Shown here one piece after another: positions 1-64,000 of a stretch of DNA of 64,000 bases (position 1 is its first letter; each line of letters starts with the position of its first letter). The notes beneath the pieces were generated by a model that had not been told where the DNA came from, searched no databases, and saw only the letters and a program-made list of their open reading frames with translations. Source of the DNA: Rhizobium oryzihabitans. Lineage in GTDB: Bacteria; Pseudomonadota; Alphaproteobacteria; Rhizobiales; Rhizobiaceae. Both the position numbers and the translations under genes were made by a program. Location: positions 434,001-498,000 of the forward strand of contig NZ_CP048632.1 of assembly GCF_010669145.1 (NCBI RefSeq), read 5' to 3'.

Positions 1-423
1 TTGAAGCCGGGCCAGCGCGTGCTGGAAATCGGCACCGGCAGCGGTTTCATGACGGCGATCATCGCGCGCCGGGTGGAGCGCGTCTTTTCGCTGGAGCGTT
101 ACAGGACGCTGGTGCAGCAGGCGCAGAACTGTCTGGATGATCTTTCCATCCGCAATGTCGTGATCCGCCAGGCGGATGGCAGCAACGGGCTTGTCGGCGA
201 GGGCACCTTCGACCGCATCGTCTCCACGGCCGCCTTCACCACCATGCCCCGCTTTTTCGCCGAACAGATCGTCTCCGGCGGCATGATGATCGCGCCGATC
301 ATCCTTGAAGACGACCGTTGCGTGATGACCCGCTTTTCCAAGACCGGCAGCCGCTTCGAGAAGGAAGAACTGTTCGAAGCGCCCTATCTGCCGCTCAGCA
401 CCCATATTGCGCGTCATTTGTGA
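1..423 (+). CDS. pcm: Protein-L-isoaspartate O-methyltransferase (5' truncated by window)
   Basis: C-terminal 140 residues of a SAM-dependent methyltransferase that repairs isoaspartyl residues in damaged proteins. The SAM-binding motif I is visible as VLEIGTGSGF near the window start, followed by the acidic motif (FSLERY) and the later QADGSNGL segment. The family is about 210-220 residues, so roughly 75 N-terminal residues lie upstream of base 1 and the apparent TTG at base 1 is not a real start. The next gene is a LysM/LytM lipoprotein, matching the conserved surE-pcm-nlpD order of proteobacteria, which supports the assignment. Confidence 0.93.
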   Translation: MKPGQRVLEIGTGSGFMTAIIARRVERVFSLERYRTLVQQAQNCLDDLSIRNVVIRQADGSNGLVGEGTFDRIVSTAAFTTMPRFFAEQIVSGGMMIAPIILEDDRCVMTRFSKTGSRFEKEELFEAPYLPLSTHIARHL

Positions 424-724
424 CAAAATGAAAATTTTGAAGACGTTCCATTTTTGTCTTCGAAAGTTCTAAATTATCGCAACTATCTGATTTTCAATAT
501 CATTATTGTCCCAACATGACGCATCCCGTTTTCGTCATGGTTATCGAAGTGTCAAAAAAGCGCCAAACGGCTTAACGTTTTAACGGCGTGGTAACACTAA
601 CGCGCTTTAATCATAAACATCGACGCATGGTTTTCCCGGGATCGGGAAATGGGCCTTGCAAGAAGTGAAATTTGTGCCGGATCGCATGTCGATGCGGCGG
701 GTTGGCGTCAGTGTAGATCGAGTC
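424..724. other. Intergenic region pcm to lipoprotein gene
   Basis: About 300 bases with lower GC than its neighbours, including a TA-rich stretch at 440-520 and a TTAACG...TTAACG stretch near 571-583. It presumably holds the promoter of the lipoprotein gene, but I cannot place -35/-10 boxes with confidence. No small open frame with a good ribosome site was seen. Confidence 0.5.
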
Positions 725-2335
725 ATGCGTATGAGACATTCGTCTAAAATCGGAAAATCAGTCGCAAAAATGTTCGCAGCGGCATTGCTGGCAAGCGTCG
801 CAACGGGCTGTAGCTCGGATGCAACGCGGTTCAGCGGCCTCTTTTCCAGTGGACCGGATCAGATGACGACGGCGTCAATTCCAACCCGGCAGGGTGGCGG
901 TGCTTACGGGCAGGCCCCTGTTCCGCAGGGCGACATGAATGGCGGTTACGCCTCTGCCGCGCCGCAGGGCGGCTACGCCAACCAGAACATGGCGGCCAAT
1001 TCCTATCCGCCTTCCGGCGGTTACGGCGGCAACGTTCAGCCTTCCACAGCCCGTTCGGCTTCGGCCTCTCCGGTGCAGCGCTCCGAACTGTCGGCGCCGA
1101 CGGCGGTGGCGAGCCGCGATCCGGCGACGCGCAACGAAGCCATGGCCCAGCCTTTCCCATCCGCACAGCGGCAGGCCGCACCCTCTCTTGCAGCGCCCGC
1201 ACAGCAGGCCGCCGCTCCCGTCGCCGACAATCTCACCACTGCAACCGTCCGCTCCGACAAGAATGGCTGGCATACGGACGGCGCTTCCTCGGTGACGCTG
1301 CGTCCCGGTGAAAGCATCACGACCCTGTCCAATCGCTACGGCGTTCCTGAAAAGGAACTGCTGCGGGTCAATGGTCTGAAGACAGCCTCTTCGGCGCAGG
1401 CCGGCCAGTCGATCCTCATTCCGAAATTCGGTCAGGTTCGCAACGCCGCCAAGGATGCGGCGGGCAACATCGCGCTCAACCGCAATGGCGACCAGCCGAC
1501 ACCGCTGCGCAGCCCCGAGGGGAATGTGGCCGTGCTGCCGTCGCAGGCGGCGGCCCGGGACAAGGTTTCCTCTGATGCCGGCAAGCTCACGCCTCCCGGT
1601 GGCAAGCCCTTGCCGCCAAGCGGTGGCTACAAGGTTCAGCCGGGCGACAGCCTGGCGAAAATCGCCCGTGAAAACGGCGTATCGGTTGCCGCACTGAAAG
1701 CCGCCAACGGCATTTCCAACGAGAGCATCCGTGTCGGCCAGACGCTTGCCATGCCGGGCGCCGGCACCGACGGCATCAAGACGGCCTCCGTTCCCGCCAA
1801 GGAAGCGGCAAAGGCAGTCGAAACCGCATCCGCCAAGCCGGAGCCTTACAAGGCGCCTGCTGCTGCCGCAACCGCACCGTCGGCGCCCGCCGCCACGGCA
1901 AGCGTCAGCGATATCGAGAAGAAGTCTGACATGGCTTCCGTCGCACCGGAATCCACGGGCATCGGCAAATATCGCTGGCCGGTCCGCGGCGCTGTCATCA
2001 ACAATTTCGGCGACAATGTCGAAGGCAGCCGCAACGATGGCATCAACATCTCGGTTCCCGAGGGCACGCCGATCAAGGCAGCCGAAAACGGCGTGGTCAT
2101 CTATGCGGGCAACGGGCTGAAGCAGCTCGGCAACACGGTTCTCGTCCGCCACGACGACGGCAAGGTCACCGTTTACGGCAACGCCGCCAATCTCGACGTG
2201 CAGCGCGGCCAGAAGGTGCAGCGCGGACAGACGATCGCTACATCGGGCATGACGGGCAGCGCCAAGCGTCCGCAGGTTCACTTCGAAGTTCGCAAGGATG
2301 CGACGCCGGTGAACCCCTCCAGTTTCCTTGAATAG
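725..2335 (+). CDS. LysM / degenerate LytM (M23) lipoprotein, NlpD-like
   Basis: About 536 residues if started at ATG 725; in-frame starts at 686 and 731 are also possible because no ribosome site is strong. The N-terminus (KMFAAALLASVATGC) looks like a lipoprotein signal with Cys29. A long Ala/Pro/Gln/Gly-rich linker follows, then two LysM peptidoglycan-binding domains (about residues 188-235 and 301-347) and a C-terminal LytM/M23 domain (about 422-536). Zinc ligands appear lost: the usual H-x-G-x-D is RNDGINI and the YAH segment is YGNAA, while the final VHFEVR keeps its His. Family knowledge says such degenerate LytM proteins (NlpD, EnvC, DipM) activate cell-wall amidases in division rather than cut peptidoglycan themselves. 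That role is inferred here. Confidence 0.88.
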   Translation: MRMRHSSKIGKSVAKMFAAALLASVATGCSSDATRFSGLFSSGPDQMTTASIPTRQGGGAYGQAPVPQGDMNGGYASAAPQGGYANQNMAANSYPPSGGYGGNVQPSTARSASASPVQRSELSAPTAVASRDPATRNEAMAQPFPSAQRQAAPSLAAPAQQAAAPVADNLTTATVRSDKNGWHTDGASSVTLRPGESITTLSNRYGVPEKELLRVNGLKTASSAQAGQSILIPKFGQVRNAAKDAAGNIALNRNGDQPTPLRSPEGNVAVLPSQAAARDKVSSDAGKLTPPGGKPLPPSGGYKVQPGDSLAKIARENGVSVAALKAANGISNESIRVGQTLAMPGAGTDGIKTASVPAKEAAKAVETASAKPEPYKAPAAAATAPSAPAATASVSDIEKKSDMASVAPESTGIGKYRWPVRGAVINNFGDNVEGSRNDGINISVPEGTPIKAAENGVVIYAGNGLKQLGNTVLVRHDDGKVTVYGNAANLDVQRGQKVQRGQTIATSGMTGSAKRPQVHFEVRKDATPVNPSSFLE

Positions 2336-2358
2336 GTATTGCGTCTCAAGGATTGATG

Positions 2359-2391
2359 AAGCCGGGTCTAGAGCCCGGCTTTTTCATTTTT
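2359..2391 (+). terminator. Rho-independent terminator after the LysM lipoprotein gene
   Basis: GCCGGGTCTAGAGCCCGGC (2361-2379) forms a GC-rich hairpin followed directly by a T-rich tract, 25 bases after the stop codon. Confidence 0.85.
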
Positions 2392-2440
2392 GGGGTGAGG
2401 GATCATGGGAGCTTGCGTCGGCTTCATGCCACTTCTCCTC

Positions 2441-2554
2441 CGTCATGCCGGACTTGATCCGGCATCCAGCCGAGGCGCGTCTGCGCGGCGCGAGGAGTCC
2501 TTTCAGCCCAAGGACTTGGGCTGGCTGGATACCGGCTCAAGGCCGGTATGACGG
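2441..2554. repeat. Palindromic intergenic repeat, family B copy 1
   Basis: Outer arms GTCATGCCGGACTTGATCC and the near-complementary GGCTCAAGGCCGGTATGAC bracket a core with GCGTCTGCGCGGCG and CAGCCCAAGGACTTGGGCTG. The same core occurs near 17.8, 20.6, 24.2, 38.0, 39.2 and 47.7 kb. Non-coding; sits between convergent genes. Confidence 0.8.
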
Positions 2555-2585
2555 ATGTGGGGATGCAGCCGAAGCGCCTAAAACG

Positions 2586-3110
2586 CTATCCTTGGTTTAC
2601 CCTCACCAACCCCACCGTCTTCTCGATGAAGTCGGCAATCGCGCCGGTATCGTCGAGATCGAAGACAGGAAGGGCGGTGTCCGTCACCTCATGATCGGCG
2701 GCAATGGCGATGATATGCGGATCGAGCGGCGCTAGCTGTTCGGTCTTCGCCGCCTCCAGCCGGCGCGCCTCGATCTTCGGCACCGGCTCGTATTTATAAC
2801 CTTCGATCAGCACGAGATCGCAGGGGGCGAGGCGGGAGAGGATGTCCTCGAAAGACGGTTCCGGTTCGCCGCGCAACTCATGCATGATGGCGAAGCGGGT
2901 ACCGGAGACGATGGTGACCTCATGGGCGCCCGCCTGCCGGTGACGCCAGCTATCGGCGCCGACCTTGTCGATATCGAAATCATGATGGGCGTGCTTGATG
3001 GTGGAGACACGGTAGCCCCGGGCCGTCAGCTCGGTGACGATGCGCACCGCAAGGCCGGTCTTGCCCGAGTTTTTCCAGCCGGCAATGCCGAAGACCTTTT
3101 GTGCCGTCAT
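2586..3110 (-). CDS. mobB: Molybdopterin-guanine dinucleotide biosynthesis adaptor MobB
   Basis: A 174-residue P-loop GTP-binding protein that assists MobA in attaching GMP to molybdopterin. The N-terminus shows the Walker A motif [10 protein letters not shown] and the family segment [19 protein letters not shown], with LVLIEGYK further on. It overlaps the upstream mobA by 4 bases, so the two are translationally coupled. It is the last gene of a minus-strand series of two transporter genes, mobA and mobB. Confidence 0.93.
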
Positions 3111-3733
3111 GTCGCGAGGCTCTCCAGATGGCTTCGCGCCAGGGCCAGTTCATCCGGCGTGTTGATGTTGAAGAAAGGGTCGAGGCTGCCCTTTGCGGTT
3201 TCCAGCGGCGGAAAGGCAATGCCAATGGTGACGTGTCGTGCCAGATAGGCGCGGATCCGCCGGTTCGCATCGTTTTTCAGCCAATCTTCCAGATCATCGG
3301 CAAGCGCCACGGGCCAGAGCGCGAAAACCGGATGAAGCTGGCCGCTGGAGGCGGCGATGACGATCGCATTGTCCGATATGTGTTCGCTAAGGCGGGCCAC
3401 GAGATCATCGGGGAAAAAAGGGCTGTCGGCGGGCACCGTCAGGAAATGGCTTCCTCCGGCTTCGTGCTTTTGGAAACGGCGCATGCCGGCGAGAACGCCG
3501 GCCAGCGGTCCGGCGTGGCCGCTTACGGTGTCTGGCAGCACGGGCAGGCCGAAGCTTTCGGCCCAGCCATTTGCCGCATTGATGGTGATGTCGCAGACCT
3601 GCGGTGTGATGCGGCGCACGACGTGGGAAAGCAGCGGTGTTTCGCCCAGCATCACCATCGCCTTGTTGGTGCCCATGCGCCGCGACAGGCCGCCGGCGAG
3701 CACGAGACCGGGTATTCTGGAAGGGGCGGTCAT
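3107..3733 (-). CDS. mobA: Molybdenum cofactor guanylyltransferase MobA
   Basis: A 208-residue nucleotidyltransferase that transfers GMP from GTP to molybdopterin, giving the MGD cofactor used by DMSO-reductase-family enzymes. The nucleotide-binding signature [17 protein letters not shown] is near the N-terminus, and VPADSPFFP corresponds to the metal-binding Asp region. Its start overlaps the upstream MFS gene by 4 bases and its end overlaps mobB by 4 bases, an operon with tight coupling. Confidence 0.94.
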
Positions 3734-4929
3734 TGCCGCTTCTCCTGCAGCCTTACGACATAGGTGGTGAGGAGGGCGACAAGGCCGGTCGCCAGCATCA
3801 CGATAAGGAGCGGCCAGGTTCCGTCCTCCCTGGACAGGACCGAGGAGGCGAGTACCGAAAGCACTGCGCCGCCGCCAATGGTCATGGCGCCGCCGAGACC
3901 GGATGCCGAGCCAGCCAGATGCGGCTGGACGCTGACCATGCCGGCATTGGCGCTCGGCAGGGTAACACCGTTTCCGACACCGATGAGGGCGAGCGGCACG
4001 AAAAACGCATAGGGGCTTTCCGCCCCCGTGGAGATCAGCACAATGGCCGTGACGATGCCGGCAATGGCGATGACATTGCCCGACAGCATCATGCGGGTGA
4101 TGCCGATCTGGCTGGCATAACGGCCGGAGACGAAGTTGCCGAGCATGTAACCGCTGGCCATGAAGAAGAATTGCAGGCCGAGCATGGCCGGCGCAAGGCC
4201 ATAAAGCACGCTGCCGACGAAGGGCGCGCCGCCGAGGAAGGAAAAGAACATGCCGGACGAGAAGGTCGAGGTCAGCGCATAACCCCAGAACAGCGGCGAG
4301 CGCAGAAGCTCGGGCCAGGCATGGAACTGCTGCGAAAAGCTTGCCGATCTGTTGTGGTTGGTTTCGCCGAGATCAAACCAGGCGAGCGCCAGAATGCCGA
4401 CGCCGAGGAGGGCGAGAAGCGCGAAGCTCGACTGCCAGCCGGAAATGTCGTTGAGCAGGCCGCCAACCGTCGGGCCGACCATCGGCACCACCGACATACC
4501 CATGGTGACATAGCCGATCATCGACGCCGCCTGTTCCATTGGTACCATGTCGCGCACGATGGCCCGGGCGAGCACGAAACCGGAAACGACGGCCGCCTGC
4601 GCCACGCGCCCGATCATGAAGACGGTAATATTGGGCGCCAGCATGCAGACGAGGGTGGCGACGATCATGATCGCGATGCTGGCGAGCATGACCGGGCGGC
4701 GTCCGAAGAGATCGGATAGCGGGCCGATGATGAGCTGCAGGCAGGCGGTGGCGGCGAGATAGCCGGATACGGCAAATTGCATGACCGCGTAATCGATCTC
4801 GAAATAAAGCGCCATGGCCGCAAGCGAGGGCAGGAACACATTCATGCACAGCGCTGCGACGCCGGCGATGACGACCAGCGTGATGATGTGGGGCGGGGTG
4901 GTCCGGTCAAGAAAACGGCCGTTGTTCAT
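3730..4929 (-). CDS. MFS multidrug efflux transporter, Bcr/CflA type
   Basis: A 399-residue protein with about twelve hydrophobic segments. The MFS loop signature [16 protein letters not shown] is between helices 2 and 3, and the motif typical of drug:proton antiporters ([10 protein letters not shown]) is in helix 5. Bcr/CflA proteins export drugs such as bicyclomycin or chloramphenicol; the substrate here is unknown. It lies one base downstream of a DMT-family transporter gene and overlaps mobA by 4 bases, so both transporters appear to be co-transcribed with cofactor genes. Confidence 0.88.
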
Positions 4930-4930
4930 G

Positions 4931-5899
4931 TCACTCTCCCGCCTCTTCCGTAACGGCAGTTTTCGTTACGGAAGCCGGCCGCACCGTGGTTGCGGCCGTG
5001 GGCGTCGCGGCGGCGCGCTTGGCCATCTGCGAACGCTTGCGCAGGCTTTCGCGGTAGAAGGTGTAGAGACCCGAACCGATGACGATCATGGCGCCGACGA
5101 TGGTGAAACTGTCGATCTTTTCATTGAAGAAGAACACGCCGATCATGAAACCCCAGAGCAGGCTGGTGTAACGGAACGGCGCGACGAAGGAGATTTCGCC
5201 GGTTCGCATTGCCAGAATGATCGCCTGATAGCCGACCAGCACCAGAATGGCGGACCCGGCAAGATGCGACAGGATCATGAAGTTCATCGGCTGCCAGCCG
5301 CCGAAAGGTTGGATCAGCAGGCCACCCACCGCCATGTTGACGAAGGCGGTAATGACGGTGATGGCGAGCGAGGGCACATCGGCATACATTTTCCGGGTCA
5401 GAAGATCGCGTGCGGCGGTAACGGCCAGCGAGGCGACGACCAGCAGGGCGCCTGACGTGAAGCCTTCCGGGCCGGGCCTGATGATGATGAGCACGCCGAT
5501 GAAACCGGTGATGATCGCCGCCCAGCGCCGCCAGCCGACCGGTTCGCGCAGGAAGAGTGCGGCACCCAGCGTCACGATCAGCGGCAGGGACTGCAATATG
5601 GCCGAGGCGTTGGAAAATTCGATGAGGCCGAGCGCCGTCAGATAGAGAACGGCCGCTGTCACCTCGCAGAGACAGCGCAGGATGATGATGGGCCGGAGCA
5701 GGGTTTTCAGGGGCCGGAGCGCGCCGAAATGCCGTGCGGCGATATAGATCAGCACCACCGTCATGATGCCGCGCACGAACATGATCTGGCCGGTGTTGAT
5801 GTAGGGGGTGACGGATTTCGTCAGCGCGTCGTTGGCCGTGAAGCTTGCCATGGCGAGCGCCATCAAGAGGGCGCCGCGCGTATTATCCGTCAATGCCAT
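4931..5899 (-). CDS. DMT-superfamily transporter (EamA domains)
   Basis: About 322 residues starting at ATG 5899 (MALTDNTRG). The frame stays open 40 codons further upstream, but that extension lacks membrane character. There are ten predicted hydrophobic helices in two EamA repeats, for example SFTANDALTKSVTPYINTG in the first and GFMIGVFFFNEKI in the second, as in RhaT/YdcZ-type metabolite exporters. The substrate is unknown. The C-terminal tail after the last helix is Ala/Thr-rich and basic, probably cytoplasmic. It is the first of four closely packed minus-strand genes ending in mobB. Confidence 0.85.
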   Translation of the reverse strand: MALTDNTRGALLMALAMASFTANDALTKSVTPYINTGQIMFVRGIMTVVLIYIAARHFGALRPLKTLLRPIIILRCLCEVTAAVLYLTALGLIEFSNASAILQSLPLIVTLGAALFLREPVGWRRWAAIITGFIGVLIIIRPGPEGFTSGALLVVASLAVTAARDLLTRKMYADVPSLAITVITAFVNMAVGGLLIQPFGGWQPMNFMILSHLAGSAILVLVGYQAIILAMRTGEISFVAPFRYTSLLWGFMIGVFFFNEKIDSFTIVGAMIVIGSGLYTFYRESLRKRSQMAKRAAATPTAATTVRPASVTKTAVTEEAGE

Positions 5900-6052
5900 T
5901 CCATATGATCCCAGACCATACGCAATCTTGCCCCGATTGCCTCTCAAGGGCTGCCCGCCGGGCGCAACTGCGCATTCCTCCATGCCAAGAGACGTGACAC
6001 GGTGAGGCCGGTAATTCAACCGCTTATATGGGTGGGGGAAGGAGAAACAGGC

Positions 6053-7102
6053 TCAGCCGCCGGTCACGCTCATATGGCGGGCGACGGCGGGGCGCTTATG
6101 CGTGCGGTCGATGATGAAATCATGACCCTTCGGCTTGCGCAGAATGGCCTCGTCTATGGCGCTGGAAAGATAGGCGTCGCTGTCGGAAGCGCGCAGCGCG
6201 GTGCGCAGGTCGGCCGCATCATCCTGGCCGAGGCACATATAAAGCGTGCCGGTGCAGGTGAGGCGGACGCGGTTGCAGCTTTCGCAGAAATTATGGGTCA
6301 TCGGCGTGATGAAACCCAGCCTGCCGCCCGTTTCCCTGACCGTGACGTAACGGGCGGGGCCGCCGGTCTGGTAGTCGCTGTCGATGAACGTGAAGCTTTG
6401 CTCCAGATCGGCGCGCAGCTTGGAGAGCGGCAGATAACGGTCTGTCCGGTCTTCCTCTATCTCGCCCATCGGCATGGTTTCGATGACCGTCAGATCCATG
6501 CCGCGACCATGGGCAAAACGCATGAGCTCGGCAATTTCCGTCTCGTTGAAATCCTTCAGCGCCACGGCGTTGAGCTTGATCTTGATGCCGGCGGCCTGTG
6601 CGGCGTCCAGCCCTTCCATCACACGGTCGAGATCGCCCCAGCGGGTGATCTGGCGGAATTTGTCAGCATCCAGCGTGTCGAGCGAGACGTTGATGCGCCT
6701 GACGCCGCAATCGGCGAGTTCCCCGGCGAATTTGGCAAGCTGCGAGCCGTTGGTGGTTAGCGTCAGTTCGTCCAGCGCGCCAGTGCGCAGATGGCGGCCG
6801 AGGTTCCTCACCAGCGACATGATGTTCTTGCGCACCAGCGGTTCGCCGCCGGTAAGCCTTAGCTTGCGCACGCCCCTTGTGATGAAGAGGGAACAGAGCC
6901 GGTCGAGTTCCTCCAGTGTCAGAAGGTCCTTCTTCGGCAGGAAAGTCATGTGTTCGGACATGCAATAGGTGCAGCGGAAATCGCAGCGGTCGGTCACCGA
7001 AACGCGCAGATAGCTTATCGCCCGACCGAAGGGGTCGACCATCGGTGCGTTGTTTTCCGTCAGGGATTGCGCTCTTTCAAGCGATCCGGGGAAACTGTTC
7101 AC
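6053..7102 (-). CDS. moaA: GTP 3',8-cyclase MoaA
   Basis: A 349-residue radical-SAM enzyme for the first committed step of molybdenum cofactor synthesis, converting GTP to 3',8-cyclo-GTP with MoaC acting next. The N-terminal 4Fe-4S motif is CDFRCTYC (Cys 40, 44, 47). The C-terminal cluster is formed by [11 protein letters not shown] and a later Cys in TLYMC, and the protein ends in the functional Gly-Gly (SVTGG). I chose the GTG at 7102 because GGATGGAGAC lies just upstream and the downstream residues fit the family. The frame stays open further upstream to 7171. moaC and moeA are about 6 kb away in another operon. Confidence 0.94.
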
Positions 7103-7214
7103 GTCTCCATCCTCATTGCGCGATGCCCCTGGCACACACGGTGATGTAGTGGCTTGCCTATCGTGAGGCAAGTCCGTAATTCTGACGCATATGACGAGCT
7201 TGCGGAAGTGAAAA

Positions 7215-7583
7215 ATGAGTGATGCCTGGCCGACTGAGCTGCTAGTGTCGAAAGACCGGCGGCAACTGACCGTTTCCTTCGATGACGGCAGCGCCTACCG
7301 GCTTGACGCCGAGATGCTGCGGGTGCTTTCGCCCTCGGCGGAAGTGCAGGGCCACGGGCCGGGGCAGAAGGTCACCGTTCCCGGCAAGCGCAATGTCGCC
7401 ATCCGCTCGATGGTCGCGACCGGCAACTACGCCGTGCGCATCGTTTTCGACGACGGCCACGACAGCGGCATCTTTACCTGGAGATACCTCAAGGAACTGG
7501 GCGAGACCGGTGAGGCGCTGTTTGCCGATTATGAACGGCAGCTCGCTGAAAAGGGCTTGAGCAGGGAGCCGCTATCCCGGTAA
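7215..7583 (+). CDS. DUF971 (GBBH-like N-terminal) protein
   Basis: A 122-residue protein consisting of one domain resembling the N-terminal region of gamma-butyrobetaine hydroxylase (DUF971). Typical features are the opening [21 protein letters not shown], the [16 protein letters not shown] segment and [12 protein letters not shown]. Family members of this size have been proposed to act in iron-sulfur or cofactor handling, but no clear activity is established. It is transcribed away from moaA, sharing a short intergenic region of about 110 bases, so a divergent promoter pair is likely. Confidence 0.88.
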
Positions 7584-7643
7584 AACATGGAGGGAGACGC
7601 CCTCGTGAGAATGACGTTTGGCAATGTTGTTGCATCCCCACTC

Positions 7644-7756
7644 CGTCGCCCCGGACTTGATCCGGGGTCCAGCGCGATCAAGTCCTTGATCGCGAGAGAG
7701 ACTTTCACGGCGCAGACGCGCCGTGGTTGGATGCCGGATCAAGTCCGGCATGACGG
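7644..7756. repeat. Palindromic intergenic repeat, family B copy 2
   Basis: Left arm CGCCCCGGACTTGATCCGGGG and right arm GATGCCGGATCAAGTCCGGCA bracket a core whose middle is GATCAAGTCCTTGATCGCGAG instead of the usual CAGCCCAAGG block. The arms resemble other family B copies, but the central hairpin is a variant shared only with the copy at 10.4 kb. Confidence 0.78.
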
Positions 7757-7830
7757 AAGAAGGGTTCTGGCGCTTTCGGGCAATCTGGCGAGGGAGCACC
7801 CTCGTCCTATCAATTTAAACGGGGTGGCGT

Positions 7831-9642
7831 GTGGCTGTCGAAGCGAACGGAAATGATCTGGCCCAGGTGGTCGTGCTTTTGGCGGCGGGCGTTGTGGCTG
7901 CGCCGATCTTCAAACGCATCGGCCTCGGCTCGGTGCTGGGTTATCTGGCCGCCGGCCTGGTGATCGGGCCTTATGGTCTCGGTTTCTTTTCCGATTCGCA
8001 GGCGATCCTCCACATCGCCGAACTCGGCGTGGTGATGTTCCTGTTCATCATCGGGCTTGAAATGCAGCCGTCTCGGCTTTGGTCGATGCGTCAGGATATT
8101 TTCGGGCTCGGCGCGTTGCAGGTGCTGGTCTGTATGGCGGGCCTGACATTGATCGGCGTTGGGCTCGGTTTTCCCGTCATCATGTCCTTCGTCGCCGGTA
8201 CCGGCTTCGTGCTGACCTCGACGGCGATCGTCATGCAGATGCTGCAGGAACGCAACAGCATGTCGAGCCTGAAAGGTCAGCGCATCATCGCCATCCTGCT
8301 GTTTGAGGATCTGGCCATTGTGCCGCTGCTGGCGCTGGTTGCCTTTCTCGGTTCCGGCGGTGAACATGTGACGCCCTCGGAGCGCTGGATTTCGGTGGGT
8401 ATCGCGCTTGCGGCCGTGGGAGCGCTCATTCTCGCCGGGCGTTATCTTCTCAACCCGTTCTTCCGGCTGCTGGCGGCCTCCGGTGCGCGCGAGGTGATGA
8501 CGGCGGCGGCTCTGCTGGTGGTGCTCGGTTCGGCGCTTCTGATGCAGGTCAGCGGTCTTTCCATGGCGATGGGCGCGTTTCTGGCGGGCGTGCTGCTGTC
8601 CGAATCCTCCTTCCGCCATCAGCTTGAGGCGGATATCGAGCCGTTTCGCGGCATTCTGCTTGGCCTGTTCTTTCTTGGCGTCGGCATGGCGATCGATCTT
8701 GCCGTCATCGCCTCCAACTGGCAGCTCGTGGTCGTCAGCGTCGCGGGTTACATGCTGCTCAAGGCCTTCCTGATCTACGGTGTGGCACGCGCACTCGGCA
8801 CCACGCGGCGCGAAAGCCTGGAGCGGGCGGTGCTGATGGCGCAGGGCGGCGAATTCGCCTTCGTGCTTTATTCGGCCGCCGTCAGTGCCGGTATTCTGGA
8901 TCGTGAAGCCAACGCCATCCTGACCGCGACCATCATCATCTCCATGGTGCTGACGCCGCTGATGGTCATTCTGCATGACCGGCTGGTGCCGGCGGCGGTT
9001 CCCAATACCGACGATCTCGACGTGCCTGAAAATGTCGAGGGCAGCATTCTCCTGATCGGCTTCGGGCGGTTCGGGCAGATCGTCAGCCAGCCGCTGCTGG
9101 CCCGGGGCTACACGCTGTCGCTCATCGACAAGGATGCCGACTTCGTGCGCGATGCGGCGGAATTCGGCTTCAAGGTCTATTATGGCGATGGCTCGCGGGC
9201 GGAAATCCTGCATGCTGCCGGTGCAAGCACGGCGCGTGCCGTGCTTATCTGCGTTGATGACAAGGACGCGGCGGTGCGGATCGCGGAGATCGTCAAGCAC
9301 GAGTTCCCGCTGGTTCCGGTTCTCGCCCGCGCCTATGACCGTGGCCATGCCATCGATCTTCTGAAGGCCGGTGTCGATTACCAGATCCGCGAGACGCTGG
9401 AATCGGCGCTGAATTTCAGCGAGGAAGTGTTGGGCGCCATGGGTGAGGAACGCGAGGATGCGGCCCGTCTGGTCGAGGAATTCCGCGACCGCGACGAGGA
9501 GCGTTTCGCGATGGAAGTCGTCGGCGGCATCTATGCCGGCCGTTCGCTGATCCGCGGCAATGCCCAGCCGGCCGACCTTGTTGCCGCCCGCACCGCACGC
9601 GAGCGGGCGGAGCGGGAGAAGGCAGAGGCAGCGGAAGATTAA
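7831..9642 (+). CDS. CPA2 monovalent cation:proton antiporter, KefB/KefC type
   Basis: A 603-residue inner-membrane protein starting at a GTG. The first about 380 residues form the Na+/H+ exchanger (CPA2) domain with about twelve helices, including GSVLGYLAAGLVIGPYG. A TrkA-N NAD-binding domain follows (ILLIGFGRFGQIVSQPLL, about residues 405-520), with a charged tail after it. Family members export K+ or exchange K+/H+, often gated by glutathione adducts or NAD(H). No KefF/KefG-type ancillary quinone reductase is adjacent. The next gene is an unrelated flavoprotein-like gene 46 bases downstream. Confidence 0.9.
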   Translation: MAVEANGNDLAQVVVLLAAGVVAAPIFKRIGLGSVLGYLAAGLVIGPYGLGFFSDSQAILHIAELGVVMFLFIIGLEMQPSRLWSMRQDIFGLGALQVLVCMAGLTLIGVGLGFPVIMSFVAGTGFVLTSTAIVMQMLQERNSMSSLKGQRIIAILLFEDLAIVPLLALVAFLGSGGEHVTPSERWISVGIALAAVGALILAGRYLLNPFFRLLAASGAREVMTAAALLVVLGSALLMQVSGLSMAMGAFLAGVLLSESSFRHQLEADIEPFRGILLGLFFLGVGMAIDLAVIASNWQLVVVSVAGYMLLKAFLIYGVARALGTTRRESLERAVLMAQGGEFAFVLYSAAVSAGILDREANAILTATIIISMVLTPLMVILHDRLVPAAVPNTDDLDVPENVEGSILLIGFGRFGQIVSQPLLARGYTLSLIDKDADFVRDAAEFGFKVYYGDGSRAEILHAAGASTARAVLICVDDKDAAVRIAEIVKHEFPLVPVLARAYDRGHAIDLLKAGVDYQIRETLESALNFSEEVLGAMGEEREDAARLVEEFRDRDEERFAMEVVGGIYAGRSLIRGNAQPADLVAARTARERAEREKAEAAED

Positions 9643-9688
9643 GCCCCATCTGGCGGGGTGCAGGTTGTTTTACGGGATTGGAGCCGGC

Positions 9689-10297
9689 ATGACGATCATT
9701 CGCACGGTTGAGGAACTGAAGGCCATCTATGATGGCACCAGCGAAGCGTCGATCGCCAAGGTAACGGGCGCGCTGACGGCCGAATATAGGCTGATGATCG
9801 AGGCATCGCCCTTTCTGGCGCTGGCGACGGTGGGGCCTGAAGGCATGGACTGTTCGCCGCGCGGCGATAAGGGCGGTGTGGTGCGGGTGGGTGACGACAA
9901 GACGCTGCTTCTGCCCGACTGGCGTGGCAACAACCGCGTCGATTCGCTCCTGAACATCGTGCGCGACCCACGTGTGGCGCTGATGTTTCTGATCCCCGGC
10001 TCGAATACCACGATGCGCGTCAACGGCCGTGCCGTGGTTTCGGTCGATGCCGACCTGCTGCAGAGTTTCGAAATGGACGGCAAACATCCGCGCACGGTGA
10101 TCGTGGTGGAGATCGACGAGGTCTATTTCCAGTGCGCCAGGGCCCTCATGCGCTCCGAACTCTGGAACCCCGCCAATTTCGTCGAACCCGCATCGCTGCC
10201 CACACCGGGCGTCCTGCTGAAAGCCGCTAAGGCGGAATTCGATCAGGAAACCTATGACCGGGAATGGGCGGCGCGGGCGGCGAAGACGATGTGGTGA
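9689..10297 (+). CDS. Pyridoxamine 5'-phosphate oxidase-like flavin protein
   Basis: About 202 residues from ATG 9689. The frame is open 43 codons further upstream into the antiporter gene, but that part is not family-like. The split-barrel PNPOx fold is suggested by FLALATVGPEGMDCSPRGDKGG and LLLPDWRGNNRVDSLLNIV, as in the MSMEG_1061 subfamily of FMN or F420-binding proteins. The C-terminal half has CARALMRSELWNP. Enzymatic activity is unknown; a role as a small-molecule reductase or oxidase is likely but unproven. Confidence 0.85.
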   Translation: MTIIRTVEELKAIYDGTSEASIAKVTGALTAEYRLMIEASPFLALATVGPEGMDCSPRGDKGGVVRVGDDKTLLLPDWRGNNRVDSLLNIVRDPRVALMFLIPGSNTTMRVNGRAVVSVDADLLQSFEMDGKHPRTVIVVEIDEVYFQCARALMRSELWNPANFVEPASLPTPGVLLKAAKAEFDQETYDREWAARAAKTMW

Positions 10298-10388
10298 AAG
10301 GGAACCTGCTCGGTTAGGTGGCCCAATCAAAACGTCGGGAAAGCGCCGCAGCATCTATTTGCTTGGCGAAACCACGCATCCGCACACG

Positions 10389-10503
10389 GTCACCCCGGAC
10401 TAGATCCGGGGTCCAGTGCGATCAAGTCCTTGATTGCGAGAAGGCGTCTTTCACGGCTCAGACGCGCTGAAGCTGGATGCCGGATCAAGTCCGGCATGAC
10501 GGA
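10389..10503. repeat. Palindromic intergenic repeat, family B copy 3
   Basis: Nearly the same design as the copy at 7.6 kb: arms CACCCCGGACTAGATCCGGGG and GATGCCGGATCAAGTCCGGCA with the GATCAAGTCCTTGATTGCGAG inner hairpin. Lies between converging genes. Confidence 0.78.
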
Positions 10504-10531
10504 GGAGATCGTGGGGTAAATGCCACCCGGC

Positions 10532-11605
10532 TTACGTCCGGTAAATTAGCCAGTTCTTGCCGGTATAATTCTTCTGCATGCCGTCTTCATAAAAGATGGA
10601 GCGGTTTCTGCCGGTTTCCTTGGCGTGGTACAGCGCCGTGTCGGCGTGGCCGTAAAGCTCGCTCGGATTGTTGGCCTGCGCGGCGGAGGCAAAGCCGATG
10701 GAGATCGTCACCGTGCCATAGTCCGCGCCTGATCTGGAATTGCGGAACGGCGTGCTTTCCAGCGACAGGCGAATGCGCTCGCACATCACCATGACTTCCT
10801 CGGGCGTATTGCCATCGAGAATGATGGCGAATTCCTCGCCGCCGCTTCTGGCGACGAAACCGTCCTTGCGCACATTGGCGCGGATGACCGAGGCGACGGT
10901 GGCGAGAATCTTGTCGCCGACCGGGTGGCCGAATGTGTCATTGATGCGCTTGAAATGGTCGATATCGAGCAGGACGAGCGTGGTATATTGCAGGCCGATG
11001 GAACTGTCATAAACGGAGGCCAGCCTGTCATCGAAAGCGCGCCGGTTGGAAAGGCGGGTCAGCGAGTCGGTATTGGCAATGCGCTTATATTCATCCAGCT
11101 CCAGGCGAACCTGATGCATTTCCTCGGCATGGCGGTTGACGTCGTTGAACGCCTTTTCGCCATCGATGATCTTCGAGCCGGTCGCCTCGGCCAGCAATGA
11201 AATCGCATTCCTCAGAATATTGGTGCTGGAGGCATTCTTGTCATCGATGCGCTGGCGGGTTTCGCCGAGAATCCGGTTGTAGTTCTCGATGGAGGATTGT
11301 TCGCGCCTCAGCGTGCCCAGAAGGCCCTCCAGTTCGCGCCGCAGCTTCTCATGCGCGTCGTCGATGGCCCGTCCGGGAGTGCCTTCGCCGTAACGCGTGG
11401 AAAGCTCGTCCAGATCCTCCTGCGTGACGCGGTTTCCAAGCGCCGCCAAATCCTTTGTCAAAGCAGGGTTCGAGCCGATATAGGCTTCGTAAAAAAGGCT
11501 GTAGTTACGCGGGATCGGCGAAACACCCATGCTCCGCATGGCGTAGGCAATCTGCCCGGCAATGTCGGGTCCCGTGGTTTTGGGCGTGGATGCCGTGTTC
11601 ATCAA
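10532..11605 (-). CDS. Diguanylate cyclase (GGDEF domain)
   Basis: A 357-residue soluble protein. The N-terminal about 190 residues are largely helical with no recognisable sensor domain. The C-terminal GGDEF domain (about 190-345) shows DSLTRLSNRRAFDDRL and the catalytic RSGGEEFAIIL, so it should make cyclic di-GMP from two GTP. The residues where the inhibitory I-site RxxD normally lies read RKDG, so product inhibition may be weakened. Two adjacent Met codons (11605, 11602) are possible starts. No transmembrane segment is evident, and no partner phosphodiesterase is nearby. Confidence 0.92.
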   Translation of the reverse strand: MMNTASTPKTTGPDIAGQIAYAMRSMGVSPIPRNYSLFYEAYIGSNPALTKDLAALGNRVTQEDLDELSTRYGEGTPGRAIDDAHEKLRRELEGLLGTLRREQSSIENYNRILGETRQRIDDKNASSTNILRNAISLLAEATGSKIIDGEKAFNDVNRHAEEMHQVRLELDEYKRIANTDSLTRLSNRRAFDDRLASVYDSSIGLQYTTLVLLDIDHFKRINDTFGHPVGDKILATVASVIRANVRKDGFVARSGGEEFAIILDGNTPEEVMVMCERIRLSLESTPFRNSRSGADYGTVTISIGFASAAQANNPSELYGHADTALYHAKETGRNRSIFYEDGMQKNYTGKNWLIYRT

Positions 11606-12106
11606 GAAACTCCAGTGAGTCTGCTTATCGACTATGATTATTATTATGAAGCCCGTTTTGGAAAGCTTAATTTATGGGAAACTAATTTTTGTTCCCGGAA
11701 ATTCCATTTTCGCCGATTTTTATCTTATTTAATTGATAATTATAAGTAATTTTCATTTTCTAGGATTTCCGGAATTTTTTCCCTCTACTATTCGTCTTGG
11801 TGACAGCATCGTATTTATTCTGTCAATCCCGAGAATGGGATTCGAGTGATTTATTTTGGCACAACAATGTGGGGAAATAGGCGGGAAATGGTTAGGCGGC
11901 GGCTTATTTCATTTAGGCAAAACGTCGCCTATAGGTCGCACACTTCTTCAACATATCGAGATATAACAATCTTATAGTTTTAATCCGCCGGCTCAGCACG
12001 TTTCGGTGCGGTCAAATAGGCCGCGCCTGCATGGAGTGTCCGTCAGGCGAACTTTCGAAACAGGACATCGCCTCGGCAGGCATCGTATGGTGTAGCCCCG
12101 CTCTCG
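11606..12106. other. AT-rich intergenic region upstream of the GGDEF gene
   Basis: 500 bases, strongly AT-rich at 11630-11780 compared with the GC-rich surroundings. It must contain the promoter of the minus-strand GGDEF gene and the 3' end of the moeA transcript. I see no convincing gene or hairpin with T-tract. In many relatives lexA follows moeA; no lexA is found here. Confidence 0.5.
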
Positions 12107-13324
12107 TCAGGCCTTGAGCCTTATCACCTGGCACACCGTCCCGGCTTCCACCGCCGGCGTGTGCGGCGGTCGCACGATCAGGCCATCGGAATGGGCCAAT
12201 ATCTTCATCATCGATGAATCCTGCTTGGTATAGGCTTCCGCCATCAGTACGCCGTTCTCGTCGGTGTGGAAACGGGCGCGAAGATAATCCTGCCGGTGGT
12301 CGTTTGCTTTCAGCGGCGTGGCGGTCCGGGCGGTGGCAACGCGTTGCAGGGGCGCGCGGCGGGCGATGCGGCGGAGCAGGGGCTCGAGGAAAAGCAGGCT
12401 GCAGACGAGGCTCGCGACCGGGTTTCCGGGCAGGCCCAGCACCTGCATGGTTCCGATGGCGCCGACCATCAGCGGTTTTCCCGGGCGCATGGCGATGCGC
12501 CAGAAATCAAGCTGCATGCCTTCGGCCTTCAGCGCCGCCTGCACGAGATCGTGGTCGCCGACCGATGCGCCGCCGAGCGTTACCAGCACGTCGGCCTTTG
12601 CCGCCACGGCCTTGCCGATGGCGGCGCGGATCAGCGCGTCATCATCAGCGATGATGCCGAGATCGAGAATGTCGGCTCCGGCAGTCCGGGCAAGGGCCGC
12701 GACCCCGAAGGTGTTCGAGGCGATGATCTGCGCCGGCTGCGGCGTGCTTCCGGGCGGCAGCAATTCGTCGCCGGTGGCAAGGATGGCGACGAGCGGCCTG
12801 CGATAGACGGGAAGCGTGGCATGGTTCATTGCCGCCGCGACGGTGAGATCGGTAAAACCGAGTTCTCGCCCCGCCTTCAGAACCGTTTCACCCTCGGCAA
12901 AATCCTGTCCGCGCGGGCGAATGTGTCGCCCTGCGGCGACTTCGAAGGTGGTGCGGATTTTTCCGCCCTCCAGCACTTCGGCGTCTTCCTGAATGAGAAT
13001 GGTGTCGGCCCCTGTGGGAACCGGCGCGCCGGTGAAGATGCGCACGGCCTCGCCTTGCCCCACCGTACCTGTAAAAGCATGGCCGGCGGCGGCCTGGCCG
13101 ATGACGGTGAGAACCGAGCCGATTTCAGGCGCGTCGGCGCTGCGCAGCGCATAGCCGTCCATGGCGGAAGCGTCGAATGGCGGCTGCGTCAACCGCGCCG
13201 CTAGGTCAGCCACAAGAATGCGGCCATCGCATTCGGCAAGCGGCAATGTCTCGCTGTCCGCGACCGGAGCCGCCGCCTCCAGAAGGCGCCTTGTGGCCTC
13301 GTCCACCGGCAGCAGCGGTTTCAT
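12107..13324 (-). CDS. moeA: Molybdopterin molybdotransferase MoeA
   Basis: A 405-residue enzyme that inserts molybdate into adenylylated molybdopterin. Family motifs are the [11 protein letters not shown] segment, IRPRGQDF and [10 protein letters not shown]. The MoCF-binding core [13 protein letters not shown] and [10 protein letters not shown] are also present, and the C-terminal beta domain is complete. It starts immediately after the moaC stop (13325/13324), so the two are surely co-translated. It is the last gene of the ppiD-trpD-trpC-moaC-moeA block. Confidence 0.95.
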
Positions 13325-13816
13325 TCAGCTCTCCTGTCGTCTGAAATCGCCAGATTTGCCACCGCTTTTTTCGAGAAGGCGGATATTGACGATTTCCATC
13401 GCCTTGTCGGCGGCCTTGGCCATGTCGTAGATCGTCAGGCAGGCGATGGACACGGCGGTCAGCGCTTCCATCTCCACGCCGGTCTTGCCGGATAGTTTCA
13501 CCATGGCTTCCACCCGCAGGCCGGGCAGGGAAGCATCTTCGGTAATGTCCACCGAAACCTTGGTCAGCATCAGCGGGTGGCAGAGCGGAATGAGATTGGC
13601 GGTCTGCTTGGCGGCCATGATGCCTGCCAGGCGGGCGGTGCCGATGACGTCGCCCTTCTTGGCGTTGCCGTCGCGAATAAGGGCGAGCGTTTCCGGTTTC
13701 ATCTTCACGAAACCCTCGGCGACGGCGACGCGGACGGTCTCGGCCTTGTCGCCGACATCGACCATATGCGCCTCACCGGCAGCATCTATATGGGTCAGCT
13801 TGCCCGCCTCGCTCAT
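13325..13816 (-). CDS. moaC: Cyclic pyranopterin monophosphate synthase MoaC
   Basis: 163 residues, full family length. MoaC rearranges the 3',8-cyclo-GTP made by MoaA into cyclic pyranopterin monophosphate. Recognisable segments are [46 protein letters not shown] and DKAMEI. It lies 7 bases after trpC and directly abuts moeA, so the pathway genes for molybdopterin are embedded in a tryptophan operon. Confidence 0.96.
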
Positions 13817-13823
13817 GGGGCGA

Positions 13824-14639
13824 TCATTCCGCTGCCAGAACGCCGGTGCTGCCGGTCAGCAGCGCCCTGGTGGCCGCCGTCACATCGTCCTTGCGCATCA
13901 GGCTTTCGCCGACGAGGAAGGTGCTGATGCCGCTCTTTTCCAGCCGCTTGCAATCCTCATGGGTGAAGATGCCGCTTTCGCCGACCAGCAGCTTGTCGGC
14001 GGGCACGAGACCAGCCAGCTTCTCGCTGGTTTCGAGACTGACTTCGAAGGTGCGCAGGTTGCGGTTGTTGATGCCGAGAAGCGGCGAGGTGAGCTTCAGG
14101 GCCCGTTCGGTTTCTTCCGCATCGTGAACTTCAACCAGCACGTCCATGCCGAGTGCGAAAGCCTCGTCTTCCAGGCGTTTTGCCTCGTCGTCGGAGAGTG
14201 ACGCCATGATGAGGAGAATGCAGTCCGCGCCCCAGGCGCGGGCCTCATGCACCTGATAGGTGTCGAACATGAAATCCTTGCGCAGCGCCGGCAGGGCGCA
14301 GGCATTGCGGGCGGCGGTCAGGAATTCCGGCGCGCCCTGAAAGCTCGGGCTGTCCGTCAGCACCGAAAGACAGGCGGCGTCGCCCGCTTCATAGGCGGCC
14401 GCCAGCGCCGGCGGATCGAAATCCGGGCGGATCAGGCCCTTGGACGGGCTGGCCTTCTTGATTTCGGCGATCAGGCCGAACTTGCCCTCAGCCTGTTTTG
14501 CCCTGAGCGCCCTGTAAAAGCCGCGCGGCGCAGTCTGGCCCGCGGCCATCGCCTTGAGATCGGCAAGGGAAACCTTCGCCTTGGCGGCAGCGATCTCCTC
14601 GCGCTTGTAGAGTTCGATCTTTTTCAGAATGTCGCTCAT
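13824..14639 (-). CDS. trpC: Indole-3-glycerol phosphate synthase TrpC
   Basis: 271 residues from ATG 14639 ([12 protein letters not shown]); the frame is open 22 codons upstream, but that part overlaps trpD's end and is not family-like. It is a TIM-barrel enzyme converting carboxyphenylaminodeoxyribulose phosphate to indole-3-glycerol phosphate. Visible motifs are the substrate-binding [30 protein letters not shown] and [12 protein letters not shown]. The gap to trpD is 19 bases and to moaC 7 bases. There is no fused trpF domain. Confidence 0.96.
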
Positions 14640-14658
14640 GGTTTCGCTCTCATTCCTT

Positions 14659-15693
14659 TTAATGGTCGGCCTGCGCGGGGTCGGCTTCGTTGGATACGGC
14701 AACAAGACGGTCGAGGGCTGCGGCTGCCGCGCCGCTATCGAGCGCCTCGCTGACGATCGTCATCGCCTGACCCAGCGTTTCGGCCTTGCCGGCAATGACG
14801 AGGGCCGCGGCCGCATTGCACAGCGACACGTCGCGATAGGCATTGCGTTTCCCGGAAAGAACCTCGCGCAGCGCTGCCGCATTGGCAATGCCGTCGCCGC
14901 CCTTCAGATCGTTCATCTGGGCCGGCTGAACGCCGAAATCCTTCGGCGTCAGATCAAAGGTGCGGATCTTGCCATCTTCCAGCGCCGCCACATGGGTAAC
15001 ACCCGTGGTGGTCACCTCATCCATGCCATCGCCATGCACGACCCAGATGCTCTCCGAGCCAAGATCACGCAGCACTTCGGCAAGCGGCACCAGCCAGCGC
15101 GGCGAGAAGACGCCGAGCAATTGCCGCCTGGCGCCCGCCGGGTTGGAAAGGGGGCCAAGCAGGTTGAAGATCGTGCGTGTGCCGAGTTCAACGCGGCTCG
15201 GGCCGACATGGCGCATGGCGGAGTGGTGCAGCTGCGCGAACATGAAGCCGAGACCCGCCTCGCTGATGCAGCGGGCGATAAGGTCGGGGCCGATATCGAG
15301 CTTCACGCCGAGTGCGGAAAGCGCATCCGCCGTGCCGGATTTGGAGCTCAGAGCGCGGTTGCCATGTTTGGCGACCGGCAGGCCCGTGCCGGCGACGATG
15401 ATCGAGGCCAGCGTCGAGATATTGTAGGTGCCGATGCCGTCACCGCCGGTTCCGACGATATCGATGGCATTGGCGGGGGCCGAGACAGGCAGCATGCGGG
15501 CGCGCATGGAGGAGACGGCGCCGACGATTTCGTCCACCGTTTCTCCGCGCACGCGCAGCGCCATCAGGAAACCGCCGATCTGCGACGGGGTGGCTTCGCC
15601 CGACATCAGAATGTCGAAAGCCGTGCGCGCATCCTCGCGGTTCAGGCTTTCTCCGTTCGCGACCTTGGCGATCAGCGGCTTCAGTTCGGCCAT
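14659..15693 (-). CDS. trpD: Anthranilate phosphoribosyltransferase TrpD
   Basis: 344 residues, standard length. It transfers phosphoribose from PRPP to anthranilate. The PRPP loop [16 protein letters not shown] and the following [21 protein letters not shown] segment are intact, as is [13 protein letters not shown]. It starts 15 bases after the ppiD stop, so ppiD and the trp genes are probably one transcript. The glutamine amidotransferase partner for anthranilate synthesis is not in this window. Confidence 0.96.
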
Positions 15694-15708
15694 CTTTATC
15701 GCCCCCGG

Positions 15709-17601
15709 TTAGAAGCCGACCATCGCCTGGTCGGCGAGGGCCTGATTGATGGTCACACCATAATCATTCTGCAGGCGGTTGACCATCTGGTCCAGCATGT
15801 CGTCGCCGGCCGCGCGGGCGATGGCGGCGAATTGCTGGTCGTCATTGGCGAGCGCATCGGCAGGCGCATTGGTGTCAACGGAGGTGACCTTGAAGAGGAT
15901 GCGGCTGGAGCCATCTGCATCGGCAGCCGTACCCACCTTGCCTTCAGCACCGGAGAAGACCGCCGCGATCGTCTGCTGGCCGAAAATAGCGTCTTCGCTG
16001 GTGCGGCGCAGGCCGGATTTCTGCTCGACGGCAAGGCTCAGTTCACCAGCCACGGCTTCCAGCGTTTCGCCCTTTTCGACGCGCGCCTTCAGCTCATCGG
16101 CCTTGGTGGCCAGCGCCATCCGCTGCTGCTCCGCCGTCCAGTCGGCGACGACATCGTCGCGCACTTCGGCAAGCGTGCGGTCGCGGGCGGCAATGATCTG
16201 GTCGACGTCGAACCAGATGTAACCTTCACGGCCAAGATTGATCGGCAGGGCTTCCGTGCCGGGCTCGGTCTTGAAGACTTCCTGCGCCAGCTGCGGGGAG
16301 GGCAGGCCCTGAACTGCATCGCCCTTTTCATCGAGGCCGGCCGCATCGATGGCGGCGATGGTGACGGGCTTCAGGTTCAGCTGCTGTGCGGCATCGGCAA
16401 GCGAAGAGCCGCCGGCGCGCAGGTCTTCGTAGCGATCATGCACGTTGGTGATTTCTTCCGCGGCGGCGGCGGTGGCGAGGTCCTTGCGGATGTCCTCTTT
16501 CGCCTCTTCCAGCGTGCGGGTGGTTTCCGGCTTGATGCCGGTGACGCGCAGGATGACCGGGCCGAAGGAACCTTCAACGACCGCGGAGACGCCGCCATCC
16601 TTCTGGATGGCGAAAGCTGCATCGGCAATCGACTGGTCGGGAATGGTGTCCTTGGTGAATTCGCCGAGCGTCACGTCGGACGGCGTCTTGCCCTGATCCT
16701 TCACCACCTGATCATAGGTGGTGTTGCCGAGGCGGATCTGCTCGGCAGCGGCTTCGGCCATTTCCTTGCCCGGGAAGGTCAGCTGCTCCACCGTGCGGCG
16801 GCCGGCGGTGCGGAAGCTGTCCTTGTGGCTCTCATAATAATCGGCGATCTGGGCATCTGTTACCGAGGCCTGATCGGCAATGTCCGACGGTTCCAGCTTC
16901 ACATAGGTGAACTTGCGGAATTCCGGTGCGCGATATTTCGTCTTGTTGGTCTCGAACCAGGGGGTGAGAACGTCATCGCCCGGCGCCTTGACCGGCGGGA
17001 TGACGGCGTTGGAGAGGATGACGTAATCGACCGCACGCTGCTCGTTGCGGTATTGCTTCAGCGCATCCACCAGCACCTGCGGTGCGGCAAAACCATCCGA
17101 GACGGCTTCGACGATCTGGCTTCTGACGGCAACCTTGCTGCGTTCCTTGATATAGTCGTCTTCGCGGAAGCCGGAATTGCGCAGGCGCTCGCTGAAGAGA
17201 TTACGGTCGAACTGGCCATTGACCGACTTGAAGGCCGGGTCTTCGGCGATGAGGTTGGCAAGGCGGTCTTCCGAAAGGCCGAGATTCATCTTCGAGGCCA
17301 GCTCGTCGAGGGCGGCGCCGGCGGCAAGCTGGCTGAACACCTGACGGTCGATGCCGAAGGCCTTGGCCTGTTCCGTTGTCAGACGGGTGCCGAACTGGCG
17401 GCTGAGGTCGGAAATCTGACGCTGATAGGCGAGGCGGAATTCCTCCGGGCTGACCGTCTGGTCGCCCACCGTCATGACGGCATGGGAATTGGCGGTGACG
17501 AGTGATGCCGAGACGCCCCAGACGCCAAACGAAACAACAAGCAGGAGAAGCAGCAGCTTGGCTGCCATGGTTCGAGAAGCATTTCTCAGGGAATCGAGCA
17601 T
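15709..17601 (-). CDS. Membrane-anchored peptidyl-prolyl isomerase, PpiD/SurA type
   Basis: A 630-residue protein. Residues 1-35 contain one transmembrane anchor (AAKLLLLLLVVSFGVWGVSASL) with the bulk in the periplasm. A SurA-like N-terminal chaperone region follows, and then a parvulin-type rotamase-like region around residues 240-390 (TVEQLTFPGKEMAEAAAEQIR, LGEFTKDTIPDQSIADAAFAI). This matches PpiD, a chaperone for proteins leaving the Sec translocon. It begins the operon with trpD-trpC-moaC-moeA, an arrangement common in Rhizobiales. Confidence 0.9.
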   Translation of the reverse strand: MLDSLRNASRTMAAKLLLLLLVVSFGVWGVSASLVTANSHAVMTVGDQTVSPEEFRLAYQRQISDLSRQFGTRLTTEQAKAFGIDRQVFSQLAAGAALDELASKMNLGLSEDRLANLIAEDPAFKSVNGQFDRNLFSERLRNSGFREDDYIKERSKVAVRSQIVEAVSDGFAAPQVLVDALKQYRNEQRAVDYVILSNAVIPPVKAPGDDVLTPWFETNKTKYRAPEFRKFTYVKLEPSDIADQASVTDAQIADYYESHKDSFRTAGRRTVEQLTFPGKEMAEAAAEQIRLGNTTYDQVVKDQGKTPSDVTLGEFTKDTIPDQSIADAAFAIQKDGGVSAVVEGSFGPVILRVTGIKPETTRTLEEAKEDIRKDLATAAAAEEITNVHDRYEDLRAGGSSLADAAQQLNLKPVTIAAIDAAGLDEKGDAVQGLPSPQLAQEVFKTEPGTEALPINLGREGYIWFDVDQIIAARDRTLAEVRDDVVADWTAEQQRMALATKADELKARVEKGETLEAVAGELSLAVEQKSGLRRTSEDAIFGQQTIAAVFSGAEGKVGTAADADGSSRILFKVTSVDTNAPADALANDDQQFAAIARAAGDDMLDQMVNRLQNDYGVTINQALADQAMVGF

Positions 17602-17793
17602 CGTTATGCAAACCTCACAGGAACGTCATTGCGGTCGCCAGCCGTCCGGCCCGCAACGTATCGGCGTTCCTTAAATCAATCCAAACGGAAATTGAAGGGA
17701 ATTTGCCTTGGAAAAACGGGGTTTTGAAAACGCTTGTGTGATTGGGAGGCGTGAAATGGAGGCGATGGTTCGATATCGGGCGCCTGTCCGCCC

Positions 17794-17907
17794 TCATTCC
17801 TGTGCTCGTCACAGGAATCCAGCCAGCCCAAGTCCTTGGGCTGAAAGGACACCTCTCGCCGCGCAGACGCGCGTCGTCCGGATTCCTGTGACGAGCACAG
17901 GAATGAG
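17794..17907. repeat. Palindromic intergenic repeat, family A copy 1
   Basis: Perfect outer arms TCATTCCTGTGCTCGTCACA and GTGACGAGCACAGGAATGA, with a core containing CAGCCCAAGTCCTTGGGCTG and GCGCAGACGCGCG. Other copies are near 20.6, 24.2 and 38.0 kb. Able to form a long cruciform or RNA hairpin. Confidence 0.85.
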
Positions 17908-17930
17908 AGAAGGAGAGGCCGGTGCCTTGG

Positions 17931-17963
17931 CAAAATAAAACCGCCCGGAGGGCCCAGGCGGCT
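17931..17963 (-). terminator. Rho-independent terminator for the small membrane-protein gene
   Basis: On the minus strand CCGCCTGGGCCCTCCGGGCGG (17941-17961) forms a hairpin followed by TTTTATTTTG. It lies 46 bases after the stop codon of the 44-residue gene and well upstream of ppiD. Confidence 0.8.
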
Positions 17964-18008
17964 GCGAAGAATCGTTTTTTAAGCGGCGTTTAAGCCGAAA
18001 TGTCGCGC

Positions 18009-18143
18009 TTAAAAAGCGCGGTCGCGCCTGATCATGGCTTTGAATTCCTCGTCTTCCCGCCGCATCTCGGCGACGACGGAGATCATCGATGTCACGAACA
18101 TAATGCTGATCAGGGCAAGAAGCAGCGTCAAAAATGTGAACAT
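18009..18143 (-). CDS. 44-residue membrane microprotein
   Basis: A short frame opening MFTFLTLLLALISIMFVTSM and ending with a charged tail (EMRREDEEFKAMIRRDRAF). The first half is a single transmembrane helix and the second is highly charged, which is typical of a bitopic small membrane protein. It has its own terminator 46 bases beyond the stop, and another small membrane protein gene lies just upstream on the same strand. I do not recognise a family and no function can be stated. Confidence 0.55.
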   Translation of the reverse strand: MFTFLTLLLALISIMFVTSMISVVAEMRREDEEFKAMIRRDRAF

Positions 18144-18183
18144 GATAGTGTCTCCATCTGGTGCGAGAAATTCTCGCCCTCTA

Positions 18184-18363
18184 TCAGTAATAATTCATAT
18201 ACTGGTAACGGGCGGTCAGCTGCGGATAGTCCGGACCCTGCTTCTCAGGCTTCTGTTCATAAATACTAAACGTCGTTGCCACCATGGCGATGACCAGTAC
18301 TGTCCAGGCGGTGCTGATGACACTGATCTTTGCCGAAGTAGACTGTTTTTCTCTTACAAACAT
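18184..18363 (-). CDS. 59-residue single-pass membrane protein, unknown
   Basis: Start at 18363 (MFVREKQSTSAKIS) is preferred because AAGGAACGG precedes it by about 4 bases; the frame is open further upstream. One hydrophobic helix (VISTAWTVLVIAMVATTFSI) is flanked by a basic N-terminus and a polar, Tyr-rich C-terminus (YPQLTARYQYMNYY). The family is unknown to me. It sits 40 bases upstream of the 44-residue membrane microprotein gene and probably shares its transcript. Confidence 0.6.
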   Translation of the reverse strand: MFVREKQSTSAKISVISTAWTVLVIAMVATTFSIYEQKPEKQGPDYPQLTARYQYMNYY

Positions 18364-18503
18364 CTGTCCGTTCCTTTGGTTCTTTCTTAACGCGCCATGT
18401 GCGATCATGTTCCGCGTCAATCGTAAAAATCGATTAGCATCGCGCCTGTGAAACTTCCTTGAATGGCTTGTTCATCTGGCGTTCAGGAAACTGGCTGTGG
18501 GCA

Positions 18504-18572
18504 TCATTCGAGAAAAAGGTACTCGGCAGCGAATGATGCGACGATCGAAAGGACGATCATGAAGGCCAGCAT
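18504..18572 (-). CDS. Possible 22-residue membrane peptide
   Basis: ATG at 18572 is preceded by CCGGAGAATTGAAA, a good ribosome site. The peptide MLAFMIVLSIVASFAAEYLF is one hydrophobic helix, reminiscent in size of KdpF or CydX-class subunits, but I cannot assign it to any. It is third in a minus-strand row of tiny membrane frames. Low confidence because of length. Confidence 0.35.
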   Translation of the reverse strand: MLAFMIVLSIVASFAAEYLFLE

Positions 18573-18780
18573 TTTCAATTCTCCGGATGCTTAACGGGTG
18601 AGGGGCGTTTCGGTTTCCTGATGGTGTGCATTTATAGAAAATAGCCCTGAAACCGCACTGAACGGCCCATTCATCCGTGGTTCAGGCCGCCCGGAACACG
18701 GGCTTGGGTGGTAAAAGTCTTGCGCCGAGCCCGTCTCCATGACAAAAGGCGGCACATAACGCCCACCACCTGAGAGCGAT

Positions 18781-19275
18781 ATGACGATTGCCTTTTATCC
18801 AGGATCCTTCGATCCGATGACCAACGGACATCTGGATGTGCTTATCCAGGCACTGAACGTGGCGTCCAAAGTCATCGTCGCCGTCGGCATCCATCCCGGA
18901 AAAGCGCCGATGTTCAGTTTCGAGGAGCGGGCGGCGCTGATACGCCAGGCCCTTTCCGAGACCCTGCCGGGCGAAGCGGCGCGCATGGAAGTCGTTTCCT
19001 TCGATAATCTGGTTGTCGATGCCGCCCGTCAGCATGGCGCACGTCTTTTGTTGCGCGGCCTGCGGGATGGCACCGATCTTGATTATGAAATGCAGATGGC
19101 CGGCATGAACCGCCAGATGGCGCCGGACATCCAGACCGTATTCCTGCCCGCCGGCACCTCGTCGCGACCCATTACAGCCACATTGGTCCGGCAGATCGCC
19201 GCCATGGGCGGCAATGTGGACGCCTTCGTGCCCAAAGCCGTGCTTGAAGCCCTCAACGCCAAGCTGAAGCGCTGA
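18781..19275 (+). CDS. coaD: Phosphopantetheine adenylyltransferase
   Basis: 164 residues, standard length for CoaD, which makes dephospho-CoA from phosphopantetheine and ATP. Nucleotidyltransferase signature: [17 protein letters not shown] (T/HxGH) at the N-terminus. [21 protein letters not shown] lies mid-protein, and [17 protein letters not shown] takes the place of the ISSTxVR motif. First gene of a plus-strand run: coaD, two cyclophilins, then queA and tgt. Confidence 0.96.
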
Positions 19276-19304
19276 CTTCAGCCTCACATTCTGGAGCCAA
19301 TCCG

Positions 19305-19874
19305 ATGAAACTCGTTCGATTTGCCTTTGCCGGCGCCCTGTTTGCGGGCGCGCTTGCCGCCAGCACCCTTGCATCTGCCGCCGAACTCTTGACTGTCCAG
19401 CTGAAGGACGGCCCCGTTGTCATCGAGCTGATGCCTGAGGTTGCGCCCAAGCACGTGGCGCAGATCGAGGCGCTGGCCAAAAAGGGCGCTTATGACAACG
19501 TCGCCTTCCACCGCGTCATCGACGGTTTCATGGCGCAGACCGGCGACGTGCAGTATGGCAACATGGAAAAGGGCTTCAGCGCCCAGCGCGCCGGCACCGG
19601 CGGCTCCGACCTGCCGGATATTCCGGCTGAATTCTCCAAGGTGCCGTTCACGCGCGGCGTGGTCGGCATGGCCCGCTCGCAGGATCCGAATTCCGCCAAT
19701 TCGCAGTTCTTCATCATGTTTGCCGATGGTCCATTCCTGAACGGTCAGTACACCGTGGTCGGCAAGGTCGTGTCCGGCATGGAAGCCGTGGACAAGATCA
19801 AGCGCGGCGCCGGCGGCAATGGCGAAGTTTCCAACCCCGACCGGATGATCAAGGTCACCGTCGGCAAGAAGTAA
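19305..19874 (+). CDS. Periplasmic cyclophilin-type peptidyl-prolyl isomerase
   Basis: 189 residues. An N-terminal signal peptide (KLVRFAFAGALFAGALAAST, likely cut after ASAA) is followed by a cyclophilin domain. Active-site residues are in YDNVAFHRVIDGFMAQTGD (Phe, His, Arg) and in MARSQDPNSANSQFFIMF. It should catalyse prolyl cis-trans isomerisation in the periplasm. Starts 29 bases after coaD and is followed 36 bases later by a second cyclophilin without signal peptide, apparently a duplicated pair with different locations. Confidence 0.95.
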   Translation: MKLVRFAFAGALFAGALAASTLASAAELLTVQLKDGPVVIELMPEVAPKHVAQIEALAKKGAYDNVAFHRVIDGFMAQTGDVQYGNMEKGFSAQRAGTGGSDLPDIPAEFSKVPFTRGVVGMARSQDPNSANSQFFIMFADGPFLNGQYTVVGKVVSGMEAVDKIKRGAGGNGEVSNPDRMIKVTVGKK

Positions 19875-19910
19875 GGTAGGGCAATAGAGCCCGAACAGAG
19901 GAGAATAATC

Positions 19911-20420
19911 ATGGCCGAGATCAAGGATCCGGAAAACACCATCATCATGGAAACGACGACCGGCAAGGTCGTGATCCAGCTTCTTCCGGAAGTTGCTCCG
20001 GGCCACGTTGCCCGCATCAAGGAACTCGTTTCTGAAGGCGCTTATGACGGCGTCGTTTTCCACCGCGTCATCGAAGACTTCATGGCCCAGACGGGCGACG
20101 TGAAGTTCGGCAAGAAGGGTGCGGAAAGCTTCAACCCGGCCCGCGCCGGCATGGGCGGCTCCGACAAGCCGGACCTGAAGGCTGAATTCTCCGCCATTCC
20201 GCACGTTCGCGGCACCTGCTCCATGGCCCGTTCGCAGAGCCCGAACTCCGCCAACTCGCAGTTCTTCATCTGCTTCACCGATTCGCCCTGGCTCAACAAA
20301 CAGTACACCGTCTGGGGCCAGGTCATCGAAGGCATGGAAGCCATCGACAAGGTCAAGCGCGGCGAGCCGGTGAAGGACCCCGATTCGATCGTTTCCATCA
20401 AGCTCGCTTCTGCGGCCTGA
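19911..20420 (+). CDS. ppiB: Cytoplasmic cyclophilin-type peptidyl-prolyl isomerase
   Basis: 169 residues with no signal peptide; preceded by AGAGGAGAATAATC, a strong ribosome site. The cyclophilin catalytic residues are kept (YDGVVFHRVIEDFMAQTGD and MARSQSPNSANSQFFICF), and WLNKQYTVWG contributes the Trp that binds cyclosporin in sensitive members. Closely similar to its neighbour upstream, indicating a tandem duplication with retargeting. Confidence 0.95.
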   Translation: MAEIKDPENTIIMETTTGKVVIQLLPEVAPGHVARIKELVSEGAYDGVVFHRVIEDFMAQTGDVKFGKKGAESFNPARAGMGGSDKPDLKAEFSAIPHVRGTCSMARSQSPNSANSQFFICFTDSPWLNKQYTVWGQVIEGMEAIDKVKRGEPVKDPDSIVSIKLASAA

Positions 20421-20731
20421 TCATCGGAAATTGCAGTTCGACCCGTCTCGCAGTTTATGCGGGGCGGGTTTTGATGTTTATTGACGGTACATGATGCAGG
20501 CGGCGGGGCGACAGGTTTGGAGCCTGCCATCCGTCGCGTCGTTCTCTTCTTCCCTCATTCCTGTGCTTGTCACAGGAATCCAGCCAGTCCAAGTCATTGG
20601 GCTGAAAGGACTCTTCTCGTCGCGCAGACGCGCGTCGACTGGATTCCTGTGACAAGCACAGGAATGAGGGGGCGGATGCGTCGGGATGCAAAACACCGTG
20701 CCGTGTCATCGAATTTCTGGAAGCCCTTGCA
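20421..20731. other. Intergenic region ppiB to queA with repeat
   Basis: About 310 bases occupied mainly by the family A repeat listed separately at 20555-20668. CCCGTCTCGCAGTTTATGCGGGGCGGG at 20442-20468 is a weak hairpin directly downstream of ppiB. No gene seen. Confidence 0.6.
20555..20668. repeat. Palindromic intergenic repeat, family A copy 2
   Basis: Outer arms TCATTCCTGTGCTTGTCACA and TGTGACAAGCACAGGAATGA, with inner CAGTCCAAGTCATTGGGCTG and GCGCAGACGCGCG. Differs from the 24.2 and 38.0 kb copies by a few substitutions, mostly in the inner hairpin. Confidence 0.85.
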
Positions 20732-21814
20732 ATGCGTGTAGACCTGTTCGATTTCGATCTGCCCGAGGAGAATATCGCCCTTCGACCGGCGAACCCGCGC
20801 GATAGTGCGCGCCTGCTGGTGGTCGATCCGAATGAAAACCGCATGGAGGACCACCGCGTCTTCGATCTGCCGTCCTTCCTGAAGCCCGGCGATGCGCTTG
20901 TCTTCAACGACACCCGCGTCATTCCCGCCCAACTTGAAGGTGTCAGGCTGCGTGAAGGTGCGCCGGAGACGGCGGTTTCGGCCACGCTGCACATGCGCGC
21001 CGATCAATCCCGCTGGAAGGCCTTCGCGCGTCCCGGCAAGCGCATCAAGCAGGGCGACCGCATCCGTTTCGGTTACGAGCGCGACAATGCCTGCGGCCTT
21101 GCCCATCTGGAAGCCACCGTCGAGGAGAAGGGCGAGGAGGGCGAGATCACGCTGCTGTTCGACGTCTCCGGCCCGGTGCTGGACGAGGCGATCGCCTCCG
21201 TCGGCCATATTCCCCTGCCGCCCTATATCGCCGCCAAGCGGCCGGAAGATGCGCAGGACCAGACCGATTACCAGACAATTTATGCCCGCGAAAAGGGCGC
21301 CGTTGCCGCACCCACTGCCGGCCTGCATTTCACGCCCGATCTGTTTGCGGCGCTGGACGAAGCCGGCATCGAGCGGCATTTCGTGACGCTTCACGTTGGG
21401 GCAGGCACCTTCCTTCCGGTGAAGTCCGACGATACTGACGGTCACAAGATGCATTTCGAGATCGGCCATGTGTCGCAGGAAACCGCCGACCGGCTGAATG
21501 CGGTAAAGGCGCGCGGCGGACGCATCGTCTGCGTAGGCACGACATCGCTGCGCCTGATCGAAAGTGCGGCCGATGAGAATGGTGTTATCCATCCATGGTC
21601 CGATGCCACCGGGATTTTCATCACGCCGGGATACTGCTTCCGCGCGGTCGATATTCTGATGACGAATTTCCACCTGCCGAAATCGACGCTGTTCATGCTC
21701 GTTTCGGCTTTCTGCGGTCTCGAAACGATGCGTGACGCTTATAAGCACGCCATCGAAACCGGATACCGTTTTTATTCCTATGGCGATTCCAGCCTGTTGT
21801 TCCGGAAGAACTGA
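20732..21814 (+). CDS. queA: S-adenosylmethionine:tRNA ribosyltransferase-isomerase QueA
   Basis: 360 residues. QueA transfers and isomerises ribose from SAM to 7-aminomethyl-7-deazaguanine in tRNA, giving epoxyqueuosine. Motifs: [18 protein letters not shown] at the N-terminus, [16 protein letters not shown]...[10 protein letters not shown] and [13 protein letters not shown]. Near the C-terminus is [19 protein letters not shown]. The stop (TGA) overlaps the ATG of tgt by one base, so the two steps of queuosine synthesis are coupled. Confidence 0.97.
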
Positions 21815-22944
21815 TGCACGAGAAATTCACCTTCACCCTGAAAGCCACGAGTGGCGGCGCACGTCTTGGCGAAGTTGCCATGCCGCGCGGCGTCATCCGC
21901 ACGCCCGCCTTCATGCCGGTTGGCACGGTTGGTACCGTCAAGGCCATGTATCTCGATCAGGTGCGCGAGCTGGGGGCCGATATCATTCTCGGCAATACCT
22001 ATCACCTGATGCTGCGGCCCGGCCCGGAGCGCGTGGCAAGGCTTGGCGGCCTGCATGAGCTTATCCGCTGGCCGCATCCGATCCTCACCGATAGCGGCGG
22101 TTTTCAGGTCATGTCGCTTTCCGGCCTGCGCAAGCTGGATGAGCAGGGCGTAACCTTCAAGAGCCATGTGGACGGTTCGCTGCACCACATGTCGCCGGAA
22201 CGCTCGATCGAAATCCAGGGCATGCTCGATTCTGATATCCAGATGCAGCTAGATGAATGCATTGCGCTACCGGCCGAGCGCAAGGAAATCGAGCGCGCCA
22301 TGGAAATGTCGCTGCGCTGGGCGGAGCGCTGCCGTGTCGCGTTCGGAGAACAGCCGGGCAAGGCCATGTTCGGCATCGTGCAGGGCGGCGACCAGCCGGA
22401 TCTGCGCATCCGCTCCGCCGAAGGGCTGAAAGAGCTTGATCTGAAGGGCTATGCGGTCGGCGGTCTTGCCGTCGGAGAGCCGCAGGATGTGATGCTCGGC
22501 ATGCTCGATATCACCCTGCCGGTGCTGCCCACCGAGAAACCGCGTTACCTGATGGGCGTCGGTACGCCTGACGATATCCTGAAGTCGGTAGCGCGCGGCA
22601 TCGACATGTTCGACTGCGTGATGCCGACCCGTTCCGGCCGTCACGGGCTTGCCTTTACCCGCCGTGGCAGGGTCAATATCCGCAATGCCCGCCACGCCGA
22701 GGATAAGCGGCCGCTGGACGAGCAGTCCAACTGCCCGGCCTCGCGCGATTATTCCCGGGCCTATCTGCATCATCTGACGCGCTCCAACGAGGCGCTGGGC
22801 GGCATGCTGCTCTCCTGGCACAATCTTGCCTATTATCAGGAGCTGATGCAGGGTATCCGCAAGTCGATCGAGGAAGGCCGTTTCGCCGATTTTTATGCGG
22901 AAACCATAGAGATGTGGGCGCGGGGCGATATAGACCCGGTCTGA
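21814..22944 (+). CDS. tgt: Queuine tRNA-ribosyltransferase
   Basis: 376 residues, bacterial Tgt length. The enzyme swaps guanine-34 for preQ1 in tRNAs with GUN anticodons. Catalytic residues are in [11 protein letters not shown] (Asp) and [13 protein letters not shown] (Asp nucleophile). A typical TGT has four zinc ligands near the C-terminus; the expected CxCxxC region reads [16 protein letters not shown], where C and H remain but the usual CDCYTC is not complete. That could be a rhizobial variant and merits checking. Coupled to queA. Confidence 0.93.
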
Positions 22945-22980
22945 CGTTTCCCGACCTTTCTCCTGTTTCGGACGCTTTCA

Positions 22981-24138
22981 TTGGCACATGCGCCTTACGT
23001 TCTTTTCCGGGATGACACGACCGGCACGGTGACAGCCTTCACCGAGCCGGAGGAGATCATCGTCGCGGACGAGCCTGAGGCATTTTTCGCGGCGCTGAAG
23101 CGTATGGAACAGCTGCGTCGCGACGGGAAATATCTTGCCGGCTATATGTCTTACGAGGCGGGTTTCCTGTTCGAGCCGAAGCTTGCGCCTCTTGCGGCCG
23201 AGCCCCGCAATGTGCCGTTCTTGCGATTCGGCGTCTTTTCCGGCCCGCAGCCGGATGAGGGTCGGTTCGCGCGGCCTACAGACCTGCCGGATGCAGATGC
23301 CTTTCTGTCCGATCCTGTGCCCGCATGGAGCCTTGAAGATTATTGCCAGCGCTTCGAGCGGCTGCACGGGCATCTACGCCGGGGCGACTGTTATCAGGGC
23401 AATCTGACCATGCCGGTCCATGCCCGCTGGAGCGGCGATCCGCTGACGGCCTTCTGGTCATTGGTCGAGCGCCAGCCGGTCAGATATGGCGCGCTGGTCG
23501 ATCTCGGCGGACCTGTCATCCTGTCACGCTCACCGGAGCTGTTTTTCGCGGTTGATGCCCAAGGTTTCATCGAGACCCATCCGATGAAGGGTACGACGCC
23601 GCGTGGCGCGAATGCGCAAGAGGACCGGGCGATCATCGCGGCGATGCTTGAGGATGAAAAGACGCTCGCCGAAAACCGCATGATCGTCGATCTCCTGCGC
23701 AACGATATTTCCCGCATCACCGAGGTCGGCAGCCTCGATGTGCCGCGACTGTTCGATATTGAGACCTATCCCACCGTGCACCAGATGGTCAGCCATGTGC
23801 GGGCGAAGCTTTTGCCCGGTGTGACGGTGGAGGATATTTTTGCGGCGCTGTTTCCCTGCGGCTCGGTGACCGGCGCACCGAAAATGTGGGCGATGAAGAT
23901 CCTGCGCGAACTGGAGCAGACGCCGCGCGACGCCTATTGCGGTGCGATCGGCTTCATGTCTCCACATGGTGAGATGCGGTTCTCCGTGGCGATCCGCACG
24001 CTCAGCCTGTTTGATGATGGCCGCGCGGTCTTCAACGTTGGCGGTGGTATCATTTTCGATTCCGTGGCCGAGGCGGAATATGATGAGTGTCTGCTGAAAT
24101 CCAAGTTTGCGGTGGGCGACAGGTTGTTGCGGGAGTGA
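22981..24138 (+). CDS. pabB: Aminodeoxychorismate synthase component I PabB
   Basis: 385 residues, shorter than E. coli PabB because much of the N-terminal region is absent. Uses chorismate and ammonia to make aminodeoxychorismate for folate. Chorismate-binding features: IETHPMKGTTPRG (with the Lys used in PabB), ENRMIVDLLRNDISR, and GSVTGAPKMWAMKIL near the C-terminus. Start appears to be TTG 22981 and no Shine-Dalgarno is obvious, so the start is uncertain. It follows tgt by 36 bases. pabA/pabC are not in the window. Confidence 0.9.
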   Translation: MAHAPYVLFRDDTTGTVTAFTEPEEIIVADEPEAFFAALKRMEQLRRDGKYLAGYMSYEAGFLFEPKLAPLAAEPRNVPFLRFGVFSGPQPDEGRFARPTDLPDADAFLSDPVPAWSLEDYCQRFERLHGHLRRGDCYQGNLTMPVHARWSGDPLTAFWSLVERQPVRYGALVDLGGPVILSRSPELFFAVDAQGFIETHPMKGTTPRGANAQEDRAIIAAMLEDEKTLAENRMIVDLLRNDISRITEVGSLDVPRLFDIETYPTVHQMVSHVRAKLLPGVTVEDIFAALFPCGSVTGAPKMWAMKILRELEQTPRDAYCGAIGFMSPHGEMRFSVAIRTLSLFDDGRAVFNVGGGIIFDSVAEAEYDECLLKSKFAVGDRLLRE

Positions 24139-24197
24139 TCGGGAGAGAGGTGCGGCAAACTCGAAGTGTTCTGTCTTCGGCAATGCTCTCTCCTCCC

Positions 24198-24311
24198 TCA
24201 TTCCTGTGCTTGTCACAGGAAACCAGCCAGCCCAAGTCCTTGGGCTGAAAAGATTCCTCCCGTCGCACAGACGTGCGCCGACTGGATTCCTGTGACAAGC
24301 ACAGGAATGAG
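24198..24311. repeat. Palindromic intergenic repeat, family A copy 3
   Basis: Arms TCATTCCTGTGCTTGTCACA and TGTGACAAGCACAGGAATGA, inner CAGCCCAAGTCCTTGGGCTG. Between pabB and the convergent decarboxylase gene. Confidence 0.85.
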
Positions 24312-24393
24312 GGAGGTTGGAGGAGGCTCCAATATCAGCAGCCAGATACGCGTTCGTAAGAAAACCGGCTACGGGTTTCGCGACCACACGTCT

Positions 24394-25671
24394 TCAGCGC
24401 CCAATCACCCCAAACGCACCATCTTCCACCAGCACTTCCTTTGCCGCCGGATGGCTTAGAAAACCCGAAGGGCTGGCGCTGGCGCCATAGGCTCCCGATT
24501 GCAGGATGGCGAGGAGATCGCCGGCCTTCAGATTCGGCAGGGTCGCATTGCGGGCGAGCGTGTCGAGCGGTGTGCAGAGCGGGCCGACGATGGTTGCCGT
24601 TTCCCCGTAATCCGCCTGCATCATGGCCGGTGTGACGATGGGGTAGTTGCGCTTGACGATCTGGCCGAGATTGCCGGAGGCCGCCAGATGGTGGTGCATG
24701 CCGCCATCCGTTACCACGAAGGTGGTGCCGCGCGAGGTCTTTACCGAATTGACTTCCGCCACATAGACGCCGCCGGGGCCTGCCAGGAAACGGCCCGGTT
24801 CGACGATGACATGGGCGTCGGCGATCAGCGGATGCGCCTGCATCAAGGCCTTGAGGTCGGGAATGGCGGCGCTGACCGCTGCAAGATCGAGCGGCGTTTC
24901 TCCGGTGAAATAGGGGATGCCGAGGCCGCCGCCGAGATCGATGGTCCGAAGCGGCCTGCCGAGCATTTCCGCCATGCGCGCCGCAAGCAGAATGGAGTGT
25001 CTCCATTGGGAGATAAGCATCTCAGCATCGAGGATCTGCGTGCCACCGTAAATATGGACGCCGACGAGATCGATATGCCTGATGTCTTTGAACAGCGGCA
25101 GGACGTTTTCCAGCTCTTCCTCATCGAAACCGAAGGCGGTGGCCTTGCCGCCCATGCGCATGGCGCCGGCCTGCGTATCCGGCACCGGATTGATGCGGAT
25201 GGAGGCCTTGACCGGCCTGCCGATTGCCTCGATGCGGGCAATTTCCTCGGCGCTTTCGATATGGATTTCGCCGATGCCGCCCTTGATCACTTCCAGTAAT
25301 TCGGCCGCGCGTTTACCGGGGCCGGCGAAGATGATGTTTTCCGGCGGCATGCCCGCCTTGATGGCGGCGTGATATTCACCGACGGAGGCGATTTCCGCGC
25401 CGGCGCCTTCTTCGCGGAAGAGCGAGATGATGGCGGGCAGGGGATTGGCCTTCACCGAATAAAAGATATCGGCAAAACCGCTGAGCGCGGTTGCGAGATC
25501 CCGATAGGCGCGGCGCATGGCGCTCGCGTCATAGAGGAAGCACGGCGTTCCGGTCTCGGCAACGATATCGCGCACCGCAAGGCCGCCGATGACGAGATCG
25601 TTTTCGTCGACTGCGAATTGCGCGGCGGCAAGGGCCGGGCCGTGGCTTTGGGGTTTATCCGTGGGCGCCAT
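24394..25671 (-). CDS. PLP-dependent type III decarboxylase, carrier-protein-pathway associated
   Basis: 425 residues from ATG 25671, which overlaps the ligase gene by 17 bases. Fold type III (alanine racemase barrel plus beta domain), as in ornithine/diaminopimelate decarboxylases. The PLP lysine is in FYSVKANP (Lys74), the glycine-rich phosphate site is GGGLGIPYFTGE, and the C-terminal motif is VGPLCTPLDTLARN rather than the CESGD of LysA. That motif is typical of decarboxylases found with an AMP ligase and carrier protein (exosortase-A-associated group, and BtrK of butirosin synthesis, which acts on glutamyl-ACP). I infer decarboxylation of a carrier-bound or free amino acid; the substrate is unknown. 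Confidence 0.82.
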   Translation of the reverse strand: MAPTDKPQSHGPALAAAQFAVDENDLVIGGLAVRDIVAETGTPCFLYDASAMRRAYRDLATALSGFADIFYSVKANPLPAIISLFREEGAGAEIASVGEYHAAIKAGMPPENIIFAGPGKRAAELLEVIKGGIGEIHIESAEEIARIEAIGRPVKASIRINPVPDTQAGAMRMGGKATAFGFDEEELENVLPLFKDIRHIDLVGVHIYGGTQILDAEMLISQWRHSILLAARMAEMLGRPLRTIDLGGGLGIPYFTGETPLDLAAVSAAIPDLKALMQAHPLIADAHVIVEPGRFLAGPGGVYVAEVNSVKTSRGTTFVVTDGGMHHHLAASGNLGQIVKRNYPIVTPAMMQADYGETATIVGPLCTPLDTLARNATLPNLKAGDLLAILQSGAYGASASPSGFLSHPAAKEVLVEDGAFGVIGR

Positions 25672-27187
25672 TGTCCGTCCGTTCGCGCACCAGCGCGCGG
25701 TAATCCACCTTGCCATTGGCCGTGACCGGAAGCCGGTCGACCAGTTCTATGGCGCGCGGGATCATGAAGGGAGCGAGCATTTCGGCGGCTTTTTTGAGCG
25801 CTGTCGAAAGATCGATATTCTCGTTTGCGGCGGTTGCCACGGCATGCACCTTTTCGCCAGCAAAGGGGTCCGGCAGGCCGATGACCGCAACCTGCTGGAA
25901 GAGGCCTGTCGACATCAGGCTTTCTTCCACCTCGGTCGGGCTGATGCGATAACCGGAGGATTTTATCATCGCATCATTACGGGCAACGAAGCTGAAAAAG
26001 CCGTCCTCGTCCTCCACCGCCAGATCGCCGGAATAACACACGGTCTCGCCGCCACGTTCAGCCGGAATGAAAGGGTGAGGACGCAGCACCTTGGCGGTAT
26101 CTTCCGGCCGGTTCCAGTAACCCAGCGAGACGGTCGGGCCGCGATGGACGAGAATGCCGGGTTCGCCCGGTTTGGCGCGCTGTCCCTCAGCGGTGACGAT
26201 GAAGATTTCGCATTCCGGAATGGCCTTGCCGATGGAGGTCGGGCGGCGGTCGATCTCTTCCGGCGGCAGGAATGTGGAGCGGAAGGCTTCGGTGAGGCCA
26301 TACATCAGGTAGATTTTGGTGTCCGGCAGCTTTTCGCGCAACGCCCTCACGGTTTCCTGCGGCACACGCCCGCCGGAATTGGTAATGTAACGCAGATGCG
26401 GCAGCGGCGTCTTCGCCAGCAATGGTGCTGCTCTCGTGAGGATCGCCCAGACGGTCGGAACGCCGGCAAGCCCGGTAATGGCATGGTCACGCAGATCCCT
26501 GACGATATCGTCGCCCAGCCTAAAGGTGGAGATGATCGTCGTTGCACCCTGTTCCACCGCCGTCAGCAGCTGGTTCAGGCCATAGTCGAAACTGAAGGGC
26601 AGGATGGAGAGGATGCGATCTTTTTCGGTGATCTCAAGATAGGTGCGCACGATGCGCGCACCGGCGAGAAGATTGCGGTGCGACAGCATCACGCCCTTGG
26701 GCGAGCCGGTGGAGCCGGAGGTATAAAGGATCGCCGCGAGGTCCTCGCCGATTGCCGCCGAGGCTTTGGCGGGCGCGGCCGGGCGGTTATCCATATCTTC
26801 CGCCTGCAGCACTTTGACATGCGGCAGATCTTCCAGCGCCGCTTTCAGCTCATCCGTCATCGCAGCACTGCTGATGACGATTTTCGCGCCGCAATCCCTG
26901 ACGATATGGCGGATCTGCTGCGCTTTCAGGAGCGCGTTGACAGGCACGAAAACGCCGCCGGCCATACTCACGCCAAAGATCGACCAGCATTCCTCGATGC
27001 CGCGTGGCAGAAAGATGACGACGCGGTCACCACGCTCCGCCCCTGCATCCTGCAAGGCTGCCGCGCAGCGTTCGGCCGCCTGCGAAAATTCGCGGTAGCT
27101 CAGTGATTTTTCTTTGAAGACAAGCGCCTCACCGCTGCTTTCAGCCCGCGCGGTGAGCAGGTGGTGCAGCAGCACGTGGGGTGTCAT
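25655..27187 (-). CDS. AMP-forming acyl/aminoacyl ligase of carrier-protein cluster
   Basis: 510 residues, a complete ANL-superfamily adenylating enzyme. P-loop-like YTSGSTGSPKGVMLSHRNL is near residue 155-175, the A5 motif YGLTEAFRSTFLPPEEI follows, then GDLAVEDEDGFFSFVARNDAMIKSSGYRISP, and the C-terminal Lys is in NGKVDYRAL. It activates a carboxylic acid or amino acid as an acyl-AMP and presumably loads it onto the adjacent carrier protein, whose gene it overlaps by 4 bases. Related to ligases found with exosortase systems and to BtrJ-like proteins, but no exosortase is visible here. Confidence 0.84.
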   Translation of the reverse strand: MTPHVLLHHLLTARAESSGEALVFKEKSLSYREFSQAAERCAAALQDAGAERGDRVVIFLPRGIEECWSIFGVSMAGGVFVPVNALLKAQQIRHIVRDCGAKIVISSAAMTDELKAALEDLPHVKVLQAEDMDNRPAAPAKASAAIGEDLAAILYTSGSTGSPKGVMLSHRNLLAGARIVRTYLEITEKDRILSILPFSFDYGLNQLLTAVEQGATTIISTFRLGDDIVRDLRDHAITGLAGVPTVWAILTRAAPLLAKTPLPHLRYITNSGGRVPQETVRALREKLPDTKIYLMYGLTEAFRSTFLPPEEIDRRPTSIGKAIPECEIFIVTAEGQRAKPGEPGILVHRGPTVSLGYWNRPEDTAKVLRPHPFIPAERGGETVCYSGDLAVEDEDGFFSFVARNDAMIKSSGYRISPTEVEESLMSTGLFQQVAVIGLPDPFAGEKVHAVATAANENIDLSTALKKAAEMLAPFMIPRAIELVDRLPVTANGKVDYRALVRERTDNGAHG

Positions 27188-27447
27188 TTCCGGCGTTCCT
27201 GCATGACGAAGGCGATCAGATCCGCCGGCGTGCCGAGATTGCCCGGCGTGAAATGTTCGTCACTGAGAATGATGCCGAAGCCTTCGCCGAGAAAGATCAT
27301 CAGCTCGAGAAAGCCGAGCGAATCGATCACGCCGCCTTCTAGCAATTGCGTATCCGCCGCAAAGGGGGCGTGAGCCGGAAAACGCTGCGAGAGGTAGGAA
27401 TAGATGGTCTCTGACACATCCGCTTCCCTGAGTTGCGCTGAAACCAT
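27184..27447 (-). CDS. Free-standing acyl (peptidyl) carrier protein
   Basis: 87 residues starting at ATG 27447. Four-helix carrier fold with the phosphopantetheine attachment serine in GGVIDSLGFLELMIFLGEGFG (DSL motif). A C-terminal extension ends in a basic tail (VMQERRK). Start overlaps nothing upstream; its stop overlaps the ligase start by 4 bases, so both are co-translated. It cannot be the housekeeping fatty acid AcpP (different spacing and no DSLD/ELVM). Likely partner of the adjacent ligase and decarboxylase. Confidence 0.85.
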   Translation of the reverse strand: MVSAQLREADVSETIYSYLSQRFPAHAPFAADTQLLEGGVIDSLGFLELMIFLGEGFGIILSDEHFTPGNLGTPADLIAFVMQERRK

Positions 27448-27532
27448 GCTTGTTCTCCGCTCGTTCGCGCTCTCGGGATAGAGTGGCCGAAGCGCCTTTT
27501 CTTCTTTGCAGGCAAGGTTCAACGCGGTCTTT

Positions 27533-28380
27533 TCAAGAGCGTCCCAATACCCAGGGTGGCAATAACACCAATTCTGAGTATGTTTCGTTAATAAACCGTG
27601 GGTTCCATACGCCCTTTACTTGCATTGGCGCGGATTTGAGAACGGCAAATCCGCCGGCGTCGCGCTCCTCGTCAGAGGCCGCCATGGTCATGGCGAGCCG
27701 GCCCTTGCGAAGAAGATGGCGGGCGATCGCGGAGATGTGCCTTTGCGCGAGCTGCCTGTCCTCGCAATAGATGAGGCGGGCGGTGGGCAGCCGCTTGGTC
27801 ATGGTTTTTAAGAACACCAGGGGATGATGACGTCCATCCGCCTCCATAACCGCCACCATGCAGCCGAAACGCGCATGATCCTCCAGCATGTCACGCATCG
27901 CCGCCGGCAGCGCGCCCGGGGCACGTCGGCAAGCGGGCGAAGCCGCGCCCTTGCCGGACCGAGCGCCTTTGGCAGCAGCGGATAAAAGAGCGTATAATCC
28001 GTCACCGTCGAGAACCCCAGCCTTTCGTTCAGCTTGCAGGCTTCCGGGGAAGGGGTGAGGTCGGTGAAGGTTTCTTCCTGCGAGGACGAGGCCATTTGCA
28101 GCATGCGTGGCGCGAACCACCGGCTGGAAGGCTCGACGTACCAACTCGACAGATTGACGACCATCCTGTCTTCGTCGGGCAGGCGGCTTTTGATCGTCAA
28201 AAGCACACCGACGGCATCATCGCCCTTCATCAGCAATTGCCCGATCTCGCCGAAATTTAGCCGCGCGTGATGTGCGCTGACGAACGACAGCCCGCGAGAC
28301 CAGAAGGCCTCGCTTTTTTCCGGGAAACCCTTCGTCAAAAGCGCAACGGCGGCGACGCGGTTTCCGTTGTCGATCGGCAC
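27533..28380 (-). pseudogene. GNAT-like acyltransferase gene, split by a 1-base frameshift
   Basis: The first frame begins at GTG 28380 (MPIDNGNRVAAVALLTKGFP) and runs well into ALGPARARLRPLADVP; the downstream frame continues with APGALPAAMRDMLEDH to the end at 27533. Re-joining at 27915-27921 (minus-strand CCCCGGG) needs one extra base and restores a single protein of about 280 residues. The N-terminal part (WYVEPSSRWFAPRML, ACKLNERLGF) resembles GNAT or FemAB-type acyltransferase folds. It sits 86 bases upstream of the carrier-protein gene and may transfer the carrier-bound product. Whether the frame is truly broken or an assembly error is open. Confidence 0.7.
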
Positions 28381-28599
28381 GATTCTCAGAGGTCGCTCCC
28401 GCTGTCTGGCGTCGTTCTGGCCCGTGGAGCGTTTTCAACTCCACGCAGTATCGGCTTACGACGATAGATTTACCGTCCCGTTAATCACAGTGAGAGCAGG
28501 GTGCGGGAGGACGATCACATTTGCATGAAGGACAGCCGCGCCCGCGCGCCTGCCCTTGTGTTTGTCTGATCAAAGGCGGGGCCTGATCATATCAATTGA

Positions 28600-29727
<1,128 letters not shown>

Positions 29728-30274
29728 TTTCGATCTCCTGGCGTTGTCTCATGATTGGAAAGGGCTTTTTGCCCGAGCTAGGCGGGAGGGGCAAGAGGTC
29801 TTTCGTGTATCTGTCGCACACAAAATGAAAGATCCTTTCAAAGCTGCTGCAAAGAAGCGCGGATCGGGGAAGTTGTGTCCCTGCGATCGAATTTCTACCT
29901 GTCGTGTTCAATTCATTTTTTCGATAATAATGTATTATAAATATTCGAATTAAGAATATGATTTTGCATATTATTTTTGATTTTGAAGTGATCTTTAATT
30001 TACGAATCCAGTGTTTAATTCGCCATATAGAATGACGAATGCAATTGGCCTGCGGTTGCCCCAGCCGCCAGTCCGAGAAGATGTTTTAAATCTCCTGAGC
30101 CCGATTGGTTCCGGCCATTTGTGTCGCGCCGCCATGAGAGCGGCCTGCATCAGCGGTTTTGCTGAATTTATTTTCTTGCGGTCCGGGTGTTTCGTCCGGC
30201 TGCAGGCCTTTGTCTGTCCGGGTGGAACGAACTCGGGTGATCCGTGGCGGTTGGACGAAAAGCGATAGTTTTAG
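29728..30274. other. AT-rich intergenic region between adh and the tadG-like gene
   Basis: About 550 bases. 29890-30010 is strongly AT-rich (for example ATAATGTATTATAAATATTCG) and carries no persuasive frame. It separates divergently transcribed genes, so promoters for both are expected here. Its base composition is far from that of neighbouring genes. Confidence 0.5.
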
Positions 30275-31518
30275 ATGTTGCATATTGGAAGAATATTGAA
30301 CGCATTGACGAATGGCTTCCGCTCGTTTCTGAGGGATCGGCGGGCAAATTTCGCCATTATTACGGCATTGCTCATGCCGGTTTTCCTTTTGACTTTCGGC
30401 ATGCTTTTCGAAGGCGGCCGGGGCTGGCCTATTACAGCCAGTCAAAACGGGTGATCGCACAAGCCTGTGAGCGCTCCACGAAACCGACGCGGACGAATGT
30501 ACCCCTTGATGAGGTACGTCGTAAAAACGTGCTCGATACCTTCGATGCGCTCATCCGTTCCACCAATCAGAAGGTGGTGAGCCGGGAGGTGAAAATCGAT
30601 TGGTTGACCACGAACATCAACGCTAAATTCACCTACAAAACGATGTTGGGTGGGATGTTCGACGTCGAAAAGATGGACTACGAGCTGACTTATCGGTGTG
30701 GCGGTATTCCCCCCTATCCTTATGACGGTGAAGTGATCGTCAATAACACATTCGATGTGTTGAATGGTGCCAACCGCATTCTCAAACACGGCAAAAGCCC
30801 CACTACCCCTAACGGTTGCTGGGGCGTTTATAGCTACGAGGAGCTTGGGTGGGATGGCGGTGCTGGTCCAGGCATCGAGCTTCAGGACTGGAGCAATGCC
30901 GAATGCCGCAAAAGACACGGCTGGCAAGGCTATGAGGAGCCTGAGAAGGGCGATGCTGCCCTTTGCGGCACCACATCGACAGATCCCAAGGATACAAAAA
31001 AGAACGACAAATCAAAGGAAGTCGACCAGCAGAAAGAAAACGACAAGGGCGGGTCTAGTTCCCAGCAAGCCAACCAGTGCCCGGCCAAGACGGATGACCC
31101 GCAGAAAGCATCTATGCTGAGTGTACAGAAAATACCGCCGACCAAATACGTGGTCGAACTCGACAGCAATTGGGATGGGCAGAAGAGAAGAGACGCCAAC
31201 AGCTCCATTTTCAAAATTGTTGAACTGCATCCCGGAGAATACGAGGTTTCGGTCTGGTATAATGGCCGCAACGACGCCTATGGGGGCACCAACGACATCG
31301 ATATCTTTCTGCAGGTCCAGCGCCCGCAATTAGGCCCCGAGAAGAAGATTATTGAAATGAGTCAAAAGGGTAAGGTCTTCTGGGAGCGCAGAAGCTACTC
31401 GATCACGGTTGATACCTATTCCGTCTACAAGCTAACGATTGCCGCAGGCGGGAAAAGCGACAGCATCGGCGGCATCATTACGGCTTTCGAGGTGAAGTAT
31501 GTCGACTCGCCGAAGTAG
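30275..31518 (+). pseudogene. TadG-like pilus-assembly gene with an N-terminal frameshift
   Basis: ATG 30275 starts with RDRRANFAIITALLMPVFLL, the Flp/Tad-type signal and membrane anchor, but that frame ends at TGA 30455. The rest (AYYSQSKRVIAQACERST onward, to 31518) is open in a different frame. Joining at 30420-30423 (GGGG) by one extra G gives ...FEGGRGLAYYSQSKR, a normal TadG-like junction. The remainder contains a soluble domain, a Lys/Gln/Ser-rich linker (KEVDQQKENDKGGSSSQQ) and a C-terminal beta-sandwich-like region (LHPGEYEVSVWYNGRND). Extracellular role in pilus or surface assembly is inferred from the neighbours. Confidence 0.7.
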
Positions 31519-32038
31519 TATTGTCTCCCTCCGTTGTTGTTGTCTGCTCAGGTCCTGCGTCGCCGATATCCGGGCCGCAACCGCCGTCGAGTTCGGCTTG
31601 CTGATGCCGGTCTATTTTTTGCTGGTCTTCGGTATTTTCGAAGTCGGATTGGCCCTGCTGCTTAGTCTCAATCTGGCGACCGCGGCCAATGCTGGCGGGG
31701 AATTGCTGCGCAAGGCTGCGGTAAGCCAGAAAGCGGTCACCGAGGCAGAGCTCAGGCGGGTAATAGCCTCAAATTTCCTGCTTGGTACAACGGAAAAGGA
31801 TATGAAAATAGCGCTCATTCCCATCCCGGATGCGGACTTCACCGCCGCGCCGCTGACGTTTCCGATCGAGAACAAGTTTCAGGCGCCAGACAGGAAGACC
31901 GGGCAATATCTTCTGGCACTCGGTTATAATTGGCGATTCATTCTTCCCACCACCCGTTTGCTGGTCCAAGGTGGGGGTAACCGGCCGCAATTGCAAAATC
32001 TCTCTCTGGCGATCACCGCAAATCGGGTGACGGAATGA
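31499..32038 (+). CDS. TadE-like pilus-assembly protein
   Basis: 179 residues overlapping the tadG-like gene by 20 bases. A basic N-terminal stretch leads into a TadE-type hydrophobic segment (DIRAATAVEFGLLMPVYFLL) with the characteristic Glu after the processing site. The rest is a compact periplasmic domain. TadE proteins are minor pseudopilins processed by TadV in Flp/Tad systems. No pilus ATPase, secretin or TadV is nearby, so it must rely on components elsewhere or be an orphan. Ends by overlapping the next gene by 4 bases. Confidence 0.72.
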   Translation: MSTRRSSIVSLRCCCLLRSCVADIRAATAVEFGLLMPVYFLLVFGIFEVGLALLLSLNLATAANAGGELLRKAAVSQKAVTEAELRRVIASNFLLGTTEKDMKIALIPIPDADFTAAPLTFPIENKFQAPDRKTGQYLLALGYNWRFILPTTRLLVQGGGNRPQLQNLSLAITANRVTE

Positions 32039-32613
32039 TGGTCGTCCGGTTGCAATCCATTTTCACCACCATGATGCGATCTCGCGCCGGCGTGGCTGCC
32101 GTGGAATTTTCCCTGTTGTTGCCAATGCTGGTCGTCCTTCTGGCGGTGATGATCGAAACCGGTCGGGGTTGGTTGAGTTACGATCGATTCGTAACGGTCG
32201 TCGACAATACAGCCCGCTGGTCCGCCCGTTTCCCGGAATTCGAAGAGCGTGTTCGGACGGGCGTCAAAACCTTTGTCATCGCCGCCGGCCGGCCTCTCGA
32301 CCCCGAAAAGCTCGATTTGACCTTGCGAAGTGCCAGACTGGTGGGGGGGGTCGCCGTCACCGAATTTGCGCCTTACAACTTCTTCGGCTCCGCCGAAAAC
32401 GTGAAATGGGATAAGATGTTGAAGGCGGGGAACTTCAAGGAAGAAGAGGCCGTCATCGTGATTTCGGGCCGTTACAAATATCGACCGCTCTTTTCGTTTC
32501 TCAGCAATACGACCCTCGAGTTCCAATATGTGGCGACTGTCAACCCTTATTTCTCGCGGCACTATAAGTATCAGAAGGGCAATTCTGACTGGAAGTTCTG
32601 GAACGTTCGCTGA
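32035..32613 (+). CDS. TadF/TadE-like pilus-assembly protein with a G8 tract
   Basis: 192 residues beginning MMVVRLQSIFTTMMR. The TadE-like motif AGVAAVEFSLLLPMLVVLL (residues about 20-38) is followed by a helical and globular region (RGWLSYDRFVTVVDNTARWS). Overlaps the upstream gene by 4 bases (ATGA). It contains an eight-G run at 32343-32350 that is in frame as read. Third and last member of the tad-like set; convergent to trmFO. Confidence 0.7.
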   Translation: MMVVRLQSIFTTMMRSRAGVAAVEFSLLLPMLVVLLAVMIETGRGWLSYDRFVTVVDNTARWSARFPEFEERVRTGVKTFVIAAGRPLDPEKLDLTLRSARLVGGVAVTEFAPYNFFGSAENVKWDKMLKAGNFKEEEAVIVISGRYKYRPLFSFLSNTTLEFQYVATVNPYFSRHYKYQKGNSDWKFWNVR

Positions 32614-32659
32614 CGGGAACATTGGGTAAGTTGCTCTTGGCGCTCCAATACCATGTCTA

Positions 32660-34105
32660 TCAGGGGCCTTGAACGATACCAGCGGTCGTGGCGGCTTCGC
32701 CCTCCTTCAACCACTCCGCACAATCCCTCAATGCCCGCGCTGCAACCAGTTGGCGTTTCATGATCGTCTTGTCCTTGCCGCGGAAGCGCTTGACGCCTTC
32801 CGGCTTGACGATGGAGCCGGGTTCCAGTTCCGGGAAGAGGCCGAAATTGATGTTCATCGGCTGGAAGGAGCGCTTGCCCGGCTCATCATTCGAAGAGAGG
32901 TGGCCGCCGGTGATGTGGTTGAGAAGCGAGCCGAGTGCGGTGGTTGCGGGCGGCAGGCTTGGGGCCTCGCCCTTCTGTTCGGCGGCGGCGAAGCGGCCGG
33001 CCAGAAGGCCGACCGAGGCGCTTTCCACATAACCTTCGCAGCCGGTGATCTGGCCGGCGAAGCGCAGGTCCGGACGCGATTTCAGCTTCAGCGACGGATC
33101 GAGCAGTATCGGGGAATCGATATAGGTGTTGCGGTGCAGGCCGCCAAGCCTTGCGAATTCCGCATTTTCGAGGCCCGGTATCATGCGGAACACATCCGCC
33201 TGGACGCCGTATTTCAATTTGGTCTGGAAACCGACCATGTTGTAGAGCGTGCCAAGCGCATTGTCCTGTCGCAGCTGGACGACGGCATAGGCCTTGACGG
33301 TCGGGTTATGGGCGTTGGTCAGGCCCATGGGCTTCATCGGGCCATGGCGCAGCGTCTGGCGGCCACGTTCGGCCATGATCTCGATCGGCAGGCAGCCGTC
33401 GAAATAGGGCGTGCCTTCCCATTCCTTGAAACCCACCGTATCGCCGGCGATCAGCGCGTCGATGAAGGCGTTATATTGTTTCTCATCCATCGGGCAGTTG
33501 ATGTAATCCTTGCCAGTGCCGCCGGGGCCGACCTTGTCGTAGCGCGACTGGTACCAGCAGATATCCATGTTGATGCTGTCGCGATGCACGATGGGCGCGA
33601 TGGCATCGAAAAAGGCGAGCGCATCCGCACCCGTTTGCGACTGGATGGCTGCGGCCAGATCCGGCGAGGTAAGCGGGCCGGTGGCGATGATGCTGTTGCC
33701 CCATTCCTTTGGCGGCAGGCCGGAAACCTCTTCGCGGACGATTGTCACCAACGGGTGATTTTCTAGCTCTTTCGTCACTGCTTCAGAAAACCCGTCGCGA
33801 TCGACGGCGAGCGCGCCGCCGGCCGGCACCTGATGCCTGTCGGCGCAGGCCATGATCAGCGAGCCGGCAAGGCGCATTTCGGCGTGAATGACACCGACCG
33901 CATTCGCCGTCGCATCGTCGGAGCGGAAGGAATTGGAACAGACCAGTTCCGCCAGCGTGTCGCCCTTATGCGCATCCGTGCCGCGCACGCCGCGCATTTC
34001 GTGCAGGATGACGGGCACGCCGCTCTCAGCAATCTGCCAGGCGGCTTCCGAACCGGCCAGTCCGCCGCCCACGACGTGAATGGGAGAAGTGGTCTTGTCT
34101 TGCAT
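32660..34105 (-). CDS. trmFO: Methylenetetrahydrofolate--tRNA-(uracil-5-)-methyltransferase TrmFO
   Basis: 481 residues, an FAD enzyme that makes m5U54 in tRNA with methylene-THF as the carbon source. The FAD motif [20 protein letters not shown] is at the N-terminus; other conserved segments are [31 protein letters not shown] and [13 protein letters not shown]. Start at ATG 34105 is preferred over 34135, which adds a non-family ten-residue lead. It is convergent with the tadF-like gene. Confidence 0.95.
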
Positions 34106-34340
34106 GCTGGCGTCCATGAGCCGCGCGGTTGCCAAGGGCTCCCGTCCGGCGGCTGTCTTTCGAGTGATTGTTTTGCACGGGCCCCGAAGGACGCGGCATT
34201 GTTTGCGGATGCACTAGCATGCATGGCCGGGGCAGCCAAATGTTTTTGCGGGTGGGAGATAACCAGGGGCAGGCGGCGGCCGGAGTTTTGGCGAAGCCCG
34301 AGATCTGGGCAAGCGTTTGTGGGACGAGCGGTCGCCGCTT

Positions 34341-34461
34341 GTTTCTTCTCCCCGCCGGGGAGAAGGTCGCGGCAGCGGGATGAGGGGGCGAGGGTAGAGA
34401 GATGCGGAGAGCTTGCCCCTCCGACCCCTTCGGGCCACTTTCTCCCCGGGCGGGGACAAGA
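34341..34461. repeat. Palindromic intergenic repeat, family D copy 1
   Basis: Opens GTTTCTTCTCCCCGCCGGGG and has the GCAGCGGGATGAGGGGGCGA central block; this copy ends with TCTCCCCGGGCGGGGACAAG, so the right arm has drifted. Other copies are near 46.1, 48.9, 54.1 and 61.1 kb. Confidence 0.8.
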
Positions 34462-34553
34462 CATGTGCCGCGCTGCCGAGACTTTATCGGTCGCCTTTGG
34501 CGCTCGGTATAAGCCGCGACGGAGAACCAATTCCCCGCAAATACCGCCAGAAT

Positions 34554-34584
34554 CAAAAACGGCGCCAGAGGCGCCGTTTTCTTA
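34554..34584 (-). terminator. Terminator of the first DUF1127 gene
   Basis: AAAACGGCGCCTCTGGCGCCGTTTT on the minus strand is a near-perfect hairpin with a T-tract, about 60 bases after the stop codon. It is symmetrical and could act in both directions. Confidence 0.8.
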
Positions 34585-34643
34585 AAACCTGTCGCTCGAT
34601 CGTCGCGCCCTGGAGGTCGGGCAGCGGGACGACCGTTTACGCC

Positions 34644-34787
34644 TTAGCGGAACGAACGGGCTGCTACGTTACGGATGTCGTAACGGGTCAGGCCGATGTC
34701 GCTCAGAGCCTGGTTGGAGAGGCTGCCGAGTTCGTTGATCGTGCGGCGGTAGGAGATCCAGTTCTTTGCGATGCGGATAGGGTTCAT
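34644..34787 (-). CDS. DUF1127 small Arg-rich protein (47 residues)
   Basis: Translation MNPIRIAKNWISYRRTINEL then GSLSNQALSDIGLTRYDIRN with a short basic tail. The signature L..L...L.DIGL.R.DI of DUF1127 is clear. GAGGAAACGACC precedes the ATG. Family members in A. tumefaciens have been linked to phosphate and carbon metabolism; no enzymatic role is expected. Has its own terminator; a second DUF1127 gene is 480 bases upstream. Confidence 0.9.
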   Translation of the reverse strand: MNPIRIAKNWISYRRTINELGSLSNQALSDIGLTRYDIRNVAARSFR

Positions 34788-35266
34788 GGTCGTTTCCTCA
34801 ATCTTTCTTTGTGAATTCGTCTGCCGGCTCAGTGTTTCTGTGCTCTCGGCTGTTGAGGTTTATATATAGACATTCAGCTATGTTGTGCAGTGCAGAATTT
34901 AGGCTACTGCCATGCATTTGTGCACTATGTCGGCTAATTTTACGGCTTTGAGTATCATCTGAGCAAAATATGAGCGGAAATGCCTGTCTTTCGGGCGTTT
35001 TTGGAGGGCTCCGTGGCCTTTGGCGACAGTAAGCGGGCCTTTTTCGATGTCAGAGAGTGTCGATGGCGCCTTCAGGCTCTCAAAATCACGCTACGCGACC
35101 GGCCTGCCGATGCATTTTTGATCGGTTTCCTTCCAGCGCCTTCCAGAGTGTGGGGGCTGGTTCGATCTCAAGGCATTGCCCAAAACGAAAAAAGGCCAGA
35201 GGCGGGGAGCCTCAGGCCTTTTGAAAGGGTAGTCTCGCATCCGCCGCATTCAAGCGGCGGGGCGTA
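34788..35266. other. Intergenic region between the two DUF1127 genes
   Basis: 480 bases. The part just upstream of the first DUF1127 gene (34800-34960) is AT-rich and likely regulatory; a hairpin terminator at 35187-35224 belongs to the second gene. No further gene is seen. Confidence 0.5.
35187..35224 (-). terminator. Terminator of the second DUF1127 gene
   Basis: On the minus strand, AAAAGGCCTGAGGCTCCCCG pairs with CCTCTGGCCTTTTTTCG to give a hairpin with a six-T tract, about 45 bases after the stop. Confidence 0.85.
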
Positions 35267-35413
35267 TTAGATGCCGACGGCGGTACGGGCGACGCGGCGG
35301 ATGTCCTGACGGCCAATGCCGAGGTCACTCAGTTCGCGGTCGGTCATACGGCCGAGTTCGGTTACGGTCTGACGATACTTGCGCCAGTTGGTCAGCGAGC
35401 GTGCAATGTTCAT
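35267..35413 (-). CDS. DUF1127 small Arg-rich protein (48 residues)
   Basis: MNIARSLTNWRKYRQTVTEL, then GRMTDRELSDLGIGRQDIRR and a short tail ending in VGI. An AGGAAG sequence lies 6 bases before ATG 35413, so I prefer that start over ATG 35419, where it would abut the codon. Carries the DUF1127 motif with more Arg than its 47-residue neighbour. Has its own terminator. Confidence 0.9.
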   Translation of the reverse strand: MNIARSLTNWRKYRQTVTELGRMTDRELSDLGIGRQDIRRVARTAVGI

Positions 35414-36056
35414 GGTCATCTTCCTCTTCGTGCTGTTCAGTCTCCACGGCCAGTCTTGGGAGGCTTTGGACCGGGGCTGAACTCGATGTCTGTATGACCA
35501 TGAATATAATCGGTTTAATCAAAACAAAAACAGACAATGCAAGATGCCACCTATGCACGGGATGCAATGCAAGCCCGTAAATCGACCCGATTGCGGCGAT
35601 TCATGCATAATTTGTGACCATTTTGTGTGCTTTTGGTGAAGCGATCCGATCGGGCGGATGTAAAGCCGTGCGATCAAGGCGAATGCGTGGGCGATTACAA
35701 CATGTCGGCGGCAGGGCAGGGCCGTTACGGTCCCTGATCCGGGGCAGGCGCATGGCCCTCACGGAAGCCCATGCGGAACGCCCTATATATAATGTCAGGT
35801 AGCCGCATAAATGTTATGTGCTTCCACGCATGCGGCGTGGCTGTCCTTTCGGCTGCTGCCAGGCGGTGCGGAGGCAAGAGGGGTGCAGCCGTTTTCCTGT
35901 CCGTCGCGGGTCCATTCCCTTCCGGCGTGGGCAAAAGCGCGGCGGGGGTCCTTACGCTTCCGGAGCAGGGGCCAATAAAAGTCCGGATGAAACGAAAGGC
36001 GGCGACAAGGCGTGCTTGACCCTTTCTGAACATTGTGACATACCGCCGCCCAACGT
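35414..36056. other. Intergenic region upstream of tRNA-Leu
   Basis: About 640 bases. It must contain promoters for the DUF1127 gene (35420-35540 is AT-rich) and for the tRNA. Apparent frames over 35.7-36.2 kb on either strand are not gene-like. Nothing else recognised. Confidence 0.5.
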
Positions 36057-36139
36057 GCGGGTATGGCGGAATTGGTAGACGCATTGGTTTTAGGTACCAA
36101 CGCTTCGGCGTGGGAGTTCGAGTCTCTCTACCCGCACCA
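36057..36139 (+). tRNA. tRNA-Leu (anticodon UAG)
   Basis: Acceptor stem GCGGGTA / TACCCGC, D-arm with GGTAGAC, anticodon stem TTGGT / ACCAA with loop TTTAGGT (anticodon TAG at 36091-36093). It has the long variable arm CGCTTCGGCG expected of class II leucine tRNAs and a T-arm containing GTTCGAGTC. Discriminator A36136 and an encoded CCA (36137-36139). Reads CUA-type leucine codons. The tig gene follows 240 bases on. Confidence 0.97.
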
Positions 36140-36377
36140 CTAGCAAAGCATGGCTGTGCCACGCTTGCGCCAGGGTGCATCTTTGATGATGCAAGGGCTT
36201 TGGGGTTCATCATCCCCTTGCGCCTTTATCTTGGGCGCTGGCGCAATTTCGTCGGGCAGGCGCTTTGTGTGAAGAAATAATGGAAGCCACGGCCGGGGAG
36301 CGAAGTTTCCGGCGCAGTGCTCGAAAGTAAACCAACGGCTGTCTGAGCACCGCCGCCATGATGTGAAGGTTAGGAAA

Positions 36378-37856
36378 ATGCAGGTTATCGAAACGCTCGC
36401 TGAAGGGCTGAAGCGCGAACTCAAGGTCGTTATTCCGGCCGCCGACATGAAGGCCCGTCTGGACGAGCGCCTGGTTGACGCCAAGGACAAGGTTCGCATC
36501 AACGGCTTCCGTCCCGGCAAGGTGCCGATGGGCCATCTGAAGAAGATGTATGGCAAGTCCATCATGGCCGACCTCGTCAACGAGCTGGTTCGTGAAAAGC
36601 CGTCTGAAATCCTTTCCAGCCGCGGCGAAAAGTCTGCAACGCAGCCGGCCATCTCCATGACCGAAGACGAGCAGGAAGCTGAAAAGATCCTGTCGGCCGA
36701 ATCCGATTTCGAATTCACCGTTGCCTATGAAATCATTCCGGCCATCGAACTGAAGGCCAATGACGGCATCAAGGTTACCCGCGAAGTTGTTGAAGTCTCC
36801 GAAGACGAAATCAACGAGCAGATCCTGAAGATCGCCGAAAGCGCCCGCACCTTCGAACCCAAGAAGGGCAAGGCTGCCGATGGCGACCGCGTTACCATGA
36901 ACTATCTCGGCAAGGTTGACGGCGAAGCCTTCGATGGCGGCGCTGCCGAAGATGCCGAACTGGTTCTCGGCTCCGGCCGCTTCATCCCCGGCTTCGAAGA
37001 CCAGCTCGTCGGCGTCAAGGCTGGCGACGAAAAGACCATCACCGTGACCTTCCCGGCCGATTATCCGGCTGCGAACCTGGCCGGCAAGGACGCCACCTTC
37101 GACATCACCGTCAAGGAAGTTGCTGCTGCTGCTGCCGTCGAAATCAACGACGAACTGGCTGAAAAGCTCGGTCTCGAATCGGCTGAAAAGCTGAAGGAAA
37201 TCGTCAAGGGCCAGATCGAAAGCCAGTACGGCAACGTCACCCGCCAGAAGGTCAAGCGTCAGATCCTCGACCAGCTGGACGAAATGTACAAGTTCGACAC
37301 ACCGGCTGGCCTCGTTGACGCCGAGTTCGACAACATCTGGCGCCAGATCAACACCGATCTCGCCCAGTCCGGCAAGACCTTTGCTGACGAAGACACGACC
37401 GAAGAAGAAGCCCGCGAAGAATATCGCAAGCTTGCTGAACGTCGCGTTCGTCTCGGCCTCGTTCTCTCCGAAATCGGCGAAAAGGCCGGTGTTGAAGTGA
37501 CCGAAGAAGAAATGCAGCGCGCACTGTTCCAGCAGCTGCAGCAGTTCCCCGGCCAGCAGAAGGAAATCCTCGATTTCTTCCGTAACACGCCCGGCGCTTC
37601 CGCTTCGCTGCGCGCTCCGATCTTCGAAGAAAAGGTCATCGACAAGCTGCTCTCCGAAATCTCGGTAACGGACAAGACCGTTTCCAAGGAAGAGCTTCTG
37701 GCTGACGACGGCGAAGAAGCAACGGAAACCAAGAAGAAGGCTCCGGCCAAGAAAAAGGCTGCTGCCAAGGCTGACGACGCCGCTGAAGGCGAAGAAGCCG
37801 CTCCGAAGAAGAAGGCTCCGGCCAAGAAGAAGGCCGCTGAAGGCGACGCCGAATAA
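36378..37856 (+). CDS. tig: Trigger factor
   Basis: 492 residues from ATG 36378 ([10 protein letters not shown]) after TTAGGAAA; a frame extension to 36363 is not needed. Ribosome-bound chaperone and prolyl isomerase: ribosome-binding signature [17 protein letters not shown] near residue 50, FKBP domain in the middle ([20 protein letters not shown]), and a C-terminal helical domain. The last about 60 residues are an unusual run of Lys/Ala/Pro/Glu ([14 protein letters not shown] repeated), a histone-like tail. Confidence 0.97.
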
Positions 37857-37882
37857 TCTTCTTCAGCGACAGCTGATCGAAC

Positions 37883-37917
37883 AAAGGGCCGCGGCGAAAG
37901 CTGCGGCCTTTTTCGTT
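37883..37917 (+). terminator. Rho-independent terminator of tig
   Basis: AAGGGCCGCGGC pairs with GCTGCGGCCTT around a GAAA loop, followed by TTTTTCG, 27 bases after the stop. Confidence 0.88.
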
Positions 37918-38370
37918 TTTGAGATTTGGCAAGACTGAAAACATCCGTACCCGGTCATCCCGGGCCTTTCCTCTTCCTCATTCCTGTGCTTGTCACAGGA
38001 AACTAGACAGCCCAAGTCTTTGGGCCGAAAGAAGTCTCTCGCCGCGCAGACGCGCGTCGGCTGGATTCCTGTGACAAGCACAGGAATGAGGGGTGGGGAC
38101 GCACTTACGGATCGAGCCGTCGAAAAACTTTTTTGCTGCTCCCTGATCACAATGCGGTGCAGCATGAATTTTTGCTGCATCTGCTCTTGTTCATCTCCCG
38201 TTCATCTGGCACCCTGCGCAGCATGATTTGCCTTGGCTGCCGGGTGCAGCCGTGAAGGAAACATGGGCCGCCGTCGCGCGGCCGACATCGCTGCCAAAAC
38301 CATTGGCCTCCGCTTTTACCGTGCCTGCCGGGTTCTCCCGGTGCGCCCTTAATTTGCCAGGGGACAAGAT
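37918..38370. other. Intergenic region tig to secreted-protein gene
   Basis: About 450 bases holding the family A repeat (37978-38090) and the promoter region of the next gene. No other gene seen. Confidence 0.6.
37978..38090. repeat. Palindromic intergenic repeat, family A copy 4
   Basis: TCATTCCTGTGCTTGTCACA ... TGTGACAAGCACAGGAATGA arms with inner CAGCCCAAGTCTTTGGGCCG and the CGCGCAGACGCGCG block. Confidence 0.85.
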
Positions 38371-39021
38371 ATGTCGCCACGAACGGGCTTTGCCCTGTTG
38401 TTTTCCCTGTTTGCCGTCACCGGCACTGCCGCCCATGCCGATGAGGCAGGGCTGATCTGGAAGCCAGTCAAGAATTCCGACCGTTCCTATACGGCGCGCA
38501 TCGGCGCCAAGCTGCCGGTCGATACGCCGATCAGGGCGGGGCTGGAAATGGGCATGAACGCCTCAAGGACGGGGCAGGTGGTGGATACGCCGGTGCGGCT
38601 TTGGGGTAACGTGACGCTGCTGGCGGAGCAGCTGCCCGGCGTCTCGCTTGCCCGCGATGTCGGCGTCATCTTCAACGCACTGACGGGATCGAGCAGCGTT
38701 TCCATGACCTCGCAGCAGAAGCGCATCGTCACGCCCGAACTGGATATAGAGGCGAACCGCAATTTCACCGTTCGCTATGATGGCACGGCGCAGCAGTGGA
38801 ACGGCCTCGATGTTTCCCAATCGCTGCGCCTTTCCCGCTCCGAAACCGGCACCGCCTTCGTGCTGACGGGCGCGAGCCGCAACAGCTTCAACGAGTTCAG
38901 CAGCGGTGTCGCGGTGGAGCAGAAGATCGGCGATAATCTGACGGTGCGCGGGACGCTGGATCAGGGTTATGCGGATCATTTCCGGCCGGGGGTCAGTGCG
39001 CGGTATAGTATTCGGTGGTGA
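38371..39021 (+). CDS. Putative secreted / outer-membrane protein, unknown
   Basis: 216 residues following AGGGGACAAGAT, a usable ribosome site. A signal peptide (MSPRTGFALLFSLFAVTGTA, cut near AHADEA) leads to a domain of alternating hydrophobic and charged residues, ending with Trp (ARYSIRW). The alternating strands (TYTARIGAKL-, RVTLLAEQL- type stretches) and the C-terminal aromatic fit a small beta-barrel or adhesin-like fold. I do not recognise a family. Placed between tig and sthA. Confidence 0.6.
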   Translation: MSPRTGFALLFSLFAVTGTAAHADEAGLIWKPVKNSDRSYTARIGAKLPVDTPIRAGLEMGMNASRTGQVVDTPVRLWGNVTLLAEQLPGVSLARDVGVIFNALTGSSSVSMTSQQKRIVTPELDIEANRNFTVRYDGTAQQWNGLDVSQSLRLSRSETGTAFVLTGASRNSFNEFSSGVAVEQKIGDNLTVRGTLDQGYADHFRPGVSARYSIRW

Positions 39022-39061
39022 GACCGTGGTCCGGCTTCCGACTGTTCTGCGTAAAATTCGA

Positions 39062-39134
39062 CGTCATCCTCGGGCTTGACCCGAGGATCCACAATCCGGC
39101 GCTATGGATCCTCGGGTCAAGCCCGAGGATGACG
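39062..39134. repeat. Palindromic intergenic repeat, family C copy 1
   Basis: GTCATCCTCGGGCTTGACCC and the complementary GGGTCAAGCCCGAGGATGAC form a perfect hairpin of about 28-bp arms around a loop with CCGGCGCTATGGATCC. A second copy is at 53.8 kb. Confidence 0.88.
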
Positions 39135-39201
39135 ACGCAGAGGTTTTGGCATGGCGGCGGCGGGCTATGCTTCTAGGGGAAGTGGCGGTGAAAACCTCCT
39201 C

Positions 39202-39314
39202 CGTCATGCGGACTTGATCCGGCATCCAGCCGACGCGCGTCCGCGCGGCGTGAAGAGTCTTTCCAGCCCAGGGACTCGGGCCGGCTGGACCCCGGATCGA
39301 GTCCGGGGTGACGG
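39202..39314. repeat. Palindromic intergenic repeat, family B copy 4
   Basis: CGTCATGCGGACTTGATCCGGC arm and the GGATCGAGTCCGGGGTGACGG arm enclose the CAGCCGACGCGCG core. Imperfect arms suggest partial decay. Confidence 0.75.
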
Positions 39315-39379
39315 AGTGGGGATGCTGCGACCTTGCCACAAGCGCCCGTATGGTATTTTGCCCCCGCTGGATACTCCGC

Positions 39380-40783
39380 TCAATCCTTCTTCAGCTCACC
39401 CATACGGTTCCACGCATCCAGTCCGGCAATCTTGTAGGCTTCGGCAAGCGTCGGATAGTTGAACGTATTCTCGACGAAATATTCCACAGTGCCCTTCAGG
39501 TTCAGCACCGCCTGGCCGATATGCACCAGTTCCGTTGCGCCTTCGCCGACGATGTGGACGCCCAGCAGGCGGCGGGTTTTGAGCGAGAAGATCATCTTCA
39601 AGAGGCCGCTGTCGAGACCCATGATGTGGCCGCGCGAGGTTTCGCGGAAATGGGCGATACCGCATTCATAGGGAATGCCGCGTTCGATGACTTCTTCTTC
39701 CGTCAGGCCGCAGGTGGAGATTTCCGGAACGGCATAGATGCCGTAGGGGAAGAACTGCGGCGGCTCGCCGGCTGGCGCACCCACCGCGTGGCGGGCGGCG
39801 ATGCGGCCCTGTTCCATTGACGTGGAGGCAAGGCTCGGGAAACCGATGATGTCGCCGGCGGCATAGATGTTCGGCACCGAGGTCTGGAAGGTCTCGGGAT
39901 CGACCTTCAGGCGGCCACGGCTGTCGGCCTCAAGGCCGCAGGCCGAAAGATTGAGCGTATCGGTCGCGCCGACGCGGCCGGCGGCAAACAGCACCGTCTC
40001 GGCTTTCAGGACACGGCCATTGCCGAGCGTGACCAGGCACTTGCCTGTCTCGTCGCGCTCCACCTTTTCCGCCTTCTGGCCGAAGATCAGCTTCATGTTG
40101 CGGTCGCGCAGCTGATAGGTGAAGTCCTCGACGATTTCCTTGTCGATGAATTCCAGCATGGTTTCGCGCGGCTCCACCACCGTCACCTGCGTGTCGAGCG
40201 CGCTGAAGATGGTGGCATATTCGATGCCGATGACGCCGGCGCCAACGACGACCATGGAGCGCGGCAATTCCTTGATCTCGAGAATTTCATCCGAATCGAG
40301 CACCGCCTCGCCATCGAAGGGAATATGCGGCGGCCGGTAGGGGCGGGTGCCGATGGTCAGCAGGATGGAGGTGCCGGTGACGGTCATGATTTCACCGTCG
40401 CTCTTCACCACCTTCATGGTGTTGGCGTCAACGAAGCTGGCCGTGCCGCGAATGTGCTGAACGCGGTTGCGGGCGAACTGGTGTTCCAGCACCTCGACTT
40501 CGTGATCGAGCGTGATGAGCAGGCGGCGGCGCAGATCGTCCGCGTCGATCTCCTGCTTGACTCGGTAGGAGCGGCCGTAAAAGCCGCGCTCGCGCCAGCC
40601 GGTGAGGTTGAGCGCGGTCTCGCGCAGGGTCTTCGAAGGGATGGTGCCGGTGTGCACGGAAACGCCGCCGACGCGGCTGCCCTTCTCGATGACCAGAACC
40701 TTCTTTTCGAGCTTGGCGGCCTGAATGGCGGCCCGTCTTCCGGCCGGACCGCTGCCGACAACTATCAGATCGAACTGGTGCAT
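39380..40783 (-). CDS. sthA: Soluble pyridine nucleotide transhydrogenase SthA
   Basis: 467 residues from ATG 40783 (MHQFDLIVVGSGPAG); the much longer open frame extends into a repeat region without family similarity. FAD/NAD flavoprotein fold of the disulfide reductase family that moves hydride between NADPH and NAD. The usual redox CxxxxC is missing: the site reads GGVSVHTGTIPSKTL, as in transhydrogenases of this family. Motifs VVVGAGVIGIEYATIFSALG-like NAD site and GLTEEEVIERG dimer region are present. Confidence 0.92.
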   Translation of the reverse strand: MHQFDLIVVGSGPAGRRAAIQAAKLEKKVLVIEKGSRVGGVSVHTGTIPSKTLRETALNLTGWRERGFYGRSYRVKQEIDADDLRRRLLITLDHEVEVLEHQFARNRVQHIRGTASFVDANTMKVVKSDGEIMTVTGTSILLTIGTRPYRPPHIPFDGEAVLDSDEILEIKELPRSMVVVGAGVIGIEYATIFSALDTQVTVVEPRETMLEFIDKEIVEDFTYQLRDRNMKLIFGQKAEKVERDETGKCLVTLGNGRVLKAETVLFAAGRVGATDTLNLSACGLEADSRGRLKVDPETFQTSVPNIYAAGDIIGFPSLASTSMEQGRIAARHAVGAPAGEPPQFFPYGIYAVPEISTCGLTEEEVIERGIPYECGIAHFRETSRGHIMGLDSGLLKMIFSLKTRRLLGVHIVGEGATELVHIGQAVLNLKGTVEYFVENTFNYPTLAEAYKIAGLDAWNRMGELKKD

Positions 40784-41529
40784 GAAAAACCCCGGTAGAA
40801 TGCATTGCGTTGACCGAACGGTGGTGTCCGGTGTGGCGTCGCCGCGAAATGGTCGTGATGCCATTTTGACGATGGGGAGTGATTCCCCAGTCAGCCTTGC
40901 CCGCAAGAGTGCAATGCAACAAACGCCTGCGTCAATCTGTAGCGCAAGAATCTGACGGATTCGTAACTGGGTGTGAACTTTCAGAAGGTTGTACGATTTG
41001 TAGTGGAGCGGGGGTGGTTGGAGCTTTACCCCCTCTGCCCTGCCGGGCATCTCCCCCTCAAGGGGGAGATCGGCAAGAAGCTCTTTTACAACTCCATTCG
41101 CAAGCGTTGAGTTGGGCGAGGCCATGCCGCAGATCGATCTCCCCCTTGAGGGGGAGATGCCCGGCAGGGCAGAGGGGGGTAAAGCTCCACGCGCCTCCGT
41201 CCACTATGCTCGAAAAACCCAACAGCTTCATCCCGCACGGCGATGCCGGACGGGGGATTGTCAGGGTGCGTCGGGCGATTGGCCGGCTGCGCTTTGGTTG
41301 AGGTTGGTGTGGGTGGGATGCGTTGCGCAGCCGGGCCTTTCACCATGCCGAATCTCGCAAAGGGCAGTGCACCGCACTTTGCGAAATGATTCTGTCGTCA
41401 CGAACGCGCCACCGTCCCCATCAGAACCGTCCCCGGTTTGCGCCACGTCTGGCATCCACCCGGCAGGACTGAACAGAGGATAACAGCACCTGCCGACGCG
41501 GGGAAAATTGGGGAAGAATTTTACCTCTG
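40784..41529. other. Intergenic region upstream of sthA, with inverted repeat
   Basis: About 745 bases. Contains the large inverted repeat 41022-41187 listed separately, AT/GC-mixed DNA carrying the sthA promoter (near 40.8-41.0 kb) and nothing else I can support. Confidence 0.55.
41022..41187. repeat. Large inverted repeat (family E)
   Basis: AGCTTTACCCCCTCTGCCCTGC at 41022 with GCAGGGCAGAGGGGGGTAAAGC at about 41164-41185, and inner CTCCCCCTCAAGGGGGAGAT repeated reversed at 41137-41158. Two arms of about 50 bp separated by a 66-base spacer. Likely a mobile or former mobile palindrome of rhizobial type. Confidence 0.75.
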
Positions 41530-42063
41530 TCAGTCCTCTTTCCGGGTGACATGGTGGTGGAGGTTTGCGAGGTCCTGCCGCAGTGCCGCAAGTTCGGCCA
41601 GCACCTTCACATCGATCTTTTCATGCAGGGAGAGAACCTCAAGCTCTGCCTTCAGGTTCACCTCATAATCCTTGGCGGCCTCGAAGCGGTCGCGGGCGGC
41701 CTGCCGGTTCTGCGACATCATGATGATCGGCGCCTGGATGGCGGCGAGCATGGAAAGCAGAAGGTTGAGGAAGATGAAGGGGTAGGGGTCGAAGGCCCGC
41801 GTTGCCAGCACGATGGTGTTGACGACCGCCCAGAACACCAGGAACAGGCAGAAGCTGAGAATGAAACCCCAGGAGCCGCCAACCTTGGCTATATTGTCGG
41901 CCAGCTTGTCGCCGAGACTTGCACCGGCCGAAAATTCCGCATTGATGTCGCTCGAAACCAACTTTTTCTGGTGCGAGAGTTCCAGAATGCGGCGTTCCAC
42001 CTCACCGATTTCACGGGAGGAGCGCTTGAAATGCGAAACGATATAATCGGAGATATCGGTCAC
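41530..42063 (-). CDS. DUF1003 membrane protein
   Basis: 177 residues. A polar N-terminal region with ELSHQKKLVSSDINAEF is followed by two transmembrane helices (SWGFILSFCLFLVFWAVVNT and FIFLNLLLSMLAAIQAPIIM) and a C-terminal coiled-coil (EVNLKAELEVLSLHEKIDVK). This is the DUF1003 layout (MSQNRQAARDRFEAAKDYEV signature). Function unknown; family members are sometimes called cyclic nucleotide-binding domain partners by mistake. Separated from the sulfatase-like gene by about 110 bases. Confidence 0.9.
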   Translation of the reverse strand: MTDISDYIVSHFKRSSREIGEVERRILELSHQKKLVSSDINAEFSAGASLGDKLADNIAKVGGSWGFILSFCLFLVFWAVVNTIVLATRAFDPYPFIFLNLLLSMLAAIQAPIIMMSQNRQAARDRFEAAKDYEVNLKAELEVLSLHEKIDVKVLAELAALRQDLANLHHHVTRKED

Positions 42064-42175
42064 GGTGTTTCTCCGTTTGCGGATGGTTCGGTACGGGTTT
42101 CGAGATAAACCCGCATGGCGATGGAATTCAAACGATTTCCACCACCATGCGGTTCACGCGTCCCACGCCAAAACC

Positions 42176-44116
42176 TCAGACGGAGGGCGTGCCCTCATTG
42201 ACCCAGTTGAAACCGGGGAAGAAGCGCTCGCGGCCATATTGTTCGCCGAACATCATGTCGAATTGCAGCAGGCGGTAATCGCGCACCACGTCGGGAATGG
42301 AATTCGGGGCGATGGACCAGTCGGGCAGGGCCTCGCCGTCCGTACCGACCAGCATGTGCCGGTCGATGACTGAAAATGCCTGCTGAACCTCGCCGAGCGT
42401 TCCGGTGTAGAAGGGATCGGAAAAGCCGGCGGTCTTCAGCACATGGTAGGGCAACAGCGCCGGGCTGATCGTGCCGATATTCTTGCGCACGCCCTTCTTC
42501 GAGGACCAGACGACGAGCGGCGTCTCGTGTTCCTTCTTCATGACCTCCAGCGGCGCGCGGCGGCTGGCCACCATGCCCGGCATGTAGCCGCTTTCGACGA
42601 AGGTCTGGCCAAGCGGTGGCAGATGATCGCCGAAGAGGACGATGATGGTCTCACGGTCGCGCTTCTTGGCCCAACGCATCAGTTTGAGAAGCGCTTCGTC
42701 AGCCTCCACCACGCCCTGCGAATAGGTCGTGAGCGCCTGCGATGCCGAGGGGGAGAGATCGCCTTCCACGCCGATGGTGTCGGCGGCATAACGACCCGCC
42801 TCGTAGGGACCGTGTCCCTGCAGGGTGACGGCGAAGAGGAAGAGCGGGTTGCGGGCCTGCTCGGCCGTCGCCATGATCTCGTCCATCAGTGCATCGTCAG
42901 AGGCGAAGTTGCCGCGTTTTTCCATGGCCGGCAGCGTCTCTTCGGAACGGAATTCCTCGAAGCCGAAATTCTGATAGACCTGCTTGCGGTTCCAGAACCA
43001 TTCCTGAAACGGATGCATGGCGATGGCTGAATAACCCTCGCCACGAAAGAAGCTGGCAAGCGAGGGCACCGGGCGGCGGATATATTGCTGGTAGGGAATG
43101 CTGCCATAGGGCAGGAAAGCGTTGGAAAAGCCGGTCAGCGCCTCGAATTCCACATTCGCCGTCATGCCGCCGAATTCCGGCGAGAACACGTTGCCGGACT
43201 GCTTGGCGCGGATGGTCGGCATCGGGTCTGCCGAGAGCTTCACCTTTTCAATCCGGGTCGGATCCCAGAGTGATTCGCTCATCAGCATGATGACATCAGG
43301 ATAATCGCCCTTGTTGGCGGCGAAGGCGGCGGGTTGCGCCGTCAGGTCGGCGATGCTGTTTTCACCGTAACCCTGCGGTGCCGAGACATTCGCCATCGGA
43401 ATGTTGAAGGCAAAAGCCATCAGGAAACCGTTATGGCGGTAATTTTCCTGCTGGTCCCACATCATGGGAATGATGTTGAGGCGATCGCGTACCCAGGAAT
43501 AATGCGAATAGTCCATCAGGGAGGCGAGGCTGGCCAGAAGTGGCAGCGCCAGCGCCAGTCCTGCGAAGCGTTCACGCCAGCTCAGCCCCGGCGAATGGCG
43601 GCGTGCCAGCAGCCAGAGAGCGGCAAGGGCCGCAACCGTGGCGCAAAGGCCAAGGCCGACCAGTACGGCCGTCAGCGGCTGGGCTTTCAGCATGGTGGGC
43701 AGAAGCTCGAGAATCTGTCGGCCGAACAGCAGGTCGGAAGGGTAAAGCGGATCGGAAAGATAGGTCTGTTTCTGCGCGGAGATCAGGCCCGTCAGCAGGC
43801 AAAGCGGCGCAACCGCGATCAGCGACAGATAACGACGGCCAAGGATCGAATCCAGCGCCACAAGCAGCAGCAGCATGGCGGCAATGGTGGTCAAGCCCGG
43901 GCGGGCGGATGAGGTGAGGAAAGCGCCGACATCCGTGAGGGAACCACGGGCGATCCATTCCAGCGCAACGACAAGCATGACTGACGAAAAGGTCAGATTG
44001 GCAAGCGTATAGGCCGTGCCCGAAAGCTTTAAAAGGCTCCGCGTCCATGCAGGCGAAAAGACAAAACCAGCCTTTTCGGAAGCCGTTGTTTTTGGCGCCG
44101 AATGTCTCAAACTCAT
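42176..44116 (-). CDS. LTA-synthase-like phosphoglycerol transferase
   Basis: 646 residues from ATG 44116 (the open frame goes on to 44521 but overlaps nadE and is not family-like). About five N-terminal transmembrane helices (residues 20-200) are followed by a periplasmic sulfatase-fold domain. Key features: DVIMLMSESLWDPTRI (metal site), GGMTANVEFEALTGF with the catalytic-type Thr, and VLFGDHLPPLG. In Rhizobiaceae such proteins add phosphoglycerol to periplasmic glucans (CgmB) or are OpgB/MdoB-like; I infer this. GGAG lies too close to the ATG, so the start is uncertain. Confidence 0.87.
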   Translation of the reverse strand: MSLRHSAPKTTASEKAGFVFSPAWTRSLLKLSGTAYTLANLTFSSVMLVVALEWIARGSLTDVGAFLTSSARPGLTTIAAMLLLLVALDSILGRRYLSLIAVAPLCLLTGLISAQKQTYLSDPLYPSDLLFGRQILELLPTMLKAQPLTAVLVGLGLCATVAALAALWLLARRHSPGLSWRERFAGLALALPLLASLASLMDYSHYSWVRDRLNIIPMMWDQQENYRHNGFLMAFAFNIPMANVSAPQGYGENSIADLTAQPAAFAANKGDYPDVIMLMSESLWDPTRIEKVKLSADPMPTIRAKQSGNVFSPEFGGMTANVEFEALTGFSNAFLPYGSIPYQQYIRRPVPSLASFFRGEGYSAIAMHPFQEWFWNRKQVYQNFGFEEFRSEETLPAMEKRGNFASDDALMDEIMATAEQARNPLFLFAVTLQGHGPYEAGRYAADTIGVEGDLSPSASQALTTYSQGVVEADEALLKLMRWAKKRDRETIIVLFGDHLPPLGQTFVESGYMPGMVASRRAPLEVMKKEHETPLVVWSSKKGVRKNIGTISPALLPYHVLKTAGFSDPFYTGTLGEVQQAFSVIDRHMLVGTDGEALPDWSIAPNSIPDVVRDYRLLQFDMMFGEQYGRERFFPGFNWVNEGTPSV

Positions 44117-44360
44117 ACTCCGGTATTGCAGGCGGCACGGCCGATCGGGGAGGTGAATCGGGTGTCGCAAAAGTGTCATGTAACTGTCACATAAGCGCGA
44201 TGAACGCGACATGAACTTTGCGCAACCTGGCAGGTACAGCGATAACCTTAGCGTGAATGCGGACCGAAGGCGCGAATGTGCCCTGTGGCTGGAACGTGAA
44301 GGTGGCGCGGCATGCAATTGCCGCGTTGCGGAGCGGACACGGGCGCGGTATTGAAAAGCC

Positions 44361-46040
44361 ATGAGCGACAGACACGACATCAAGAACCATCTCAGAATTG
44401 CCGTCGGGCAGTTCAATCCGACTGTTGGCGACGTGGCGGGCAATCTCGCCAAGGCGCGCGAGGCACGGGCCGATGCGGCAACGCAGGGCGCCGATCTTCT
44501 GCTTTTGACCGAGCTGTTCATATCCGGCTATCCGCCGGAAGATCTGGTGCTGAAGCCGGCTTTTCTGAAAGCCTGCCTGAAGGCGGTGGAAGAACTGGCA
44601 GCGGAGACTGCCGATGGCGGGCCAGGCATCGTCATCGGTTTTCCGCGCCAGGGCGAGGCGGGACGGCACAATTCGGTGGCGCTTCTGGATGGCGGCAAGA
44701 TCATTTCGCTGCGCGACAAGATCGACCTGCCGAATTACGGCGAGTTCGACGAAAAGCGTGTTTTCGCCGAGGGGTCGATCTCCGGTCCCTATAATTTCCG
44801 TGGGGTCAGGATCGGTATTCCGATCTGCGAGGAAATCTGGAACGAGATGGGCGTGTGCGAAACGCTCGCCGAAAGCGGGGCGGAAATCCTGCTGGTTCCG
44901 AACGGGTCGCCCTATTATCGCGGCAAGCTGGATGTGCGCCATCAGGTGGCGCTGAAACAGGTGATCGAAAGCGGACTGCCGCTGGTCTTCGCCAACCAGC
45001 TTGGCGGGCAGGACGAGCTGGTGTTCGATGGCGCCAGCTTCGCCTTCAACGCCGACAAGACGCTCGCCTTCCAGATGAGCCAGTTCGAGGCGACACTTGC
45101 CGTCACCGACTGGAAACGCACCGAAGAAGGCTGGCGCTGCGAAAGCGGGCCATTCTCGAAAATTCCGGAAGGCGAGGAAGCGGATTACCGCGCCTGCATG
45201 CTGGGCTTTCGGGATTACGTCAACAAGAACGGCTTCAAGAGCGTGGTTCTCGGCCTTTCCGGCGGCATCGATTCGGCGATCTGTGCGGCACTTGCGGTTG
45301 ATGCGCTGGGCGAGGAACGGGTGCGCTGCATCATGCTGCCTTACCGCTATACATCGGAGGAATCGCTGAAGGACGCCGCCGATTGCGCGAAAGCGCTGGG
45401 CTGCCGTTACGATATCGTGCCGATCGTCGAGCCCGTGGAGGGCTTCCTCTCGGCACTGTCAGATCTCTTCGAAGGTACGGAAGAGGGCATTACCGAGGAG
45501 AACCTGCAAAGCCGCACACGCGGCACCATTTTGATGGCCGTCTCGAACAAGTTCGGCTCCATGGTGGTGACGACGGGCAACAAGTCGGAAATGTCGGTGG
45601 GTTATGCCACGCTCTACGGCGACATGAATGGCGGTTTCAATCCCATCAAGGACCTCTACAAGATGCAGGTCTACGCCATTTCCGCCTGGCGCAACGCCCA
45701 TGTGCCGCCGGGCGCGCTCGGGCCTTCGGGTGAGGTGATCCCCGCCAACATCATCTCCAAGGCGCCGTCGGCCGAATTGCGTCCCAACCAGACCGACCAG
45801 GATTCGCTGCCACCCTATCCGGTGCTGGACGACATTCTGGAATGCCTCGTCGAGAAGGAAATGTCGGTTGAGGAGATTCTGGCGCGCGGCCATGACGTGG
45901 CGACGGTACACCGGGTGGAGCATCTGCTCTATCTCGCCGAATACAAGCGCCGGCAATCGGCGCCGGGCGTGAAGATCACCAAGAAGAACTTTGGGCGTGA
46001 CCGGCGTTATCCGATTACCAACCGGTTTCGGGATCGGTGA
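44361..46040 (+). CDS. nadE: Glutamine-hydrolysing NAD+ synthetase
   Basis: 559 residues of a two-domain protein. The N-terminal nitrilase-like amidotransferase (about 1-280) has LTELFISGYPPEDL (Glu), the Lys loop and GIPICEEIWNEMG (Cys nucleophile). The C-terminal ATP-pyrophosphatase domain has the P-loop LGLSGGIDSAICAAL and later TTGNKSEMSVGYATLYGDM. It makes NAD from deamido-NAD with glutamine as amide donor. It starts 245 bases from the divergent phosphoglycerol transferase gene. Confidence 0.96.
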   Translation: MSDRHDIKNHLRIAVGQFNPTVGDVAGNLAKAREARADAATQGADLLLLTELFISGYPPEDLVLKPAFLKACLKAVEELAAETADGGPGIVIGFPRQGEAGRHNSVALLDGGKIISLRDKIDLPNYGEFDEKRVFAEGSISGPYNFRGVRIGIPICEEIWNEMGVCETLAESGAEILLVPNGSPYYRGKLDVRHQVALKQVIESGLPLVFANQLGGQDELVFDGASFAFNADKTLAFQMSQFEATLAVTDWKRTEEGWRCESGPFSKIPEGEEADYRACMLGFRDYVNKNGFKSVVLGLSGGIDSAICAALAVDALGEERVRCIMLPYRYTSEESLKDAADCAKALGCRYDIVPIVEPVEGFLSALSDLFEGTEEGITEENLQSRTRGTILMAVSNKFGSMVVTTGNKSEMSVGYATLYGDMNGGFNPIKDLYKMQVYAISAWRNAHVPPGALGPSGEVIPANIISKAPSAELRPNQTDQDSLPPYPVLDDILECLVEKEMSVEEILARGHDVATVHRVEHLLYLAEYKRRQSAPGVKITKKNFGRDRRYPITNRFRDR

Positions 46041-46087
46041 TTGAAGGAAGGCGCTGGTAGGGGATGTTTTGCTCGGGGTTGCCGCTC

Positions 46088-46214
46088 GTTTCTTCTCCCC
46101 GCCGTGGAGAAGGTGGCCCGAAGGGTCGGATGAGGGGGTAACGTTGCCGAATATCTCGACCCTTGCCCCCTCATCCCGCTGCCGCGGACTTCTCCCCGGC
46201 GGGGAGAAGAAACA
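46088..46214. repeat. Palindromic intergenic repeat, family D copy 2
   Basis: GTTTCTTCTCCCCGCCGTGG opens and CCGGCGGGGAGAAGAAAC closes. Central blocks TGAGGGGGTAACGTTG and CCCCTCATCCCGCTGCCGCG are in the same order as other copies. About 125 bp. Confidence 0.82.
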
Positions 46215-46293
46215 AATGGCATGCGCTCGTTCCACAACAAACCTTCGTGTTTAAACAAGCGGCGCGGAGAAAACCCCGCGCCGTTCGCTCATC

Positions 46294-46671
46294 TCAAATA
46301 GCCTGCCCCACATCGATGCGGTTGCCATCCAGGTCTTCAAACACAAAGGCGCGCAGGCCGTAATCCTTGTCCTGCAGGCCCTTGATGATGCGCAAGCCCT
46401 GGCTCTTGCAGAGCGTATGCAGCGCATCGACATCGCTCACCATCATATGCGCCACGTTGAAGGGCGCAGCCTTGTGGCTGGGCTGCAATGTCAGGTGCAG
46501 CTCGGCATTGCCCTGTTTCAGGATCATGAAGCCGACGGGATTGCCGTTTTCGAAGGTCTTTTCGAAACCCAGCACGCCGACATAAAAATCACGGGCTTTT
46601 TCGATGTTCTTGACAGGAAGCATTGCGGCGATCCGGCCGAACCGGATGCCGTGATCGGCGATGGTATTCAT
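46294..46671 (-). CDS. VOC-family protein (glyoxalase/bleomycin-resistance fold)
   Basis: 125 residues, two beta-alpha-beta-beta-beta modules. Begins ITIADHGIRFGRIAA-type leader with MLPVKNIEKARDFYVGVLGF, typical of VOC metal-binding proteins, and later RAFVFEDLDGNRIDVGQ. Metal ligands are likely the usual His/Glu pairs, but I cannot name substrate or reaction (isomerase, dioxygenase or antibiotic-binding). It is divergent from the propeller gene. Confidence 0.88.
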   Translation of the reverse strand: MNTIADHGIRFGRIAAMLPVKNIEKARDFYVGVLGFEKTFENGNPVGFMILKQGNAELHLTLQPSHKAAPFNVAHMMVSDVDALHTLCKSQGLRIIKGLQDKDYGLRAFVFEDLDGNRIDVGQAI

Positions 46672-46856
46672 CGCGGAACCTCGGATCTGGGAGAAACGGG
46701 AAGCGGTGCGGGCGGTGCCGGAGCGCTGGCGTTTTTTCCGATTTGAATTTGCAGGACGGTGCCTGCGGCCCTAGGATCATAATCACGGTGGTGGCGGATG
46801 CAAATGGAATATCTGCGTCGCGCCGTTCCGAACTATCGACAGGCCCGGGAGGCAGC

Positions 46857-47686
46857 ATGCGCAGCTCAATCGAAATCTTCAACATCCGCACCCGGCAGAT
46901 GCGGGTGGTGTGGCAGACATCCGAGCTGTTCGAGGCGCCGAACTGGTCGCCGGACGGCAGATATCTGCTGTTGAACGCCGAAGGGCTGCTCTATCGCCTG
47001 TCTCTTGCCGGTGATGCTGCGCCGGAGAAAGTCGATACCGGCTTTGCCACGATCTGCAACAACGACCACGGCATTTCGCCTGATGGTTCGCTCTATGCCA
47101 TTTCCGACAAGGTGGAGTTTGGCAAGAGCGCCATCTACCTTTTGCCATCGACGGGCGGCACGCCGCGGCTGATGACAAGGAACCTTCCGTCCTATTGGCA
47201 CGGCTGGTCGCCGGATGGGAAAAGCTTTGCCTATTGCGGCATTCGCGATCAGGTTTTCGACATCTATTCCATGGATATAGCCAGCGGTGTTGAAACGCGC
47301 CTTACCCATGGTGAGGGCCGCAATGACGGGCCGGATTATTCGCCGGATGGCGGGTGGATCTATTTCAATTCCAGCCGCACCGGGTTGATGCAGATCTGGC
47401 GCGTGCGGGTGGATGGCTCCAGCGTCGAGCGCATCACCGACAGCGCTTATGGCGACTGGTTCCCGCACCCGTCCCCAGGGGTGACAAGGTAGTCTTCGTT
47501 TCCTACGACGCCGATGTCTTCGACCACCCGCGCGATCTTGATGTGCGCGTGCGGTTGATGGACATGGATGGCGGCAATGTGGAGACGCTGTTCGAGCTGT
47601 TTGGCGGGCAGGGAACGATGAATTCCCCCAACTGGTCGCCGGATGGGGATGAGTTTGCGTATGTGCGTTATTTCCCCGTGGAGTGA
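46857..47686 (+). pseudogene. TolB/WD40-like propeller protein gene, frameshifted
   Basis: ATG 46857 after GGGAGGCAGC. The first about 206 residues have repeats (EAPNWSPDGRYLLLNAEG, CNNDHGISPDGSLYAISD, WHGWSPDGKSFAYCG) of a six-bladed propeller-like PD40 protein. The frame breaks at 47473-47481 (CCCCAGGGG) after YGDWFPHPSP; the other frame resumes with RGDKVVFVSYDADVFDHPRD and ends at 47686. Adding one base restores about 277 residues. Related to TolB-like enzymes and DPP-IV-type propeller domains, but no catalytic domain is visible. No signal peptide, so it is likely cytoplasmic. Confidence 0.75.
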
Positions 47687-47704
47687 TGCGGTAAAGGAGG
47701 ACCC

Positions 47705-47816
47705 GTCATTCCGGCCTTGAGCCGGAATCCGGTAGACGCGCGTCTGCGCGGTGAAAAGACTCGTCTCAGCCCAAGGACTTGGGCTGGTTGGATTCCGGCT
47801 CAAGGCCGGAATGACG
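47705..47816. repeat. Palindromic intergenic repeat, family B copy 5
   Basis: CGTCATTCCGGCCTTGAGCC and the complementary GGCTCAAGGCCGGAATGACGG bracket the inner CAGCCCAAGGACTTGGGCTG hairpin and a CGCGTCTGCGCGG arm. Lies just upstream of the cobalamin riboswitch. Confidence 0.82.
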
Positions 47817-47895
47817 GGTGAGGCATGCCATGGCCACATTGCCGCACCACCCGCCAAGATGCTTGCATTGGCAAGGTTTCTTGCCCATAGCTCTT

Positions 47896-48058
47896 TTGTC
47901 AGGTGCCCGCCGTTTATGGCGGGAGAATCGGGAATCCGGTGAAAGACCGGAACGTGCCCAACGCTGTGAGGTGGATGCCCTTTTTCTTAATGCCACTGAA
48001 GTTATTCGGGAAGGCGAGAGGGGCGGATGAAGCCTAGTCAGAAGACCGGCCTGACAGG
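47896..48058 (+). promoter_or_regulatory. Cobalamin (adenosylcobalamin) riboswitch
   Basis: Conserved blocks in order: GTCAGGTGCCCGCC, GGGAATCCGGTGAAAGACCGG, GCCACTG, CGGGAAGGC and the B12 box AGTCAGAAGACCGGCCTGAC (48036-48055). The 5' GTCAGG pairs with CCTGAC to close P1. Position 84 bases upstream of bluB, whose product makes the lower ligand of B12, so repression of bluB by cobalamin is expected. Confidence 0.93.
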
Positions 48059-48138
48059 ATAGACCGCACCGCGCGGACGGCGGCAGGTTGTTGAAAAAGG
48101 CAGGGTGTTTCACCCGGCCTTCGCATTGTTGGGGATAA

Positions 48139-48842
<704 letters not shown>

Positions 48843-48886
48843 AGGGAGGCTGGGGCTCGCCTGTGAGAGGCAAAGCGTTGCCGCCT

Positions 48887-49012
48887 GTTTCTTCTCCCCG
48901 CCGGGGAGAAGGTGGTCCGAAGGGTCGGATGAGGGGGCGACGTCAGCGATGAAACCTCACCCTTGCCCCTCATCCCGCTGCCGCGACCTTCTCCCCGTCG
49001 GGGAGAAGAAAC
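48887..49012. repeat. Palindromic intergenic repeat, family D copy 3
   Basis: GTTTCTTCTCCCCGCCGGGG opens, TGAGGGGGCGACGTC and CCCCTCATCCCGCTGCCGCG are central, and GGGGAGAAGAAAC closes. Near-complete copy. Confidence 0.82.
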
Positions 49013-49070
49013 AAGCTGCACGCGCTCGCTCCATAACTGACCGCCCTAAGGGGGGAGGCCCCACAGCACG

Positions 49071-50228
49071 CTATTGCTGCGGCTGTATACCCTTCAGCGC
49101 GGGGTTCTTCAGGTCGATCCGACCAGTCTGATCGGGCAGGAATTTCGGGCCGATGACACGGACCTTGCTGTTGTTCGGATCGTAGTCCCGTTCCGGTACC
49201 GGTTGTTCCGGCGGCTTTGCGGCCTGCTGCTGCTCTGCGGGTTTCTGAGCCTTGTCGCCTTGCGGTGATGGGATGGTGGTGATGCCGGAATAGGGTTTTT
49301 CGGCTTCCGGCCGGGCTGCCTCTTCCTGCTTCTGCATCTCGTCGTGATAGGCGGCCATGTTGCAGGCGCAGCCCGGTGCCTTTGCCGAGGCATTTTTATA
49401 GGCAAAGGCGGTTGGCAGGTCCTTGTAGGGTTTTCCGGTTTCGGCAGACACCATGTCGGCGGTTTCCTGATCTGTCATGGAGTGGAAATAAAGCTCCGTC
49501 TCTGTTCCCGGACACATTTTCTGGCATTGCTCCGCCTGGGCGCGAAAATCAAGCGGCGAGGCATTGGCGGCAATGGGGAAAAACGAGCCGTCGCAGGTGC
49601 GCACGCAGAGGGTTCTAAGCCCACCTTCCCCGGCGGAGCCGGGATAGGGCGAAAGCCCGGCCTGTCCCGGCTGATTTTCCTGCTGGCGGAAGGCATCGGG
49701 GTAACGCGTGACATCGGGAGCCGGCGGCAGCTGTGCTTCCGTTTCCGGAAGGGGGCTGCAGCCATTGGCGTCGAGCGCGGCGAGAATGCGCTGGCGTCTG
49801 ATGTCGCCGTCGTCGCTGCGCTGCGCTGCCATCGCATCGTCACGGTCGCGGATGATGGCGGCGCGTTCGCTCTGCGCATCGACCAGCGCATCGCCGATCT
49901 CGGCGCAGAGCCCGGCATTGGGGCTGCCATAAATGATGACGCTGCCTGACGAGCAGCCGTAACGGCGCAGATCGTTCTTGATCCTGCGGATTTCTATGTT
50001 CTGGCGGGTGAGCGCATTGGCATAACGCCGCACCTCGGCCGTGTTGCCGATGACGCGCGGCGGCTCGCGCAATTGCGCGTAGAGAGTGTCACAGACCTGA
50101 TCCGCAAAAGCGGCGGCCGGAGTGATGAAGACGAGGGGAAGCAGGAGGCCGATGATGCGGCTTTGGCGCCGGGTCAATTGTTCGATCCGTTCGATGTCCC
50201 GGCCGGTGGCAGGGGCGTTATACTTCAC
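49071..50228 (-). CDS. DUF2865 protein, exported
   Basis: 385 residues with uncertain start (GTG 50228). An N-terminal signal-like segment (RIIGLLLPLVFITPAAAFAD) leads to a Cys-containing domain. Family hallmarks are LCVRTCDGSFFPI, CPGTETELYFH and two Cys clusters. A Pro/Glu/Lys-rich C-terminal region ends in DLKNPALKG. DUF2865 is restricted to alphaproteobacteria and has no known function. Convergent arrangement does not apply: maeB is on the same strand, about 85 bases upstream. Confidence 0.85.
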   Translation of the reverse strand: MKYNAPATGRDIERIEQLTRRQSRIIGLLLPLVFITPAAAFADQVCDTLYAQLREPPRVIGNTAEVRRYANALTRQNIEIRRIKNDLRRYGCSSGSVIIYGSPNAGLCAEIGDALVDAQSERAAIIRDRDDAMAAQRSDDGDIRRQRILAALDANGCSPLPETEAQLPPAPDVTRYPDAFRQQENQPGQAGLSPYPGSAGEGGLRTLCVRTCDGSFFPIAANASPLDFRAQAEQCQKMCPGTETELYFHSMTDQETADMVSAETGKPYKDLPTAFAYKNASAKAPGCACNMAAYHDEMQKQEEAARPEAEKPYSGITTIPSPQGDKAQKPAEQQQAAKPPEQPVPERDYDPNNSKVRVIGPKFLPDQTGRIDLKNPALKGIQPQQ

Positions 50229-50257
50229 GAAATCCGTGTTTCAGGAAGATAACATAA

Positions 50258-50282
50258 GCTGTTGCCGCAATGCGGCAACAGC
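50258..50282. other. Perfect inverted repeat between DUF2865 gene and maeB
   Basis: GCTGTTGCCGC AAT GCGGCAACAGC, 11-bp arms, stands between the maeB stop and the DUF2865 start. It has no T-tract, so it could be a weak terminator, an mRNA stabiliser or an operator. Confidence 0.55.
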
Positions 50283-50312
50283 ATGTTCAAAATTGCGTTA
50301 ATGCGGCCCGCA

Positions 50313-52628
50313 TCACACCGAAGGATGCGATGCCTGCACCACGGCAAAGGCCGCCATGTTGACCACGCCGCGCGAGGTGACGCTGGGCGACAGGATATGG
50401 GCGGGCAGGGCCGTGCCGAGCAGGATCGGGCCGACATGCAGGCCTTCCGTCAGGGTGCGGGTGACGCCGAGCGTGATGTTGGCGGCATCGAGGTTCGGGA
50501 AGACCAAGAGGTTCGCCTCGCCGGTCAGCACGCTGTTGGGCATGGCGCGCTTGCGCAGCGCTTCCGACAGCGCCGAGCCACCCTGCATTTCGCCATCGAC
50601 TTCCAGTTCCGGTGCGGCTTCCTGCACGATCTTCAGGGCGCGGCGCATCTTGCGGGCGCTTTCGGAATCGCGCGAGCCGAAATTGGAATGGCTGGCGAGC
50701 GCGATCTTCGGCGTGATGCCGAAGCGGCGGATTTCCTTGGCCGCGAGAATGGCCATTTCAGCCACTTCCTCGGATGTCGGATCGTAATTGACGAAAGTGT
50801 CGGTGAGGAACAGCGCACCCTGCTGGGTGATGAGCAGGCTGAGGCCCGCGAAGGAACGCACGCCTTCCTGCTTGCCGATGATCTGGTTCACGTCACGCAG
50901 GTGGCGGTCATAACGGCCTTCGAGGCCGCAGATCAGCGCATCCGCCTCATCGCGCTTCACCGCAAGCGCGCCGATGACGGTGGAGTTGGTACGCACGATG
51001 GTACGGGCCGCTTCCGGGTTGATGCCCGCACGACCGACGAGGGCGAAATAGTCATCCACGTAATCGCGGTAGCGCGGATCGTCTTCCGGGTTGACCACGG
51101 CGAAATCCGTATGCGGACGGATGCGCAGGCCGAAGCGCTTCAGGCGCGTTTCGATGATCTGCGGACGGCCGATGAGGATCGGGATGCCGGTACCTTCTTC
51201 CAGCAGCACCTGGGCTGCGCGCAGCACGCGCTCGTCTTCGCCTTCGGCAAAGATGATGCGCTTCTTTTCGGCGGCCTTGGCGGCATTGAAGACCGGCTTC
51301 ATGATGAAGCCGGAGCGCCAGACGAAGCGGTTCAGCTGGTCGAGATAGGCTTCGAAATCGGTGATCGGCCGGGCGGCGACGCCGCTTGCCGCAGCCGCGC
51401 GGGCAACCGCCGGGGCGATGCGCAGGATGAGGCGTGGATCGAAGGGCGAGGGAATGAGGTAGTTCGGGCCGAAGATCGGGGTTTCACCGCTATAGGCTTT
51501 TGCCGCGACTTCGGAGACTTCCTCACGGGCAAGCTCGGCGATGGCCTGCACGGCGGCCATCTTCATTTCCTCGTTGATCGTGGTTGCGCCGCAATCCAGC
51601 GCGCCGCGGAAGATATAGGGGAAGCAGAGAACGTTGTTGACCTGGTTCGGGAAGTCCGAACGGCCGGTGCAGATCATGGCATCCGGCCGGGCCGCACGTG
51701 CCGCCTCCGGCATGATTTCCGGATTGGGGTTGGCAAGTGCGAGGATCAGCGGGTTTTCCGCCATGCGCTCCAGCAGTTCCGGCTTCAGCACGCCGGCGGC
51801 GGAAAGGCCGAGGAAGACATCGGCGCCGTCAATGGTTTCGGAAAGGACGCGCTTGTCGGTCTTCTGGGCGTAAACTTCCTTCCACTCGTCCATCAGCGTG
51901 TTGCGGCCGTCATAAACGAGGCCTTCAATGTCGTGGACCCAGATGTTTTCTTTCTTCGCGCCCATGGCGACGAGAAGGTTGAGGCAGGCAAGGGCTGCCG
52001 CACCTGCACCCGAGGCGACGATCTTGACGCTCGAGAGCGATTTTCCGGCCAGTTCCAGCGCATTGGTGACGGCGGCGGCGACGATGATCGCCGTGCCGTG
52101 CTGATCGTCGTGGAAGACGGGGATGTTCATCTTTTCGCGCAGCTGGCGTTCCACCTCGAAACATTCCGGCGCCTTGATGTCCTCAAGGTTGATGCCGCCG
52201 AAGGTGGGTTCCAGCGCCGCGATGGTGGAGACCATGTCATTGATGCCGGGTGCGTCGATCTCGATGTCGAAGACGTCGATGCCGGCGAATTTCTTGAAGA
52301 GGACGGCCTTGCCTTCCATGACCGGCTTGGAGGCAAGCGGGCCGATATTGCCAAGACCAAGCACCGCGGTGCCGTTGGAAATGACCGCGACAAGATTGGC
52401 GCGGGCGGTGTATTCCGCCGCCATCTCAGGATTTTCATGGATGGCGAGGCAGGGGGCGGCAACGCCCGGCGAATAGGCGAGCGCCAGGTCACGCTGGTTG
52501 CCGAGCGGTTTGGTGGCCTGGATTTCCAGCTTTCCGGGACGCGGATAGCGGTGGAAAAAGAGCGCCTGTTCCTCGATGTCGGCCTTTGCCGTGTTGGCGG
52601 GCGTATTGTTCTTATCGTGAGAGGTCAT
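50313..52628 (-). CDS. maeB: NADP-dependent malic enzyme, MaeB type
   Basis: 771 residues from ATG 52628, preceded by GGTGGAAGA. N-terminal malic domain (about 1-430) with [15 protein letters not shown] and the NAD(P) site [15 protein letters not shown]-terminal phosphotransacetylase-like domain (about 440-771) has [14 protein letters not shown] and [13 protein letters not shown]. It decarboxylates malate to pyruvate with NADPH; the C-terminal domain is regulatory rather than catalytic in characterised MaeB. The open frame extends to 52763 but that part is not family-like. Neighbours are unrelated. Confidence 0.95.
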
Positions 52629-52856
52629 TCTTCCACCGTCATATCTGGTTTCATTCCGGCCCCCTGAATACAACAAACTTCCCCGTGGTACAGCCGTTAT
52701 TTGCCGCGCATTCATGCAAATACAGGCATGACTTATTCGCGTTTTCGTGAAGCCATTCGTCATATTTCATATAAAATCCGACGTCTGTCATGTTGCTGAA
52801 ACACGAGTCTGGTTCTGAGAGGTAAGAAAGCCGCAGGGACGCAACCGAACAGGGGG

Positions 52857-53696
52857 ATGAAATCCGTGGCCGGTCAAATCGAAACCAGACAGTTCAGAAC
52901 GCTTTTCATTTCGGATGTCCATCTTGGGTCCAAGGCGGCCAAGACGGATTATCTGCTCGACTTCCTGAAATATCACGAGGCCGAGACGATCATTCTGGTC
53001 GGCGACATCGTCGATGGCTGGCGCCTGCGCCGCAGCTGGTACTGGCCGCAGGGCTGCAACGACGTGGTGCAGAAGATCCTGCGCAAGGCCCGCAAGGGAA
53101 CGCGCATCGTTTATATTCCTGGCAACCACGACGAATTCCTGCGGGAATTTCCGGGCATGCATTTCGGCGGCATCGAAGTGGCCGAGCGCATGATCCACGA
53201 GGCTGCCGACGGCAAGAAATATCTGGTCATCCATGGCGACGAGTTCGACGTGGTGGTGCGCAATGCCCGCCTTCTCGCCTATCTCGGAGACTGGGCATAT
53301 GACGCGGCGATTGCGATCAACATCGCCATTGCCGCCGTGCGCCGTCGCATCGGCCTGCCTTACTGGTCGTTCTCGGCCTGGGCGAAGCTTCAGGTGAAGC
53401 ACGCCGTCAACTTCATCGGCGAATTCCAGCGCGTGGTCGCCGACGAGGCACGCCGCAACAATGTCGACGGCGTCATCTGTGGGCACATTCACCATGCGGT
53501 GATGGAAGACATGGACGGCATCCGCTACATCAACACCGGCGACTGGGTGGAAAGCTGCACGGCAATCGCCGAGAACGCCGATGGCAGCTTCGAGCTGATC
53601 ACCTGGATGCAGACAAGCGACGTTACCGCCGAACAGACATCGGATGAGATGGAGCCGGTGGATATTCCGGGTCTGATCGGGAAGCATGCGGCCTGA
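52857..53696 (+). CDS. LpxH-like metallophosphatase (UDP-2,3-diacylglucosamine diphosphatase type)
   Basis: 279 residues, calcineurin-like fold. Metal ligands are in LFISDVHLGS, VGDIVDGWRL, YIPGNHDEFL, VIHGDEFDV and CGHIHHAV, the order seen in LpxH/LpxH2. It begins right after CAGGGGG. LpxH cleaves the UDP of UDP-diacylglucosamine in lipid A synthesis, but in many alphaproteobacteria LpxI supplies this and homologues of this type act elsewhere, so substrate is inferred. maeB is divergent at about 230 bases. Confidence 0.85.
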   Translation: MKSVAGQIETRQFRTLFISDVHLGSKAAKTDYLLDFLKYHEAETIILVGDIVDGWRLRRSWYWPQGCNDVVQKILRKARKGTRIVYIPGNHDEFLREFPGMHFGGIEVAERMIHEAADGKKYLVIHGDEFDVVVRNARLLAYLGDWAYDAAIAINIAIAAVRRRIGLPYWSFSAWAKLQVKHAVNFIGEFQRVVADEARRNNVDGVICGHIHHAVMEDMDGIRYINTGDWVESCTAIAENADGSFELITWMQTSDVTAEQTSDEMEPVDIPGLIGKHAA

Positions 53697-53818
53697 TTGG
53701 GCATGCCAACCTCTGCCGCGACGGTGCGTTTCACAGGGATGTGCTGGCTGGGTAATGCGGGCGACGGCGATGGTGTGACCTCGCGGGTGTTGCCTACATG
53801 CTCCGAATAACTTGCTAC

Positions 53819-53890
53819 GCCATCCTCAGGCTTGACCCGAGGGTCCACAACCCGGAGCGATGGATCCTCGGGTCAAGCCCGAGGAAGACG
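53819..53890. repeat. Palindromic intergenic repeat, family C copy 2
   Basis: CCATCCTCAGGCTTGACCCGAG and CTCGGGTCAAGCCCGAGGAAGA pair with few mismatches. Loop differs from the 39.1 kb copy (CCACAACCCGGAGCGATGG). Confidence 0.82.
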
Positions 53891-54093
53891 ACGGTGAGGT
53901 TTAGATTCGCCGTTTGCTTTTCGTGAAAGCGAGCGCGGATGGAATGACGGCGCGCAGTCTCGTCATTCTTAGCGTGCGAGAGCCTTGGCCCGCGCGAGAG
54001 CGGCGCCCTCAATTTCCAGCAGGCCGGATAAATCAGCGACCCTTTAGAGACATGCCTCAGCTCCTTCATGCGAGGCGAGTGCGTACCCCTTGT

Positions 54094-54217
54094 GTCTTCT
54101 CCCCGCCGGGGAGAAGGTCGCGGCAGCGGGATGAGGGGGCGAGGGTAGAGATATTCAGAGAGCTTGCCCCCTCATCCGACCCTTCGGGCCATGTTCTCCC
54201 GGTGGGGAGAAGAAACC
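54094..54217. repeat. Palindromic intergenic repeat, family D copy 4
   Basis: GTCTTCTCCCCGCCGGGGAG ... GCAGCGGGATGAGGGGGCGA ... CCCCTCATCCGACCCTTCGG ... GGGGAGAAGAAAC. Includes the CGAGGGTAGAGATATTC segment, the single-copy parent of the tandem expansion at 61.1 kb. Confidence 0.82.
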
Positions 54218-54262
54218 AGCGGTGATGTCGCGCCTTGTTTCTCCGCCTTCAATAGCCGGGGC

Positions 54263-55246
54263 TTACCCCCACAATTCCGGCCGTGCGGGATAAACCAGCG
54301 AACCCTCATAAACGAGGCCCGGCTGCCGGTCCTCGGCCAGCAGCAGCGGCCCGTCGAGATCGGCGAAGGCTGTCCCTTGAGCGGCCAGCACCGCAGGCGC
54401 CATGCCGAGCGAGGTGCCGAGCATGCAGCCGACCATGATGGTGAAACCGAGGCGCTCCGCTTCCGCCTTCATGACGAGCGCTTCGGTCAGCCCGCCGGTC
54501 TTGTCGAGCTTGATGTTAATCGCATCGTAACGGTCGCGCAGGCCTGCGAGGTCGCGGGTGGAATGCACGCTTTCGTCGGCGCAGATCAGCACCGGATGGT
54601 CGATGCGGGCGAGGATGGCGTCCTTGCCGGCGGGAAGCGGCTGTTCGATCAGCGATATCTTCAGTTCCGCTGCAAGCCGCAGATAATATTCGATATTATA
54701 ATCATTCCAGCCCTCATTGGCATCGATGATGATGCGCGCTTGCGGGGCTGCGGCACGCACGGCGCGCAGGCGCGCTTCGTCGTCCGCCGTGCCGGTCTTG
54801 ATCTTCAGCAGCGGGCGGCCTGCATTTTCCGCCGTTTTCGCGGCCATGGTCTCGGGGTCGGCCAGCGAGATGGTGTAGGCGGTGACGAGCGGTTCTGCAG
54901 CCCGTCCGAGGATGCGCTCGGAAGCGCTTTTACCGCTGATCTTGGCCTCGAGATCCCACAGCGCGCAATCGACGGCATTGCGGGCGGCGCCCGGTTGCAT
55001 CGCCTGCTGGAGTTCCTGCCGCGTCAGGCCGTCGGCGATCTGCTCCGCGATAGCCTCGATATCGGCAATGACGCCGTCGATGCTTTCACCATAACGCGGA
55101 TAGGGCACACATTCGCCATGGCCGGTGAAGGAACCATCGCGGATGGAGCACGTTACGACATCCGCATGCGTGCGGGTGCCGCGCGAAATGGTGAAGCTGC
55201 CGGCGACGGGGAAGCGTTGTGTTGTGGCTTGCAGGTAACGGGGCAT
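54263..55246 (-). CDS. L-Ala-D/L-Glu (dipeptide) epimerase, enolase superfamily
   Basis: 327 residues. N-terminal capping domain then a TIM barrel with the muconate-lactonising type triad: KIKTGTADDEARL (two Lys), DANEGW (Asp), EQPLPAG (Glu), ADESVHS (Asp) and KLDKTGGL. These proteins epimerise L-Ala-D-Glu from peptidoglycan recycling, or in some alphaproteobacteria form part of racemase systems (DgcA). It is divergent from the Mla operon by about 140 bases. Confidence 0.9.
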   Translation of the reverse strand: MPRYLQATTQRFPVAGSFTISRGTRTHADVVTCSIRDGSFTGHGECVPYPRYGESIDGVIADIEAIAEQIADGLTRQELQQAMQPGAARNAVDCALWDLEAKISGKSASERILGRAAEPLVTAYTISLADPETMAAKTAENAGRPLLKIKTGTADDEARLRAVRAAAPQARIIIDANEGWNDYNIEYYLRLAAELKISLIEQPLPAGKDAILARIDHPVLICADESVHSTRDLAGLRDRYDAINIKLDKTGGLTEALVMKAEAERLGFTIMVGCMLGTSLGMAPAVLAAQGTAFADLDGPLLLAEDRQPGLVYEGSLVYPARPELWG

Positions 55247-55389
55247 GTTTTTTCACTTCCGATTGGGCGACAAAAGACACATGACGCCAAATTTATCACG
55301 AATTGTCGGCCGTCACTGTGGCTTGCCGGAGACCGAAACGTTATGAAACCTTTAAGAATCTCGTGACGGCTGCACTCGCTCGGAGCATT

Positions 55390-56550
55390 ATGCAAGAACA
55401 GGACACACGGCAACAGGCGAACCCGGCCGCAATCACCGAAGACGACAGCGTCTCCGGCGGCGGTTTGCGTTATGTCATGAGTGGTTCCTGGCGCAACAGC
55501 AATCTCTCCGGAATTTTTGAAAGCCTCGACCGGATCGAAAAAAGCAAATCCGGCGGCGCCGTCGAGATCGATCTTTCCGCCGTCGAAGCCATCGACACGA
55601 CAGGCGCGTGGATTATCCAGCGTCTGCGCAGGGACCTTGAGGCAAACGGCGCAACCGTTACGCTGACCGGCAACGACCGGATCGAAGACGTCATCGGCCA
55701 ATTGCCTGACAAGGCGGAGATGGAGGCCGAGCCCGTCGCCAGGCCGGGGCTGGTGGAGCGTATTTTCGCGCCGATCGGCCAGGCCGTGGTTCAGAACGGC
55801 GCGGATTTCCTCGCCGGCATGTATATTCTCGGCTCCGCCGTGCGCGGCGCGCAGATGAAGCTCGGTCGCGGCCGAGGCGTGTCGCCTGCGGCGATCGTCA
55901 ACCAGATCGACCATATGGGCGTGCGCGCCGTGCCGATCATCATGCTGATGTCGTTCCTGATCGGCGCGATCATTGCCCAGCAGGGCGCGTTCCAGCTCAG
56001 ATATTTCGGTGCGGAAGTCTTCGTCGTCGATCTGGTCGGCATTCTGCAATTGCGCGAAATCGGCGTTCTCCTGACTGCGATCATGATCGCCGGCCGGTCC
56101 GGAAGCGCGATCACGGCGGAAATCGGCTCGATGAAGATGCGCGAGGAGATCGACGCGCTGAAGGTGATCGGTCTCAACCCTGTCGGCGTGCTGGTGTTTC
56201 CGCGGCTGGTAGCGCTGACTATCGCGCTGCCGCTCTTGACCATTCTCGCCAATTTTGCAGCCCTTTTCGGTGCTGCTATCGTGGCACTGCTTTATTCCGG
56301 CATCACGTTTGAGGTCTTCCTGTCGCGCCTGCACGGCGCTGTCGAGGAATCGACCATTGCCGCCGGCATGATCAAGGCGCCGTTCATGGCGCTCATCATC
56401 GGCATCGTTGCGGCGGTGGAGGGCATGAAGGTGGGCGGTTCGGCGGAATCGCTTGGCCAGCACGTCACCTCCTCGGTGGTGAAGTCGATCTTCGTCGTCA
56501 TTCTGGTGGATGGTCTTTTCGCCATCTTCTACGCAGCCATCGATTTTTAA
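55390..56550 (+). CDS. ABC lipid transporter permease with STAS domain (MlaE-like)
   Basis: 386 residues from ATG 55390 (start weak; an upstream GTG frame is possible to 55303). N-terminal STAS-like part (residues 20-105: AIDTTGAWIIQRLRRDLEANG) fuses to a MlaE permease with five to six helices (RAVPIIMLMSFLIGAIIA, EIGSMKMREEIDALKV). E. coli has STAS as separate MlaB; here it is fused. First gene of a four-gene lipid transport operon; 10 bases before the ATPase gene. Confidence 0.9.
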   Translation: MQEQDTRQQANPAAITEDDSVSGGGLRYVMSGSWRNSNLSGIFESLDRIEKSKSGGAVEIDLSAVEAIDTTGAWIIQRLRRDLEANGATVTLTGNDRIEDVIGQLPDKAEMEAEPVARPGLVERIFAPIGQAVVQNGADFLAGMYILGSAVRGAQMKLGRGRGVSPAAIVNQIDHMGVRAVPIIMLMSFLIGAIIAQQGAFQLRYFGAEVFVVDLVGILQLREIGVLLTAIMIAGRSGSAITAEIGSMKMREEIDALKVIGLNPVGVLVFPRLVALTIALPLLTILANFAALFGAAIVALLYSGITFEVFLSRLHGAVEESTIAAGMIKAPFMALIIGIVAAVEGMKVGGSAESLGQHVTSSVVKSIFVVILVDGLFAIFYAAIDF

Positions 56551-56560
56551 GGAGGGCGCG

Positions 56561-57397
56561 TTGGAAACCCTGGACCAGAAACCGCATGAGACCAAAACCG
56601 GAAAAGACGGCCGTGAGGTGGTGCTTTCCGTCGAGGGCGTGACCGTCGGTTTCAACGGTCGGAATGTGCTCGAAGACCTTGATCTCGATGTTTATCGCGG
56701 CGAAATCCTGGGCTTCATCGGCCCATCCGGGGCGGGCAAATCCGTCTTGATGCGTGCGATTTTGCGGCTCCTGCCGCGGCAGGCGGGTGCGATCCGCATT
56801 CTCGGCAAGGATTACGACAAGGCGAGTGAAGACGACCGCATGATGCTCGACCAGCGTCTTGGCGTGCTGTTCCAGCAGGGGGCGCTGTTTTCCGGCCTGA
56901 CGGTGAAGGAAAACATCCAGCTGCCGATGCGGGAATATCTGGACCTGCCGAAAAAGCTGATGGATGAACTTGCCTATCTCAAGATCGAGATGGTGGGGCT
57001 GAAACCGGATGCGGGCGATAAATACCCGTCCGAGCTTTCCGGCGGCATGATCAAGCGCGCGGCGCTTGCCCGGGCGCTGTCGCTCGATCCCGACCTCGTC
57101 TTCCTTGATGAGCCGACTTCCGGCCTCGATCCCATCGGGGCGGCGGAATTTGATATGCTGATCGCGCGCTTGCGCGATTCGCTCGGCCTGACCGTCTATA
57201 TGGTGACGCACGACCTCGACAGCCTGTTCTCCGTCTGTGACCGCATCGCGGTTCTCGGCCAGAAGAAGGTGCTGGTGGAAGGGACATTGCAGGACATGTT
57301 TGCCTGTGACGACCCATGGGTGCAGTCCTATTTCCGCGGCAAACGGGCGCGCTCTGTCGTTCTTCCGGACGGCAGACACGAAAATCCGGTGGAGTAA
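56561..57397 (+). CDS. ABC lipid transporter ATPase (MlaF-like)
   Basis: 278 residues starting at TTG 56561, clear from AAGGAGGGCGCG just ahead. The next in-frame ATG upstream would overlap the permease. Walker A GPSGAGKSVLM, signature ELSGGMIKRAALA, Walker B DLVFLDEPTSGLD and the switch His (VTHDLDSL) are intact. Short C-terminal tail (ARSVVLPDGRHENPVE). Provides energy for retrograde phospholipid transport with MlaD in the periplasm. Confidence 0.93.
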   Translation: METLDQKPHETKTGKDGREVVLSVEGVTVGFNGRNVLEDLDLDVYRGEILGFIGPSGAGKSVLMRAILRLLPRQAGAIRILGKDYDKASEDDRMMLDQRLGVLFQQGALFSGLTVKENIQLPMREYLDLPKKLMDELAYLKIEMVGLKPDAGDKYPSELSGGMIKRAALARALSLDPDLVFLDEPTSGLDPIGAAEFDMLIARLRDSLGLTVYMVTHDLDSLFSVCDRIAVLGQKKVLVEGTLQDMFACDDPWVQSYFRGKRARSVVLPDGRHENPVE

Positions 57398-57405
57398 CAA
57401 GAAGC

Positions 57406-58776
57406 ATGGAAACCAAGGCGAACTACACCATAGTCGGAATTTTCACGCTGATCGTGATCGCTGCCGCATTCGGCTTCGTTTACTGGATGGCGGAATTCGG
57501 CCGTGGTGGCCCGACGGCGCAGCTTGTCGTGCGTATTCCCGGTTCGGCCAACGGCTTGTCCGTCGGTTCTCCCGTGCGCTTCAACGGTATTCCTGTCGGC
57601 ACCGTGCGCGGCCTTGCCATCGACCGCGACGACCCGGCCTATTCCATCGCCTTTACCGAAGTGCAGGCCGATGCCCCGGTTTTCCCGTCCACGCGCGCCG
57701 TGCTTGAAATCCAGGGCCTGACGGGTGCGGCCTATATCGAGCTTTCCGGCGGCAACAAGGATGGCGAGCGCATTCTGCAGAAGGCTGTCGAAAGCGGCGT
57801 TCCCGCCGAGCTGACGGCCGACCTTTCCAGCGTCACCAACCTTCTTGCCACCGCCGACAAGATTCTGAAGCGTGCCGATGGCGCCATCGGCGAATTGCAG
57901 GGCTTCGTGCAGGATGCGCGTGGCCCGCTGACGCAGACGGTGCGCAATGCCGAGAAATTCTCCGATGCGCTGGCGGCCAATTCCGACGGCATCAAGAATT
58001 TCATCGCCAGCCTCAGCTCGCTGTCCACCACCGTGCAGTCGGTCTCGGTGCGTCTCGACGGCACGCTGACGGCCATCGAGGATCTGGTGAAGGCCGTGGA
58101 TGCCGGCAAGATCGATTCCATCCTGTCGAATGTCGACAAGGTGACGAAGGACGTCGCTTCTGCTTCCAGCGATATTCAGGGCATCATGGAAACGGTGCAG
58201 AGCACGGCCCGCAATTTCGAGGCGGCGAGCACCGAAGTGCAGACCGTGGTGAAGCGCGCGGATGAGCTTCTGGCCTCCGTCGATCCCGCCAAGGTCAGCA
58301 CCGTGGTGGGCGATGTTTCCGCGGCGACCGCCGATGCGCGTGACGCCGTGGCGAACTTCAAACGGATCGCCGATGACGTCGGTGCCCGCCGCGCCGATAT
58401 CGATCAGGCGGTTTCCGACTTTACCGAAATGGGCCGCAAGCTGAACCTTGCCTCCAGCCGCGTCGACGGCATTCTCGCCAAGGTGGACGGCATGCTCGGC
58501 ACCGATGACGCCAATTCGCTGTTTGCCAAGGCGCGTGAAACGCTCACATCGTTCAAGGCCGTGGCCGACAATCTCAATGCCCGCATCGGGCCGATTGCCG
58601 ACAACCTGACCCGTTTCTCCAGCTCGGGCCTGAAGGATTTCCAGGCGCTGATCGGCAGCACGCGGGTGACCGTCGACAATCTGAACAATGCCATCACCAA
58701 TATTGACCGGGATCCGCAGCGGTTGATTTTCGGCGGCGAAACCGTGAAACAATATGACGGCAGAACAAGGCGCTAA
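57406..58776 (+). CDS. MCE-domain substrate-binding protein (MlaD-like)
   Basis: 456 residues from ATG 57406. One N-terminal transmembrane helix (YTIVGIFTLIVIAAAFGFVY), MCE domain (about 40-125: SANGLSVGSPVRFNGIPVG), then a long coiled-coil-rich helical C-terminus (about 150-440). The length and shape match Mla/Mce-type tunnel proteins longer than E. coli MlaD. Starts 8 bases after the ATPase gene and ends 15 bases before the lipoprotein gene. Confidence 0.92.
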   Translation: METKANYTIVGIFTLIVIAAAFGFVYWMAEFGRGGPTAQLVVRIPGSANGLSVGSPVRFNGIPVGTVRGLAIDRDDPAYSIAFTEVQADAPVFPSTRAVLEIQGLTGAAYIELSGGNKDGERILQKAVESGVPAELTADLSSVTNLLATADKILKRADGAIGELQGFVQDARGPLTQTVRNAEKFSDALAANSDGIKNFIASLSSLSTTVQSVSVRLDGTLTAIEDLVKAVDAGKIDSILSNVDKVTKDVASASSDIQGIMETVQSTARNFEAASTEVQTVVKRADELLASVDPAKVSTVVGDVSAATADARDAVANFKRIADDVGARRADIDQAVSDFTEMGRKLNLASSRVDGILAKVDGMLGTDDANSLFAKARETLTSFKAVADNLNARIGPIADNLTRFSSSGLKDFQALIGSTRVTVDNLNNAITNIDRDPQRLIFGGETVKQYDGRTRR

Positions 58777-58791
58777 GAGGGGTATGGGCCA

Positions 58792-59397
58792 ATGACACGA
58801 TTGATGAGCGGCCACAAACGCCGCGCCCTGCTTCTGGCCCCGCTGCTTGCCGTGGCATTGGCAGGCTGCGCGGGTGCGCCGAAGAACGACACGTTCGACC
58901 TTTCCGTGTCTTCGGCAACGGTGATGCAGGGACCCTCGCTCAAAAACCGGCAATTGCTGATCGCCGATCCGACCGCGCTCAAGGCGCTCGACAGCGAAAA
59001 CATCGTGGTGCGTCTTTCGGGCTCGGAGGTGCAATATCTCGGCAATTCGCAATGGAGCGACCGCCTGCCGCGCATGGTGCAGTCCAAGCTCGTGGAAGCC
59101 TTCGAGGATACCGGCAAGCTTGGCGGCGTCGGCCGGCCGGGGCAGGGGCTGGCAATCGACTACCAGGTCGTCAGCGATATCCGCGCCTTCGAGGTGGATA
59201 CGGCAAAAAATATTGCGAATATCGAAATATCGGTGAAGCTCTTGAATGATCGCAACGGCACGGTAAAGGCGCAGGAGGTATTTCGCGCCAGCGCCCGCGT
59301 CAGCGGTTCTGGCAACGCCAATTTCGTGAAGGCGCTGGATCAGGCCTTTGCCGCCGCCACCCGCGAGATCGTGGCCTGGACGCTGAAGTCGCTTTAA
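58792..59397 (+). CDS. ABC-type transport auxiliary lipoprotein
   Basis: 201 residues with a clear lipobox (LAVALAGC) near residue 25. It belongs to the ABC-type transport auxiliary lipoprotein family (PqiC/LptE-like fold suspected): RQLLIADPTALKALDSENIV, then DRLPRMVQSKLVEAFED. In the outer membrane it likely anchors the MCE protein. It replaces the MlaC/MlaA components of E. coli; neither is adjacent. Last gene of the operon. Confidence 0.88.
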   Translation: MTRLMSGHKRRALLLAPLLAVALAGCAGAPKNDTFDLSVSSATVMQGPSLKNRQLLIADPTALKALDSENIVVRLSGSEVQYLGNSQWSDRLPRMVQSKLVEAFEDTGKLGGVGRPGQGLAIDYQVVSDIRAFEVDTAKNIANIEISVKLLNDRNGTVKAQEVFRASARVSGSGNANFVKALDQAFAAATREIVAWTLKSL

Positions 59398-59432
59398 GCC
59401 TCGCGGGCGGGTCATACCGGATTTAAGAAATC

Positions 59433-59465
59433 AGCCTATGGTGCGGTGAGGCCGCTCCATAGGCT
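59433..59465. terminator. Hairpin after the Mla-like operon
   Basis: AGCCTATGG...GCGG and CCGC...CCATAGGCT pair as a long stem with a four-base loop. No T-tract, so a Rho-independent mode is not certain. Confidence 0.5.
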
Positions 59466-59501
59466 TGCCTTGCGTGCAATCTCTCGATCTGCAGGTTCAT
59501 C

Positions 59502-60470
59502 ATGCGATTTCTGGTGCCGTTTTGCCTTCTGCTCGTTTCCGCGCTCTTCGGGACCAATGCCGCCATGGCGGCCGGCCTGCGCTTGATCGAGGTTCCATCC
59601 GCTGACGGCAAAGCCCCGATCCGGGCTGCCGTCTGGTCACCCTGTGCGGCAGCGCCGGTGGAGATACGGATCGGTCCCTTCGTGCTGCCTGCCGTGCGCG
59701 ATTGCCCGATCATTGAGGGGCAATATCCGCTTGTCGTCATTTCCCATGGTTTCGCCGGCACCTATTTCAGCCATAGGGATACGGCGGCGGCGCTGGCGGA
59801 TGCCGGTTTCATTGTCGCAGCGCTCAATCATCCCGGCGACAATGCGATTGACATGAAGCGGGCAGGCGAACTCTCTGCGCTGACCGACCGGCCGGCAGAC
59901 ATTGTGCGCCTGCTTGACCATATGCTGGCAAACTGGAAAGAGGCCGGTTCCATCGATGCGGGACGGATCGGTGTCTTCGGATTTTCACGGGGCGGATATA
60001 CCGCACTGGTGCTTGCCGGTGCTGTGCCGGATTTCGCAAATGCCGGGCTGCCGTGTCCGGATGAACAAGCGGCGCTTTGTGCGCAGATGCGGGACAAGGG
60101 CGCTACTGCGAAAGACCGGGTTCACGATGCGCGCGTGAAGGCTGTGGTCGTTGCAGACCCTCTGAACGCCTTTCCCGGCGCCAGCGATCTGCTCGGCATC
60201 AAGGTCCCCGTCCAGCTCTGGAGTTCGGAGCGCGGTGGCGATGGCGTCATGCCGCAGGATATTGTCAGGCTGCGCGATGATCTGCCGGTGAAACCGGATT
60301 ATCGGACGGTGACGGGTGCGGGGCACTTTTCGTTCATTGCACCTTGCCCCGCCGAGATGGAAAAAGCCGTGCCGCAGATCTGCAGCGATGCTTCCGGCTT
60401 TGACCGAATGGCGTTTCACCGCAGCTTCAACGCGGATGTCGTCAGCTTTTTCAAGGCATCGCTGCGCTGA
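59502..60470 (+). CDS. Exported alpha/beta hydrolase (dienelactone-hydrolase-like)
   Basis: 322 residues. Signal peptide (FLVPFCLLLVSALFGTNAAMA) followed by an alpha/beta hydrolase with oxyanion-type VVISHGFAGTY, nucleophile elbow GVFGFSRGGYTA (Ser) and a catalytic His near GHFSF; the Asp is likely VADPLNAF. Sequence resembles platelet-activating factor acetylhydrolase-type lipases and dienelactone hydrolases; substrate unknown. The distance to the Mla-like operon hairpin is about 40 bases, so separate transcription is likely. Confidence 0.85.
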   Translation: MRFLVPFCLLLVSALFGTNAAMAAGLRLIEVPSADGKAPIRAAVWSPCAAAPVEIRIGPFVLPAVRDCPIIEGQYPLVVISHGFAGTYFSHRDTAAALADAGFIVAALNHPGDNAIDMKRAGELSALTDRPADIVRLLDHMLANWKEAGSIDAGRIGVFGFSRGGYTALVLAGAVPDFANAGLPCPDEQAALCAQMRDKGATAKDRVHDARVKAVVVADPLNAFPGASDLLGIKVPVQLWSSERGGDGVMPQDIVRLRDDLPVKPDYRTVTGAGHFSFIAPCPAEMEKAVPQICSDASGFDRMAFHRSFNADVVSFFKASLR

Positions 60471-60503
60471 AACGCAGCCGTTTCCTGCCGGCAGCGCCGC
60501 TGT

Positions 60504-60938
60504 TCAGACGGCATCCTGCGATTGCCATTCCGGGAGCGGGAAAAGCCGGTCGTAGCTCCAGTTGAAGACGAAGGCATAGACTACGTAAAACAGCGCGAAC
60601 GAGATATCCATGACCAGCGCATGGGCGAGGGTGATGCCGAGATACCAGGCGATGAAGGGCATCAGCACGATCAGCAGGCCAAGTTCAAACAGCAGCGCAT
60701 GGGCGACGCGGATGGCCGGCGTCTTCAGCGTCGTGCCTTTCAGCCGCTGCATGGCGTGGTCGAATCCCAGATTGTAGATGTAGTTCCAGGCCGTGGCGAG
60801 CGTGGCGCTGACGAGGCCAACGATGCCGATATCCTCCATGGGCATGCCGAAGATGAGCGCGCCCAGCGGCACGACGAGCAGAAGGCCGATGATTTCAAAG
60901 CTGAGAGCGTGGCGGATACGATCTTGCAGGGAACGCAA
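60504..60938 (-). CDS. PACE-family efflux transporter
   Basis: 144 residues in two similar halves, four helices (EIIGLLLVVPLGALIF, VGLVSATLATAWNYIYN, VAHALLFELGLLIVLMPFIA, DISFALFYVVYAFVFN). WNYIYNLGFDHA and the VYAFVFNWSYD motif match the PACE (AceI) proton-coupled efflux proteins that export chlorhexidine and other biocides. Convergent with the hydrolase gene. No regulator seen. Confidence 0.92.
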   Translation of the reverse strand: MRSLQDRIRHALSFEIIGLLLVVPLGALIFGMPMEDIGIVGLVSATLATAWNYIYNLGFDHAMQRLKGTTLKTPAIRVAHALLFELGLLIVLMPFIAWYLGITLAHALVMDISFALFYVVYAFVFNWSYDRLFPLPEWQSQDAV

Positions 60939-61089
60939 TTTATTCTCCGGTATGTGACCGGGCCGTCCCGCATGCTGTCGCCATGATGGCCGAGGTCGTC
61001 CTCGCGCTGGGTCATATAGAGGTTTTGGGCGAAATTTTCAAGCGCGAGGCATTGCTAAGGCAGTCGATGTCACGGGCAGGATGCCGCCT

Positions 61090-61269
61090 GTTTCTTTTCT
61101 CCGCCGGGGAGAAGGTCGCGGCAGAGGGTAGAGGGTAGAGGGTAGAGGGTAGAGGGTAGAGGGTAGAGGGTAGAGGGTAGAGGGTAGAGGGTAGAGGGTA
61201 GAGGTGTGCGGAGAGCTTGCCCCCTCATCTGACCCTTCGGGCCATCTTCTCCCCGACGGGAGAAGAAAC
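61090..61269. repeat. Palindromic intergenic repeat, family D copy 5, expanded
   Basis: Same ends as other D copies (GTTTCTTTTCTCCGCCGGGG; CCCCGACGGGAGAAGAAAC), but longer at about 180 bp because a central GAGGGTA unit is multiplied. Confidence 0.83.
61124..61200. repeat. Tandem array, 11 exact copies of GAGGGTA
   Basis: Seventy-seven bases made of eleven identical 7-bp units within a family D element; unexpanded copies have a single unit (CGAGGGTAGAG). Likely slippage or unequal exchange. Confidence 0.95.
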
Positions 61270-61367
61270 ACGCGGCGACGCGTTTGTTTCTCCTGCGCAC
61301 ACCAACGAAACCGTGATCGGAACAAGACGAGTGTTTTTTCGTTATCGCTCATGGAAGGAGGCGTGCC

Positions 61368-61526
61368 ATGCAGCAGAATTCCTCTGAAGGAAGAACGATA
61401 AAGGCCGCCAACGCAGCAAAGGCCTCGACTTACACACCAAGCCTGATTTCCCTGAAAGGAAGTTATGTGGCGATGATATTTCGCAGGCCGCTTTGCCGAA
61501 ATCCGCTGGATGTGCGGAAAAAATAA
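61368..61526 (+). CDS. Possible 52-residue basic protein
   Basis: ATG 61368 is preceded by AAGGAGGCGTGCC, a textbook ribosome site. The peptide begins MQQNSSEGRTIKAANAAKAS, has Tyr/Ser/Leu-rich middle and ends in a basic tail (FRRPLCRNPLDVRKK). No family recognised. Alternative: a coincidental frame after a good SD-like string. Confidence 0.45.
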   Translation: MQQNSSEGRTIKAANAAKASTYTPSLISLKGSYVAMIFRRPLCRNPLDVRKK

Positions 61527-61677
61527 GGGCGCCAGGACAGTATCGGTGCTCCACCGCCCATCAAAGACGACGACTGCCGAAATGATTCAGAGCTTTAGAT
61601 GTCTCTAAAGTGTGATTTTCAATCAGGGTCGTCTCCACCTAGACTGGAGATCGCCATAAAAGCGAAGGGAGAATGAC

Positions 61678-61929
61678 ATGAAATCAGTTCTCATTATCGC
61701 CGCTGTCTTTGGTTTTTCCGCCAGTGCAGCGCTTGCGGAATGCGCCGGTCATGAAAAGATCAACGCGTCCGTTCCTGCCGTCGACCGTGAATTCAAAACC
61801 GCAAGCATCGTTCCACCCACTGATCCGGTGGAAAAGCCAGTCGTCATCCTGAAAAAGACCGATCGCCTTCCCGCGGCAACGGTTGCAACGACCGGTGAGC
61901 CAGAAGCTGCAATGCAGCGCATGCAATAA
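61678..61929 (+). CDS. Small exported protein, unknown (83 residues)
   Basis: Ribosome site AAGGGAGAATGAC. Signal peptide (SVLIIAAVFGFSASAALA) then a short mature part with one Cys pair absent (single Cys at ECAGHE) and many Pro/Val (VPPTDPVEKPVVILKK). Hypothetical; I know similar short proteins in Rhizobiaceae. Terminator follows. Confidence 0.7.
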   Translation: MKSVLIIAAVFGFSASAALAECAGHEKINASVPAVDREFKTASIVPPTDPVEKPVVILKKTDRLPAATVATTGEPEAAMQRMQ

Positions 61930-61955
61930 GACGAGACAATGACCTCTTCATTCTG

Positions 61956-61998
61956 AAAATCCCGTGCGTGACATGATCCGCACGGGATTTTGTTTTTG
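61956..61998 (+). terminator. Terminator of the small exported protein gene
   Basis: AAAATCCCGTGCG and CGCACGGGATTTT form a stem around TGACATGATC, followed by GTTTTTGC. Symmetrical tails allow action in both directions. Confidence 0.85.
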
Positions 61999-62076
61999 CG
62001 AGGCAGGTGGACGAGCGATCTTCGCTTTTGCGGTGCTGCATCCTGCAACCCGGTCCGCCATTTCTGATGACACCGT

Positions 62077-62265
62077 CTAACTGTCGAGTTTCAACGACAA
62101 TTGCTTTGGCCCTTCGTTCTTTTTTAGCACGTAGAGCGGCCGGGTTATGATGACTTCCGTTCGCCGCTGCAACTCGCGGCGGCGCTCAAGCGCGCGCTCG
62201 CGCATATCGCGGGACCGGGCGACGACCGAGAGGGCATTTTCTATGGTTGCGTCTGCTGTGTTCAT
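62077..62265 (-). CDS. Small hypothetical protein (62 residues)
   Basis: MNTADATIENALSVVARSRD, then RERALERRRELQRRTEVIIT, ending in KKNEGPKQLSLKLDS. Highly charged, helical, with no membrane segment. AGGTCAGCG lies just upstream of the start. Family unknown. Confidence 0.6.
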   Translation of the reverse strand: MNTADATIENALSVVARSRDMRERALERRRELQRRTEVIITRPLYVLKKNEGPKQLSLKLDS

Positions 62266-62299
62266 CGCTGACCTCCATAATGTTCACTTTATGTTCTCA

Positions 62300-62743
62300 T
62301 TAATGGCCGCTTATGTCAACAGTGTGGCAGGATCGCCGGCGGGCGGCTTGTGCGGACCGGAGCAATAGCTGGCCGCCGCCACAACGTCGCGGGTCGAGGC
62401 AGCGGAGCGCCGAATATCCCTGCGGATAGGACGGTGAGCTCCGGTCTGGTCGATCGATTTTTGGAATGAGGTGCCAGGGATGCCGGGCGCTGATCCGCCG
62501 CGACTGGCGGGGGATATCAGGACAGGGGCGTTGATCCGGTAAGGGAATTCCTGCCGACAGCAGATCGGTCAAATGTTCGCTGGCGAGCGCGACGATGGCG
62601 AGCGCGGCCTGCTGGCGGTTCCAGCCGGCATGTTCCGCTTTTTCAATCAGCCCCTGAATGGAGGGTTCCAGCGCGAATTGGCACTCGGCCTGATAGTCCA
62701 TGGTGTCGATAGAAAGCGATGGAGAATTAATAGCCGCCCGCAT
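62300..62743 (-). CDS. Hypothetical protein with doubtful C-terminus (147 residues)
   Basis: ATG 62743 follows GGGAGACCAAACG. The first about 75 residues (MDYQAECQFALEPSIQGLIE, KAEHAGWNRQQAALAIVALA) read as a normal helical protein common in Rhizobiaceae. After LLSAGIPLP the sequence becomes Arg/Pro/Ser-rich and unlike protein, ending RRRSCHTVDISGH. A downstream frame reading DVVAAASYCSGPHKPPAGDP is also plausible, so a frameshift or spurious tail is possible. Confidence 0.5.
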   Translation of the reverse strand: MRAAINSPSLSIDTMDYQAECQFALEPSIQGLIEKAEHAGWNRQQAALAIVALASEHLTDLLSAGIPLPDQRPCPDIPRQSRRISARHPWHLIPKIDRPDRSSPSYPQGYSALRCLDPRRCGGGQLLLRSAQAARRRSCHTVDISGH

Positions 62744-62945
62744 CGTTTGGTCTCCCTGTTTTCCGTCATGCCGATCGTTACGCGAAACGCAAATCGGAAC
62801 ATGCACATTCAGAGGCCGGTGATATCGGGTATGCCCTAAGGCTCCCATATCACTGGCAGCGAATCCCCCAGCAGGCGGACGTTACCGGCAAGTCTTGATC
62901 GCTGTCAACGAACGCGCGGTAGCGGTGACGCTGCCATGCGCTTTT

Positions 62946-63197
62946 TCAGAGCCTTCCATTGCGGAACGGCTTTCGCCTCCAGACCAGCAGGGCCATGACG
63001 TAAAGCGCAAAAAGCACGAACCACGCGACGGGCAGCACCATAAAAAGCGCCGCATAGGCGCAGTTGCCCTCAAAACAGGAACCGAGAAGTCCGGAATCGG
63101 CAAGCGCCGCCGACAACAAAAACGCACATACCCCGCTCCCGACTGCGCCGAGGACGAACAGCAATATGTTGATGATCAATCTCATGACGCCAATCAT
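62946..63197 (-). CDS. Small membrane protein with two to three helices (83 residues)
   Basis: MIGVMRLIINILLFVLGAVG and VLPVAWFVLFALYVMALLVW are two clear transmembrane stretches; between them is a hydrophobic middle with a Cys-containing loop (SCFEGNCAYAALFMV). Starts possible at 63197 or 63185. The C-terminus is basic (RRKPFRNGRL). Unknown family; positive-inside rule suggests the C-terminus is cytoplasmic. Confidence 0.65.
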   Translation of the reverse strand: MIGVMRLIINILLFVLGAVGSGVCAFLLSAALADSGLLGSCFEGNCAYAALFMVLPVAWFVLFALYVMALLVWRRKPFRNGRL

Positions 63198-63347
63198 AGG
63201 GATGATTGAGACGGCTTTGGGGAGATCGGCAGTGCTGTGACGCCGATATTTATCGTTTTGTCGAGTTTGCTGAAAAGCTGGCGTTGAACGCCGTTGTGCC
63301 TGTGCGAGCCCTGCCTCTGTCGGGCAGGGCCGCCATTACCGGAGATG

Positions 63348-63680
63348 TTACTCGGTGATGGTATATTCGCCGAGTTCGCAGAGGTTCTGCGTATCCTCGA
63401 GGTCTTCCAGCGCGTCGCCCTGGAATTCGAAGCGCATGTCGTATTTGCAGACGCTGCGGCCGTCGGCGATGGTGATTTCCATCTCTTCGCCGGGACCAAG
63501 CGCCTTCTTTCCGAAAACATCGTCTTCCCAGTCATTGACGCCCACCGGCGACGTGTAGAAGGCGTTGAGAACGGAGCTTGTCCCGTTCTTCAGCGTGAAG
63601 ACAAGGTCTTCCGCCTGTGCCGCACCCGCAACCGTCATCGCCGCGCCGAAAAATGCCGCCATTACCCATTTCGATTTCAT
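63348..63680 (-). CDS. Small exported hypothetical protein (110 residues)
   Basis: From ATG 63680 after AAAGGGGGACTTC. Signal peptide (WVMAAFFGAAMTVAGAAQA) then an acidic mature domain (EDLVFTLKNGTSSVLNAFYT, GPGEEMEITIADG, YDMRFEFQGDALEDLEDTQN). Two cysteines in the mature part (CKYD, LCELGE) may form a disulfide. Resembles small periplasmic proteins annotated loosely in Agrobacterium; function unknown. Confidence 0.7.
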   Translation of the reverse strand: MKSKWVMAAFFGAAMTVAGAAQAEDLVFTLKNGTSSVLNAFYTSPVGVNDWEDDVFGKKALGPGEEMEITIADGRSVCKYDMRFEFQGDALEDLEDTQNLCELGEYTITE

Positions 63681-64000
63681 GAAGTCCCCCTTTGCCCAAT
63701 GTTTTGGCAGGGCAATGCATACAGCCAAACAGGCGGCTTGCAATGCAAACTGCGCGCTTTGGTTAAGGGGCGAAGTCGTGTTTATGGCGTTGTATTCTGA
63801 AGATATTACGATATTTGACAGCACATAAATATAGCATGAGTTTTTAAAATTATGATTTCGGTAATTTTTACTTATTTCGGTTTCTTAATTAATATATTTT
63901 CATATAATCGATTTTTATTTCCGTATAAATTTCCAATTTATTTGTTTTATTGTTATTTTTATCTATTATTTCATGATGTATTTCGTTGTTACGGTGAAGT
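63681..64000. other. AT-rich window end
   Basis: 320 bases ending the window. From about 63810 on it is strongly AT-rich, unlike the rest. It holds the promoter of the exported-protein gene; no gene seen. Confidence 0.5.

Follow-up and report, generated by a model that had tools for sequence, protein, structure and literature searches.

What could a stand-alone ligase, a free carrier protein, a PLP-dependent decarboxylase and an acyltransferase-like protein be producing together when their genes lie side by side in plant-associated Rhizobium oryzihabitans? We address this question for one locus in a window of 64,000 nucleotides (contig NZ_CP048632.1, positions 434,001 to 498,000; all coordinates below are counted from the first letter of the window). 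Trios of ligase, carrier and decarboxylase of this kind are so far described in natural-product assembly. The reading that we consider reasonably probable, judging from the sequence, is a beta-aminoacyl-carrier cassette in which the ligase (LIG), the decarboxylase (DC) and the GNAT-like protein would act in that order.

Gene layout and the split fourth frame

The genes for DC, LIG, the acyl carrier protein (ACP) and a GNAT-like region follow each other on the minus strand (24394-28380, Table 1). An earlier note on this DNA had described four minus-strand genes, three of them overlapping and the fourth encoding an acyltransferase-like protein, together with an intact DSL serine on a free carrier. 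The gene row is as described, ACP shares 4 nt with LIG, which in turn shares 62 nt with DC (17 nt if DC begins at its second ATG), and the serine is residue 43 of the ACP; what did not hold is that the fourth gene forms one open frame here. In this assembly the N-terminal part of the GNAT reads in the 27808-28380 frame and the C-terminal part in the 27533-28144 frame, and the start codon is uncertain (GTG at 28380 or an upstream CTG). In relatives the two parts share one frame in all 44 loci in which both were found (several of these loci being one strain taken twice), therefore intact copies exist; the first stop in their frame comes only after 268-282 residues, and the frame is open in all 23 other Agrobacterium carriers. 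Since the frame is split and both pieces here look constrained (dN/dS 0.10-0.18), the split would be either a lesion that arose very recently or an error in assembly or sequencing. Within 24100-28800 no Rfam family was found at its gathering score, and a promoter and terminator scan returned sites no more numerous than in shuffles.

Table 1. Genes of the cassette and its two flanking neighbours (window coordinates).
Feature	Coordinates	Strand	Remarks
DC, BtrK/VinO-type fold-III PLP decarboxylase (predicted)	24394..25716	-	440 aa; possible second start 25671
LIG, stand-alone adenylation enzyme (predicted)	25655..27187	-	510 aa; D201/Y202/S271/R303; K493
ACP, free acyl carrier protein (predicted)	27184..27447	-	87 aa; ATG at 27447; IDSLGFLEL, Ser43
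GNAT-like transferase region	27533..28380	-	roughly 280 aa in relatives; divided between two frames here
Class III alcohol dehydrogenase (outside cassette)	28600..29727	-	TIGR02818 588.4 bits, cut-off 543.95
Chorismate-using PabB-like enzyme (outside cassette)	22981..24138	+	named by eye

The ACP has the marks of a free carrier, being a small stand-alone protein with the DSL serine, and it scores 14.7 against PF00550 (cut-off 20.8), with further sub-cut-off matches to the carrier-protein models AmcB, OlsHI-ACP and DltC.

Identity of the ligase and the decarboxylase

LIG matches PF00501 and PF13193 and is, by these domains, an ANL/NRPS-type adenylation enzyme. The nearest named families of LIG and DC are TIGR03098 and TIGR03099, which are their best models by a wide margin, with both scores below the curated cut-offs (579.0 bits, cut-off 592.35, and 414.5 bits, cut-off 478.45); the relatives L043, L053 and L055 score 588.9, 629.7 and 644.4 against the former and 411.1, 423.0 and 565.4 against the latter. 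The best acyl-CoA ligase model reaches 308 bits with LIG, as against 579 for TIGR03098, and we rejected a fatty-acyl-CoA ligase.

DC finds its best PDB matches in BtrK (2j66/7ru7, E 4e-77), with which it has GPLCTP-D and DGGMHHH in common. It contains VGPLCTPLDTLARN, which, as the earlier note had pointed out, replaces the LysA motif CESGD; the CTPxD loop takes the place of LysA CESGD/CETGD in all 77 DC rows compared, with CTPLD in DC itself. This loop, a score against lysA (TIGR01048) of 266.9 bits, below the cut-off of 297.9, and a LysA-like gene with CETGD elsewhere in the genome led us to reject LysA as the identity of DC. The earlier assignments of an adenylating ligase and a type III PLP decarboxylase thus stand, and the proposal that an amino acid is activated and decarboxylated on the carrier is supported by BtrK as best PDB match and by the shared motifs.

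Which amino acid this might be is suggested by the pocket of LIG. The top PDB matches for LIG residues 190-330 are VinN (3wv4/3wvn), and D201/Y202/S271/R303 align with VinN D230/F231/S299/R331, so that LIG shows the VinN-type signature of Asp, a bulky residue, Ser and Arg. In VinN, these residues are reported to position 3-methylaspartate for activation of its beta-carboxyl. The D, S/T and R positions are kept in all 51 distinct ligases that have a DC partner, while some relatives, exosortase-type included, have Ala at the Y202 position and Thr at that of S271. R303 is kept also in the paralogues L108 and L113, which lost the amine-binding Asp, and is therefore in itself no proof of an amino-acid substrate. 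VinN is not singled out by fold comparison (it is not among the 50 matches listed by Foldseek for LIG and was placed 7th-8th, in a close field, by VIA), hence the case rests on the residue alignment. Because of these VinN-type residues, conversion of aspartate to beta-alanine is the likelier predicted chemistry, over glutamate to GABA.

The glutamate version, in which LIG would load L-Glu via the gamma-carboxyl and DC would yield GABA-ACP in a butirosin-like manner, we regard as improbable. It draws on DC's nearest PDB match, BtrK, which the butirosin work describes as an L-glutamyl-carrier decarboxylase acting on a small carrier protein (PMC7857480). However, of the 48 PDB matches of DC, BtrK alone is named as a carrier-protein decarboxylase, which makes nearness to it weak evidence, and LIG has the residues that in VinN mark a beta-amino dicarboxylate substrate.

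With the VinN-type pocket kept, the best precedents by analogy are VinN/VinL/VinO and AfcQ/AfcK/AfcP, and not BtrJ. BtrJ is an ATP-grasp ligase, and as a model for LIG, with PF00501/PF13193 and a VinN-type pocket, it was rejected. Of the BtrJ/BtrK analogy drawn earlier, the BtrK half is thus retained for DC (PDB match and motifs); LIG belongs to another class (ANL) and its predicted substrate differs from that in BtrI/BtrJ/BtrK. The vicenistatin system (VinN/VinL/VinO, with VinM and VinK) is reported to join a stand-alone A-enzyme to a free ACP and to a PLP decarboxylase whose substrate is the amino acid attached to the carrier (PMC11284099, PMC11253843, PMC7756342), and the likeness extends to the A-enzyme pocket. 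In contrast to vicenistatin, the last place is held here by a tandem GNAT, and LIG has Y202 for F231 and F302 for K330; among the ORFs of positions 18000-36000, inspected by eye, no PKS, VinM-type second A-enzyme or VinK-type acyltransferase was seen. In Burkholderia, AfcQ/AfcK/AfcP (AFC-BC11) are reported to convert L-Asp to a beta-alanyl-carrier, reconstituted in vitro, and Asp decarboxylation to beta-Ala on the carrier has been proposed for BolO/BolC/BolN of the bolagladins (PMC12186527, PMC7756342). Like these, the trio described here would combine a VinN-type A-enzyme activating L-Asp via the side chain, a free carrier and decarboxylation on the carrier; the Afc and Bol trios feed lipopeptide clusters (FAAL, KAS III-like or NRPS enzymes), whereas the present one stands with a GNAT only.

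Distribution, neighbours and the exosortase-associated pair

DC and GNAT, both searched in all 39 Agrobacterium genomes, co-occur in the same 24; the search for LIG and ACP covered the stretches of the other 23 carriers, every one of which contains both genes. The values of dN/dS, which lie within 0.085-0.185 in every comparison of five segments with five relatives, argue that the cassette is more than chance. The four-gene set recurs in Shinella, Bradyrhizobiaceae and Methylocystis, and an ACP-like ORF lies immediately upstream of LIG in all GNAT-type loci scanned; the gene-neighbourhood comparison called for in the earlier note thus found the linkage conserved in relatives. That a fatty acyl-CoA ligase and a second LysA are chance neighbours without cooperation is hardly credible: LIG does match many acyl-CoA ligase models and DC does match lysA, but gene linkage already contradicts this explanation, as do co-occurrence, gene overlap, the wide margin of TIGR03098/03099, the CTPxD loop and the LysA-like gene elsewhere. 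A class III alcohol dehydrogenase gene flanks the cassette in 23 of the 24 Agrobacterium carriers, and a PabB-like gene adjoins the dehydrogenase gene in 8 of the 15 Agrobacterium genomes without the cassette.

Several outgroup copies adjoin polysaccharide genes: Shinella L047, L043 and L050 lie beside glycosyltransferase, flippase-type or deacetylase genes (Pfam) and L046, L048 and L168 likewise beside glycan-type genes (by eye); in Agrobacterium, L090 and L169 none was seen beside the cluster by eye. The description of the cluster as self-contained therefore fits Agrobacterium and not several outgroups, where it sits among polysaccharide genes. A double hydrolase neighbours the cassette in Shinella and Rhizobium NFR07.

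No match to exosortase (PF09721) exists in this genome, and an exosortase system was rejected for it; of the remark that no exosortase, NRPS or polyketide synthase is nearby, the exosortase part thus holds genome-wide and the PKS part for 18000-36000. Exosortase is found in 10 of 18 other LIG carriers tested, in 9 of the 10 within 24 kb of LIG, and the scores given above support a close relation of LIG and DC to TIGR03098/TIGR03099, the exosortase-A-associated ligase and decarboxylase. The exosortase-near LIGs group apart as a sister branch (90/81, not starred), and the GNAT partner was seen only in the non-exosortase branch. Given that the exosortase-near loci keep the D/[ST]/R pocket and the CTPxD motif, the sequences suggest that the exosortase-A-associated pairs run the same chemistry. 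The exosortase literature covered by a limited search, in the parts available, states no role for the pair; exosortase was absent among the matches listed in a search pairing exosortase, carrier protein and beta-alanine, and one joining VinN with exopolysaccharide gave no related match.

The GNAT-like protein and the proposed route

The intact GNAT relative L034:6798-7652 has no Pfam or NCBIfam match above cut-off, and its predicted structure is a tandem GNAT fold (pLDDT 89.6); the fourth protein is thus confidently predicted to be a tandem GNAT. Its fold matches are mostly acetyltransferases, single-domain aminoglycoside acetyltransferases matching the model as well as tandem ones, and neither donor nor acceptor can be read from them. 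Genes of a second GNAT clade lie in the company of other AMP-ligase-like genes.

For substrate, step order, direction of GNAT transfer and acceptor, we infer the following. LIG would adenylate an acidic amino acid, in all likelihood L-aspartate, at its side-chain (beta) carboxyl and attach it to the free ACP via the phosphopantetheine; DC would remove the alpha-carboxylate from the tethered residue, giving beta-alanyl-ACP with a free terminal amine; and the tandem GNAT would move the beta-alanyl (possibly oligo-beta-alanyl) group from ACP to an acceptor amine, perhaps that of an amino sugar within a precursor of a surface glycan, a third step that may be broken in the sequenced strain.

The GNAT might instead acylate the amine of beta-alanyl-ACP from acyl- or acetyl-CoA (or acyl-ACP), another enzyme releasing the product. 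This is rather unlikely, although the matched GNATs are mostly acetyltransferases and vicenistatin assembly is reported to protect the amine of the carrier-bound beta-amino acid before use (PMC11284099): no release enzyme was seen by eye beside the Agrobacterium cassette, whereas in Shinella and Rhizobium NFR07 the double hydrolase could serve as one. A small diffusible metabolite (e.g., a beta-alanyl amide) instead of a surface modification is possible but somewhat doubtful; the cassette appears by eye to stand alone in Agrobacterium, L090 and L169, and the company of the second GNAT clade would agree with it, but the glycan-type genes beside the six outgroup copies named above and the sister branch near exosortase genes speak against it, and no transporter gene was seen within the cassette.

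Returning to the transfer of beta-alanine by the GNAT, it is tempting to speculate, tentatively, on a mobile beta-alanylation cassette for surface glycans, in which the trio would supply (oligo-)beta-alanyl-ACP and tandem GNATs of a new family would pass the beta-alanyl group on to an amino sugar, while the exosortase-A-locus pair would use the same chemistry to place a cationic amine onto biofilm polysaccharide. With this proposal, a cluster hitherto recognisable just by the labels "ligase" and "decarboxylase" gains a concrete candidate substrate, L-Asp activated through its side chain, and a candidate product, beta-alanyl-ACP; the shared motifs would extend both to the TIGR03098/TIGR03099 pair. 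In addition, the proposal draws attention to tandem GNATs linked to carrier-protein genes, a family that no Pfam or NCBIfam model covers, and hints at how bacteria might attach a primary amine to a glycan or metabolite with neither NRPS nor PKS machinery.

Cassette layout and the frame-split transferase gene

A four-gene minus-strand cluster described in an earlier note is borne out here (see table), with the correction that the GNAT-like transferase gene (GNAT) is not a single open frame in this assembly, in which the frame changes between the N- and C-terminal halves.

Layout of the cassette and its flanking genes
Feature	Position	Strand	Remark
Class III alcohol dehydrogenase	upstream of cassette		basis TIGR02818
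GNAT-like region	28380 to 27533	minus	first in transcription order
ACP	27447-27184	minus	second in transcription order
LIG	27187-25655	minus	third in transcription order
DC	25716-24394	minus	fourth in transcription order
PabB-like gene	downstream of cassette		convergent; named by eye

In relatives the two GNAT halves share a common frame in all 44 loci where both were found (in several cases a strain was retrieved twice and contributes two loci; L050 yielded a single half only), and 268-282 residues precede the first stop. A search of 39 Agrobacterium genomes (the genus name used here, after nearest named relatives recorded as Agrobacterium/Rhizobium) matched GNAT in 24, once in 23 of them and twice in the window's genome, G000 (5.86 Mb, 9 contigs). 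A stop falls inside the query span in 13 of the 23 single-match genomes, located at the very C-terminus, so that these proteins finish a few residues earlier than the query; the copies examined in the other 23 Agrobacterium carriers are intact. In the window copy dN/dS is 0.10-0.18 for each half, so the frame split is either a very recent lesion or an artefact.

A dispersed element of ~125 bp with 47-nt inverted arms occurs between the PabB-like gene and DC (24191-24316) and at 20548-20670; G000 has 116 candidate places for it, 40 of which were scored, and many match both strands. TadE/TadG-type pilus-associated-like genes, labelled by eye, lie at 30244-32613.

The decarboxylase, the ligase and its pocket

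The top NCBIfam model for the decarboxylase (DC) is TIGR03099 (414.5, cut-off 478.45), followed by lysA (266.9, cut-off 297.9), and its closest PDB matches are two BtrK entries (E 4e-77), ahead of diaminopimelate decarboxylases (from E 3e-51). DC and BtrK have the motifs GPLCTP-D and DGGMHHH in common. CTPxD is present in 77/77 DC rows compared (many near-copies, one distant row excluded), whereas the LysA-like and ODC-like enzymes of G000 carry CETGD and CDSAD, respectively.

The adenylating ligase (LIG) combines PF00501 and PF13193 and scores 579.0 against TIGR03098 (cut-off 592.35), the next model reaching 308.2. At full length its best PDB matches are LgrA A-domains, then VinN (3wvn), while residues 190-330 match VinN best (3wv4, 3wvn, E 1e-14), above CmiS6 and IdnL1; comparing folds did not set VinN apart from the other ANL enzymes. 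In VinN the amine ligand is described as D230, the bulky residues of the pocket are F231 and S299, and a shortened loop carries K330/R331 (PMC11253843); D230 is assigned to the amino group and S299/R331 to the alpha-carboxyl group (PMC7756342). With a single offset of 16, D230/F231/S299/K330/R331 align with D201/Y202/S271/F302/R303 of LIG. Among 102 LIG rows, representing 71 distinct sequences, D, S/T and R are kept in 51/51 distinct ligases with a DC within 5 kb and in 2/20 without one; for L112, one of these two, a wider stretch (L128) shows a DC at a distance of 3.3 kb.

The free carrier protein (ACP) has 87 residues and the motif IDSLGFLEL. An ACP-like ORF lies beside LIG in all GNAT-type loci scanned and in most exosortase-type loci; none was found by LIG in the scanned stretches of L103, L107 and L120, and a wider stretch of L107 (L123) contains one (E 3e-4).

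G000 also encodes a second LIG paralogue (G000:C4:1463493-1464992; L129:8003-9517), with Gly and Ala at the amine-binding Asp and Ser positions and the Arg kept. It adjoins an ACP-like ORF and is accompanied by genes for an asparagine-synthase-type protein, an NAD-synthase-type protein and, by eye, a GNAT-like protein of 381 aa; no DC was found in this stretch, which is a related but different carrier cluster.

Distribution and neighbourhood of the cassette

DC and GNAT are present in the identical 24/39 Agrobacterium genomes; LIG and ACP, looked for among the carriers, are present in the stretch of each of the 23 besides G000. Counts are inflated by related sequences. In 23/24 carriers (the window, L071-L089, L091-L093) the cassette has the dehydrogenase on one side and the PabB-like gene on the other, just the dehydrogenase end being visible at the contig edge in L082. 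In G013 (L094) neither flanking gene occurs within 13 kb and LIG clusters with Shinella LIGs (support 100/99, LIG tree); this Shinella-type copy at another site suggests horizontal transfer. Of the 15 cassette-less genomes, eight have the two flanking genes side by side with 87-264 bp between them, and in seven the two are separated.

Outside the genus, GNAT-ACP-LIG-DC occurs in Shinella, Rhizobium NFR07, Bradyrhizobiaceae/Reyranella MAGs and Methylocystis, and it is also found in L090, L168 and L169. A 397-genome sample of the order gave 22 LIG rows of at least 718 bits; GNAT lies directly upstream in 16 (G000 counted), and the remaining six come from a single genus, g66 (family f42). Outside G000, each of the 16 GNAT rows with E <1e-58 adjoins LIG (incomplete in G686), and none of the 28 weaker ones, at E 2e-44 to 4e-26, does so. 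In a LIG tree of 38 rows, a 100/100 branch sets GNAT-adjacent rows apart from all further labelled groups; Methylorubrum-type rows, which carry no label, fall inside its GNAT-adjacent side. Weaker members of this tandem-GNAT family in the order (L160-L167) stand beside SDR, transaminase-like, acetolactate-synthase-like, O-acetylhomoserine-sulfhydrylase-like and ~600-aa AMP-ligase-like genes (by eye; not all per stretch), surroundings that are an unexplored cluster type.

Of 10 flanking proteins searched against Pfam, two had no match. Those identified in Shinella L047 are two glycosyltransferases and one protein each of the polysaccharide-deacetylase, flippase and UDP-glucose-dehydrogenase types; L043 has a flippase-type protein, L050 a glycosyltransferase, and L114, a stretch with LIG, DC and an ACP-like ORF in which GNAT was not found, a deacetylase. 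Shinella L047 and Rhizobium NFR07 (L046) share a fused double hydrolase matching TIGR03100/03101 (exosortase-A hydrolases) below cut-off. By eye, no glycan-type neighbours were seen in Agrobacterium, L090 or L169.

Proposed chemistry and the exosortase-near pairs

Reconstituted AfcQ/AfcK/AfcP is reported to load L-Asp through its side chain and to decarboxylate it on the carrier to beta-Ala, a reaction that is even iterated (PMC12186527). By analogy with this precedent, LIG and DC probably convert L-Asp to beta-alanyl-ACP. In a third step, to which we give slightly less than an even chance, GNAT would move the beta-alanyl group to an amine; a surface glycan is a more tentative candidate for the acceptor.

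The earlier statement that no exosortase is nearby extends to the whole of G000, where a search gave 0 PF09721 matches. Exosortases occur in 10/18 other LIG carriers tested, nine of the ten within 24 kb of LIG, and exosortase-near LIGs form a separate group in the LIG tree (90/81, not starred). Like the cassette described here, these loci keep the D/[ST]/R pocket of LIG and the CTPxD of DC, and we infer that the TIGR03098/TIGR03099 pair makes beta-aminoacyl-ACP.
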